64,000 nucleotides of DNA from Rallus limicola (lineage: Eukaryota > Chordata > Aves > Gruiformes > Rallidae), in contig JAKCOZ010000085.1 of assembly GCA_022605955.1 (NCBI GenBank), positions 1,240,001-1,304,000 on the forward strand. The letters run 5' to 3'. Shown here one piece after another: positions 1-64,000 of the stretch (positions are counted from its first letter, which is position 1; every line of letters starts with the position of its first letter). A program made the position numbers and the translations under genes. The notes under the pieces are model-generated. The model had not been told where the DNA came from, did not search any database, and saw only the letters and a list, made by a program, of their open reading frames with translations.

Positions 1-3000
1 TACTATGCAGGTGCACTTGCAGGTGTTAACTCTGCAATACAGAAGAGTTACACTGTAGTACCCCAACTCACACACAGAGTGCTTGGAGGTCAAAATACCA
101 TCGTATTACATACTCACACAAACGTACGGGAAAGCTAACCAAGCTTTATTAGCAAATACAGTTCCCTTATTTATACTGTATAGCTACTATCTGCTCTATC
201 TTCCTGTGAGGGGTATCTAAACTGCTTTAAAATCGTTCTGGTGTTTTCCCCTTCAGTGTCTGTATAGCCAAAATTATTGGTTGAATCTGACCGGAATTTT
301 TACTTTGAGAACACTGCGTTTTTGGCAGGTATAGCAGCAGTCATAACTAGTGCCACCTATCAGAAATTACATATTCTGATATAGAATACAGAGGTCCACG
401 TACTCAACCCTAAAATATCTTGATGTTCAACTGATTTTCTCAGTTTCAAATACATGCAACACCAACTGTAAACCAGACAGGACCTAAAAATTTCAGAGCA
501 TGTAATTTGGTACATAGATACAGATTAAGTTGCTTTAGTGTATCTTGCAAAATATTAAGAGACAGACCATGGATTCAGGTACCTTTTGAACCCTTAGTGC
601 TAGAGATATTATTGAACGCCTGCTGGAATGATTCCTTACTATGCTCACGAATATTCAAATTTCTATAGATTTTCTATAGATTTACCTCTCTATTGTATTA
701 GCACAGATTTTTCTCATACAGAAAATAACACAGTACATCACACAGTATAATGCAGTTAGTAACGATAAAGTGTAGGGTTGTTTTTATTACAACCACTAAA
801 ATAATGCCATCAGTAAAAAAAATAAAATGATTGAGAGTAGATGTAAACATGTATATACACACACCCCCTAAATTCAAACATGGTATCGTAAACCTTTCTT
901 TCTCCCCAGCTTCAGTCTGCCCTTAAAGGAAAATACAACAGAAAAGCTCTGAAGCCTGAACGTAGGCTGTCATTCTATACCAAGTTATGTTTGCATCTCA
1001 CTTATCTGATTTTCTTAGTGTAAACAAAAATGTTGGACAAATAAAATAAAATATTCCCAGGGTCATTTCCACAGCTGCAACAGCAAGCATTGAAAAAACT
1101 ATTCCAAACTGTGCTTTGCTCTGTAAAAGAGCAGGCAAACCAGGGCCGAGAGCATCTTGTAAAAAGTCACGATGATTTATAACAAAACATTTTAGAACAT
1201 ATGTTGCATATGCATGGTTAAAACTGTTATGCAACATTCTATTTTCTACTTAACTTCTGCTCAGCTGGTTGCTTCAGAGGAGCAAAATATCATGAAGTAA
1301 AGGACAGTAAGGACAAACTCAGCTAAGAGGCAAGAAGTACATTAGCAGACCACAGGACTGGCACACGTTTCTATCACAGCACGTACTTACCCGTATTCCA
1401 AGCAGTAGTGGTAGTTCCCTGTACTCCCTGCAGAAGAAATGGCTAGGCTCAACTGAAGAATGACACATGACTAAAGCGATAAATGTCATGGGCTTTTGAG
1501 GATGCATATCTGATGTTCTTAGACTTTTACTGTCATTTATCAAAACGTGGAGAACACAGTGTGGTGGGTTAACCTTGGTCAACTTCCAGACACCTACTTA
1601 GCCATGTTCTCACTCCCTCTACTCAAAAGGATAGGAGGGAAAAAAAAAAAGGTGGAGTAAAAAAAAAAGTAAAAGCTCATTGGTTAAGATCAAGACAGGA
1701 AGATCACAACAGTTGCTGTCATGGGAAAAACAGAGTCAACTATCACCAATTAAAACATACCTGGACAGCGAGAATCTAAAACTTGACTTCCTTGTCCCTT
1801 CCTCTGAAATCAAACACTATTAGCAATGCTTGAGGAATGCTGCTCAAGATATTTCCATACATTCTAAAATAATTCATATGCAGAAGTGCAACATTTAATC
1901 TTCACGAAACAGAAAATCTGAGCTAAAACCTCATGAGAACTGCAGACTTCTCTCTGAACTGTTACATAAACCCCATCTGAAAATGCAGTCAACTTGTTGT
2001 TACATTATTTCCTGAGGATTTTTTTTCTAGGAAAAAAATCTAAAGCAGTTCAATAGTCTGACACCACAAAGAAATCTGTTTTCAGACTAAAAGAATGTAA
2101 GAACCATAGACAGCAGCATGAAAATAAAAGTTTCCTACCTTTCATTCACCTAGTACAAGATTAACATCAAATCATTCATCTTACTAGGAATTTCCCAGTA
2201 AAAGGATGAATCGGTGGGAGGAACAGTCCCTGAGATTGCAATAGTAACAGTTCTTTTGGCAATGTGAGAAGTGCAGGTGGTATCAAAGGTATGCCAGTAA
2301 CTTAAGCAGGAGCTTCCAACAAAATCTCGTTGTGCATGTTATACTCTGTGAATCAAAGTGACAGGGGCAACCCTGGGTATCTGGCACTTGTATTCTGCAG
2401 GCAGGTAGTTTAACTACCTTATATGCAAGCATATCCCTCGGGCAAGTCTGCACTCCAGACATATTTGTATTTGTCCCAAACAAACCAAACTGATTCTTCT
2501 AACCAAACTGATTCATAGTCTCCAGAGAAGCAAACCATCATCAGAAGCACAGAAATTACTTCCATCTGGTCTACCTTCTAGTGACAGAACTGTAAAAAAG
2601 GTTCCTCAAGTGTTCCTTTGAGCTCTTTCCAGCTCATCATTGCATAGAATGACAGAGATATCCATGATTTTAGCAACTCGATAGTCTGTGCCTGCTTATG
2701 AACGACACTCAGATTTAAAACCACAGACAAGCAACACTAAGGTTTCAAGTAGAAACCAAAGCCCTAACAAGGATATCACCATTTTCCATCTAATTAAACT
2801 TCTTTTTCTCTAGCTACAGATTGGAATGTACACTGCCGATGAGATCACTTCTGACAGAAAACCAGCGCATAAGGTGCAGACAACTGAAGTGGCATCTTCA
2901 TGTTGGTGTATCTGTTTTAATTAGCTTTACTTTTCATGTAGGGTAAATAAAACATTAAGGAGTCAGCCAGACAGATAAGCGACAAACTGCTTTTCAAATG

Positions 3001-4115
3001 GCTCCATGAAATGAGCAAGAATAAAGCTTGAAGAGTGTTATAGTTACCTCTCTAGCTCCCAGGGCACTTTTAAGAACACTGGGTCAGGTGCACTGAGACA
3101 CTGAGAAAATGTGCAATTTCTTTCCCACTGAGCTGTCAAGGCATTCATGCTGTGAAGAGCTAACACCCTTCTATGACAACCAGGCAAATATTTCTATTTT
3201 CTGCCATTCTAGTCATGAAGTATCTAAGCATTGCCTTAGTTGGTTTAGTGCCAATTCAAGTCAGACTTCAGATGTCTGAGCTAGTAGTAACCGGACCAAA
3301 TATTCTTGATGAAGCCCTGTCACAAACTCATAGACTGCTGCTTAATACATTTCCAAATAGGTAGATAGTAAAAAGGTTGTAAAGCTGAAAAGGCAGCAAA
3401 CCAGCAGAACACACATTCATTCAACTGCCAGAATGGAAATTTAAGTAGTGCGTACACGTGAAATTTGTTGTTGCTTCTATTTATTGTTAATATTCCTTTA
3501 AAAAACCCACAAAACCTCAACTTTTAAAAGACTATGTCATTTCTGAAAATCAATGCTTTATTTCTCATACCTTGAAAATACATAGAAAAAATAGAAAAGT
3601 GTAATGCTAAATGAATACAACCTATTAAAGTGGCTATTGAGGAAAACTACTACAAACATTCATTTTCACTAAGTCTCTTTAAATATAACTTTCTAATTAC
3701 TTTGCATTTGCTCCTATTGATCAGAAGTTTTCATTACCAATACCATGAAATTGCAGGACAGAATGAAGGGAAGAATGCTTCTTTCAATGGGAACAGATCC
3801 CATGGAATCTGCTCAGATCCCACTGGGATAACAATAAGCAGCCTAAAATAATGGTTCAGTGTGAATACACAAATAGAAAAGGCAACACAACAAATTATTT
3901 GGAGTACAGACTTTCTGCCAAGATTTTAGAGTTTTGAGATTTGAGATTTTTTTGAGATTTGTTACTATCCTTTGAGCCACGCTGCATTACACAGTGTTCC
4001 CTTGCTTAGAGCTTCTGTTTCAGGCAGGATTTAGTTCAGTGTTTTAACTCCCATATTTACAATCAACATAGAATTAAAAAGGCCATTGACTGAATACACC
4101 TTGAAGAGTACTTAC
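1..4115. other. intron-like AT-rich DNA, no coding exon seen
   Basis: I see no exon with matching splice sites and conserved protein here. The stretch lies 3' of the NAALADL2 exon on the minus strand, so it is most simply an intron of that gene, whose introns are known to be very long. It contains a decayed LTR near 1559-1720. Open frames are short and not family-like. Confidence 0.6.
1559..1720 (-). mobile_element. decayed avian ERV LTR fragment
   Basis: The order of motifs (a TGTGGTGGGTTAACC-like start, a CACTCCCTC stretch, a poly-A/G tract, then GTAAAAGCTC and GGTTAAGATCAAGACAGG) follows a common avian endogenous retrovirus LTR end, read antisense. It is strongly diverged. Related copies lie near 41447 and 53730. 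Family assignment is from memory. Confidence 0.45.
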
Positions 4116-4269
4116 CAGTACTGGCATAACCAGGTGTTGATGGATCTCCTCCACTGTTCCACTGATAAACCATAAAAGCTTTATCAGCCAGATCTGTAGT
4201 CTTTACTAAGTCACAAGGATCAATGTAAAGCACACCACCACCAAATCCTGCATCTTGCAACAGAGAAAG
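4116..4269 (-). CDS. NAALADL2: NAALADL2 exon (inactive glutamate carboxypeptidase II-like)
   Basis: This is one internal coding exon of 154 nt (51 codons plus 1 nt). The acceptor reads TTCCTGCAG and the donor GTAAGT. The peptide has the segments GFGGGVLYIDPCDL and GGDPSTPGY, which match the protease-associated region of NAALADL2, a type II membrane protein of the M28/transferrin-receptor family that lacks the usual zinc ligands. Compared with my memory of the human protein, the segment before GGDPSTPGY is one residue longer and differs (FMVYQWNS against FMVSLNP). Frame and splice sites are intact, so a working exon is possible, but it may be a diverged paralogue. No neighbouring NAALADL2 exon is in the window, in keeping with the huge introns of this gene. 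Confidence 0.85.
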
Positions 4270-7200
4270 CTGCAGGAACAAACAACATAGATGGGTATTA
4301 ACAAAAATTATGGCAGAACACATTATTATTTAACTACTGTTGAGATGGAGGCTTCCTCATGCATCAGGCTCTCACCATACAGTGCTCTGTACAAATGGAA
4401 TAAAACCAGGTGCAGTTCCAAAAAATAAAAAAGTAGTTATTTTTTGAAAAGACAAAATCTGAACCCCCCAAAATTAATTCAAAGTAATGTTAATGTCAAA
4501 AACTACTTTCAAGGACTACTAACCAAAATCATTCTTACTTCTAAATGATACGTAACATGTCAGCAGTGCTAACATTCACTGCAACCTCATTTGACATTTG
4601 CAACTAAACTGTCTTCACCTCCTTACTGTGATAGTCAGCCAAGGCTGGCATGTTGGAGAATATATTCAGAAGAGGCACTGGCTACGACTGAGTAAGGTAT
4701 ACAAAGCAATACGAGTAGAATCACCTTTCTTCCTACTCACTGGACACTTACTATTGGGGTGGCAAGTCCAGCATTTATACTACATGAAAATGTATCTTGA
4801 AAAGTCCTTAGTTTTGAAACTAATCTCATGAAAACATCTTGAGAAGAGCTTCCATTTTATTAGCATCTTGACATTCCTGCTTAGTTCACCTGCTCAAGGA
4901 CATACATGAGTGTGTACAGCACATTCTAGATGCTTGCATACCCTGGCATCAGTCTTGCACAGGATTTCTGGACAAAGTCACTCTCCAGTTAAGAGAGAAA
5001 ACAAAAGGAGATGACAGATTTAAAGAAATAAAGACAGACAGTCTGGTTTACCCAAACCATGGAGCCTGCCTCCTGTCAGGCAGACAGCTTTTATTCTGTC
5101 TCATTAGAACAGCACAGCTCGAGTTAGTAACTGTAATTAGCCTTTCCAAAAATCTGTAGAACTGGGACAGCAAAGCGGGCAAACCTCTCCAAAGTCAAGG
5201 ACAAAAGCATCCAAGTACTATAACCTGAGGCAGACTACAGATAATTTGTTACTGATAAGCCTCAGGTTTTCCCTTTCATAAAGAAGTAAAAAACAAAGGG
5301 ATTTTATTCTGGATTAGATGAAATCAAACTAATGTGGCAAATAGTCCCGATCTTTGTGTGCAATGTTCTGCATGTTTGGAATTGAGTCAAGACTGCAACA
5401 GGCACACAAAACTATATCAATTTTTCAGACAGAAGTAATTCTGGTATTTAAGAATTATTTTATGATTCACTGTGCTCTATTGATGAAATTCCAAATCGCT
5501 CCAAAAGGTCTGAGGAACAACTGCAAGTGTTTCACGCTTCTGGACCACACTCGGCTTCTATAGGAACCCAAGAGCTCGTCACTATACCTGTTTCTCGCTT
5601 CAATTGTCCTTTACTTTCTGAACCTTCTTTTTTTTTCCTGAGTATTTATATCTTTTTTTCATTTTATTTCCCAGCAGTTGGTTTTAAGGAATGTTTATGC
5701 ATAGTTCTTTGTTGGTTTGCAACTATGTAAATTACATTCATATATGGCATTCAGCTTAAGTCTCAAAAGCATTTGACGTTTAGTTCTGCTTTTCTTCAAA
5801 GTTATAAAGAATTATAAAAATAGCAGCCTGCCATTTGCTGTTTCTATAAGTAAACTTCTCTAATATTGTGATTCACTTCGATTTTGACCCTTTAGTCTGA
5901 ATTCAGATAAACAGATGCACGTGAACCTGTGAATCACCTGTGTAACCCAACACATCCTAATCAAACAGGCAGTCCCAAGAGGAAGAGGGAACAGTCTTTG
6001 GGAGAACTCTACTCAGATGACTATGAGCGTGCAGAATGAGAACATGACTAGCACAGGTGTTTAAAAATGTATTACAGACCTTGAATGTAATGCAGGGATA
6101 AATAATTCCAAAATCGTAGGTCAGTTTATTGATATGTTGTTCTGTTTCCAATTCATGTTCCTATTCAGATATTCAGCCAGGATTTGATTACACAATAAAA
6201 GAGAAGAGGGTACAATGGGAGAAGCAGAACAGATCATAGCTGAATGATGTAACAGTTAGACAAACAGTAATCGACATCTTTCTGCATCCATACCCAGTAT
6301 CTCTTTCTTCAGTGTCTAGGCCTTACTTAATGGCCTAGAAGTTAGGAAACACACTCATCTGTTTTGGTTTGGTTGGTTGGTCTTTTTGGGTTGTATTGTG
6401 GGGTGTTTTTTGATTGTTTTGGTTTTTTTGGGGGGGGGGAGGGGAGTGAGGGTGGTGTTAAAAATTTTGTACCTAGCAGAAATCACTCTTACATTCCTCT
6501 GTGTCACAGAGGAGGTAACTTTATGGTGGTTATTCACAAAGTGCAGCAACTGCTGCTGCCATGGCTACAATCTCTAGTAAGGAGTTGTGTTGTACACGTG
6601 ACATTACAAAACAGCATTCAGATTTCAGCTATAATTGATACTTTTTATCTTTCCAACAGTGACATCACAACTACACCAACAATAAATTTATACTGTTTCT
6701 TCCATTTGCATCTTAAATACTTCAACACCTTGGCCAACATACAGAATCTCAGGAAGGTACTGAGTATTTTTTTATGGCTAAAGATTGTCGATTAAGTTCT
6801 TCAAGTTAACTGGTACACATAGAATCAATGCATTGCAGAACCAACTGACAGCAGAATCTCCTCCTCACAGTTTTGGGTGCATGCCTCCTCCCTCTCTCAA
6901 AGCCACAAACAACTCTGGATAAAACGGGAACAGCAGAACCCTTGACAAGATAACAGATGCTGGTGCCCAATGTTAACCTTTTTGTTGTTTATGGCTTCTT
7001 AAATCCTCGGTTTTTAGAGTCACTTAAAAAACAGTAACTCTCTCAATCTGGTATATTAAATTGCCCCATAAAACATTCTGGACTCAGTTTAATCTAATCT
7101 GAGACACTTGCTGCTTTATCAAAGGCTCTGTCATGTAATGAGGACAGATTAGCCTTGTAAACTCTACACACCATAAGGCAGCATTAAATTGCCTTTTAAA

Positions 7201-10200
7201 GATGATGTGGCAGAAGCAGTGAAGAGACATCTTTATTTTAAGTAGCAAGCAGTGATTTCGGCAGCCTTTACTTTACTCAGAGCGGTTCTTACATAGAAAG
7301 GTATTGCTTGAATGTGAAATACAGTAACTGTAACCTCACTGGCTTTGAAGACATTAAGAGGGCACCCTACTGACACATTCTAGTGTTTGGACAGGAGAGC
7401 AAGGTAACTGACCTGGAAGAGTAAAGAAAACCAATTCTTTACAGAGGATGATTGCAACTGTCTAAAGAACTTGACTTTGCTCTACCTGGAAAACTCAAAG
7501 CAACTTCTCCATTTTAACTGCACCATCTCTGAATGTTGCAGAGGGAACGGTTATCTTTTGTACTCGCACATAGGTAACAGTGGCCAGGTCTCCACTTCAC
7601 ATTTGAGCCAAGCTGTACTTTGGACTCTGGCCACAAACCAGATAGGTATTAGGTCAAAGATAAAGGAAGTTGGGCACAACATTTTTTTCTGGAAAAAAGA
7701 AGCAACAAGCAGCAGGGGGCCACTACCTCTCACAGCTGACTTTAATGTGTTTTATCTCACCTGAGGCTAGCATCTGCCTGAATGAATGCTTCAATCAGGG
7801 GGTTGTGTTAGTGATCTGAACACAGGAACAAGCCTAGCAAAGCAAAGCAACTCCAGCCTCTCTATATGAAACTCCAGGGTAATGCATAACAGCTGTCCTT
7901 AAGTGACTGCTTATAAACATGAAGAAAAGCAGCAGGTATTAGCCTCAAGCTGTGATTTTTATCTTTCAGCTGAAACCAAGCTCTTCCTCCCTGAAGATGT
8001 TCTCCCCTGGTCTCATCTTCCCAGCTGAGACTCTCCTTGCACTTTCCAATAATCAAAAAGCACAAGAAAAATCAGGTAATTTCATTCTTGCCCGGAGAGC
8101 ACGTTGGACTGGTTACCTGCCAACCACAGAGCCTCGGAAAGATTAAAAACATGCACACCGAGGCATGTAGCTGTTAAGAAGTACTCTCATTTCCCAGCTG
8201 GAAATAAAAGCCTGGCTGCATTAGCAATACTACAATGTTCTGTTCATGGGGTCCACATCTGGTGTTAAGTTTCAGTTGTCCTGGTCAGAGCAGAAAAGCA
8301 CATCACCCTTTGGTCTCACCTGGATTACAGCAAATAAGAGCGCAGAGGTAGCTAAAAAAGTGCTTCCTAAACTATTCTCTCAATACATCCAAACACCCTA
8401 TCTTCTTTGATCCAGCAAGACTTTAATTACTTAAAGGCAAATAAGCATGTCATCTCTTCTCTCCCTTTAGTGGGTTCTTAACAGTATTTCTATTGAAAAA
8501 TTATTTATAAAGTAGCAATGCGTGATCAACAGATGAGGTGCATCACACAACACTGTATATTCCTAAAAGTGATGGTTAACAATGATTAGGAATACTTTGG
8601 GAAAAAAATGACAAATCAGGTAACTGCAGATGAGATCAACCTACCAATTACATATTAAAATAGCTTCCCCTTATTAGAAATTTTTCCCCACTATATTTGG
8701 AAATAGCCACAAAATACGACCAAACCTCCTGAGAACCTTGCTGCCCCACTGTCTGGACAGCTCTCCATCTTTGCCATCAGGCATCATGTTACATGCACAG
8801 AGAGCACTGATAGTATCAACATTGTGATTTTTCTCCCTCCCTGGACAAAATTCTTCTCTCTTGCTCCATTACCCCTCCCCTAAAGTTGGAATAGCTACAC
8901 TTTATATGGTATAATACCAGCCCCATTACAATAAATATTCTTTGGTCTGCTTTCTATGCTGGTCCATTTATGTGTCTTGATCCACAGTAATGATTGAACC
9001 ACTGATTACCTGGCACAGAAGACTTATTTCACAGGAGGAAATACCTCAGTATATTCTTGCAAGTTTAATGAAAATGGGATATTGAGTAGAGAAGAGGCAG
9101 ATCCTGCTAATGCACCATACTGAGAAGGCATTAATAAAATCTGGAGAGCTTACCCTGTAATGGAAGGGGGGGAAAAGCAAATAAGAAATCACATGAGAGC
9201 AAGCGACAGATGGAAAAGAACACAGAAACTCTGACCACAAATTTGACACCTCTAAATCCAACCTCGAGAAACAGAGCTGTGAAAAACCTGTTCACCAACT
9301 CATGGCACAACCTGTTCTTTTATCAAATGCTACATTATGTAAGGTAACGCAGTTCAGTACAAGATACACTGGCTTACAATTCCATACAGGTAGTGACTTT
9401 TGCATCACGGAAAGTTCTATCCTTACACAGAACAAGTCATGCTAACACTGTGTCTGGACAAGTTAATTTAAATGCAAAAGCCAATTTAAAATACAGTAAC
9501 TTTCAAATGCATTTCAACATTTTTATATACATTGATGAGAATGTTTCAGTATGTGATAAATCAAGAGCCAGCGCTGGAAAAAAGAATGAATGAGATCTTT
9601 TCTATTTTCCTACAGGTTCCTTTCTGTTACATTTTACTTCTCAATACTAGGCTCAATACAAATGTAGTGACATTTTCTTATTAGATCTAATTCTGCTTTA
9701 TTCTATATTACATAAGCCTTTAGCCTTTCAATCAACAATTACATAATAGTTAAAGTGAACTGGTAAATAAAACTATATAAACTAACTGCAAAATGGTATT
9801 TAAGATTTCTGGTTTACGTTGTTATTGCCTATTTTCAACACTACGCCAGTATTAATTGAAAAGTCTACATTTGAAAAGGACCTTTAGCATACCATGCTGT
9901 CTTAAGACAAAAGTGCCTCAAAATGTAGTTCTCACCTTCAGAAGGCATTCAGCTGCATGTGTCTCACATAACTGAAAGTGTGTATCTTGGCTGTATCCCC
10001 ACTCCTGTGCGGAGATACTAACGCTAACAGATTCATTGAGCCTAGTCACATTGTTTTAAAGGCCTTTCTACTGGATCACCAAAACGTGGGAGAAAGAAGG
10101 CTCTTGCTTAAATCAGAATCAAAGCAATTATGCCATACACTGGGAGGTTCTGACTGACATCAGTACCATGAAGGTCATATACTCAACTTCCCTGAATTGA

Positions 10201-12700
10201 TTTCTATGAAACCCTGGACATTTCAGTCACAAGTGACCATTAACAGTAATTGAAAAGGAACCGAGAGGCCCTGGAGAAGGGTGTCTTTGCTATAACACCA
10301 AGGTGCTGAAGTTTTAAGTGGTAAATTAGGAAAGCATTTCTTTCTTAATTTGATCGATAACTAATTTTATTTTAAAAAAAAAGTTAAATATCTGTGTCTG
10401 ACAAAGTAACAGAACGCTAAATGAAGACATTCAAGCAATCCATGCTTAAAAATGGGATTTATTTTTTTTTTAACTTTAAGAGGACAGCTTGCCCTCCTTA
10501 AACATGCACACAAAATTACAAAAATGGTATTTTACATGTCTTTGTTAGTGTAAATCACATGACAGTTCATATAGGCAATAAAAGCCTTTAACTTTCAGCT
10601 TCTGACAGTAGAGCAAAATTCATGCTAGAACATGTCATTCTAGCATATGACCTCTTCTGTATAACTTCAGGCCAAAAGTCTTCCTCTTCCTAAAGTCAGA
10701 CTCACAATGGCATTATTACAAGTCCATTCAGTGCTAAAAGACTAAGACAGTAAAACCTGGACAAAACATGCTCATAAAATAAAAAACTTAATGGATATTC
10801 CCACTTATATGTTGATTGCCTGCATATAATCGGCATCCCCTTTTCTCTGCTCCTCCTAGGTATTCCGCACAAAAAATCATGCAGAATTTTTTTATTCAAT
10901 GTCATAATACATATGGGGCATTTAAACAAAAAACCCATCACCCACCACAAAAAAGTAATATACTTAAATATAGTACAGACAATATTTCAGAGGAAATGCT
11001 CTATCTTAAAGATATCTGAAAAAATACATACATTTACGTCTTACCTATTGCTCGATTTAAAATCAAACGTATTAGGAAAATGTCTAGAAGCTCTATGTCC
11101 TATTGTCATTACATTTCAGTGCAATGATCAGCATTAATTAGACAAGTAACAGTAACTACTTTTTCACTACTGCATTTTTCAATTCGTAGTGCAACGTGCA
11201 AAAGACTTGGTTCATTAATCTGAGACACAGCTTTACTAGCTGGACAGGCTACAAGTTATTCATTACTCTTTTCTACTGAAGTTCCAATTAAAACCATGAC
11301 GCTCTGAAAGGAACTCCCATCTCATTTTACTAATTGGCAGTGTGTAAAATTGTCAAGCAAAGAGAAAGTGCCATTTAAACTGTTGGAAGACCTCACTGAC
11401 ATAACGTATTTTTATGTCTGAAACAGATTGCTTGAGAAGACAAATAAGACTTTGCATACTGCAGATTTAACTGGATGCCGCTGTCCGTTCAATTACCTAC
11501 TATAATACAGGGTACTTGGAAGATGCAGTAACACAAACAAGACTCAAGGCAGAAAAAAACCACCTAGATACACATAGCTACATTTTTATACAATTCCTCC
11601 AAGCTGTATGTTTTTAACAAGTAAGCCAGCAAAGGACTGTTTTGGCTTCAGCTTAATTTTTTAATACTGTACTATATGTTTCATTTCTCATCACAGACAC
11701 AGTGTTCAAAGCAATTCTGTAGCAAAACACTGTCTGAAGAGGTTTTGGGCTTTGCTGGTCAGTCCTCAAGACATTAAGACAGTAAGAGACGGAGGATATA
11801 GCCAGTTTCATGGCTGACTCTATGAAGATGATGAAAAGAAATACATCACTTACTGCTACACTGAACAAACAGGATTGGGAAAATAATTAAGCTGTATAAA
11901 ACTTCAAAAAGCTAAAAATATAGACAAATATAGACAGCTAATCAAATACTTGCTCTGCATCATGGCAAGATCTTAAAACTCAGGGAGGTCTCAGACTTCT
12001 GCAGTCCATTTCCCCTCATCACCCTTGAACCCAGCAGCAATTTTCCAGCCCGGAGACACCTAACTATCAAATAACCTACCTCTGACCAGCTTATAGTACA
12101 GTACCTGGCTTCACTTCAGATCTCTTCCCATGGTATTGCTGACCCACCCAGCAGCTCGCACTCAGGGTAGGAGGTGCGAAGGCCACTGCTTCCTCTGCAC
12201 TGCGCCACAGTGCTTTTCCCTAAGGCAGGTAATCATTGTGAGAAACCAAAATATTCCCCACTGCAACCTCCAGCTCCACAGAGTGCCGTGGCACCTTGCC
12301 ATGGCAAGCAGGATTTCCTTTGTGGCATTGGCCCAGCAGATTTGCCAAGAGGCAGCCTGCTGTGGGTGGCGGTTCCCACCTTAACATGCCCCAGCGCCCC
12401 TCACAGGCGGACAGACCTCATCCTCCTTCTGGAAGCTTCTGAGTTGCCAGGCGGATTATCTGAGGCAGCGCACGCAGCGAGGCTTGGCCAATCCCACTCG
12501 TGCTGGGGGACGGCACGTTTCCTGGTTGGTGCAGCCAAACCCAGCGGCCCCTGCTCCACCCCGCTGCAAGGTCTCCCTCAGACTAGGGTCGCCATTACTC
12601 TTGAGTTAGAAAAATACTTTTCACCCACAGTGGTTTTTTCTCTCCTGGTTTTCTGCTGACCATAGCAATATGACACACAAGCTCAGTGCTGTTAAACAGA
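4270..12700. other. intron-like DNA upstream of the NAALADL2 exon
   Basis: AT-rich sequence without recognisable exons. A short GC-richer patch at about 12130-12660 has open frames on the plus strand, but they show no family signature or good splice sites. Homopolymer and GT-rich simple tracts occur near 6361-6440. Confidence 0.6.
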
Positions 12701-12704
12701 GAAA

Positions 12705-12890
12705 TCACAGAACCATAGAATATCACGGGTAAGAAGGGACCCAGTAAGGATTGAGCCCAACTCCTGGCTCCACACAGGGACAGCCCAGTCAGAGCATGAG
12801 ACTGAGGGCAACATCCAAGCGCTTCTTGGTGTGAGACTGCAGTACCCTAAGCCTTACAACAGAGGGGTGAGCAGGCTCCTGCCCCGCATT
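12705..12890 (-). mobile_element. CR1 LINE 3' fragment, minus orientation
   Basis: The string ATCACAGAACCATAGAATATC followed by an AAGAAGGGACCC segment, a CCCAACTCCTGGCTC segment and a GGGACAGCCCAGTCAGAGC segment follows the reverse complement of the CR1 3' end, the main avian non-LTR retrotransposon. It is diverged and 5'-truncated. Confidence 0.7.
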
Positions 12891-14432
12891 AACACAGAAG
12901 ATGAGACTTGATGCCCATCAGACACGGTAGCAGCTCCTAGATTCAGCTTTTTTTTCCACTTTCAAGCTACAGAGTTGAGTACTTTTTATTTTTCAGTTAT
13001 ATGCAGTACAAATCACTAACATGAGTGTATTTTTTAGACAAAGGGAAAAACACCCCTTCTGACAGATGCATCCCAGTTTATACCACAAGCTATCAGCCTT
13101 CTGAAGTCATTCGGATTACCACAGCCACTGTCCTCTGCCCATAAGAGAAAACCAGACAGCTAATGGTAGTGTAAATCATCTACTGAGAGTGTAGGAGAAG
13201 ACAGCAACTTGTACCTTAACCTCAGGAAAGGCATCCTCAAATACTTATGCTATGTCTCTTATGAGAAGTGGCAGGTGGGCTGAAAGACTGAACAATTAAT
13301 ACAAGAGGTACTACACTGTTTGACATAGTAAACAGCAGAGGTCTGTGTGTTGCGTACGTGTGAAAGCCAGGAATGTGTCCTCTTTGGTTCATTTGATTTA
13401 CCCTAGCTCATTGTTACAACTGCTCCTGGGAATTCTGGGTGTCATCACCATTATTCACTCAACTCCTGCATTAATTCCACAAAATTTCCTGCACTAATTC
13501 CACAAAATTTCCTGCACTTATGAACTGTTTCTATACGCAATTCTCCAAACAAGGTAGTCTTTGGACACTAAATGGCCCCAGTGCACCATCCAAAGCAAGA
13601 GTATGCACAAAAAAACCCCAGAGATGACAATGTGGGCATCTTTTGGGATATTAGCAGGTGTTCTCAACACCCACATAACAATTGGTCATAGATTTTTTAC
13701 TAAGGCACATTTGCTGCCTCAAGTAATTGCATCTTAGGACGTCTGTTACATTGTTAAAATACAACTGGTTTTGTTAGACCTGTGCAAAAAAAACCCCTTT
13801 CACTTATTATTCTCACAATTATTATCTTGTAAGATTCTATAAAAAGCTATTCAATTTCTTTTAAAGCACAAAACATATTCTCTGCTCAACTATCTCCTGG
13901 GGTATTACATTGCATCCAGGTGTGATGCTTTTAAAATAATGCCTTGAATGTAATACCACAGTCTCTCTAGATATTGTATAACATTCTTATGTAGTTTTAA
14001 GTTTACATTTGGTTAATGTTATGGTTTTGAGTGGAACATATAATGATAGAGTGTATGCTGTATGTAAGCCTCAGGCATATCTATATATCAACTAGGTAAA
14101 CTACATAATATTAATTGGTTGATGAATATTTTACTTTCATTTATGGAAAAGAGCAATGTTTAACTACTTGGTTAGCATGCCTTTAAGTAAATCAATACTC
14201 AGAATAAACTTATTTATCTTCCTTATTAGAAAAACAGTCACAAACCAGGAATGATAAAAGAAATTATCACAAAGAATGTGCTCCAGTGTATAAAGTTATT
14301 TCAAAAACTATAAACATTACAGAAGTTATTAAAAACCTTAGCAATAAAAGTTCTTTATAAATTATCGGTAGTAATTTCCACTTCCAAGCTCCCCTAGAAA
14401 TCCCAAAATTAAAAACTTGGCTAGTTTCCATT
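12890..14432. other. AT-rich gene-free stretch
   Basis: I see no exon or RNA gene. The only structure is a short direct repeat at 13472-13517. The stretch ends at a sharp change to GC-rich sequence near 14433-14470. Confidence 0.6.
13472..13517. repeat. 23-bp tandem repeat, two copies
   Basis: Two perfect adjacent copies of a 23-bp unit containing ATTCCACAAAATTTCCTGC (13472-13494 and 13495-13517). Confidence 0.9.
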
Positions 14433-15500
14433 TTGCTTCATGGCTACACTTCAGCAACTAGAATTCTTTTCACAAGAACTCAGCTCGGGCCCTCTGACCA
14501 GGGGCAGAGCCCCATTTCCTTCCAGGTGCTGGCCTGCCTGATGCGAGCGGCTCCCAGCACACAGCTCCACTGGCCCAGGCCTGTGGCTGGCACCCACAGA
14601 CAGGCCCACGCATCTGGAAGCACCCTGGCTCCAGAGCAAACCCAGAGAAGCTCCCCTCCTGTCCCTTCCCCTTCCCCGGCCCTGCCCCCAGCCCTGCCCA
14701 GGCCCAGACCCACGAGCAGACCCAGGGCTGGCAGAGCTGTGCACACACCCAGCACTGCTCCAGGGGAAATGGAGTCTCACCAAGGCCCTTGTCCCTGCAC
14801 AGGCCCATCCATCGCCCCGGCCCCCTGAGGAGCAGCACGCAGCTCTGCCCAGAGGCCCAGGCTGCCCCTGCCCGCCCGCAACCTGACACCCCATTGGCCA
14901 CAGCTGAGCCAATCGGCAGCGCTGGGCCCCTGTCAATCCCAGCCCCCGGGCCCGGGCTTGGGGGCTTCAGGCCCCCCTCCCCTTGGTCAGATCCCCTTTC
15001 TTCAGGTAGCTCATCTAAACCAACAGCAGCATTTAGTGAACCCTGTTTGGCAGCTCATGCTATGATTTCTGTTCTGCAGCATTCCTACAGGAAGAATGGG
15101 AAGTCTGCAATGTCTCTCCCTGCTTCCCACCTCCCCAAGCCACCCGCATCGTGGCACGGGGAGGGACAGGGAACGGGGGAATGGGGGTTTCGGTCAGTTC
15201 CTCCCCAGATGTTCTCCTTCTTAGCTGGCAGAGGGCCGGGGGGGCATTCCTCACACTCTCCCCATTCTCCCGTGTGGGGTCCTGCCCACAGGAGACAGTC
15301 CTCCTTTCCCACAGGGCTTCAGCTCTTCCCCAGCTGCCCCAGCATGGGTCACTGCTGTGGGGTGCAGTGCTAAAATCACAGCATGTTTACCAGGCCCAGA
15401 CTGCTCCAGCCTGCGCCTCCAGGGACTCACAGCTCCTCACATCTTCTCACTCCCTTCCCTGGGGGCAATAAGCAGTTGTTTGCAGGATTTTTTCACCTAA
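14433..15500. other. GC-rich block, no recognised gene
   Basis: Composition changes abruptly to proline/serine-rich open frames on both strands, which is what GC-rich DNA without stops produces. I find no conserved protein or convincing exon. It contains a CCAAT-box pair (14893-14913). Confidence 0.5.
14893..14913. promoter_or_regulatory. paired CCAAT boxes (ATTGG and CCAAT)
   Basis: ATTGG at 14893-14897 and CCAAT at 14909-14913 lie about 16 bp apart in GC-rich DNA, a spacing and pairing typical of NF-Y-bound promoters. No transcript start can be assigned, and no gene next to it was recognised. Confidence 0.35.
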
Positions 15501-17135
15501 ATGCAATTCCCAGGCGCGCTGTGACCAACGCTGATGGGCTCAGCCTTGGTCAGCAATGACTCCGGTTTTGAGCCGACTGGTGTTTGCTCTGCCGGACCTG
15601 CACAGAGCTTCTGGCTGTTTCTTCCAGCAGCCCCCCCTGCAGCCCCCCTCCTCCGCCTGAACCCAGCCACACAAAGCTGCAACAGCAAGCAAGAAGCACT
15701 ATAACAAACAGAGGTACTTTCACAAGCAAATTTCACGGCGATTCAACAATCCCTGCTGCTTTCCAAACAAAAAGTACTTGGTCATAAGAGCTCCCATCAG
15801 AACCCGTCTGTTGGAGCTTCACGGTGACAGAAAGCCACCCTGGGGGAGCTGTTGCATACACTGGAAATGACATCTTTTGGGGAGACACGCACAGCACAAG
15901 CCCTGCTGAACACTTACATCTGGCACCTCTATCTCCCAGTCTTGTGAAAACCTCCACACTGTTTCCCAAATGAAACAGTCCTCCAGAACACTGTGTTCCC
16001 CAATCCCAGCGCCAAAGCAAAGCAGACAATTACCAAGACCCCTCCTCCTCCAAGAGTAAGAGAACTCGGATCCTTTTTGGGAATGACGGGCTGCTGTCGG
16101 CTGTGAATTTACCATTATGGAATAACAGTAAAGCCTCTTTAGGAACTCCTGAAAAATAATCCTGACCAACTGGTGTGGGCAAAAGCAGCCCAGAAATTTT
16201 TTGATACACTTCAGAAGGAACTGATGAGAGCTCCAGCCTCGGGGCTGCCGGGCCTGACCAAACCCTTTAGGCTCTTTTTGCATGAGAAACCAGAAGCCCT
16301 GGCAGCTCCACGGTTGGGACCTTAGAGAAGAGCAGTGGCATACTTCTCTGAACAGCTGGATAAAGGCAGCAGGGGATGGCCAGCGTGTTTGCGAGCAGGA
16401 GCTGCCGGAATACTTCATGCTGGAGCAGCCCTGAAATTCCCTTTAGGCCAGAAGGGGACAGGAATGGTCTCTCAGACTGCGTCTGCTGCTCTGGAACAGA
16501 AGGGGGTTCATCGGCTTTCCCCACCCAGATTTCTGACACGCCCAGCTGTTCTCCTGGAGTCTGACGAGGTTGTGATTGAAGCAACTAACATTGGGAATCC
16601 AGCCTCCTTCCTCAGTGAAGCTACAACTGAACCACTGACACATGGTTGCTTGCAGACTATAGAAGCTGTGCTCACTTTAATGTGAACCATACAGCTCGAA
16701 CTTGGAGGTTGTGTTTCGACCCATGGAAAGGAAAAGCTTCTTGTCAAAAGACTTCCACACCAAGTGGGTGTCCACTCCCTGTCATTCAGGGATTAAGGAG
16801 AGATTTTTCATTTGACTCCACTCCTAAGCCATCATGGTGCTATGTGGAGATGGAAGGGCGTGAAAAGTATCACCACATAAACGGAGCGGAACACGTACCT
16901 CAGGAAATTGTCTTACTGAGGGTTGTTCTAGGCAAGATGCTTCTCTGAAGTTTTTAGCCCCCTCACCAGCTGTTGCTCCAGGCAGGCTGGAGCATTGATA
17001 CAGTGACAGAGTACTAAAAGCTTCAGTTCTGAGATTGTTCCTTCTAAACAAGCTTGACAACCAAGCAAAGTGATGGCAAAGTCTGTTTTCTGCACTGAGC
17101 GTGTGCAGAAACAAAAGGTTTATTCTTAGTGTCAT
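15501..17135. other. mixed-composition stretch, gene not recognised
   Basis: Open frames exist on both strands, the longest on the minus strand at 15819-16418 (199 aa, cysteine-rich). None carries a motif I can name, and I found no ordered splice pairs that would make a known protein. It may hold exons of a lineage-specific gene or a decayed one. Confidence 0.4.
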
Positions 17136-17682
17136 TAATTATTAACAAGAATACTTGTATACTTGAGATCATTAATATAAATATACTTTACTTGTGGGTA
17201 TTATGACAATACATTATTGTCATAGTACCCACACCCCCCTACACACACACTGGGAGGACTGGAGGGGCAACTGGGAGCCACTGGGAGGGGCAACTGGGAG
17301 CACTGGGGGGGCACTGGGGGAGGCAACTGGCAATACTGGGGGGGTACTGGGAGCACTGGTGAGCACAGCGTTGGGGGAGGCTTCTGGGAGAGGTTGAGGG
17401 GGGTGGAGGGTGTCCCTGTGGAAAATGGGAGGACGTGGAGGTCCTTCTGGGGGGGTGCCCCTCTGGGAGGGGGTTGAGGGGGACTCTGGGTGGACCTGGG
17501 GAAAATGGGGGGACCCTGGTGGTCCTTCTGGGGGGAGTGGGGAGGATGGGGGGGGCAAGGATGGATGGGGGGGGCATCCTGAAAGAATGGGGGGGGCGGT
17601 TCAGGCTTGGGGGGTGGAAATGGGGGGGGGGGGGGGAGGGGGAGTGTGTGTCTGGGGGACCATGGCTGTGCTTCCCCCCCAG

Positions 17683-18020
17683 CCCCCGAGGGATGAGCTG
17701 CTGTTCGAAGAGCAGAAGGTTTTTGGGGGGAGCCCCGGGCCTGGCACCGTCCTGCAGATACCGGGGGGTGGGACCCCCAAATCCCAGGGGGGTGTCTGTG
17801 TCATGTGCCCCACCCCAGACCTGCCCATGCTGGGGGGGCTGCACCTGACCGTGACCTGGTCCCTCTGTTCCCTCCCCCAGACACCCCCTCCCATCCCTAG
17901 ACATGCTGGGGGGGCTGTATCTGACCGTGCCCCACTCCCTGTGTCCGTCTCCCCACCCAGGCCTCCCCCTGGGACCTGGCCATGCTGGCCCCGTACATCC
18001 CCATGGATGCCCCCCCCCAC
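17683..18020 (+). CDS. HIF-alpha-like exons with LxxLAP oxygen-degron, copy A
   Basis: Two exon-like pieces. The first starts at 17683 after a CCCCCCCAG acceptor and encodes RDELLFEEQKVFGGSPGPG. The second starts at 17961 after CCCCACCCAG and encodes WDLAMLAPYIPMDAP. The string MLAPYIPMD is the core of the C-terminal oxygen-dependent degradation motif of HIF-1alpha and HIF-2alpha, where the proline of LxxLAP is hydroxylated by PHD enzymes and then bound by VHL. Both leucines and the proline of LxxLAP are present. The acidic residues that normally follow (MDDD or MDGED) are replaced by MDAPP and the frame soon ends. No bHLH, PAS or transactivation exon is in the window. This could be part of a HIF3A-like gene, a fragment, or a chance resemblance; the second copy at 38281-38480 argues against chance. 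Confidence 0.45.
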
Positions 18021-18069
18021 CCTCCCCATAATGGGGCAGGGGGGGTTAAACTGATAATGGGGGAGGGGG

Positions 18070-18591
18070 TGTGAGAAACTATGGGCTAGGGTATTGTTTA
18101 TTCAATGTAGAGGTTGCCAGACACCACTTGTGTAAGAGATTTATGTTAAGCTCAATGTATGCAAACAGCTACCAGACATCCCTTGTGTAAGATAAGATAA
18201 CCCAATCGCTTACACAAACGAAACCAGATAACCTTGTATAAGACAACAATCAGATGTCCAGGAACCAACAGAAACAGAACAAACAACCCCATATAAGGAC
18301 ATACGAGTGATGGGACAAAGGAGGAAGACTTCTTACTTTGACCTCAACGACCACCAAGAGGCAGAAAACGACCCCCCCTAACAACAACTGAAGCGTGCGC
18401 AGAGTACCGCCCCTACTTCATGAACACGGCAGTAAAGATGTATAAAAAGGGACGGTTTGAGCTGCTCAGCACGGCAGTTGGCGGAGCATAGACCCCCCTG
18501 CCGTCCAGCGCTGTCTTTGCTCATATTCTACTTGCTATAATTAATAAAATTTTAATTGGATTATGATCCATTGTGGTCTCAATTTATAACA
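18070..18591 (+). mobile_element. solo LTR of an endogenous retrovirus
   Basis: A 522-bp element starts TGTGAGAAAC and ends TTATAACA. It has a TATA box (TATAAAA, 18441-18447) and a polyadenylation signal (AATAAA, 18543-18548) in the right order, and is flanked by GGGGG on both sides (18065-18069 and 18592-18596), a plausible 5-bp target duplication although the site is G-rich. The paralogous unit near 38490-38520 lacks it, which gives an empty site. No internal retroviral sequence remains. It is unlike the LTR at 55379. Confidence 0.85.
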
Positions 18592-18839
18592 GGGGGAAAT
18601 AATGAGGGGGTCAATAATGAAGGAGCTCCCCCAACATCACAAACAGGTGGGTCCTGTAGCCGTGGTGCCCGAGGCCTCCTCCTTCTCCAGCACAGGGGCA
18701 GACCTGGGGCAGAGAGGCAGTGTGGGAACAAGGGGAGCCCCAGCTGCTCCCAGAGCGGCAGGCAGCAGCCCAGAGCAGGGCAGGGGCTCTGGGGCACAGG
18801 GAAGGGGAGCTGGGGCTGCCTGGAGCCGGAGCTCGGTAC

Positions 18840-20538
18840 CTGCGGCAAGCTGGAGGTGGTGAGGAAACGGGTCAGCCTGGCGATGCGTGCTGTGGCCCTC
18901 TCCTGCACCACTGCCGGCTGGGAACAGGTGAAGGGCAGCAGGAGCTGGGAGGAGAAAAGCTGCTGGTGTGCCAGGGAAGTGGGGTGGCACAGCACGGCAC
19001 AGCAGGCTTGCTCTAGGACAGTGCCTGGGATGGGGCACGGGTCCTCCTTGCCCCTCGCAGCAACCTGCTGAGGCCAGGCAGGTCCCTGCATCCCACTGCT
19101 GCTGGTGCCTCTGCTGCCTCCCGCTCACTAACCCCCCAAAAACATCCCTCTGCCCCCCACCCTAGGGCCCCAACGCTCTGCAGTAACAACCCCTGGGAAC
19201 CTGCAGTGGGAGCTCTGGGACACAGCCCCTGGTGAAGTCAGAGACCCCCAGGGCTGGGGTCTCCTTGCCAGACAGGCGGGTCCATCGGGGAGGGAATGTT
19301 AGGGGCAGGCTGGGGGTGCTGGGGGGGGGGGGCACCACTCAAGCTGGGAGTCACTGCCCATGGGGACCCTGTGCCAGACCTCCAAAATGTTCTGCAGCTC
19401 CAGGAGATCAAGGGTGCCATCTCTGTGGACCAGTGCCTGCAGCATCCCGTCCATGGCAGCCAGGGTCTGTGAGGGGATACAGAGTCTCAGGGGTGGCTCA
19501 GGAAGCCGGGGGGAGGTGGCCGTGGCCATGCAGTGCCCAGGAAGGGGCCTCCCTCCCACCGTGCTTCACCTCAGCACGTACCTGGGAGCAGAGGTCAGCT
19601 GTGGGGCCCTGGGTGTCCTTCTGCGCAGGCAGGTGGAAGGCGCTGCAGAAGCAGGTGTGCAGGAGGCTGCTCTTCTCCTGCAGCAGCAGCCCCGCTCTGC
19701 TGTGGGGACAGAGAGGTGCTCTTCAGACCCAGCAAGGAGCAGGCAGAGCTCAGGGCTGGAGACCTGGCCACACTGCCAGGGACATCTCAACCCCCGTGAC
19801 GCTGACACCGGCCTTTCGGGGGAAAACCCCGCGGAACCCCCTGCCCTGCTCTCTGCCTTCCGCTTGCCCTCGGGCCTGGAGATGCCCCCCACCCAGGAGC
19901 AGTGCCATCAGGGCCACCCGGCACCGCGGAGGCCACGCTGGGGCTTGGGGCAGGTACCTGATGGCGGCGATGGCCAGCATGGCTCGCTGCCGCACCATGG
20001 TGCCCAGGCGGTCAGCAGGCTCCTCTTGCAGCAGCACCTGGGGAGCACGGCAGGGTGGGACGGGTTGGCACCCTGGAACAGCTCTCTCCCCGCCCCAGAC
20101 AAGCCCCCTTCTGCCCCCAGGGCTGTGTCCCTGCCCCTGCCCCAGCCTGGCTGGCTGTCCCCTCACCTTGATGGCCTCCAACACCTCCTCCACAGGGAAG
20201 CACGCTTGGTGGCCCGCAGTGGAGTCCGTCCTGGTGATGCCGCAGATGGTGCAGACAGAGGCCAGAAAGCTCAGGTTCTGGTTTCTTTTCTGCCAGCCAG
20301 GGAGGGGACAGACGGACAGACAGGGTCAGGAGAGAGACAGTGTGTGCAGGGCTGCCCAGCACAGCCCCCGTAAGCCTCTCAGCACAGGATGGGGACAGAC
20401 AGACCAGCTGGAAGCCAGCTAGATGCAGCCTTGGAGAAGTGGCCACAGATACCTCTGGTCTGCTCCTGAGGAAGGCCTGGATGTTTTCCAGGGCTTTCAT
20501 TTCCTCCCTGGACATGGCCATGCAGGAGCAGCCCAAAT
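18840..20538 (-). pseudogene. MROH-family gene, truncated second copy (exons 2-7)
   Basis: Six exons match exons 2-7 of the long MROH gene in order, length and phase: 20453-20538, 20167-20289, 19958-20037 (80 nt, identical to its partner), 19582-19699, 19380-19466 and 18840-18944 (105 nt, identical). Peptides include MALENIQAF-like ALENIQAFLRSR, VLLQEEPADRLG and VVQERATARIARLTRF, typical of HEAT-repeat helices in maestro heat-like proteins. No frameshift or stop is seen within these exons. An exon 8 start may lie near 18715 (CTGCCCCAG acceptor), but its conserved core is absent and the homology stops at about 18640, where the HIF-like duplicated unit begins. No first exon was found. The copy cannot make a full protein from this window, so I call it a truncated copy. 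Confidence 0.8.
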
Positions 20539-20689
20539 CTGGCCAAGAGAGAGCAGTCAGGGCTGGGGGCAGGTGGGGCAACCCAAGCCCTTTTCCCCAG
20601 CTCCCGGGGATGTCAGCAGCCCAGTTTCAAGGCTGGGTCACTGGTTTCCCCTTTGAGCCCCAGGGATGAGGGTGCAATGCTGGGGAGCA

Positions 20690-20960
20690 GCACAGGGAGG
20701 AGACCCCGGCGTGCCTGGGTGAGGGATGTGCTGGCACTGCGGGGACTGGGGGATACTGGGGGGGGACTGGGAGGGGACCGTGGTGGGCATTGGAGGGACA
20801 CTGGGGGCTGGGGGGGGACTGGGGCGTCTGGGATGGGACACTGGGGACACAGGGCACAGTGGTGGACACATGGGGACATGGGGTATGTGGTGGGACCTGG
20901 GATGACACTGGGACATGGGAGGACTTGGGGGACACTGGGGGGACACAGGGGGAGCAGTGT
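20690..20960 (+). repeat. G-rich minisatellite (GGGACACTGG type)
   Basis: Imperfect tandem units of GGACACTGGG and GGGGACTGGG. It lies just beside an FXYD-like exon. The matching minisatellite at 33310-33600 is the reverse complement although the neighbouring exons are in the same orientation. Confidence 0.8.
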
Positions 20961-20996
20961 CCCTCCAGTGTCCCCCCAGTCCCTCCCTGTCCCCAC

Positions 20997-21370
20997 CTGG
21001 CTTTGCTCTGGCACTTGCACTTCCTGCCTGGCAGAGGGACATGAGAGGGGATGTGTCACCACCCTGTCAATCCACCCGGGTGACACCGAGCCCAAGTGGC
21101 ACCCTGGGCACCCACAGGTGATACCAGGACCCCCCCAGTGACACAAGGACCCAGAGTGACACAGGGACCTCTCAGGTGACATCCCAAGTGACACAGGGAC
21201 ACCCCCCGATCACCCCCAAGTGACACAGGTGACCCCCAGGTGACACAATGACCTTCCCAGTGGCTGTCCCCCTCCCAGTGTCTTTCACTCAGGACAATGA
21301 CACCGATGACACCCAGGATGGCAGCCACCATCAGCCCGGCCACACCCAGGTGGTGGGGGATGACAGCAGT
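20997..21370 (-). CDS. FXYD-like single-pass membrane regulator exons, copy A
   Basis: Two exons. The membrane exon (end at 21289, donor GTGAAA; its 5' end is not fixed, taken as about 21370) encodes HHLGVAGLMVAAILGVIGVI then VL. The next exon, 20997-21027 (31 nt, acceptor TCTGCCAG, donor GTGGGG), joins in phase to give SRKCKCQSKAR. The pattern GxxGLxxAxxLxxxGxxxxLSRKCKC is the transmembrane signature of FXYD proteins, which modulate the Na,K-ATPase. The FXYD motif itself should lie just upstream but I cannot see it, and no AG acceptor is obvious near the membrane segment. It lies 0.4 kb downstream of TMEM145-like exons on the same strand. It may be a fragment or part of a chimeric transcript. 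Confidence 0.6.
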
Positions 21371-21785
21371 GTCCCCAGGGGGGGGTGACAGGGGTGGGTG
21401 TCCCCAGACTGGCCCCCCAATCCCCCTGATCTTCCCCATGCCTCCCTTAGCCACCCCTGCCTCAGTTTACCCACCCCCGCCTTGGCCTACTCCCCCACAC
21501 CCCCAAAACTCCACACCCCATCCCCCCATCCCAGCCCCCATTCCTACCTTACCCACCCCTCCCTCAGTTTACCCCCAGTCCTGCCTCAGTTTACCCCCCC
21601 ACCTTGGGGTACACCCCCACCCCTCAATAACCCCCCCCACTGCCTTACTCACCCCTGCCTCAATTTACACTCACCCACCTTGCAGTACCCCCCCACACTG
21701 CCTCGGGGACCCCTCCCCCACCTCGGGGTACCCCCCCCAGTAACCCCCCAACCTCCCCCTAATAGCCCCTCCCCACCCTGCCCAC
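21371..21785. other. C-rich spacer between FXYD-like and TMEM145-like exons
   Basis: A C-rich tract with repeated ACCCCTGCCTCA(G)TTTACCC words, intronic in character. The same words recur near 21930-22000 and 22400-22450. No coding signal. Confidence 0.6.
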
Positions 21786-22409
<624 letters not shown>

Positions 22410-22645
22410 TTACCCACACCCCTGCCTCGATGTACTCATCCCTGCCTCTGGGTACCCCCCCCCCTCATCCCCTGATGCCACCAGTCCCTTCCAGTAAGGG
22501 GGACGGGGAGGGTACTGGGGGCTGAGGGGGGCAACTGGCACCGCCCCGGGGCTGGGGGCACGGGACGGGCAGACACCCGCCGGCACCGCGCCGGGGCAAC
22601 TTTCCAGGGGAGGCAACTGGGTGAGGCCAACCTGGGTGGGAGCAC

Positions 22646-25600
22646 TCATCTGCAGCACCAAAGCCATGGCCTTGGCAGCCGTGAGCTCCGCCGTGGCTGG
22701 GCAGGTCTTGACTCCGGCCTTTGGGCAATGAGGAGCCTCTGCTTGGCCAAGGAGGAGACCATAGGACTGCAGTCTGTCTCCGCTCTTTGCAGGGCTGTGG
22801 GGACAAAGTGGCATAGTGAGGTGACAGCCCTGTGTCCCCTCCAGGCAGGGCACGTTGCCCCCCCAGGGGGAGGAGGGGAGCCAGGAGGCAGGTGGCTCAG
22901 CTGGAAGCTGCTGGTAAGGAATGACTCCCCCAGAAACAGCCCCCTCCCCAGAGAGGTGCTGGGAGCACAGCCCCCCTCATCCAGGCTGAGGGAGGTGTCC
23001 ATGGCAGCCACCTTCCTCTTCCTCACTGCCCTCACTCACCCTCTATGATCTCCTCCTTCTTCTCAGGCTCAGCCACGTGCTCTGAAAGGAGCCCTGTGGG
23101 GACAGACAGAGGTTGTCAGGGACCCTGACGCCCGTCAGTGACCCTGCACCCTGACAGGGACCCTGCCCCCCAGCCCGCACAGCTCCCCGGCTGACCCTGG
23201 GGTGCAGCAGCAGGGAGGGGACAGAGGAGCCTCCCTCCAGCCCCAACTGTGCAACCAGGGCGGGGAGCAGGGGAAGGAGCATCCCACAGGTCCTGTGCTG
23301 GGGATCAGGGACCCCGGACAGGAAGGGACCCCGGGCTCGTGGCTCACCAATGAACCTGACGGCCTCGCAGCGCAGGGGCTCCTGTGGGCTGTGCAGGTAG
23401 GGCAGGCTCTGCTGCAGGTAGAGGTCGGCCCTGCTCCTCTGCCTGGACAGCTGGGGAGAGGAGAAGAGCACAGGCTGGGCACAGAGCTGCCCCCCAGTCA
23501 GGCCACCTCCTGCTGAGGGCCCTGGGGACACGAGGGGCCATCCCAGCACCAGGCTCCCCTTTGGGAGCACGGGGCTGAGGGCAGCCTGCAGCAGAGCCCT
23601 CCGTGTCCTGGTGCCGCTGGGCACAGGGCAGGGCTGGCCCAGGGCAGATCCCGGGGCGCTGGGGCTGTGCTTACCAGGCACTCTCTGATCAAGCAGCCAT
23701 GCCTGGGCTGCTCCAGCTGCTTCAGCTGCCTCCACTTCAGGAACCAGCCGGCAGTGTGCAGGGCGTCCAGGGAGGCCTGGGGAGCAGCAGAGATGTCACC
23801 ACCACCGCCGGCCAGGGACACAGGACCCCGTGTCCCCCCTCCTGGCCGGGCTCAGGGCCCGTCCCAGCCCATGCAGGGCAGAGGCACCAGCTGAGGAGCA
23901 ATGCTGCAGCCCGGTGCAGCCCCGCGGGGGAAGAGGGGGGAGACCGCCCTCTCTGCCTGGAAGCCCGGCAGCACTCCAGCGCTTGGGTCTTGGTGGCCCC
24001 AGGCTGCTGCAGAGCAGTGCCTGAGTCCCTGGGGCTGCAGGAAGCCCAGGCAGGGGCTGTGCGGAGGCAGCTGCGCGGGAAAGGGACCCACCTCCCCACC
24101 CAGCAGGGCAGCAGGAGCACAAAGGCACCAGTGGGCAGGGAGGGGGCTCTGCCTGCTCCATGGGACTGGGCAAGCACCTCGCAGTGACACGCCTTCGAAA
24201 GGCTCCAGGCAGGCATTGTCCTGCCCAAAGGAGCGCTCAGGTCGAGAATCTCACCTGGGCCACGCTCTCGTCCTGCTCATGCAGGTGAAAGAGCAGCAGC
24301 AGCAGGCTGTCCCACACCTCCTCCTCCATCGGCCTCTTCTCATCACCCACCACCTGCTCCATCATGGTTCGGAAGACATGGATAGAGAGCTCCCGCACGG
24401 TGCCCAGCTCCTGCGGGAGGAGGGGAGGAAGACCTCAGCCCCCAGCTCATGGCCAGCAAGGGCCTGACCTGGGGATGGACAATCCCTCAAAGGGCTGCGG
24501 GCAGCCCTGCTCCAAAAGCGAGTGAGCTGTGGCACGTAGCAGGTCCACCCAGGGGGCTGGAGGTCAGAGAGGGGAGCCCTGTGAAGGGATGAGGCATGCT
24601 GCCAGGGCAGGGTGCACATCAGGGGGGCTCAGCACACTCGCCACCATCCTGCCACCACCATTTCCCATCTCCAAGCCAGGGTGAGTCCCCATGGGGGTAG
24701 ACAGGGATGGACACATGCAGCCCAGAGCTGCTGGGGGCAGCAGTGAGTGGGGCAGGGGACAAAGCATCCCCCTCAGAGGGCAGGGGTTGTGTCAGGGGGT
24801 GCAAATGGAGGTGCCCGGGGCAGGGGGGAACAGGGCTCTTCCCAGCCTTACGCTGTTGAAGAGCAGACGGAGCTTGCCAGCCAGCGGCAGGGCGGTGGGA
24901 TTGAACACCCTGTACATGAGCATTTCATAGAGCATCTGCAGGGCCGCGGTGCTGATGTCCCCGTCAGCACTGTCCAGGCGCTCCATGACACAGGGCAGCA
25001 GGACGAGGGTTTTCTGTGCCTGGGGGAGACACACACCGACTTGTTGTAAAGCAGCTACTGATGGCTGGGGTGGAAGTGCTCTCTGTGAATGCCAGCCTGC
25101 CCGCTGGCAGAGGGCTGGGCAAGCAAGGGAGCTGGCAGCAGCTGGCACAGCTCCCAAGGCTGGGAAAAGCCCGAGCTGTCCCACTGCCCGCTGCTCCAGC
25201 TGGGGGGCTGCTGTCCCGCCTGTCCCCTGCTCACCATTCTGGGCCGCTGGATGAGGCTGAGCATGCCCCTGAGCACCAGTCTGGACATCCCCGGGCACTG
25301 GCTCCGCAGATACCTGGGGAAGATTTCCAGGGCCCCGTCCAGCTCATCTTTGTCAGCGCAGTCCAGTATCTGAAACACAGGCGGGAGCTGCTGAGGTGGG
25401 TGCTGGCTCCAGCCATCAGCTCAGGGCAAAGGTGCCGGGGAAAAGACCAAGCCCGCATAGAGGCGGCAGGATGGCAGAGAGCCCCCGGGCCTCACGCCAC
25501 ATGCCACTGCTTGCTCCACGGTACCAGCCAGAGCCACCCGCTGCCCCAGCCCCTCTGGCAGCTGAGGGCATGGGAGAGCCGAGCCTTGCAGGGAGCTGGG

Positions 25601-28600
25601 GCCGCTGCCGTTGGGCTCACCTCCACGAGGAAGGCCATGGCCACCCTCTCCCTGGTGGGGTCCTCCACCCGCAGGAGCTGTACCAGGTGGCGGGCGATGG
25701 GGGAGAGCAGGGGTCTTGGGATGTTCTTCATCTCCCTGGCAGGGGGAAGGAGGCACTGTCAGGCCTGAGCCGGCTGGGCACCTATCTTTGGGGCTTGCGC
25801 CAGCCTCACGTCACCAGTCTGCAGCGCTGCTTTGCAGACACGGGGACCCCCTGCCCTCAGCCCCAAGAGAGGGGGTGGCGTGGGGTGCCTGGTCCCACAG
25901 AGCACAGGGAAGGGGCTCTCACCTGGCAATGGTGCCCACTCCCTCGAGGTGGGTCTGGGTGCTGAGCAGAGCATCCCAGGCCCCCTGCGCCTCGATGGCC
26001 TGCACCACGCTCTCATGGCCCAGGCGGCAGAGCAGCATTTTCATGGCCTGCACCGCAGACCTGTGCAAGGAGAGAGAAACGCTCAGCTCCCACGGGCCTG
26101 GTGCTGGGCAGCTGGCAGGGATGAGAGGGCAGGGATGGAGCACCTGATGGGGGTGAGCTGACACCCTTGCTGCCTCTGCCAGATCTCCACCTCCTGCCGC
26201 AGCAGCTCCCTGTCCCACTCCACTTGGAAAAGGAGTGCCAGGAAAAGCTGAGGGAAAAATGCCTCCACCACCTCCCTCTGCAGGCCTTCGAATGACAGGA
26301 CCTCACATACTGCCCTGGCTGCCTGGAGAAGACACACACACACCAAGATGTAGCCATGGCCACTCAGAAAGCCAAGAGCAGGCAGGAGAGCAGGGTGGGG
26401 GCAGAGAGCTGAGAGCACCCTGGGGGTCAGCAAGGAGTCATCCAGCCACTCACAGCCAGGGACAGGACAAGGGGTTCCTCCTCCATGGAGGTCTCAGGTG
26501 GCAGCCGCATCGTTAGGATGCTGACCAGCTCCTGCAGCACCTTCTCTGCCCTATCAGAGGATGAGAACACCTCTTCCCACATGCGCCTGGAGACCCTGCG
26601 GGGACCAAGGACTCTGTCAGTGGGGCACCAACAGAGGACGGCCACGCTCAAGGCCCTGCGGAGGGTCTGGAGGCCCCTCTGCCAGTAGCAGAGAAGACCC
26701 AGAGGCTGCTGGGCCACGTACTGGTCGCATGTTGGGGAGCACTGCAGCAGGCTGACCACCACCACCCTGGGGTAGTTGCCTGTCAGCAACCGCAGGACAC
26801 TGCTAAGGCTGCCGACGGCCATCCAACTCCTACGGGCTGCCAGGTTCCTGTAGATGGTCCAGACGATTTTCTGCACCTGGAGACGTGGGTGGAAGTGGGG
26901 ATGTCACAGGGTGAGCGCAGCCATTTCCCCAGCTCCTGCTGGGAGCTGCTTCCATTCCCATTGCAGGATGCTGCCAGCACGAGACTGCATCAGGGCTGGC
27001 CCAGTGCGTTGCCAGGGGAGCAACAGGCCCCGGGTGGGCTGTTGCCACCCACAGGGTCCTCACCTGCTCCGGCTCTAAGGCATTGTTTGCCACAAGGACA
27101 GCCACCATATTGGCAGCCACTGGGATGCTGGAGGCACTCTGGCATCTCAGGGTCCCCAGGGCCAGGAGGATGACGTCCACCCATTCAGAGGTGGGGAGGT
27201 ATCTCATGACTGCCTGCGGGACGAAGGAGCGGAAGGAACGTTTGTCACCCAGAGCATCACCCAGAGCACCTCAGCTGCACGGGGAGAGTGGGACGCAGAG
27301 CCAGGCTGCACTAGGGAGCAGAGCTGGGGAGGGGGGAGCAGGGTCCCGTGGGGAACAGGAGCTGGCTGGGGGACTTGGCCTAGTCCCCGCTCAGGAGAAG
27401 TGCAAGCCCCCAGCACCCCAATGCGCTGTGTGTCCCTTCACTCCCCCAAACCCCCTGGCCGGGAGCTGCCGGCACTTCTTACCAAGATGATTTCCAGGGC
27501 TTCCCGGTGCTCCAAGAACTGCCTGAGCTTCTGGGGCTGACAGTCCTCCTGGAGCCCTTCTCCATCTTGCAGGCAGGGACATGTGCCTGGGGAGGAGAAA
27601 AACTGGGTTGCTCAGAGAGAGGGGACAGACCTGGAGGTGCAGCATGAGAGCGTCGGGCTGCAAAGTCCCTGGCAAAGAAAGAGGGCAGCCGGCCAGGTGC
27701 AGGGAGCCGACAGCCAGGGAGGTGCAGGGCTCTCGTGAGCAGGGGTGAGGGGAGATGGCTTTTCAGGCTGGCAGGCATCTGTGGTCCCCAAAGAAACCAA
27801 AGTTAGTACAACAGAAGACTCTCCTGCCAAAAGGAGACTCTTTCTGTGGAATAATATACGTTAATTTTTGTTCTTTTTATTCATACTGTATTTCAACATG
27901 AAGCTGAAATTACATGTTCTTTGTTGAAGTGTACCTGCACCTTCCTGGTCTAGAAGGAATATTCCAGCAAAAGCAGGAACACCCAGAACAGATGCTTTCT
28001 AGTATGGAAAGCACAGAACAGGAGCCAAGCAAAAACTATGGTTTAAAAAACACCTTAGAAGAAAAATTAAAAAAAAAAAAAGCAGCCAGAAACACACCCC
28101 ATGCCCCCCCCCAACATTTGGGCTCTTTAAAACAGATGTCTATTTTTCCTTTCCTGCAGTGGTCATTTTCAATAAAGACACTGAAACCATGCGAAGGTAG
28201 CACATCCATTTCTAATTCCCAAATTGTTATTCTGTTGGCTTCTGCAATTTCTAATTGCACCCCCCCCCCTTTTTTTTTTTTGTTTTAATTACCCTCTAGC
28301 AGCAGCATATGCACAAAGTTTAGACCCATCCAAGGGAGGTTCGTAAGACGAGCTGTCAGACTAACTCAAGTGAAAGGAAGTGTCTGTCTGAATGACTCTA
28401 AATCTCTGGAGGAATTCCATGGAACTGCCTCTGCTTTTGTAACTACAAGCACACAGGGCAAAGGATCCTGCACCCATCTGAACATCCAGAAGAGACAGCC
28501 TGTCGGTTTGACCCTGGTCGTGCTACGCTCATTGACAGGTTCTCTTACATTTTATGTTCATAGGAAAACAAGTTAATGACAATGAGAAATAAAAACCTAG

Positions 28601-31600
28601 CATATTATTATACTCAGTGTAGGAGCCTTAATTCTTACAGAAATAATAACAGTTGTGGACATTATGAATAACTTTAAGTGTCATACAGCCTTACAGGGGA
28701 AACAACAGCTGTGGGGGGTTTCTTTTTTAGGAACAGAAAAACTTGTTTTCTCTGGACATGTTCCTGTAGCCTATAGATGTTTGGGAGATGGATTGTTTAT
28801 TGTAAAAAAACAACCTACTAACTACACAGAGTAGATTTTTCTGTAGAGCGAATGTTTCCCCGAGGGAAGAAGCCCTCGTGGCTTTGGGGGCCAGTACCTG
28901 TCTCCTTGTGGAGGGAACCTCAACAGGCTGCTGCTCACATCGGTGAGGTACTCCTCGCTCATCCTGAGCAGGAGCAACTCCACGCTCTGCCGGGCTGACA
29001 CCGTGGTGATGCTCTGCAAGTGTCCGGCGATGCAGCTCATGATCTCTGGCACCTGGAGGGGCCACAGGTGAGGATGCTGCCGCTGCTGGAACACAGCCCT
29101 TCCCTCGGCTGCCCTTCCGGTCCCTCTGTGCTGCCTTGAAGTGGCTTCAGGTGCCCAAGAGCACCTTCCCACTGCTGGGGAAGGAAGGAGGGAGGGACAG
29201 TGCCTGATGGGCAGGAACATCCAGCCACAGGCCACTTACCTCCTTCAGCCAGCAGCCAGGGTCCATCACGACCCAATCCACGACTTTTCTGGCTGCTTCC
29301 TTTCCAAAGATGCTGGAGTCTCTCATCGCCTCGATGGTCGTGAGGACGATGCCTGTCCTCTCAGCAGGTCGGAGGTAAGGCGCAAGGGACTATGGGAGGA
29401 AGGAAGGGAGCGAAGCCATGTCACACTGAGCGCTCTGAGGGCGCTGCTCAGCCGGGCAGCACCAGCAGCCCTGGCGAGAGACGCCCGGCACATTGGGAGC
29501 GGTGCCTGAAGGAAACTGGCAGTGGGGACTGTGGTCACTGCACGGGGGAGGATGAGGAGAGAGGGCCTCCAGGCTGAGGGACGAGGGGTGGGCTCGTGGG
29601 CACAGTGTGCCAGCCCTATGGCAAACCAGGGCTTGCTATGGCCAGGAGGGCTGGAGCTGCTGCTGGCACAGAGGAGCGCAGCCCCTGGCATCGTCCCTGC
29701 TCAGAGGCGGTAGGAACCCTCTCGCCAGGGACGCTGAGGCCACACCAGCCCTGCCGGTTCTGGACGCCTTTGTTCGCACCAGGCTCCTGTGCGTGCCACA
29801 GACAAGAGCCCCAGCGAGGGGGGAGGGGGGAGCTCGTTACCCTTATCAAGTCTCTGGTGCTGGGTTCCTGCAGACTGGAGTTGGCATCAGGTTGGCAATC
29901 GAGCTGTTCTTGTGGTGCTTTAAGCTTTGCCGTTGCCCTGCCTTGAGTGAGGAGAACACACACAGGCGTCAGTCAGACATGGCAGCTTCCCCAGCGAGCT
30001 TCCCAAACCGCCCCGAGTTGTATCCTGCCACCTTGTGAGCACAAGCGGCCAAGGAGATTCCTGCAGGCTGTCAGCAAGAGCTGCTGGCTACCAGCACCAG
30101 AGGCAGCAGCCAGGCTGAGGCACAGGTGGCCCTGCTCTTCACTAACAGGGAAGAATATGGCTTCGGGACATGGCATTCAACGGCAGCTTGGGCTGTGGGG
30201 ACTTCAAACCAGTGGGCTTCGAGATCCGGAACAGAGGGAGGAAGGAATGCTCCAGGAGAGCACTCAGCTTCAGCAGCAAAAGGAGAGGCCTATCAGGAGC
30301 TGTCTGTGTGCGGAGGGATGAAGCCCCACACAAGACTCTTACTTTTTTGGCGCTGGAAGAAGTTGCTGAGGTGAAGAAGAGCAATCATGGCTTGGCCGCT
30401 TACGCATCCCTCGCAAGACTGGAAAAGGAGGAGCCGTCCCAGCAGCTGTCTCAGGATTGGGATCTGGAGCTCTCCATAGCAGATGGGGCCACACACATCA
30501 TCTCTCTCCAAGTGGTGCCAGTTCTGGGTGAGGGAAGCGGAACAGCACAAGGAAGGGGTGAGGGCAGGAAGCTGGTGCCAAAGCCCCAAGCCCAAGAGTG
30601 TGTCCAGGGCTGGATCCCTGCCATGCTGGACACAGCTCCCAAAGCAGCTAGCTAGGCAGCAGCTGGAAATGCAGGGAGAGCTGCAGGCTGCTCTGGTGTG
30701 CAGGGAGGGGAAGATGGCCTGGCTGGAGGCTGCCTGGTCCTTACATCCATTGTAGGGTTCTTGGACAAAACACAGCACAGCTGCTGAATCCTTCCCACAG
30801 CCCTCTCCTGCACCTCTGGACTCTCAGAATCTGTGAAGTTCAGCAGCATCTGGGGAGAGAGAAGCTGCTGGTGTGCCAGGGAGCAGCCAGCCACTTCAGG
30901 AGCAGCAGCAGCATTGCTCAGCTCCTGGGCTGGACTCACACTGGTCCATCAAGGCTTTCTCTGACCTGGAGCAAAGCCTTTTCTTTCCCCACAGGCCCCT
31001 CGAAGGTGTGGGACAAGCTGCCCCAGGCCAACCTCGAGGCCAGGCAGGGAGGCAGATGCCTCGCTCTGCAGCCACTGTGCTCTGGAAGAGCCCGGAGGGC
31101 ACCCTCCCTGCTGGGTGCTCTCTCTGCAGGGCACTGGTGTCAGGACCACCCACTCAAGAGTGGACACCCCTTTCCCCCCAGGGCGAGGAACAGCCCCTGT
31201 GAAGACCACTCTTGCGTGCACCAGACCTGGAAGAGACTCTGCAGCTCCCCAGTGACTCTGGACATAGAATAACTGAGCACCACGGCGCAGAGCATTTTGT
31301 CCGTGGCTGACATGGTCTGCAAGGAAGACAGAGAGCAATGGCATGCTTCCTGCTGTCCCTCCCACGCCAGATGACTGATCTCAACTCCCAGAGCCAAGGA
31401 AGGACTCTTGTGCTGCCTCACAGTGCCCAGGGCAGACAATCCATGGTGGCCAGTCTGCAGCACTGGACGTGGCCAGGCCCACAGGGTGAAGGGAGGAGGG
31501 TGGGAAAGCAGAGCAGAGCCCATGGTCCTGCCTCAGATCTCTGGCTGTATTGCAGCACGGGGTGGCCAAGGAGCAGCCCCGAGGGACTGGGGGGGCTCCT

Positions 31601-33020
31601 GTAGCTTCCCCTGCACTTACCTTATCATAGAGCCACCTGCCGGTCTTCCCCTGGATTTCCTCTTCCGGAGGAAGGAAAAACACGCTGCAGAAGGAGGCTT
31701 CTAGGAGGCTTTTCTCTTTGCCCTCCAGCACCGTCCCCACTGAGCTGCACGGAGTGAGAGGGGCCGGTCAGACTGTGGTGCTGGGAGCCGTGCCTCGAGG
31801 CCTTGTGCAAGCGGACAGGGACCTCTGGGGCAGGGGTCCCCAGGAGGGATGGGCAGGTACCTCAATTCAGTAATGGCACCCATGGCTTTTTCTCGCAACG
31901 TTGTGCAGAGTTGGTGTCTGGGCTCTGCTTCCAGCAGCCCCTGCCGAGCACAACCGGGATGGGACTGTGCAGGTGCCAGCACCCAGTGCCACCGGACCCT
32001 CGCCCTGCCTCCCGGGGTGCTGGGGAGCCTTGCCCCCTTCCCCAGAGCCACCGGGTGTCCCCTCACCTTGATCTTCTCTACCAACTCGTATCTCTGGCAG
32101 AGCCCAGCCAGGTCCTGTGAGCAGCCCCTCAGGTAGGCCATTTTGCACAGGGAGATGAGGCTTCCAAGAAACATCATCTTCTGTTCGTGGTCCTGCCAAC
32201 CAGGGGAACCGGGAGACAAAGAGGGAGCATGAAGTGGGGGACGCAGCCAGCAGGACCGGAGCACGGAGGGTGCAGTTCCACGTGGGAGGCCGGCGCTCTG
32301 CCCAGCCAGCACTCCTCCAGCAGCCCGGCAGCAGAGCCCCTGCCAGCGGCACAGCCACGCTTGCCATGACCATGGTTACCGGTTCTGGGCTCCTGAGAAA
32401 GTCTGCGATGAAGAACGTGTATTCCACTAGCTCAGAGCGCGCTGCTGACCAGCATGCATTGCCTAAAGGAGAAGAGCGGGGAGGGCTGTAGAGAGGTCTG
32501 GTGGCAAGAGAGAGCAGAGGAAGGAGCTCTGCCCTCCAGCCAGCCCCACACCCGCTCCCCTGGCGCGGTCGTTCGGTGCCTGACAGGGTGCCCAGCACAC
32601 AGTCTGCAATGCTGGAGCCAGTGTGGCAGGGAAAGCCCCCATGGGCTGGGCTGAGGCACCCACAGCGTTGCTGCCTCCCGCCCACCCAGATGCATCTCGC
32701 TGCCAGTGCTGTGGGGCAGCATCTGGGTCCCCCCCGCTCCCTCCTCCTCTGCTCAGGCCAGCTCCCAGCCTCGAGCAGCTCTGGCACTCAGGCAGCACTG
32801 TGCCCGCTCCCCACGGGGCCCCTGCTGCCAGCCTGCTGGGCAAACGTGATGGTGGGGTCGAGCAGGGTGCGCCCGCAGGCCCCAGCCCTGCCCAGACCAA
32901 CCGGGCCCCTCACTCACTACGCAGCAGCGACTGGATCATGTCCCGCTCATCAGGCTCCAGTGGAGAGCTGCTCTTCTGGGAATCCTTATCCTCTTCCCAG
33001 TCCACAGTGGTCCTCTCCAT
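22646..33020 (-). CDS. maestro heat-like repeat (MROH) family gene
   Basis: A multi-exon gene encoding tandem HEAT-type helices, family of unknown biochemical role. Exons from the ATG (33018-33020): 32918-33020, 32380-32462, 32067-32192, 31861-31940, 31621-31744, 31227-31316, 30745-30849, 30343-30523, then triplet alpha 29841-29941, 29240-29389, 28898-29052, triplet beta 27483-27586, 27064-27213, 26722-26876, then 26454-26595, 26144-26322, 25923-26060, 25621-25735, 25235-25369, 24852-25019, 24255-24410, 23675-23776, 23348-23450, 23040-23093 and 22646-22794 (TGA at 22646-22648). All frames are open and nearly all splice sites are consensus; 31227 uses GTCTGG, as does its paralogue. Hallmarks are YLRPAERTGIVLTTIEAM, SVELLLLRMSEEY, SRADLYLQQSLPYL and DCSPMVSSLA. 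Using either triplet alone keeps the frame; using both breaks it. About 1,000 codons. Confidence 0.85.
26722..27586 (-). repeat. MROH exon triplet beta (duplicate of exons 9-11)
   Basis: Exons 27483-27586 (2-nt start, ends in frame), 27064-27213 (150 nt) and 26722-26876 (155 nt) correspond to triplet alpha: its last two exons are also 150 and 155 nt and its first also starts with 2 nt. Peptides are paralogous but far apart (RYLPTSEWVDVILLALGTLR against PYLRPAERTGIVLTTIEAMR). The first exon needs an upstream exon ending with 1 nt, which exon 8 (30343-30523) supplies but exon 11 does not. Confidence 0.8.
27840..28880. other. AT-rich island between the two MROH exon triplets
   Basis: About 1 kb of AT-rich DNA inside an otherwise GC-rich gene, with poly-A, poly-C and poly-T runs (for example 28065-28083 and 28260-28280). 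A minus-strand frame at 28036-28260 is open but I recognise nothing in it. It separates triplet alpha from triplet beta and may be an insertion or a rearrangement junction. Confidence 0.5.
28898..29941 (-). repeat. MROH exon triplet alpha (exons 9-11)
   Basis: Exons 29841-29941 (101 nt), 29240-29389 (150 nt) and 28898-29052 (155 nt). Exon 8 ends with 1 nt and exon 9 starts with 2, so they join in frame. The third exon ends with 2 nt; it fits exon 26454-26595 (1-nt start) but not triplet beta (2-nt start). The choice of CAAG at 29942-29945 as acceptor of the first exon was fixed by phase. Confidence 0.8.
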
Positions 33021-33309
33021 CCTGAGGAACAGAGGAAAGGGCTGGAGCTGGGAAATTGGAAGCTTTGGCCAAGCGCCTCGGCACTGCGACTCTGCTGGGC
33101 ACAGCGGGGAAAGATGTGAGCTGAGCCCAGGGGCTCCTCTGGGGAGGAACCTTGCTTTCTCCAGCTCTGAGGATGTCCTGTCCCTGGCAGGAGCCAGCGC
33201 CAGCAAGGTACCGAGGGGGTTCCTTCTCCCTGAGGTTTCAGGCCAGGGATGTCTGTCAGGCCTGGCTGTTTTGCTTTGGGAGCGACTGCTGGACGTTTAG
33301 CATGTTTGA

Positions 33310-33600
33310 AATTGAACAGTGTCCCCAGTAGCCCCCCTCTTGTCCCTAACGCCCCCCCATGTTCCCCCAGTGTCCACCAAGTCTTCCCATATCCCAGTGT
33401 CATCCCAGTTCCACCACATCCCCATATCCCCCTGTGTCCACCATTGTTCCCTGTGTCCCCAGTGTCCCCAACATCCCACTGTGTCCCAAACATCCCCCAT
33501 GTGCCTCTGTGCCCCCTCAGTGTCCTGTCCAGTCCCCCCAGTCTCCTTCCAGACCCTCCAGTGTCCCCTTCCAGACCCTCCAGTGTCCCCCAGCACCCAC
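33310..33600 (-). repeat. C-rich minisatellite (CCAGTGTCCCC type), inverted relative to copy A
   Basis: Imperfect units of CCCCAGTGTCC. A run such as TCCCATATCCCAGTGTCATC here is near-identical to the reverse complement of 20880-20920, whereas the adjoining FXYD-like exon has the same orientation in both copies. Confidence 0.8.
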
Positions 33601-33631
33601 CTGGATTTGCTCTGGCACTTGCAGTTCCCAC
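33601..33631 (-). pseudogene. FXYD-like cytoplasmic exon, copy B
   Basis: A 31-nt exon with the same splice sites and phase as 20997-21027, encoding SGNCKCQSKSR. The membrane exon present in copy A is missing here: only about 140 bp separate this exon from the TMEM145-like exon at 33773-33842. The unit is therefore incomplete. Confidence 0.6.
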
Positions 33632-33772
33632 CTGGCAGAGGGACATGAGAGGGGACATGTCACGACCCTGTCAAACCACTGCCTTGGGGACCCCTCCCCC
33701 GCCTTGGGGTACCCTCCCCACCACCAGTAACCCCCCAAACTCCCCCTAAGAGACGCCCTCGCCCCACACCCA

Positions 33773-34293
33773 ACTCATTGGCCAAGAAGTGGCAGCTCCA
33801 GAACAATTTCCCATTGGTCAGCACCAGCTCCAGCCCGTCCCACTGGGGGGGTCCCCAAAACTCAGGGGGGGGGGAAATTCAGTGGGTCCCCAAGAGTTGA
33901 GGGTGTATGGCAGGGATGGGTAAACTGAGGCAGGAATAGGGTAAATTCAGGCATGGATGGGGGAACTGAGGCAGGGGCAGGCAAAGGGGTGCTTTGGGAA
34001 GGAGGGGTCCTCCTTTATTTTGGGGGGTCCAACTCACCCCACACTTGCTGAGCGCCACCTGCCACCAGCGCTCCTGCACGGAGAGGAAGCTCCGCCCACT
34101 GGAGCAGCACAGGAATTGCACCGAATCCTCCCGCAGCACCTTGGGAGGAAAGGGGGCGTCAGAGGGACCCTCAAATATTGGGGGACCCCCCACGGAAACC
34201 CCAATACCGGCACCTCAACTAGGCGTACTGGGTGGCCAGGTTGATGACCTGGTTGTTCTCCGGGCGGATCACTGACTCTTTGGTCAGGCAGCC
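33773..34293 (-). pseudogene. TMEM145: TMEM145-like exons, copy B, disabled
   Basis: Exons 34208-34293 ([19 protein letters not shown]), 34038-34139 ([20 protein letters not shown]) and about 33773-33842 (a GKLFWSCHF segment) match copy A and human TMEM145. An in-frame TAG at 34219-34221 replaces the tryptophan codon after QYA, and the donor after the third exon has lost its GT (copy A has GAGTT then GTGGGC; here GAGTT then GGGTGT). The codon that is a stop in copy A (RERWW then TAG) is CAG here, so the two copies were disabled separately. Confidence 0.85.
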
Positions 34294-34477
34294 CTGGGAT
34301 GGGGGGTTAAATTGAGGGGGGGGGGCACCCCCGTGGTGGGACACTCCACCCCTGCCTCTAAGTACCCTTCCCTGCCTCTGGGTACCCACCCACCATCCCC
34401 CGATGCCACCAGTCCCTTCCAGTACGGGGGACGGAGAGGGTACTGGAGAGGGGTGGGGGTGGGAGGGGCCGCCGCCG

Positions 34478-34815
34478 CCCGCCGCCATCCACCCCCGCCC
34501 CCACCCCGCCACCCGGCCGCCGCCCCTCGCCCTCGCCCCCGCCCGGCCGCCACCGCCCCCGCCCCTCGCCCCCGCCCCCACCCGGCCGCCGCCGCCCCTC
34601 GCCCCTCGCCCCCGCCCGGCCGCCGCCGCCCCTCGCCCTCGCCCCCACCCGGCCGCCGCCCCCGCCCGGCCGCCGCCGCCCCTCGCCCCCGCCCGGCCGC
34701 CGCCCCTCGGCCCCGCCCCGCCACCCGGCCGCCGCCCCTCGGCCTCGCCCCCACCCGGCCGCCGCCCCTCGCCCCCGCCCCCACCCGGCCGCCGCCGCCC
34801 CTCGCCCTCGCCCCC
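34478..34815. repeat. C-rich minisatellite (CCGGCCGCCGCCCCTCGCCC type)
   Basis: About 340 bp of imperfect units made of CCCGGCCGCCGCC, CCTCGCCC and CCCGCCC. It is CpG-dense, with G-runs on the minus strand able to form quadruplexes. It lies just downstream (minus sense) of the TATA/CCAAT promoter at 34935-35032. Open frames through it are compositional. Confidence 0.85.
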
Positions 34816-34934
34816 AGTCGCACCTCGGGAAACCCACCCCGACCAACCGGAAGCGCTAGAGATCGGCTCGTCGCTCGGCTCGTCGAACTCTCCTGCTCCA
34901 CCAACAGCCCACACGACCAAACGGCGGCTTCACG

Positions 34935-35032
34935 CTTATATACTGCCCGAGAGCAGGCACCTCTCTCTCTGATTGGTTGCGGTTTCCCGCCGTTTGAAGC
35001 TGCTCAGCTGGTAACAGTGACTGCGCATGCGC
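34935..35032. promoter_or_regulatory. promoter-like cluster: TATA, inverted CCAAT, E2F/CDE-CHR, NRF-1 site
   Basis: TATATAAG on the minus strand (34935-34942); ATTGG (34972-34976, a CCAAT box on the minus strand); TTTCCCGCC (34983-34991), an E2F or CDE-like core, directly followed by TTTGAA (34993-34998), the CHR element; and the NRF-1 palindrome TGCGCATGCGC (35022-35032). An inverted CCAAT box upstream of CDE/CHR is the layout of cell-cycle gene promoters read on the plus strand, while the TATA box suits minus-strand transcription. It could be bidirectional. The nearest minus-strand ATG of a known gene is the MROH start at 33020; the nearest plus-strand one is 35916. Confidence 0.55.
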
Positions 35033-35169
35033 CACCCGCGCACGGAACACTCTGTGACGAACACTAAAGCCCCTCCCCGGCCGTCTGCCGGCTTGAGGAC
35101 AAATTCCTTTTGTGTTTAGTTATTACAGGGGGGGGACACATCGGGGGTGTGGGGGGAGCGCTTAGCACT

Positions 35170-35241
35170 GAGGGGCTGGTACAGGGTGCCCCTCAAAACG
35201 TCGATGCTTTTTGGGGGGGAGGCACCCTGTACCAGCCCCTC
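35170..35241. other. perfect 21-bp inverted repeat (hairpin), 30-nt loop
   Basis: GAGGGGCTGGTACAGGGTGC, continuing one more C, at 35170-35190 is perfectly complementary to 35221-35241; the loop is 35191-35220. A 72-nt foldback of this quality is unlikely by chance and could form a pre-miRNA-like RNA hairpin or a cruciform. Nothing in the sequence says whether it is transcribed. Confidence 0.75.
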
Positions 35242-35392
35242 CCCTCCCCTCCCTGCTCGACGGCCCCCGCGCTTGAAGGCACCTGGGGGGGGGTGTCACA
35301 TGTGGATACCCCGACACCCCCACTGCGGGGACACGTGGTCACCCTAAAGCTGTCCCCACCCCCTGACTTGTGCTGCCCGCCCCTCCCCCCCA

Positions 35393-35398
35393 AATAAA
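35393..35398 (+). terminator. possible polyadenylation signal AATAAA
   Basis: AATAAA followed by CCTGCTTGG. It lies about 370 bp downstream of the promoter-like cluster in plus sense, with the hairpin between them. On its own it is weak evidence of a short transcript. Confidence 0.3.
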
Positions 35399-35429
35399 CC
35401 TGCTTGGAACCCAGCTGGGGCTCTGGCTC

Positions 35430-35790
35430 TGCCGGGGCGGGGCGGGGGGGGGCATGGAGGGGTTGGGGGGCATGGGGAGGGACACATTGGGAGGTATGGG
35501 GAGGGTATGGGGGGGGTGTGGACATTGGGGCACATGGCAGGGGGAGGCACAGCAGGGTGATGAGGAGACGCGGGGGGACATGGGGAGGAGGCATGGGGGG
35601 GCGCGGGGGGATGGGGACACGGGGGGGGTGGACATTGGGGGGCACGGGGGGGGTTGGTGACATTGGGGGGGCGGGGGGGGTGCATGGGGGAACAGAGGGG
35701 CACGGGGGTGCCCAACAGGGTGATGGGGACACGAGGGGGTCTCGGGGGACCGTTGGGGACTTTGGGGGGGTCACAAAGGGGGGCGGGGGC
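35430..35790 (+). repeat. G-rich minisatellite (GGGGACATGGGG type)
   Basis: Imperfect repeats of GGGGACACGGGGG and GGGGCATGGGG with long G runs, CpG-poor compared with its neighbours, and strongly quadruplex-prone on the plus strand. No coding content is supported. Confidence 0.7.
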
Positions 35791-35915
35791 ACACATGGGA
35801 GCTCATAGGAGCCGCGCCCGTTTACGACACCTCCCCCTCCAATTCCGCCCCCTCTACGACGGCGGCGCGGCGGGCCGCGCTTCTGGCGGTTGGCGTGGCG
35901 CTTTACGGCCCGGTG

Positions 35916-36782
35916 ATGGCGGAGAGCGGGCGGCGGAGGAGAGCGGGCGGCGGAGGAGAGCGGGCGGCGGAGGAGAGCGGGCGGCGGAGGAGAGCGGGCG
36001 GCGGAGGAGAGCGGGCGGCGGGTGCCGGCGGCCCCGGCCCTGTCCGCTCACGGAGCCCGGCCGAGCCGGAGCCGCCCGAGGCTCTCAAGACACGCGCCAG
36101 TGAGGTTTATAAAGGTCCCGTCGGGGGCGGGGCTGCCAGAGAGGGAGCCGGGGGAGGTAACTGGGGGCTGCCAAATAGGGAGTCATGGCGGTGGGGGGGG
36201 GGGGGGGGGGGTAATGAGGGGCAGGGGCTGCCAGATAGGGAGCCCTGGGGGTAATGACGGCGGAGGGCTGCCAGATACGGAGCCATGAGGGCGTAACTGG
36301 GGGGCAGGGATTGCCAGATAGGGAGCTATGAGGGAGTAATGAGGAGTGGGGGCTGCCAGAGAGGGAGCCACTGTGGGTCAACAAGGGTGGGGGCTGCCAG
36401 ATAAGGAGCTATGAGAACAGTGTGAGGGCTGCCAGTTTGGGAGCTGAGCCCACAGCTCAACCTGAGTCCACAGGGGAGGGCTCAGACCTTCCCCACTCCC
36501 CCCAACCCCCAGTTTATATTACCATGTTACTGTCTTGATTTATTGACGTTCCTACACTTGTAGCAGCTTCTCTGAAGGAACAGGTTATGCAGCTAATTGG
36601 GATTGCCGTTTTTGTCTATCTCAAAGTGAAAAAATGATGATAATTTGATAAGGGTTTAACCTTCTTTGCTGTTGTGTTTAATGTCGTATTTAGCAGCTAC
36701 CCAAACGAAAGCCAAATTATGGGCTGTAGAAGAGAACACATTTGATAATCATTTTCTCTATGTGACAATAAAAGATGAAAAG
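35916..36782 (+). CDS. 5' exons of an unrecognised plus-strand gene with CpG-rich start
   Basis: Exon 1 (ATG at 35916, end 36099, donor GTGAGG, 184 nt) encodes MAESGRRRRAGGGGERAA and a second similar period, then PEALKTRA. Exon 2 (36694-36782, acceptor GTATTTAG, donor GTAGGA, 89 nt) joins in exact phase and encodes KLWAVEENTFDNHFLYVTIK. The splice match, the CpG-island start and the protein-like second exon support a real gene, but I cannot name it. Later exons were not found; 36903-37658 and beyond show nothing I can join. Most of exon 1 is a 17-bp tandem repeat. Confidence 0.55.
35925..36021 (+). repeat. 17-bp perfect tandem repeat in coding exon 1
   Basis: Unit AGCGGGCGGCGGAGGAG repeated 5.7 times without change. 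As 17 is not a multiple of 3, successive units are read in all three frames and the peptide repeats every 17 residues (three units). Confidence 0.95.
36123..36445 (+). repeat. minisatellite of about 40-55 bp units (GGGCTGCCAGATAGGGAGC)
   Basis: Seven to eight imperfect units, each beginning GGGCTGCCAGATAGGGAGC and ending with TAATGAGGGG-like words. It lies in intron 1 of the plus-strand gene. Confidence 0.85.
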
Positions 36783-36902
36783 GTAGGAGACTCATAGCTA
36801 CCTATTCAAACACTTTACTCTGTAAATTATTTGCTTAAGACTGAGGAGCATTACTTGCACGTCAGTTTTGTAACTTTTTCAGCTACTGTAGAGGGTAAAC
36901 GA

Positions 36903-37658
36903 TTAACCTACTGGAGGTTTTGGTTTATAGTTCTGTTGCTTTAAGCTTCTGGAGGAAATCCAGGAGGCAGAACTCCCATTTTTCTTTGTGAACCTCTTTT
37001 TTTTGAAAGTATTGACAAGCAACTCCAGAGCAGCAAGTACTCCACCTGGACAGCTACGTGCCTTAGTGCACGTTGCAGCTTCTTGTGGTATCATGCTTAA
37101 AGATGTTTCAAGGAGGCAGCTGCACAGGATTACAGAAAGAAAGAGAAGTTCATGCTTGCTTTTGCATAAGACTGAGTCCTCAGAGCCTGGAGGGCTGGAA
37201 CCCAACCAATCCCACTTGCCCCAGCGTGTACCTTGTGCTGAATCTCTGCTGTAGCCAGTGTCAGGCATAGGTAGCTGTATGGAGACACAAGTGAATTGAT
37301 TCGGATGCTCCTCCTTGGAGCGCGTTACCAAGGTGCTTAATGCTGGAGCCCTGGTCTCTGCCAGACAGTAACTTTGAAGGTACTTGTTAATTTGAGCGTC
37401 TCCTCTTAGTTCAGAATAAATAATCAATAAAGTTCTTGGGTTTGTAGGTATGTGTGAATGCTGATCTTGTCTCAAAGAACTTGGCTCGTGCTCACGACAG
37501 TACAGGGAGGTCTGCAGATTATCAGGAGAATGAAACTTCATGAAATGTTGAGTCCCTTCCAGTGAAAATTGTTGATCCTGCCCTTGCTTCCAGGCCACCA
37601 CTCTTTCATGAGAAGCTATCAACAAATCTTGAAACGTGTGGAACCACTTGTGTCTCAA
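36903..37658 (-). other. long open frame (251 codons), not recognised
   Basis: An uninterrupted minus-strand frame in DNA of moderate GC content, longer than expected by chance. It has no domain I recognise, a plus-strand frame overlaps it at 36988-37254, and no promoter or polyadenylation signal can be tied to it. It may be a relic of a gene, an intronless copy, or chance. Confidence 0.25.
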
Positions 37659-38560
37659 ATTATTAATAATACTTGTATACTTGAAATACTAAATAGAAAT
37701 ATACTTCAATAATAATACATTGTTGTCATAATACCCACAGCCTCCCCCACACACACACTGGGAGCAATGGGGGGGCAACTTGGAGCACTGGGCAGCACTG
37801 GGAGCATGGGGGGGGGCAACTGGGAGCACTTAGGGGCTGCTGGGGGAGGCAACTGGGAGCACTGGGGCAGCACTGGGAGAACTGAGGTGGCAGTGGGGTG
37901 GCAACTGGGAGTACTGGGGTGTCCATGGGGGCATATGTGGCTGCTGGGGGGTCCATGGGGGGTCCCTGTGGTGCCCCCCGAGTGACGTCACCCACAGGGG
38001 TGAGGGTCTGTGAGTGCTGGGGGGGGGGGGGGTCCTTGGGGGTCTGTGGGTGCAGGAGGGGTCCTTCTGGAGGGGGTTCTCCCTCTGGGAAGGGGGTTGA
38101 GGGGGACTCTGGGGGGGCCTGAGGAAAATGAGGGGACCCTGGTGGTCCTTCTGGGGGGGTGGGGAGGATGGGGGGGCATCCTGAAAGAATGTTGGGGGGG
38201 GCAGTTTGGGCTTAGGGGGTGGAAATAGGAGGGGGGGTGTCTGGGGTACCATGGTTGTGCCCCCCCACCCCCCCCCCCAGGGATGAGCTGCTGTTCGAGG
38301 TGCAGAAGCTTTTTGGGGGGAGCCTCAGGCCTGGCACTGTTCTGCAGTTGTGGCGGGGGGGCAGAGGCTGGCACCCCCAAATCCCAGGGGGGCATCCATC
38401 CCCCCTCCCCTAAGCCTCCCCCCCCGACATGGCCATGCTGGCCCCCTACATCCCCATGGACGCCCCCCCATAATGGGGCAGGGTGGTTAAACTGGTAAGG
38501 AGGGAGAGGTCAATAATGAGGGAGGCAATAATGAAGGGGGCAATAAAGGGGGGCCAGTAA
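37655..38560 (+). repeat. HIF-like duplicated unit, copy B
   Basis: Direct duplicate of 17140-18640, with the same order of landmarks. At the point where copy A carries the solo LTR, copy B reads straight through from the AACTGGTAAGGAGGG segment into the CAATAATGAGGG tract. Confidence 0.85.
38281..38480 (+). CDS. HIF-alpha-like exons with LAPYIPMD, copy B
   Basis: Exon-like piece from 38281 encodes RDELLFEVQKLFGGSLRPG, and 38419-38473 encodes DMAMLAPYIPMDAPP before a TAA. The first leucine of the LxxLAP motif is methionine here (MAMLAP), and no AG acceptor stands directly before the second piece (copy A has CCCACCCAG). This copy therefore looks more decayed than copy A. The identity rests on the nine-residue MLAPYIPMD match to the HIF C-terminal degron. 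Confidence 0.4.
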
Positions 38561-38734
38561 TGGGGGGCAATAATGAGGGAGCAATGTGGGGGGTCAATAA
38601 TGGGAGACCCCCCTGATAACAGGGGGACCCATAATTTGGGGGGTGGGGGGAAGTAGGGAGACCCCCAAATTTTTTTGGGGGGGAATAGGAGAACTCTTAA
38701 TATGGAGGGGGGGGCAAATTTGAGGGTCCCCAAA

Positions 38735-39105
38735 ATGGGATGGGGGGTGTAAGGGGGAGGGGGCTGCAATAATGTGGTGCCCCCACACACACACATTTGC
38801 TGGCTGATAGTGTGACCCTGCCGGGCCCCCCCCCCCAGACTCCCCCATGGGCCCCCCCAGAAGGAGGAGGAGGGGTGTCTGGGGGGGCCCCCCCAGGGCC
38901 CATGTCTGGAGGGTAACTAAAAGGGGGGGGGAATCATATGTTGGAAGGGACACCCCCAAAATCAGCAGTGGGTCTAAACCACCCCCCACACCCCTCAATG
39001 GGGACCCCAAACCACCCCAAATAAACTGGGAGGGGGCAACACCTGATTCCCAATGGGGGGACCCTAAAAAACCAAGGCCCTCCCCCAAATTCCCCCCCCC
39101 CCCCC
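38735..39105 (+). repeat. inverted-repeat arm 1 (GC-rich)
   Basis: Reverse complement of about 42200-42590. Shared words include AGGGGGAGGGGGCTGCAATAA, AGAAGGAGGAGGAGGGGTGT, AACATATGATTCC-type and GGGACCCTAAAAAACCAAG-type segments. It ends in a C14-like run near 39095. The sharp return to AT-rich DNA is at about 39110. Confidence 0.75.
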
Positions 39106-41446
39106 CCGCCAAATTTGCATGGCAGGGGGTGTGTGTGGAGTTCTTGCAGTTAATTACCCTGGCTTGCTTTCTGCAAGGAGAAGCAGTCGGTTGCTAATTG
39201 TGTAACGATGTGTGAGTATCAATTAGAAACCCCTATCAATGGTTCCTTGTTTCCTGTGACCCCCCCAAGGCACAAAGGAACGGGAATCTTTAAAAAAACC
39301 CAAACCACCAACCAACAGCAGAGAAACGCAGTGTAAATCTGTCTGGTTTAGGGAGCAGCTGAGAGCAGCAAGCAGGTAAGATTCTGAGAGAGGGGTCGTA
39401 TTTTCAATTAGAAACCTGAACTTGAGTTTCCCCTGTCAGATTCGCCATGAGTTCCGTAGCTTCAAAGGCAGTTTTAGCCTCGGGCCATTTTTCTGCTGCC
39501 TGGACACAAGCTTTTCTTGAGAAGGCAGGGTATTTTAAAAAGCCTCAGCACGCTGCTTGCTGAGTGGAACCAATAATAAACCCCTGCCGCAGCATTTTCA
39601 ATTCTGTGCAGCAGCATCTGGTCTCAGCTCCGCTGCCTGCAAGATAAAAAAAGCAAGGCAATGGCCAATGACACACAGACACTGCTCTCATCGCTCAGGA
39701 GGTGGTGTGTGGAAGTCCAAGATTCTTAGAGGGAAAAGGCACTTAGGCATCCCACACGCCCACAGTTCTTCAAATGAAGCTTAAGCTAAAAGAAAGTGCA
39801 CACCTTGAGGTTCAGGATGTAAGTTTTCAGCCCCAGAGGAGTTGACCAAGCCTGCCATTACCAGTTTGTCAGCCACGTTCAGACTACTGTTTTCACAGGG
39901 TTTTTCCACTGTTACTAAATGAACAAGTCTCTGAACCCGTTTCACTGTCACTGGGACACAGGCATTCAGTAACGTTTCTCTCAGCTTGTCAAGGAGCACT
40001 GGAGATGTCTCAGCTTTCTCTGTTCCTGGGGAGGGGGAACAAGACTTTGTAAGATTCAAGTCACATCAAAGAAATTCTTTCTAGAAAAAAAAGGGCGAGC
40101 ACTGTTCCTGAAAAATATGACCCTAAAGTTTCCTAATCAACAGCTCAGACTCCAGAGATAATTAAGTAAAAACATACTATCCCAAACTGCTTTTGCAGTC
40201 GTAGCCCAGTGTTACTGTATTTCAGCAGATCATTGTGGTGTTTGTCAGCGTTGAGGAACAACCACTATCCAGACAGATTTAACAGTGTTCAAGAAAACAA
40301 CCCATCAAGGATTTTCAGGGGTGGGTTTAGGTTGGTTGGGTTTTGTTTTGCTCTTTACCTGCAAGTGAGCCTACAATTGTCTGCAAAGGCAGCTCTAGGT
40401 AGGAACCAGCCATCAGCAGCCCCTCTGAGAGTGCTACAATTTCACTCTTCCCATGGGCTGCATATAGTACTTGCACTGCAGACTGAGAAGCTTTTAAAAC
40501 AAGAGCTCTGTACCAACGGCCATCACCTGAAGAGACTGGGACAAGAAGAATCACTGGAACAACCACTTATAAACACAGCCTATCCCTGCATGGTTTCCAG
40601 GATTCCCCCCCACCCCCCCATACTCTGGTACATACAAGAGGCCACCTGACAAGAAGCAAGTCCATAGAACAAGGGAGAGTTTGCTGCATCCGTCAAGATT
40701 TCAGTGTTGCTTTCAGAATTTTTCCTATGTTAGACAGGTAAGAGCTGTACTACAATACTCTCTTGAGGAGGATGTCTGCACACCATATTTCTAGCCCCTT
40801 ACCTTTGTTTACCTCTCAGAGCAAACAAAATGGAAAGAAAAACCCCATGTTTTCCCCCTCTATTATGCTGAAGAGACATAAACAAAACATAATGGAGAGT
40901 GGAAGTTAGAAACACCTGTCAAACACAAGTATGCTCTCCTGGTCTGTCCAGCACTTGAATTTATTCTGTTTCCCATCAGGTGGTACCTGATCTAGCCCCC
41001 ACATTGGTTTTCAGCCTTCGCCAGATCCCCTAGAACAATCCACGTGCAGTCAGTATTTAATATTTAAGAGCCAATGTTATTTTTTAAATATCAAGCAATA
41101 CATCAGTAGAGTATGGCCTCTTTTGAAAGACAACAAATTACAGTTCCTTCACTGCTGAGGGTACATTAGTAGTTAGCTCCAGTGAAAGCATAGGCAGCTT
41201 GTTGGGCTAACAAGGCTGAATGATCAGCTGTCAGAGCCAGTCAGACATGCCATCGCCCCATGTTCAGACAAGGCAACACCCCCCCCCTCCAGGCACCCCT
41301 CAACTAGAAGGGGGTCTCTACAGATATAAGTGCACTATTGCTCTGCCATGAATTTCATGCCCATGGGACTCAGGACAGCACAGGTCTCAGTCTAAACAGG
41401 AACTGGCTGTTCCTTCCTCTTCAAGCTCCACACCTTTTGCAGGTGT

Positions 41447-41940
41447 CAGGGTTTAGCCCCAGCTGGCAACTAAACACCATGCAGCTACTCAATCACTTCC
41501 CACACCCCCCACCACCCCCCATCCCACTGGCATGAGGCAGGGAATCAGGAGGGAATCTGCTCATAGGCAGAGATACAGGTAGTTCAGGAGGTGGTAAAGC
41601 AAAAGACATGTGCACAAGCAAAGCCTCCTCTGCCCAGAGCCCCTTATGAGCTGAGCAACTGTTTGGGTCAGTTGTCCTGGCTGTGTCCCCTCCTAACTCC
41701 CTGTGCACCCCCAGACATCCTGCTGGCAGTGCGCTGTGAGAAAAGGCCTTGACGGTGCTGACACTGCTGAATACCACCACATAACCCCTCTATCTAACAA
41801 AACCATCTTTATTATCAACACAACTTCCACCACAAATCCAAAACACAGCCCCACACTAGCTACTAGGAAGAAAATGAATGAGCTCGCAGCTGAAGCCATG
41901 ACGGCAGAGGACAACCTATCCCCTTCTTCTCATTCCTACA
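41447..41940 (-). mobile_element. avian ERV LTR fragment, antisense
   Basis: It starts TGTCAGGGTTTAGCCCCAGC then CTGGCAACTAAACACCATGC, followed by a CACTTCCC/CACCCCCC stretch and, later, AACAAAACCATCTTTATTAT. This is the antisense reading of a widespread avian LTR whose sense end is at 53730-53965 in this window. It lies in a TDRD1 intron between exons 42933 and 40526. Confidence 0.6.
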
Positions 41941-42194
41941 CTGTCACACAGTCACCCACCTCTAAAGCCCCCTAGGAGGGGACCAAGCTGAAGTATGTGG
42001 GGTGGGGGTGCACCAGGAGAGCCCCATGGGAGGATCTGGGGGGAGGGGGATAGCATTGCCCCCCCCCCCCCACACACACACACACATTAGGGGTAAAGGG
42101 GCTTTTGGGGCGGGCAATGGGGATAAAGGAGGGGAGCCCAGGTGGGGAGGGGAGTGTCACTGGGGGCTCCCCCCCCAAGGATTTGAGGAGGAGT

Positions 42195-42590
42195 CATGAC
42201 TTTTGGTGCCCCCTCCCTTGGGGGGATGGGGGGGCAATTAAGGGGGGAAGGGCTTGGCTTTTTAGGGTCCCCCCACTGGGAATCAGGTCTTGTCCCCCCC
42301 CAATTTATTGAGGGGATGGGGTCCTCATTGAGTTACGGGGGTGGTTTAGACCCGCTGCTGATTTTGGGAGGGAGTCCCTTCCAACATATGACACCCCCCC
42401 ATTTCAGTTACCCTCCAGATGTGGGCCCTGGGGGGGCCTCCCAGACACCCCTCCTTCTCCTCCTGGGAGGAGTCCAGGGGGGCCTCTGGTAGAGTCAGAC
42501 CATCAGCCAGATACTCTGGGGGGGGCGGAGGGGGGGGGGAACACAAGACATTATTGCAGCCCCCTCCCCCTCACATTCCCCCAGAATGTA
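42195..42590 (-). repeat. inverted-repeat arm 2 (GC-rich), inside the TDRD1 copy
   Basis: Reverse complement of 38735-39105. The two arms face each other across about 3.1 kb that holds the last two TDRD1 exons and an LTR. A (CA)n run and G-rich DNA at 42000-42195 adjoin it. Confidence 0.75.
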
Positions 42591-43917
42591 GCAGCAACTA
42601 AAAGCTAGTAAGCACGACAGATGAAGCAGAACTCCAAAAGCTCAGCCATAAGTAATCTCCACGCAGTTCACTCCTCAGTACTCTCACGAGCTCAGGGAAG
42701 AGCCACCACCTTTCTGCTGGATGTCTGCTGTGCAGCAAAACTAAAACCAGCTTCTACAATTTCCAGAGCCTGGAAGCAACAGAAGATTCCTTCTAAGAAA
42801 CAAACCAAACAGAAATCCCCAAACCAGAGTTCTGTGAAGCACAGCCTGTCATCCCCTCTTTCCCCCAGGGCAGCAAGTCTCTAAAGGCAACAGGTGTTGT
42901 ATATACAAGAAAGAATCTGTAAGATGATCCACCTGACAGCCAGCATTTCATTCCTTGAAATGGAAGTTTTAGGGATGAGGGTGAGATGTGCCCTGTTGGA
43001 GCCAGTGGCACCTTCTCGACGTTTCCACAGGCCACAAAGCAGACTTCCACACTTCCACCTGACGTAACCTTGTGCACCAGAGCACGGTACCAGTTCCCAT
43101 CATCTAACTTGAGAAATTAAAAAACAAACCAACAGCTTTATGCCTTTACAAGAAAATAAGTGTGGGTAAACTTATTAAATGAATCCAATTCTCTGCTACC
43201 CTCCACCAATCCAAAGGATCAGATGTCCATTCCCTCCCCCCTTGGCTCTGCCTTCACCCTTTAAAATCTGTTACTTACCTGAGAAGAAAGCACAGCAGGG
43301 CTCTCCATTCTGAGGCTTAAATACATTTGGGGGAGTTTTCTGACAGAATTCAGACAATGCTTTGGTAAGTACTTTTAGAGCAAGTAACTCTGAAAATTAG
43401 AAAGAAAAAACTCCAGAGACAAGATCAACCAAATCAGCTGATTGAAGCTGCATCAATACTGTATACTTTGCAGATCAACGTTCGAAGTTGTGGGGAATCT
43501 CCCACTCAGATTTTTAGAAAAGAACTCTTGACACCAAGTTGAAGAGGTAACTTACTAGAGAGACATTAGCAGCAAAAGGGGAGAGAGCTGGTATTTACTG
43601 ACAAATTAGTTCAGTATGGGTGCAAAATGACCGATCCTTCTTCCCACTAATCTGACAAGCGCCCTCTACTCCAAAACCTAAAGCATCTTCTACAGCCAGA
43701 TGAAACCATGGGAATGATCTGGTTTACCCACTGCATATTACAGATTATGGGATCTCATCCTTCTTATTTTTTATCAGGTCTTTTAGCATGCTCTAAAGCA
43801 TCACTTTCGGGGGGAAGTCACTCATGCTTTAAAGGCAGCACACCACAAAGCATCTATTCCCTGACTCATCTAGGGATAGTGTCGATTTCCCTTAGTTGAA
43901 GATCTGCCCTAGAAGTG

Positions 43918-44015
43918 TTTGGGGCCAGGCTGGATGGGGCTTTGGGTAACCTGGTCTAGTGGAGGGTGTCCCTGCCCATGGGGTGGGGTTGGAACTAGAT
44001 GGGCCACTGCATTTC
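43918..44015 (+). mobile_element. CR1 LINE 3' fragment
   Basis: GGGGCCAGGCTGGATGGGGC, then TTTGGGTAACCTGGTCTAG and GTGTCCCTGCCCATGGGG and GGTTGGAACTAGATG, the standard CR1 3' end, in a TDRD1 intron. Confidence 0.9.
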
Positions 44016-44555
44016 ATCCTGTCCTTTTTCTAGTAAGGTAAAAAGCCTATCAGAAACCTTTATGCATCCCCATAGAGCTTATTCAGGAGTCAGTGAAGTC
44101 TCAAACGCTGCACTTTCTTGTTTTCATCTTATCTCTTTGGAATCTTTCTAACTTTTTCTAAATTAGAAACGGGACACAGTGCAAGAGAGCTCAAGCACAG
44201 GGGAGATCTCTGAGTTGCTATCTTCTCTTTAGAGATCCTTGGTCTAGGTTACGGTTGCTCCTTTTACTTCTCTACATTGTCAGATTAAATTCTATTCAAC
44301 TGCTGACCTTCAACACTTTCAGATTTCAATCTGAGCCACTACATACCATGATCCAATCTCTTCACCATTCCACTTGCATCCTTAGTTACAAGAGCTCAGA
44401 GGTAAGCCTTGGTGCTATGAGCTGACTCGAAACAGTAATGCATTACAACTAGATAAACAACAAATCAGGAAGCAGAGAAACTAGCAGGAAGAAGCTGAAC
44501 AAACTTCCCGCTGTTGTTTGCAATCTGACAGTAGCGTTCTCCAGGATTGTACAGC

Positions 44556-44580
44556 ACACACACACACACACTGACATCTA
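44556..44580. repeat. CA/GT dinucleotide tract inside a TDRD1 coding exon
   Basis: An (AC)n run of about 20 bp. On the minus strand it encodes SVCVCV where human TDRD1, from memory, has VVVCV, so the beta-strand is longer by two residues while the frame is kept. Confidence 0.8.
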
Positions 44581-45846
44581 CTGTTTGCTTAAGAGTTAGT
44601 TTACTCCACCTGCAAATTCTCTCATTCACCCTGTCGTCTAGAGACAAAAGAGCAGAGATGTGGAGAAGGGAATGAAAATATTTGTTGCAGGAGAAAAGCT
44701 TACATAGCCTGAGTGCTCATTCATGTCCTCCAATTTCTTCTTCTAAAATAATCCAAAGGACTAACTACCCAGCGAGAGCCTCTTTGAAGAATGAACGCAA
44801 GAGCAAGGTGCCCGTTGCTTGATGGATTTGATCACTACACTGAGCAAGCCACAGAGGAGTGGGGATAAGCAGTCCCACTAAGGGGTACAGGCTTGGTGGC
44901 AACACCTGAGCAAGAGGGATTCTGAGGGACCTTGTGCCTGGGGCCCCAGAAAGGAACGGCTCTCACCGGATAGACTAGAAACGGTTTTGGGAGGAAAAAG
45001 AACAAAAAGACTAACAGAAAGACTGGCTGCAGAAGGTTGCCCTGTATATTACACTCAAGGACCTGAAAGAAGCTTCTTCAACACAGTTTGTAGAATAGAT
45101 CATGTGAAACCTTCCTACAAAGAAATTGGAGGCAGAATTTGCAAAACTCTTCAATTCAAGCTTTGTTCACTAAATGCAAAATGGGCACTTTAAGCATAGC
45201 CTTGAAGTGGTCTGGGTTACTGCAGTCTCACGTTTGAGGATTAAATATGTGGCTTTATGTGTCAAACACAGGACAATAGCTCAAATAATATTTAATCTTC
45301 AAGGGACAAGGGCATGAGAACAAGCAGGTACTAACTAGTCTTGTCATACTTCGACTGGAAATTGTAATACTTCTACCCAGAGAAAATGAAATACTAGTTT
45401 TGTCACCCAAAAGCAAGCGACCACAGCTTCGTTAAGTACGTATGGACACACCCACTCAAACACACAATTTCTTCATGGCCAAGTTGCCACGGCTCAATTC
45501 CAGAGGTATGAAGGCTGGACTTCGTTAGCCAAACTGGAAAGGTCGTAATTAGTAAGAGCACACGTTCCTGTAGGAGGTTAAAGAACACCAGTTCAGCAGG
45601 ACATGTCTGTACTCCCCATCTGCCTGCTTAGCACTCATTTTGATCATTGGTAAGGCCGCCTTCGATTCCACAGCTGCACAGCCTCTCTCCAGGAGATGGC
45701 TTGAGAAATTTATTGCTGCAGTCACTCCACCATGTAGTTGTAATCCTCTTTATCCACTGCTTTTACTATAAACACTTTGTCTTCCACCAGCTGCTTCATA
45801 AAAGAAACAGCTTTTGAGGTCCAGGTTTCTACTGGTGGCTTCACAC

Positions 45847-47199
45847 CTAAAAGGTCACATAGTATGAAAAGGTTCTGAGGACAGTCCCAGTCTCAACAGT
45901 ATCTGTTTAAACAGCCAATTCAGCAGCGAATACACCAAGTAACCTGCCCTCACTCCTCGTGCTTGTAACAAGCTTTCAAACCCAGGTACTGAGATTCTCA
46001 ACTTTTACAGTACTTGGATTTAACAAAGATCTCAAAGAACATGTCTAACTAGGCTGTTATATGAAGAGAAGAGTAACTTCAGATTTATTATCTCCTTAGT
46101 ATGAATGTCTAAGAAGTGCCAGCCTTTGGGTCTCATGAATAGAGTTTTGAATTCACATTATAGGCTATCTGCTTCTTTCTCCTTAAACACTGACTCCGAA
46201 GGCTACAGAATTTATTTCTAAAATGCAACTTTTAACCAGAACTTTATAGTAACAGACTGGGCGAAGTTGCCTTCTACAAAAGGAGATATTTATACAGCAG
46301 TAATCCTTGACTCTAGTCAGGAAACACCCCGTCTGATCCCTTTGCATCCATGCTGTGTTTAGGTCCTTTCCTCGTCCTAGAACACTCATTAGCAGCCATA
46401 AGGCATCGTGATTTGTCCCAGAAGAGAGATTCTGGTTTTGAATGTCACATTCCACATGTGTGGAGAGATGGAGCTGATAGAAGGCAAACATTCTGTTACG
46501 TTTTCCTCTGAAGCAGGAAGACAGAATGCTGCTCTGAACCTTATCAAAACAATGTGAAGAACGAGTTAAATGCCACGCGTTTTAAAGGAAGGACAGACAA
46601 CAAGTATCCAAAAGGAAGGATACTGAAGCAAAGAGGTGGCCCATCTTGCACAGCCATGGGAACAGAGGAAAGCAGTTTCCAACAGCAGATTAAACAAGTA
46701 TGTGGAAACCAATGGATCGTCATCCTGGCTTGAGGCAGAAGGATGCACTAGGAAGCATCAAAGTCCTTTCCAGCTTGACAGATTTCACAAGCCTATGGAG
46801 AAGTCTACCAGCAATTTCACTAAGTTTGCCCCAGGGAAGGGGGACAGGTGCAGTTCTGAATTTCTAGACATAAGATGAAATCTCCTGCAGTGTTAGAGCC
46901 AGAACAGATTTTAAAACCTCCATCAATCCGGTGCATGACTGAATTGTGCTTAGAACAAAAGCACGTGCAAAAATTCCCAGCTCTATGAATGTAAGAGTTT
47001 TCCAAAGATGCCATCAGAGCTCACCAGGAAAGATCTGTCATGTTCTGCAGATATGCCACAACGCTTCCAATTCCGGAAATAATGCTTACTGTTATCTCCA
47101 CACTTCTCCTATTCCAGTAAGATGCTGCAAATGGAACTGTCATCTAACCTCACTTATTGTGACTCCACCCAGTTTAAACCAGCTCAGTTTACCTCATGC
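45847..47199. other. TDRD1-copy intron, nothing else seen
   Basis: AT-rich with no further Tudor exon found between 45846 and 47200. Short open frames show no family signature. Confidence 0.5.
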
Positions 47200-47365
47200 C
47201 GGCCAAGGTGCACCTTATGGCTCGAGCTGGTACGGCCATTAATCTTGGACTCACAGGACGAAGTCGAGAGAGTGGAAGAACTTCAAAACTACCATAATCT
47301 GCATACTTCAGCAAAGCAGCATCTTCAGAAGCATACATTACAACAGCAGCACGATACCAAAGACA

Positions 47366-47480
47366 CCAGGCTGGGGCTTTGGGCACCCTGGCCTAGCAGA
47401 GGGTATCCGTGCCCATGGCAGAAGGCTGGGACCGGGTAGGCTTCGAGGTCCCTTCCAACCTAAAGCAATTCGTGAAACAT
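47366..47480 (+). mobile_element. CR1 LINE 3' fragment abutting a TDRD1 exon
   Basis: CCAGGCTGGGGCTTTGGGCA then CCCTGGCCTAGCAGAGGG, CCCATGGCAGAAGGCTGGGA and GAGGTCCCTTCCAACC, the CR1 3' end. Its first bases overlap the 3' splice site of exon 47200-47370 on the other strand. Confidence 0.88.
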
Positions 47481-49249
47481 GAAAAAAATTGGCTTCAGAT
47501 TGCCAACATCCATGCCACACCATCTTTCTACTTGGCACTACTCAGACCACCCACAAATTATCACCTTACAAGTTAGTCATTTAGATTAATGGCTAGCTAG
47601 CAATTGATATTAATGGCTAACACTACCAAGACCACCTTCCACACCACCACGGCTCTTACCTGACTGAGGCATGGCTCAACGCTACAGGGAATCACCATTT
47701 CAAGTCAAACTACAAGATCAGCAACACCTCCCTCCAGACACCCGCTACAGCCACCATGCTAGGTACTTTATACCCCATTTTCAATACGTGACTTACAGGC
47801 AACGTGCATCCGCTGACAGAAGCGGCTGTCTGGATGTTGAACCCAGGAAACCACACCAGAAAATACCTCTCCAACACACGCAGAGACGCACCCTGCAGCT
47901 GGATTAACAAAGGGAAAAACTTCCTCATCTGCAGGGATTTCTTCTTCACTTCCCTTAGAATTGTTTTCTCACACTGCATGTTCAAAAGCCCAAATGGTTA
48001 CTCATCAAAAGCTAGATGGCTGGAAACCTGCAACTTCACCAGCCAGGATTAAGAATCTTAAAAAGTGCTAAGTTAAACTCCAGAATTTAAAACACACTGC
48101 AGAAGTTCATTCTTTTTGCTGACTCTTTGGGCTTTGAAGGCTCCAGTTACGTTATCCATGTAATTCATGCTCACATCATCAGCACTAAAGAAGTACTTTA
48201 AGTTATTAAGAAGCGTATGTGCTACTGTCACTAGCAACCCAAAGGAAGCTTCATCAGTCAGTGTTTTTAAGTAGAAGGTGACAGGAGTGAACAGCTGGAA
48301 TACGTACTGCATCCAGGACGTCATGCAGTGCAAGAGACCGTACAATTCCCCAAGTTTGTTCCATCTCCTTAGTAAGAACTTTGATTTGCTTGCTTACCTC
48401 TTGGACTGTCTGCTCCTTTGGCAGTACTTCCTGGAGTTAAATCAGACCTTGTTTCTAAAGGTACTTTATTTAAGCAGTCTCCTAAAATACAGAATTAAAA
48501 GACAACAGTAACTTACATGTAACGTTGACAGTCACCATCTGGTTTTATTTCACAACCATCTTTGGGCCTGACCTGTATCCCTATCACATGGCAAACGGGT
48601 TCTATTTATTTGTTGAGCACTTTGTATGTTTAGAATGTAAAATCAAATTAGTTTCAGAGTAACTCAGCTCCTTGAGGTTTCTGAAGACAATTCACAGCTC
48701 CAAGATTGCTTGACTAGAGCAAAGCAGTAGCAACATTTCTTCACAGTCGCTGAAAAACCATTGCTTGAAAAATGGATTACAGCTTTTCACATGAGGATTC
48801 CCTACTTACCTCATCTACAACACTGAGTATGCAATGAGTTACCAAGATTTACAAAGAAATCTTGAGTTTCTTAGCTACTACGTAATTAATTTCCCATGCA
48901 CAAAGCTGTATTACAAGCTTTCAATATCATTCTTTTCATCTGAAAGCCTGGATCCAGATGTGTAAGTTGCTTGTAAGGTCATGCATGCAACGTTTCATAA
49001 ACGCACTGAGATTTTTTTTCCTCTCTCCAAGAGACTGACAAGTTACACTGCTTTGCCATTATTGTGTTTTAAAGCAACCAGATGTGAAATATGCCCAGAA
49101 CAACCCTGAATCAGTTGGATTTACGCTGGACTAAAGGTGAACCATCATCTCATGGACTGCAGAGACATAAGCTTTCCACCCACCAGGTATTCTAGCAAGC
49201 CAGGAGGATCTACCGTCACTTCCCTCCAAGTTTCTGCAGGCTGCACATC

Positions 49250-49400
49250 ACAGAATATTAGGGGTTGGAAGGGATTTGGAAAGATCATCTAGTCCAATCC
49301 CCCAGCGAGAGCAGGATCTGCTAGAGCAGGTCCTAGGAACACATCCAGGTGAGTTCTGAATGTCTCCTGGGAAGGAGACTCCAGAACCTCCACGTATCAA
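49250..49400 (-). mobile_element. CR1 LINE 3' fragment, minus orientation
   Basis: CACAGAATATTAGGGGTTGG, AAGGGATTTGGAAAGATCAT and CTAGTCCAATCCCCCAGCGA follow the reverse CR1 3' end. It lies between the first two TDRD1 exons seen. Confidence 0.88.
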
Positions 49401-50616
49401 TGAAGACAACAACATGCTCTTAGCACTATATTCTTCTTGCTATGCAGGACAGAAAGACAAACCCCAAACAAAACAGCTCTCCAAGTAAGGACAGCAGGCA
49501 TGCCTTCTCTGTAGCGACCCAGTCTCACATTCAAAACCAAGTTCAAGCTGTAAGCTACACTTCCTCTGATTCTCCTGCTGTTTCAGCTGTCTTACACAAG
49601 GCAAGGCTGTGTCACACACCACATCTGACTGCAGCTGCATGTCCCAGCTTGTCCTCAGCAGACATGCAAGGCTTTACGCCAAGGTTCAAACTGCTCTAAA
49701 TCTTTTATGGACCCAGCAGAAAGCCACATGAACAAGCTATGAAAGCCTGTTCCCACAGCTGCTTGTCCCTGGTTGCAATAACACATCTCTACTCTTCACG
49801 TGCACTTAACCATACTAGTTCAACTCAAAAAGCTCGACCATCCCTGTTGTAACGTAAAACATTTCCACAGCTGTCCTTATTCCAAGCAGTTTTTCCTTGC
49901 TGCATGAGCCCAGATTAGAGCAGGCAGGCAGAGCGCTCTCCCCTGCTGTGCTCCAGCATAGAAGGGACCTGTGGATCTAACTACTCCCCAGCAGGGTGGG
50001 AGTGTGGTTTTCTTTGGGGGCTTTTGGTTTGGGTTGATTTGATTGTTAAACTCAAACCCAAGAATTCTGAGACTAGGAAGCAAAAAGCCAGGTGGCCTTC
50101 CTCCCTCCTATGGAATAGCTAGGGAACATTCCAGGTGGTGAACCTTAGTGCAGTAGAGCAGGTTTTAGGCATCACATTCTTTGAACATAAAATCCTGTGA
50201 TGGCAGTTACGCTGAGGCACAAGTTACACTCACTTCAGAACTACTCATTTAAAATACCTCAGCTACTGTTAGGAAAAACAGAACTCACACATGGAGGTAC
50301 CAACAGTTCTACATCTTTGTGCAGAGCTTTAACCCAGGAGATTGGAATATTTGCTTCCTTTCCATCATCTATATGCAATACTTGTGCTTTCTTTTAATAT
50401 GGCCACATCTTTTATCAGTGCTCTGTTCCGGGTCCGTGTAGGAATAAACAATCATCTTAGTAACATCACAACATACTTTGCATTGCTTGATGAAGTAACT
50501 GTGTTAGCATAACAGTCTTGCAGTTCCACAGAAAGGTTACTGATCTGGTCTAAAACTTCTGGAGAGCTCACCTGCACACGAAACTCTCTTGGACTCTCGA
50601 GCTCTGTTACCATCCC

Positions 50617-53600
50617 CTCAAGAGAAAAGCCACAGCAGATTATAACTGTGCAAGAATACAGCGTTGCTGTGAACAGCATTCATTTCAATAAAGGCATTTC
50701 TGCAGTCTTTGTTCTTAATTGCAAGATGATATTTTCTCCCTTTGGGAACTAGAGCCTGACTCCTGATCTCAAGTCACCCAACATCATGCTTAACAGACTC
50801 CCCTGATAATTAAGAAACAAGCAAGTCAGAAGAGAGCACGGATTTTTATTCAAACCTCACCAAGTTTCTACATCCAGTTGACGTGTGCATGCACATGCAA
50901 AGCACTACTGAAGGTTGAAAAAGTTGGAAAGGTCTCAGGAGGTGGGTTATTTTAAAATCACAAATAAAGACAGATACATGTGAGGCACTGTCTACTAAAA
51001 CTGTATCCTCAAATAACAGCAGCAACAGCAAAATGCTTGTCTTGGAACACCATCAAAGAACTTCAAGTCCCCTTTGTAGCCCCTTTTAAGTGTCTGAAAT
51101 GGGACACCAGAAGTCATGGCCCCAGAAATCACCATTATATACATTTCCTGTGTCTCTGCCTGTTAGGTATACATGAAGTACATCTGTATGTTGCTATTGA
51201 TCTTTTCTATGTTAATTAACAACTTATTTTTGAAGACCACAAACAAGTTGGAAATGTCACAGAAACACCTCCTCCCTATACATGCAATTTTCTCACAGGT
51301 CCATATCTCCAATCTCACTCTACTGTGCTTGGATTCACATAGTGTAAACGCAGCTTCCACTGATGCCGCCTCATGTGCCGAGTGTTACACTGAGCAGTCG
51401 GAAGCAAAGATGTAAAGAGGAGGAGGAGATGCCACTTGCCTAGAACATGAGCCAGGAATCAGATGCCAGCCCGGGAAACAGATTGGCTTCTGCTGAAGAG
51501 GTGGGGTTTTTTATTAAAAAGCAGATTGTCTGGCTGAAAAATGAGCAGGTGGTGACTCTACTTAAATTCTGTTCTGAAGCACAGCCCAGGTTCAAGAACA
51601 GATGGAAATGATTGCTGAACTGTAAAAATGGATCATCGTGGTCGTCACAGCTCACTGTGAGTCTTTTGCCTTCTAGTTAACACCCAGACGTGGTGATACA
51701 AGGAAGTCAGTTGTAGCAGACAGATGTCTGTCTACATAGAAAATCACTGACAATGACCGGTCGTGGCCTGATGCTAAATTTCACCAAGCTGGTCTCTTCA
51801 TGAATTCAAATGGGCCTTACAGAGCATCTCTTTCCAAAAGCTTTGCATGTTTTTTCCTTCACAACGGCCAGGAAGGAAGGCAGGAGTGAGGAACGGGGAG
51901 GCAGTGCTTTGCTTCAGACAGGACAATGCCATGGATCTGCAGTCAGATTAGCAGTGGGCAAATTTATACGTCGAAGTGATGACCCAAATGTCCAAGAGTG
52001 AGATTTAAGGGTCCTGCCAGAATCCTCCCTTTAAAAACTAAGCTTCTGTGCAAACTGGATTGGCCAGAGAAGATTCTTGTCTTAAAACATCAGTCTGTTC
52101 CGTTGCGAAATAAGCTGCCCAGTGCTTTAGATAATGTCCACATTACTTGGGAGACAGATACTCAGGTTGCAGACGGGAAGGCTGTGACAGACCAGCAGGC
52201 ACTAAGTCATTTTAACCACCAAGGGTCACTGCTGATTCACACAGCTGAGGAATCGGTGGGAAAAGTACTTTTGATTCTAATGACAAGAAACTGACTTCAT
52301 CTGAGAGCTCTCTAACCCCTAAAACGCTCCTCAAGGCTTGATGATGCTCTTCCAGGAGGCTTCCCATGGCAACAGCACTCCTGACTGCACTGCACAGCAC
52401 TAAGTCAGGATGCGGGTTCATTGCAGCTGCCCGTCAATTACAAATTCCTCCTCAACCGTTTCCATCTCACTCCAAGACAAGAAGTGCCAGCGAGCTCCTT
52501 GACTTACACATGCCCATGGACAACAGCAGCAACTCGGGCATCTGACCTGGCATCCCCAAGGCATAAACTAGCCATTAGCAAAAGTCAACCTGGAATCTCT
52601 AAGCTTTCATCTTCCTTCACACGGACCAACAGTCACAGGCCCTTCCTCTCTTTTGTCACACGAGGAAAATTCCCTACTTTTTTCCTTGGGAATAGCCTTC
52701 TGGTTGGTTTCTGACCTTTTTCCTTCTTTAAGAACAGTTCTCAAAGCTCTGCCCAATGGGTCAATAGCAGCCAATTTCACTACCCAGCCTTACATTATCT
52801 TCCTTGTTCAAAGAATTGGTACCATACCATCATCTTATTTAACAAAGGAGGAAATGATGATTTTAAGCACCAATTTACTGTATTACAGGCCCTGATTTCA
52901 AATGGCAGGGGGAGAGAGAACTTCAGTGCTTCACTCTACCTCATTATGTTTCCTTCTTCTCACGTTTGAAAGGCATATGAAAAAAGGCACAGCCAGAGTT
53001 GCTGAGAAAACAAAAGAAGTTTTCTTACATCCTCTAAAATCTCACAAATCCTAAACACTGAAAAGATATTCTCTTAGGCCCCTCTACACTACACTAATAC
53101 CTCTTCACAGTCTTCAAAAGCATCGCTCCACCTCTCAGCACCTTCCAGTGTCTCCCACGCCCTCGCTGCTGCATTTGCAACAAAACAGCGGGCACAAGGA
53201 AGCAGACAGGACATGAGAGCTTGGGCCCTTTCTTTCACCTCCTGGACGTGTGCACAACAGGTACTGTCCCTGCCTCAGACATCACAGCTTAAACAGGTGA
53301 GGCTGGGAGAAAACTAAAACAATGTACTTCATTTATAGATTTACAGGAGACTAAAAGGCTCGTGATCACACAAAGAAGTCTGTAGCAGAAGAACTGAATT
53401 CTTCCATCTCCATTCATTAGTACGACTCCAAGAACATCTTTCATTTCGAGAACAGTGTGTCCAGCCAGCTCTTACCATGACAGGGCAGGAAGGACTTTGG
53501 CTGCAGACACACATTTTTCTCCGGTTCTCCTCCTCCAGAGAAGTGATCATGTTCTTCTGGACTTCCTGACTTGAATGCACAGGTAAACATGACAGGGATA

Positions 53601-53729
53601 AACTCTTACAGATCTATCTGCAACAAACTAGTTCATACTGATGGTAACAGTTCTCCATAGGGCTGTACATAGTACATTCCCTCACAAAAATGCCCCCTTG
53701 GCCTGGCAGGGAGGGGGGCAGGGCAGTTC
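50617..53729. other. gene-free stretch upstream of the TDRD1 copy
   Basis: TDRD1's N-terminal and MYND zinc-finger exons would be expected here or further upstream, but I found no CxxC-rich exon. Several short open frames have no recognisable content. Confidence 0.45.
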
Positions 53730-53965
53730 AGGAACGAGGTGAGTATCAGCTGCTGTGAGCCACTGTGCTGTACATTACCTGTTTTGTATATTCTTTATCA
53801 TCATCTTACTTTTCTGTCCTGGTAAATTGTCTTTATCTCAGCCCACGAGTTTCACTTTTAATCCCCCTCAATTCTTCTCCCCAGCCCATGGGGGGAGTGA
53901 GGGAGCAGCTACGTGGTGCTTAATTGCCAGCTGGGTTAGACCACAGCAGGCACACATAAGAAAAA
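53730..53965 (+). mobile_element. avian ERV LTR fragment, sense
   Basis: TTGTCTTTATCTCAGCCCAC, GAGTTTCACTTTTAATCCCC, then GGGGGGAGTGAGGGAGCAGC, TACGTGGTGCTTAATTGCCA and GCTGGGTTAGACCACAGCA. It is the sense 3' part of the LTR family seen antisense at 41447 and 1559. Confidence 0.65.
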
Positions 53966-55378
53966 GGACTAGCGAAAAGAATCCCTGCCCAACCACTCCT
54001 TTTGGAGACTCTACAGGTCCTGGGGAGAGAAAAAAAAAACAACAAATGCAACCACCAACTGTGTAGGAGGCAGTGGGTGAGTGGAAAAAGAATACAGCAA
54101 AATGAAATGAGAAAGCCCTGTATTTATCCCCTCATGGAAGCTACCGGAAGGGAGCCCAGGGCTGACAGATCTTTAGTAGAAGAATCTAGCAAGCAAGAAG
54201 AGAACAGGGGACTGACGCCCACAGCCACTTTGTTAGAGCGCTGATGGAACGCAGCAGGAAACCAGTCTCTCCAGCTCAGGACACTTCTTCCCACACCTTG
54301 TGCTCTCATAGCCCAAAACCCACTTCACAAGTCTAGTGCAATGAATGGCTCACGCCTCTGTACCCTAATCCCCACTGCGGCAGCAACAGACACGCTGAAG
54401 GCACAAATCCTGTGCTGTAAAGCTACAGATGCAAGGCAGCATGCTGTGAGGGAGCGATTCTAATCACAGCTCTGATCTCTTCACTCCTGCACCTGCAAGA
54501 AGGGCAAGCTTAAGGAATTTGCTTTCCCAGCCATGCCTTTGCCGTGGTTCACAAAAGCCACCCCACTTTGTATGCTGAACTAGCCGGGCAGTGCGGGATC
54601 TTCAGCTCAGGAGCCTCTCAGCTACTCTAGCTGGCCATACTCACCTATGAACTTCTACAGAGACGACAGGCATTTCTAAAACAGGAATGAAGTTAGGAAA
54701 CTATCAAACTTGAGGACAACTTCCATAACTTCCCAGTTAGCATCTGCTGCATGACATAAAGCAACTAATGCGATTCTTCAGCCTTTCCTTTCTTTAGAGA
54801 CTTTGTCAGAGTAACAAGTCCACACACAGAGCCATCGACTGAAGACACTTCACTTGCCTCAGTTCCACCTTCATGTTAACAACTCCAGTTTAAAAGCTAA
54901 AGCAGAGACGGGGGAGAAAAACAAAGTCATTGAGCTCCTCCCATCTCTCACTTGCTAAATGGAACTACACTTACACTGGGCAGCCATATATTTCAGGCAA
55001 TTAATACAAAAGCAAGCATTGGTTTGGCCAGTTTATCAGGTAACAAGGGTATTTGCTGAATAAACCCTTCCCTCACACTATTAGTTGAACCCATCCAACC
55101 ACTTTGCCAGTAAAGGCACATAAGAGAGTCTCTTCAATAAGGAGTCACAGGAATGAAATAAAAGGGTTGTGATGGGGACAGGAAACAGTCTATTTTAGAA
55201 AAGCATCGAGATGGTTAAGATATTAGCTTGAGAGCAAATGAACTGCAGTACTTCCCTTCAGATAAGAAATAAGCAAAGTTTAATCAAGGTAGTCATTCTG
55301 CACTGATGGAACGGGTAAAAGTACCAAAAAAAAAAGAACATTTTACTGAAAAAGCTTTTCAGTTCATAGCCACCAGGG
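53966..55378. other. gene-free stretch before the ERV
   Basis: No exon, RNA gene or further repeat recognised. Confidence 0.5.
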
Positions 55379-56167
55379 TGTGACGGTATGCTTCTCCCTG
55401 TTACCCCCATGTTTTCTTGACTTTCCTGTATATAGGATTGATTGATAACCACCGGTGTTGATTGGGATTATCTGCATCCGTCTCACAGTGAGTGCAGGAA
55501 GACAGATAACACCACAATAGCCAAGGGTTATCTACGCTAATGTGCCCACCTGGACACTGGTCAGTGTCCACTGGCATCTACGGGTGGGATGTGGATATGA
55601 CTATGAGCCAATCATCTTACTCCATAAATAGTGAGCAGTCCAAGAGCCCTCTGAGCTCTCCTGAGACGACAGCGGGCTGCACGACAGGATCTCCCCTGGA
55701 AAGGGACGCCTCTCAAGGTGACTCCTCGAGGTCCAGAGAATCCTTGCCGCAACAGATCTGCAACAGATCCTTGGTGAGTGAGTTGGGAATACGTGCACTA
55801 ACATTTGTGATCTGAGCTAAGCAATATAAAGGGTTGAATGTATATATAATCCTTTAGACAGAAACCGTTGACCAAGTCTGGGACTAAGACTGAATCCAGC
55901 TGCACCCAGGCTCCTCTCTGAGACGAGTTTAGAAAGCAAGGGGATTCTTTCTGAACCTCGTGACTCAACGGGAGGGTCTCCCTGAGAAACTCATCTGACC
56001 CTGTTCTCTCTGCACTAACTAATCGGGATCACCTTACTATCGAATCCTAATCATTGTCACGTTTATTACCAAACACCGAAACATCCTTTTGTTTTATATC
56101 AATAAACATATTACTGCCTCTCTCTTAAGAGTGAAGTGCATCCCTCTTCTCTATCCCATCTGTGACA
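55379..56167 (+). mobile_element. 5' LTR of an endogenous retrovirus
   Basis: A 789-bp LTR starting TGTGACGGTATG and ending CTGTGACA, with a TATA-like CATAAATA at 55623-55630 and AATAAA at 56101-56106. It is directly followed by a primer-binding site. No matching 3' LTR was found downstream, so the right boundary and target duplication are unknown. Confidence 0.85.
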
Positions 56168-56170
56168 AAT

Positions 56171-56188
56171 CGGCGTAGTCGGCAGGAT
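56171..56188 (+). promoter_or_regulatory. retroviral primer-binding site, tRNA-Ser type
   Basis: CGGCGTAGTCGGCAGGAT matches, at 17 of 18 positions, the complement of the 3' end of vertebrate tRNA-Ser (ending GACTACG plus CCA). It starts 3 nt after the LTR. Its last two bases are the A and T of the gag start codon. Confidence 0.8.
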
Positions 56189-57404
56189 GGTAAACAGTAT
56201 CTCTGATTATTTAGGGAGGCGTGGAGTAAATCCAAGCCCCAATTTCTCAAATGAATGGGCTTGTGAAAATTGGCATAACTGGGAAGCGGTTGAAGAGCAC
56301 CTAAAAGTAACTAGAGGCCGTACAAAAGATGGAGAAGATAAAGGAATCATCTGTAAAATGCTTGGTACCTGTTTACAAGCGGCCTATCAAGAAAGGGAAG
56401 TAAGAGACAAAAAGCAGAAGGAGCTCAAGAAGGAAATAGAAAATACAAAGGCAACTGAACTGTTACTGTCCTTAAAAATTGAACAGCTACAGAAACAGTT
56501 GCAAGAAGAAAAGGATAAAAGAGAAAAGTTGGGAGAAAAAGTTGAAATGATGCTTACACAGTCTCCCCGCCCCCCGATATTGTACAGAGCAGGAAACTAA
56601 TAGTAGCTCCTGAAGACTGGGATGGAGATATCTGGGGTGATGATAATGATAACAATGAGTCAGATGAGGACGTTTTGTTCCCTACAAATCCTCCAGAATA
56701 TGAAGTCAGACCTGTTGTTAAAAAGGAAGAACCTATGGGACCTCGGGGTGGTCATCCGCGATATACTGCGCAAACCAGTCCCTGGGATCCATTGCAATTG
56801 ACAAACTTGCAAGAGAAATATAGCAGAAATCCAGGTGAAACTGAAGGTGAATACCTGTGGCGAGTTTGTCTAAACGGTGGTGACAGAATAATGTTCAGTG
56901 AGGATGAAGCAAATGGATTTTGGGGTCCAGGAGTCTTTGTAAATTTGGGACCCGACCCAACAAATATACCCCATTCTATCACTAGCCGAGGAGCTTGTGG
57001 AGGCTGGTGGAATAGACATCATGGAGCGAGGTCAACCCTCCATAATTCCTATTAAATCTTTAAGTGAGCTCTCTACAGCTGTCACAAAAGCTGCTTGCAT
57101 ACAAGCTATGCATGAGAGAGGATTCCATGACATCCCACTATCTGCTACAGTAAATTTCGCAATGTTAAAACCACTAATTCGAGGAGCCCCAGCACTTCTT
57201 AAATCTTATCTAGTTGCAAAACGAGATGAGATTAAAAGAGATACTGAATTCAACAGGGATGGCAATAATGCTCCTAAGCCACTCCCTACATGGGCACAAT
57301 TAATGCATGAGATTGTTAACTACAGCCCAGTGAAATGGGCTGGAATGATGACATACCATCTGAAAACCAAAGGTCCCGGGGAGATAACAAAGGAAGACCT
57401 GTGA
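56187..57404 (+). pseudogene. endogenous retroviral gag, frameshifted and truncated
   Basis: Three successive open stretches: 56187-56600 (ATG, coiled-coil rich in K, E and Q at residues about 70-125), an overlapping frame through about 56600-57055, and 56997-57404. Two frame changes (near 56590 and near 57000) and stops separate them. The later part resembles capsid-like gag of avian retroelements by word order (a LSTAVTKAA segment and a FAMLKPLIRGAPALLK segment). No protease, polymerase or envelope sequence follows, and recognisable retroviral sequence stops at about 57410. The ATG choice is forced by the adjacent primer site and the open frame. The class is uncertain. Confidence 0.8.
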
Positions 57405-58457
57405 AAAGGGAAACAGAAACTGGACTAAAAGGAAACAAATACTTCCACATGCCCTCAACTTGAAGGAGAAATGACTGATTTGAATTACATCATGCAGACT
57501 GCAGTGTCCTTTGAAAGATCCCCCACAGCACACACAGATTTGATTGCATCGCTTTAGTTGATGAGCTGTGCTGTGCAGAAAGTTCCTGAGACTGGAACTC
57601 ATGTGGCACGAGTCACTGTCAAAGCAGCTGTGCTCTGGACTGCTCCCTTAACACCTTTTGCTGTTACTGTTTGTGGGTGCTCCTCTTTGAGCCCTCAAGA
57701 CTGAAGAGCATCCACTGTCGCTCAATATTCAGATCTGGAATCAAAGTTTCATTTCTACTGCCCACTCCAGCAGATTCTTCACCACTTCCCACCACCCGTC
57801 CTAAACAGCAGCAGAAGTGTTTGCACAGCTACCCTGCAAACTGGAAAACAGAACTGGCCAAAAATAATAAAGATGGTATTTTTAACCCAACTCTGTCTCT
57901 GACCTGTTTCTACCAGTTCTACTGGTGTTATCAATGGGCTGCAGCACCACAGGGGAGATTTACACAGCCTAAGCCACAGAACTTGTCACCCCCAAAATTC
58001 CTGAAACTACATTTCAGCAGTACAGGAGTAAAGAGCCAACACACAGAAACAAGGGATCAACAGAGAGTATTTCATATTTCAGAGTCAACAGACCAGTATC
58101 ACCAGAACAAATGCATACTGCAACATGAGGCACAGAGAATATCTGGGAAGTAGCAACACCAGTAGGACCGGAGTAGTGGAGACTTTGAAGTGAGCACTGA
58201 TACTCAGTGGGTAAAAGAGACTGTGTACATCTCAAGAAAAGGTTATTAAATGAAAAAGAACAGTCTTAGAAGGTTGTCTGTAGCCCTCAAAAGAGAGCAC
58301 ATGCCCACACACAGGCTGACACTGGATAAATGTCATCACTATGTTCCATCCGTGAAAACCACCATCCCTTAACCATCCTTGGGAAAAACACCCACAGTTG
58401 AGGGGAATAAAAAACAAACAGAAAAAAGACAAACACTGCAATGACTCTGGAACTTAC
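57405..58457. other. stretch between ERV fragment and PXK exons
   Basis: No ERV pol and no PXK terminal exon (proline-rich and WH2-like in the known protein) is visible. The terminal part of PXK therefore seems to be missing or lies elsewhere. Confidence 0.45.
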
Positions 58458-61400
58458 CTGCTGTAGAGGGTGGAGCGGGAGATGATGGAGATGTTAATGG
58501 GGAACTTGCCCCAGAGCCTAAAATAAAACAACAGTGTAGTAACTAAAGCTGTACATTGAAATTCAACACAGTCAGACAGGACCGATTGTTGGAAACAGGC
58601 CAACTTTATTGACCGATTATTATCCAACCCTGCTTCCACTGAAAGCTTGGGAAAGATTCCCACTCATAGGAACAGTGTCATTCAGAGCCGATCTGAACAG
58701 AGAGGCTTCACAGCACACAGGATCAGAGGAGGTCCAAACATATAAGCAGCTCACTCAACAGTACTCCGCAATGGGAAACACTTCCTTTCTCTTGCTTAGG
58801 CTGATGGATTTCAGTGTCCAAATTCTGTTCTCCTTAAGGGTTGTGCCACTGCATTGGTGGCACCCCATTTCTCCTAAGAGATGATTTCCAGTCAGAAATT
58901 GTACACCACAAGTTACTCTGTTATCTGACTATTCCACATCAGGCTGCTTTCGGACACCTTTGAGCCAAGCAGTTAACTCTGTTAAACTGTTTGGTAGTAC
59001 CTACCATTCCTTTTCATTAAACATAGACCTGCCAAAAGCTCTGCTGTTTTAGAATTTGCCACTGAAGCAGCAATTAAACAGATCATTTTCTCATTCATCT
59101 TAACCCTTGACAAACGACACGGATGACAACACAGTTTCTCCCTGAAGGCTGCATTATGAAATGGCCCAAGCAGTGGATGTTGTTGCTATTCCCTCAACTG
59201 TCAGACAGACTGAAGAAACCTTTTTTTTTCTTTTTAAAGGAATGGGGCACAGAATAGAGGACACATTGTTTTGCATTAGGCAGCTGAAAATTTAACACTG
59301 ACAATATTTTTTAGCCCTTGATGTATCTGTTTATTAAATACCCAGAACAGTGGTATCAGGCTTTTATTGTGTAAACTGATGGTGACCTCGGATCTCTTAA
59401 GACAGAAAATGACAGCAACAACAACATTGACATAGCTGTGTAGAAGCAAGCTCTTCTCTCTGTAGTTACCCGAGTTATTGGAGTTGCTGTACTTGGCTGA
59501 GTGTTCTTCCCCACTTTCACAGGCAGAGCGTTTTGACTTCTTTAAACAAAGCAGAAGAAACAGAAGGTGGGGGTGAATAAATGCTTCCTGTGACGTGACC
59601 CGATCTGACACACACAGCTCTAACAGCCATCCCCAGTGTCACGCAAGGTTCCTCAGTGCCAAACATCACACTCCCCACCCAAAGCATTTGCTGCGGTGAT
59701 GACAACAGCACCAGGCTGTTTGCTCTCACATGTCTCCAGGCAAGTGAGCAGAGCAGCTCCAGTGCCCTCTGACCACAGAGGAAGGACAGAAAACCGACCC
59801 GCCAAACAGGCGGAGAAGGGCAGGCAGCATGCTGCAGAGCAGACTCAGAAAGGCTCCAACAGCCTCACGGGGCAGCTGGAAGTCACACAGGCTCTGTCAT
59901 CAATGTATGAGGTGCTAACTGAGCCTGTTTTCATACAGCAACCTCAAACAAGTTAAACATACACCTAAGTCAGCTACCATTGGCACTTGAACTTATTCCC
60001 AAGTGTACTGCCTATCTACAGGAGCAAAAGCAGTCAGGAAATACAGAAAAATGCAGGACAGAATAGAGCAGTGTACCTGTGGTTGCACATGCTACACATT
60101 CAAAATAGGTACACTTCACTTTCTGTGTGAGAAACCTCTTTAAAGATTGCTTACCTCTCGTGCTAAGATCTTCCTTTTCTTTTTTCCTTCTTCTGAGCCG
60201 TGATGAGATTGAGCTCTTGTCAGCCTTCTGTGCTGGTGAATCTTCAAAACAAAGGGAAAACCAGAAAAAAATCTTAAATGTTAATCTTAATCTTAAATGT
60301 TCTCAGACAAGACGTGTTTGGAGTGTAGTAAAACACCTGTAGTCACTGTACATGTTTAGGTTATTTCATTTTTAGTTTTTGCCTTCACTGTTGTTGAAGG
60401 AGGATGAAGCTTCATCCTGCAGTTAAAATGATCCTTTAACTCAGGAGCCTTTGCCCGTGAAGTTGCACCACTGAAGCCAGTGAAATGCCATACAGTCAAG
60501 AGCTTTCTACAACTCCTCATGCTGCATTTCTGGAGAAGCAAATCTGTTGATGAAAACCTTTAATACCCAAAGTCACTCTGAGTGAGTAGAAACTCACTTT
60601 CCCCAAATAAAAGTGGTAAAAGGAAACACAATGTCCACAGGAAATACAGGAGAGAAATGCAGACATTACCAATTTCTGTGCTTCTGTTAATCGTTTTTCT
60701 ATGCATTCCTTGGAGGTTTTCAATGCCTCTTTTAGCTTGGTAGGAATCTAATACAGAACAGAGAAAAAAAATCTTAGCACAAAACATGATAAAGGAAAAC
60801 ATCACTTCTCAGAACTCACCATGCATCTGATCATGCTGCCCATCTAGAACCCCAAGTTCTGACACTATTCCCTTAGTGAAAGAAAAAAAAAGAAGACTCT
60901 AGGTGCATGTTTTCCACTCCAAACCTAGCTAGGTGTGGCCTAGGAATAACACTTGAACACTCGGGGGTCACACTGCACCTGATTTCCAAGGGGTGACAGG
61001 ACATCCATGGGTACAATTCACTAATGGAATCCAAACCCTGACGGCCATCACCACAAAGTCAAATAGAGACTTTGTTTATATAAGTGCTAGGCTTAGCCAC
61101 AGCCTAGCACTTCCACAAGCATCAGCAAAGCAATGTTCAACTCTACCTTGAACTGTGGTTTCTCTGAACTCGTTAGCAGGACGTCACTGAATAATCTGTG
61201 AGTGGATTAAAAGAAAAAAAAAAAGGAATGTTATTCCCAAGAGACAGGAAGAACCACAGCAAGAATACTACTGGTACTGTTTGCTCATTCTCCTTTTCCT
61301 CCTCTGTCCTCATCCCTAGGCCATCACTTGTTTCTTCTCCCCACATGTTTTAATGTACTACTGTTTATTTTCCAAGCGCTGCTGTAAAACTGGCAACATC

Positions 61401-63934
61401 CAACCCTCAGAACGTGGCCACCTCCAATGGCAAAGTTCACAAGACTGGGTTAAGTATTCTGAAAGCTCATAGAATAGATGAAGTTACCAAAGGAAGAGGA
61501 CAGCCTTTTCCTTAGAAGTATATGAGTTCTTTAATGACAAAATATTACCAGGGACTTCATTTTAAACTCTCTTAGCATAATTGCTGTTTTAAGATTAACA
61601 AAAACCACCTGAAAGCTCAATGCCTTAACTGAACATTTGGAAGTATCTGCATTCTTGCCTGTGCTCCAGCAAAGGCAACTGCAGCAAATATTCTCATATT
61701 TTTGCTCTGCCTTCTATGGTGGTAGCAGCAGCATCAATGATAAATCCTTTTCCATCCAGAAGAAAGACACTAGAGGGCAATGGTAGTCTGAAAATAAGCT
61801 GGTTACTCTATTTCAAGATACTTTGTTCTGGAGAACATACTAGAAAACTGCCCCAGAAAGCAATCTCCAGGCTGGCTCTGAGATTAACACTTTAGAGAAT
61901 TTTTTTGTTGCTGGTCACTGTGGAAAATTATCACAAGCCTGTACTAGAGACAACAAATCCAAGTCTAGAATCAAGCCAGTAAGAATAACATTCCATGAGA
62001 AATTCAGATATAAATCAAATTTCAAAAGACTTGTACAAAACCCCATAAATGCTGACCCTGGTTTACACAACAGGTCAAACCTGACCCCTTCTGATTGCAC
62101 GTCCTTGCAAAATTAAGTAAACTCATAGTTTATATGGTGACAATGTGTCATAAATAGAGCTTAGTAAGTATTTAAATGACATTAAAGGCATTGCACATCC
62201 ATGTAGAACAGTTTTGAAGAGCATTGGTGTGAAGGGAATGGAGTATAACATCCCACACATCAGATACAACTGGGCAGGAACTGTGTGTTCAACACTTTTC
62301 AACACCTGTATATTCCTGTGTTCACCTCCTTTAAGAGCAGAGGAAGGGAGGAGCAGAGGAACTGAAGGCTGAGACAAGCCGGCAGTGTCTCTCCCAACCA
62401 GGAAACATGAACCTTGGAGGATGCTCTAACCACGCTGCACTCTGTACTCTGAGATCAGACCCAGATTTAGGTATGGGGAATCTGTCATTTCTAAGGTCGT
62501 GACTCTGTCCCCTCAGATTAAGAAAAATAAACGACCACACACCCCAGGAGCTGTGGTTCTATGCTCAGCATGCTGGTGACAGGGCACAGCACAGTGACAG
62601 CAGACAATTTCCCTGGTCACACTGCCTCCTAATCACAAGAAGGGCGTCACTGCAGATGGGCCCGATCTCCAGCTCAGTCATGTGCTGACACTGCTCCCTT
62701 TCTGCATCCCAGTCTTGCCCCACACCTCCCTGTAATTCTTCCCTGCATCACAGCCGGTAAAGAAATGTATCCTGTCTGCGCTTCAGAGAATGCCTAAGCC
62801 AGCCCTGCAAGAAACCAGCCAGAACTTCTACACAACACTTCATACACAGACCCATCTAATGTCACTGCAGGGCAAAACAAGACATCTCATTTACTAGTCA
62901 TAAGTAAACTGAGAGCAAAATCTACTGAAGTAGGTCTGAAGGGAACATGCAAAAAGACTCCTTACTCTAAATGCTTTAAAACAATCTGTATATGACCTTT
63001 ATCATGCTTGCACTACTTTACTAGCAGGATCAATTTAAACCATAGCCCCATGCCAAATAAAATGCATTCATAACAACTCCAGCACAGCAAGGCACAAAGA
63101 AGTGTTAAAATAATCTATCATAGTCACAAGGGATGGGTTCTAGATAGCCTGTGAATTTTAAAGCTTCGCTTGGGATACACTACACGTCCCAGAGAACGAG
63201 GAGCAAATCTTTTCATAAAGAACAAGAGCAAAAAGGTTCTTCCTCCTAACATCATTAAAAACACGGGGGTGAGTATCAAACAAGTAAAACAAGACTTAGG
63301 GCATCTGTAAGAGCCGTCAAACAGTTGGCATGCCATTCTTCATAGCTTCACAGGTCAGAATGGATTCCAACACAGACACTACCAAAGAAAGAATAAGAAC
63401 ACATTTTTGCACCGCAGGATAGCAAACACATTAGAATGAATGTCTGGCACTGCTGTGTGGTGTTCCCCTAAGTACTGCATTAACTAAGCAGTGATGAAGC
63501 TCTGTGGCATGTGGTTCTTATTATAATGTTACTATTACACATACAAACTTTTCAAGAATGTTAGACATGAGGCAAGGGAATCCAGATATAGAATTACTTA
63601 CTACAGTCTGCTTTATCACTCAGCTTACAAAGTTTTATTTATATGCTACATATATCTCAGGAAGAACACGTTTTCTATTTTTACCAACTACTAACTCATT
63701 CTTTCCAGTTAGAGGCTGCAAAGATCTTAGGCTGGTATCTCACAGCACTTCAACTTGGGCAAGAGGTGAGAGTACACAGGAAGCTGGGACCAACATTTCC
63801 TCAGTCACATACTAACCAACACACACTGACGGTGCAGGAGGCAAGTTGTCTACTGGAATAGTACCCGGGGGTCTTCCGTATGTCATTGCATACACTAAGT
63901 GTCCAGCGCAACGCACATCAACACCTTCTAAAGT
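58458..63934 (-). pseudogene. PXK: PXK copy (PX-domain kinase-like protein, MONaKA), decayed
   Basis: PXK is a PX-domain pseudokinase of endosomes that binds Na,K-ATPase beta subunits. Seven exons of its kinase C-lobe and tail, in order and in phase: 63817-63934 (AMTYGRPPG, VDNLPPAPS), 63300-63378 (VLESILTCEAMKNGMPT), 61147-61195 (LFSDVLLTSSEKPQFK), 60670-60747 (IPTKLKEAL, KECIEKRL), 60155-60241 (IHQHRRLTRAQSHHGSEE), 59470-59539 (KKSKRSA, EEHSAKYSNSNNS) and 58458-58517 (SGASSPLTSPSSP). Two lesions in one exon: TGA at 63317-63319, where the known protein has serine (ISRLLQM), and a donor reading CTAAGT instead of GTAAGT (63299). The conserved tail is nearly unchanged while kinase-lobe residues differ (VRCAGHLVYAM against, from memory, VYCFGHLLYEM). 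The 5' part runs off the window and no last exon was found. Confidence 0.9.
61196..63299. other. PXK-copy intron
   Basis: About 2.1 kb between two PXK exons, AT-rich, with no further exon or repeat recognised. Confidence 0.6.
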
Positions 63935-64000
63935 CTGCAGAGAAACCACAAGGGTGGGCTTGAATTTGAAAACAGACAAGAGAAAGCACGAAGACAGTTC

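Follow-up and report, generated by a model that had tools for sequence, protein, structure and literature searches.

Mutually exclusive exons are the closest described counterpart of the arrangement analyzed here. According to PMC5740500, their recognition requires splice-junction reads to both flanks. In PMC3228551, which presents a predictor, a combination of several duplicated exons is taken to reflect, in all probability, either tandem duplicates of a gene or trans-spliced genes, and hence to be a false positive. The locus that we describe lies on the minus strand of a 64,000-nt stretch of the Rallus limicola genome (the window). It is like the systems presented in the two articles in that it has neighbouring homologous exons, a compatible phase and a frame shift upon joint use, and it differs from them in that it has two source genes and three exons per set, and is known from sequence alone. 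By the standards of PMC3228551 and PMC5740500, this case is a gene-duplicate junction. PMC10172847 mentions MROH1 among the genes of the germline-restricted chromosome of the blue tit. Neither the bird MROH types distinguished below nor this fusion was found in the titles and abstract openings among the matches listed, which is no proof of their absence from print.

The upstream part of the locus consists of exons E1 to E8 (30343..33021, minus strand, with the ATG at 33020), located at 33021-32918, 32462-32380, 32192-32067 and 31940-31861 (E1 to E4), and at 31744-31621, 31316-31227, 30849-30745 and 30523-30343 (E5 to E8, the last of 181 nt). These are followed on the same strand by two exon triplets, alpha at 29941-29841 (101 nt), 29389-29240 (150 nt) and 29052-28898 (155 nt), and beta at 27586-27483 (104 nt), 27213-27064 (150 nt) and 26876-26722 (155 nt). 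The downstream part, E12 to E22 (22646..26595, minus strand), is open to the stop and is made up of 26595-26454, 26322-26144, 26060-25923, 25735-25621 and 25369-25235 (E12 to E16), and 25019-24852, 24410-24255, 23776-23675, 23450-23348, 23093-23040 and 22794-22646 (E17 to E22). In the gene as drawn here all splice sites are canonical, with AG in 25 of 25 acceptors and GT in 24 of 24 donors. E8 leaves 1 nt, each triplet opens and closes with 2 nt, and E12 starts with 1 nt, so the two triplets are neighbouring exon sets with compatible splice sites and phase, as is expected of mutually exclusive exons. A version containing only alpha encodes 912 aa and one containing only beta 913 aa, each open from the ATG at 33020 to the stop ending at 22646. 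Inclusion of all six triplet exons leads to a stop after 476 codons: serial splicing from alpha to beta shifts the frame, and the stop is reached 43 codons beyond the codon at the join. The coordinates, lengths and phases that a first, sequence-only reading had assigned to both triplets are therefore real, and so is the frame conflict that it described. That conflict is less specific than was claimed, though, because 13 of the 64 possible subsets of the six triplet exons stay open from E1 to E18, mixed sets such as alpha1-alpha2-beta2-beta3 among them.

The paralogy of alpha and beta, also put forward in that reading, is borne out. Firstly, in a two-sequence comparison their peptides align with a single gap over 124 aa, at 24% identity (E = 1e-6). 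Secondly, both cover a common stretch of the Pfam profile PF21047 (HEAT_Maestro), with E8 plus alpha aligning to profile positions 32-209 and beta plus E12 to 88-229. The family model has one copy of this stretch, the locus two. Together, the pairwise E-value and the shared profile region place the paralogy above chance. The profile scores of 80.6 and 62.7 bits lie above the curated cut-off of 27.4, which assigns the locus to the MROH (Maestro HEAT-repeat) family.

Three protein searches, giving 74, 71 and 35 matches, yielded 125 distinct proteins; the first two of these searches scored only candidates sharing most words, and PF21047 is listed for most of their matches. The proteins are mostly named MROH or carry Maestro-type domains, some being called hypothetical or otherwise, and the named source organisms are, judging by the genera that we recognize, presumably all birds. 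These bird MROH proteins split into two clades, which we call type I and type II. When asked which triplet they prefer, 74 of the 125 score better with beta and 44 score better with alpha; the remaining 7 match neither triplet. The beta-preferring proteins are those of type II (named MROH1, 5, 6 or 7; for example P0001 from Ciconia, P0002 from Theristicus and P0009 from Harpia). They resemble the window gene in beta and E12-E18, showing 39-57% identity to the latter (74 proteins), and differ from it in possessing a front half of their own, which is only 29-46% identical to the window E1-E8 (median 34%; 56 proteins with a match). Their mean identity is 46% to beta2 plus beta3 and 54% to E12-E18 (43 proteins). 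The alpha-preferring proteins, on the other hand, are those of type I (for example P0029 from Mycteria, P0040 from Buteo, P0071 from Porphyrio and many Columba copies), and these resemble the window gene in E1-E8 and alpha. With Dromaius and Struthio excluded from the ranges, their identity to E1-E8 is 36-58% (median 46%; 40 proteins with a match), whereas their back halves are unlike the window E12-E18 (24-40%, median 35%; 38 proteins with a match) and give no good match to E13-E15. The alpha triplet itself is 67% identical over 134 columns to that of P0071 from Porphyrio hochstetteri.

The change from one type to the other was located by scoring the peptide of each exon against two sets of proteins, 22 of type I and 43 of type II. 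The best score is obtained with type I in 11 of 11 upstream exons (E1-E8 and alpha1-3), by narrow margins for E2 (38 v 34) and E4 (74 v 66), and with type II in 13 of 13 downstream exons (beta1-3, E12-E20 and E22; E21 was left out), the medians for E22 being nearly tied (31 v 30). Since the two lists were hand-picked by scores against the same window segments, this test is not independent of those scores, and the trees provide the better check. In a triplet tree of 115 rows, comprising the two window rows and 113 of the 125 proteins (12 were dropped because their match was absent or short), alpha falls within type I beside Porphyrio P0071 and beta within type II; this tree has few columns and leaves many forks open. 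In a triplet tree of 47 hand-picked rows, the two types are separated at 100/100, and in 100% of 200 bootstrap trees, and alpha is sister to Porphyrio at 100/99. The flanking exons follow the same pattern, E1-E8 grouping with type I and E12-E18 with type II in quick trees of 42 and 43 rows, and a careful front-half tree of 46 rows likewise places E1-E8 in type I, together with Mycteria (98/85). In the midpoint-drawn quick front tree, two type I rows, P0035 and P0043, lie nearer to the type II side, a placement that does not recur in the careful tree. The end branches of the window segments are long: 0.99 for beta in the triplet tree, 0.60 for E12-E18, and 0.87 (careful tree) or 0.74 (quick tree) for E1-E8. 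They indicate that the window copies are fast-evolving or come from a poorly sampled bird, and the length of the beta branch makes its exact place within type II unsure. Front and back halves thus belong to different clades with a single switch point, as expected of a chimera of two paralogues, and the type change sits between alpha3 and beta1.

We estimate at about 0.9 the probability that the locus is the front of a type I MROH gene (E1-E11) lying head to tail before the back of a type II MROH gene (E9-E22). Alpha would then be exons 9-11 of the type I gene and beta exons 9-11 of the type II gene, and most likely they are the same three exons of two anciently diverged MROH genes. This estimate covers the two-parent junction alone; the cause of the join and the correctness of the assembly are matters that we infer separately. 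The main proposal of the sequence-only reading was a single gene with mutually exclusive three-exon cassettes. Their origin would then lie in a three-exon duplication within a single MROH gene. The equal lengths of 150 and 155 nt, the equal phases and the frame shift upon joint inclusion are what such a duplication would produce, but any two MROH paralogues inherit the same lengths and phases. Moreover, alpha and beta belong to two whole-gene clades, and constraining them together in the 47-row tree lowers lnL by 80.6 and is rejected (p-AU 0.000401). The exons before alpha and after beta change type as well, and PMC3228551 classes combined duplicated exons as probable false positives. Tree and exon scores alike show that the two sets derive from two genes and are not native alternatives of one gene. 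We consider the in-gene duplication barely credible, and an in-gene origin is rejected unless gene conversion rewrote one triplet together with its flanks. The fusion of two MROH copies, which the earlier reading had offered as its alternative, is supported as to origin by the type switch and the trees.

The two parts meet in an interval of 1311 nt (27587..28897, minus strand), which is AT-rich from about 28870 to 27810, where GC is about 0.3-0.5 as against about 0.6 on both flanks. In this interval tblastn found neither type I exon 12 or later exons (6 proteins of type I, E up to 1) nor type II exon 8 (4 proteins of type II, E up to 1e-3). Elsewhere in the window, the search for type I exons 12 and later with the 6 proteins (E up to 1) returned only cross-matches to type II exons and one chance-level match (57609-57526, E = 0.35). 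The likeliest history is a deletion, or a more complex rearrangement, by which the type I gene lost its back and the type II gene its front, with AT-rich DNA of about 1.1 kb remaining where they were joined; the breakpoints would have overlapped by three exons, which would give rise to apparent cassettes.

The surroundings contain further partial copies. Two partial sequences follow downstream of the type II back half on the same strand, first a TMEM145-like fragment and then the front half of a second MROH gene, also of type II (18620..20569, minus strand), which extends from E2 to part of E8 and is truncated inside exon 8. This half was recognized by tblastn and PF23210; its assignment to type II is given by 7 of 7 pieces and by the careful front-half tree, in which its end branch measures 0.57. 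The TMEM145-like fragment, copy 2 (20961..22518, minus strand), is recognized by its likeness to copy 1 (33554..34446, minus strand), which lies upstream of E1 and matches PF21892 (TMEM145_N) with E = 1e-11; the two have an 81-83% DNA match and an in-frame stop each. The block after the second MROH gene resembles the DNA at 37.65-38.5 kb (73-78% DNA identity in four pieces). The many partial duplicates in the region suit a rearrangement. Duplicated HIF-like blocks are also present in the neighbourhood. Scans of the window for tRNA genes and Rfam families gave no match in either case.

Such a setting raises the question of whether two units of an array were misjoined during assembly, in which case the two-parent junction would be present in the file and absent from the bird. 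The sequence is tandem, GC-rich and repeat-rich, and a type II back half stands, read along the same strand, before a type II front half that is cut in exon 8, as a misjoin might produce. The window is free of any N, however, and blastn of the window detected no second copy of the join interval to mislead an assembler. We regard a misjoin as rather improbable. It should be noted that this explanation, like that of a functional chimera discussed below, is compatible with the two-parent junction and not an alternative to it.

Of the 125 bird proteins, 91 can be typed at both ends; in the remaining 34, one end or the triplet is missing. The typed proteins read, from front over triplet to back, II-II-II in 56 cases, I-I-I in 33 and II-I-II in 2. 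None of the 91 is of type I in front and of type II at the back; since these are gene models, and often partial ones, this absence is no proof. P0077 from Lophotis, considered as a carrier of the chimera on account of 46% identity in its front half, has a type II front in the tree. The two II-I-II proteins, P0039 and P0048 from Dromaius and Struthio, were likewise discarded as cases of a switch: their triplet scores nearly tie (74 v 69 and 70 v 63) and they branch outside the type II clade. We read them as older than the split between types I and II and kept them out of the type labels. The Porphyrio protein closest to alpha runs into a type I back half, as seen in its sequence and in the back-half tree. 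This continuation, together with the 0 of 91, means that the join is most simply dated after the split from the Porphyrio lineage. The duplication had been called old on the basis of the divergence of the peptides; this holds for the gene duplication, whereas the juxtaposition of the triplets looks younger, given that the alpha-like triplet of Porphyrio has a type I back.

What the locus might express depends on splicing. Joining each exon to the next would link alpha to beta and create a premature stop, so that the transcript would be an expected target of nonsense-mediated decay (NMD). A strict search pattern, which demanded a pyrimidine-rich acceptor, a GTRAG-type donor, 25-400 nt and a length of 2 mod 3, gave no candidate for a frame-restoring exon between alpha and beta. 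Should the alpha3 donor be left unused, a stop is met 24 codons after the split codon, with an AATAAA at 28801 beyond that stop, so the AT-rich interval could hold the end of a shortened type I transcript. Thirty-seven inverted repeats that would allow RNA pairing were found, all weak; the longest among the matches listed (25 of 37) is 40 nt at 70%. Most likely the locus would yield either a truncated protein of type I or nothing stable, with a chimera lacking one triplet as a possible minority product.

The two halves comprise 432 and 615 codons without a stop. Under a neutral model in which indels amount to 1/10 of substitutions and 4/5 of them shift the frame, the chance of such intactness falls from about 0.01 at 0.01 neutral changes per site to about 1e-4 at 0.02. 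This low chance under the assumed model implies selection on both halves that lasted until recently or still continues; it does not separate a young, dead join from a living chimera. A dead leftover with both halves fully open and all splice sites canonical would be unusual unless the join is young. As for the triplets, the residuals of alpha against type I are within about 0.12 (sd 0.08), and the mean residual of beta against type II is -0.025 (pairwise sd 0.045). Both are about as diverged as their own halves predict, so there is no sign that either was long abandoned. Relaxed decay of one triplet through disuse was considered in this context and set aside, there being no clear excess.

One possible outcome of the two-parent junction is a functional chimera, that is, a fixed fusion whose transcript starts at the type I promoter, runs to the type II end and skips one triplet, or each of the two alternately. 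The full-length frame obtained with either triplet and the expected divergence of both are in its favour. It would, however, require the co-ordinated skipping of three exons; with 13 of 64 subsets in frame, the frame alone would not enforce a clean choice; no typed relative carries such an arrangement; and the intactness could mean merely that the join is young. On balance we find a functional chimera unlikely. Far more doubtful still is the stronger proposal that the fusion made a working three-exon mutually exclusive cassette in one step, in which alpha and beta proteins would both be produced and alpha-beta joins would be removed by NMD.

The observation is thus real and its cause ordinary, with a chimeric transcript as a minor possibility. 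The joining of two paralogous genes automatically yields the signs of mutually exclusive exons in length, phase, homology and frame shift. Because joins between paralogues mimic cassettes in this way, a tree of the flanking exons should precede any such call in a tandem array. If a working cassette did exist here, it would point to gene fusion, in place of exon duplication, as a way in which mutually exclusive exons are born. An expressed chimera would show, in nature, how a multi-copy, fast-diverging family gains a new protein by fusion.

A second type II MROH (types I and II being the two clades of bird Maestro HEAT-repeat proteins) is represented on the minus strand by a front half at 18620-20569, which ends within exon 8. 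Taken together with the type II back half of the main locus (27586-22646), which lies on the same strand, this front half makes up approximately one near-complete gene, with the order of its halves swapped. Adjoining the break in exon 8 is a sequence of about 520 bp (18070-18591) that has TG...CA ends and a run of CCCCC on each side, and that, judged by eye, looks like a solo LTR.

Comparison of the type I front of the main locus (30800-30882) with the type II front (18895-18977) showed that, in the intron preceding exon 7, some 33 nt are nearly identical, despite the fact that the exon 7 peptides that follow share only about half of their residues. This stretch perhaps reflects gene conversion, or perhaps a retained branch-point region.

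Other minus-strand sequences are also present twice. Two TMEM145-like fragments, at 33554-34446 and 20961-22518, each contain an in-frame stop and are 81-83% alike at the DNA level. DNA likeness likewise identifies a duplicated block, with copies at 37650-38509 and 17129-18068, the former of which gives a weak match to HIF-1 (PF11413) of 20.1 bits, below the cut-off of 27.

On the plus strand, overlapping open frames at 56166-57401 look by eye like an endogenous retrovirus gag, and Pfam returned no match for them at 0.001. An open frame on the minus strand (42796-43116) encodes a Tudor domain (PF00567, E = 1.1e-11).

Finally, positions 14000-40000 form a GC-rich island: measured every 2 kb, GC is 0.51-0.71 there, against 0.36-0.50 in the more AT-rich DNA on either side, which gives the impression of a microchromosome-like segment embedded in other DNA.
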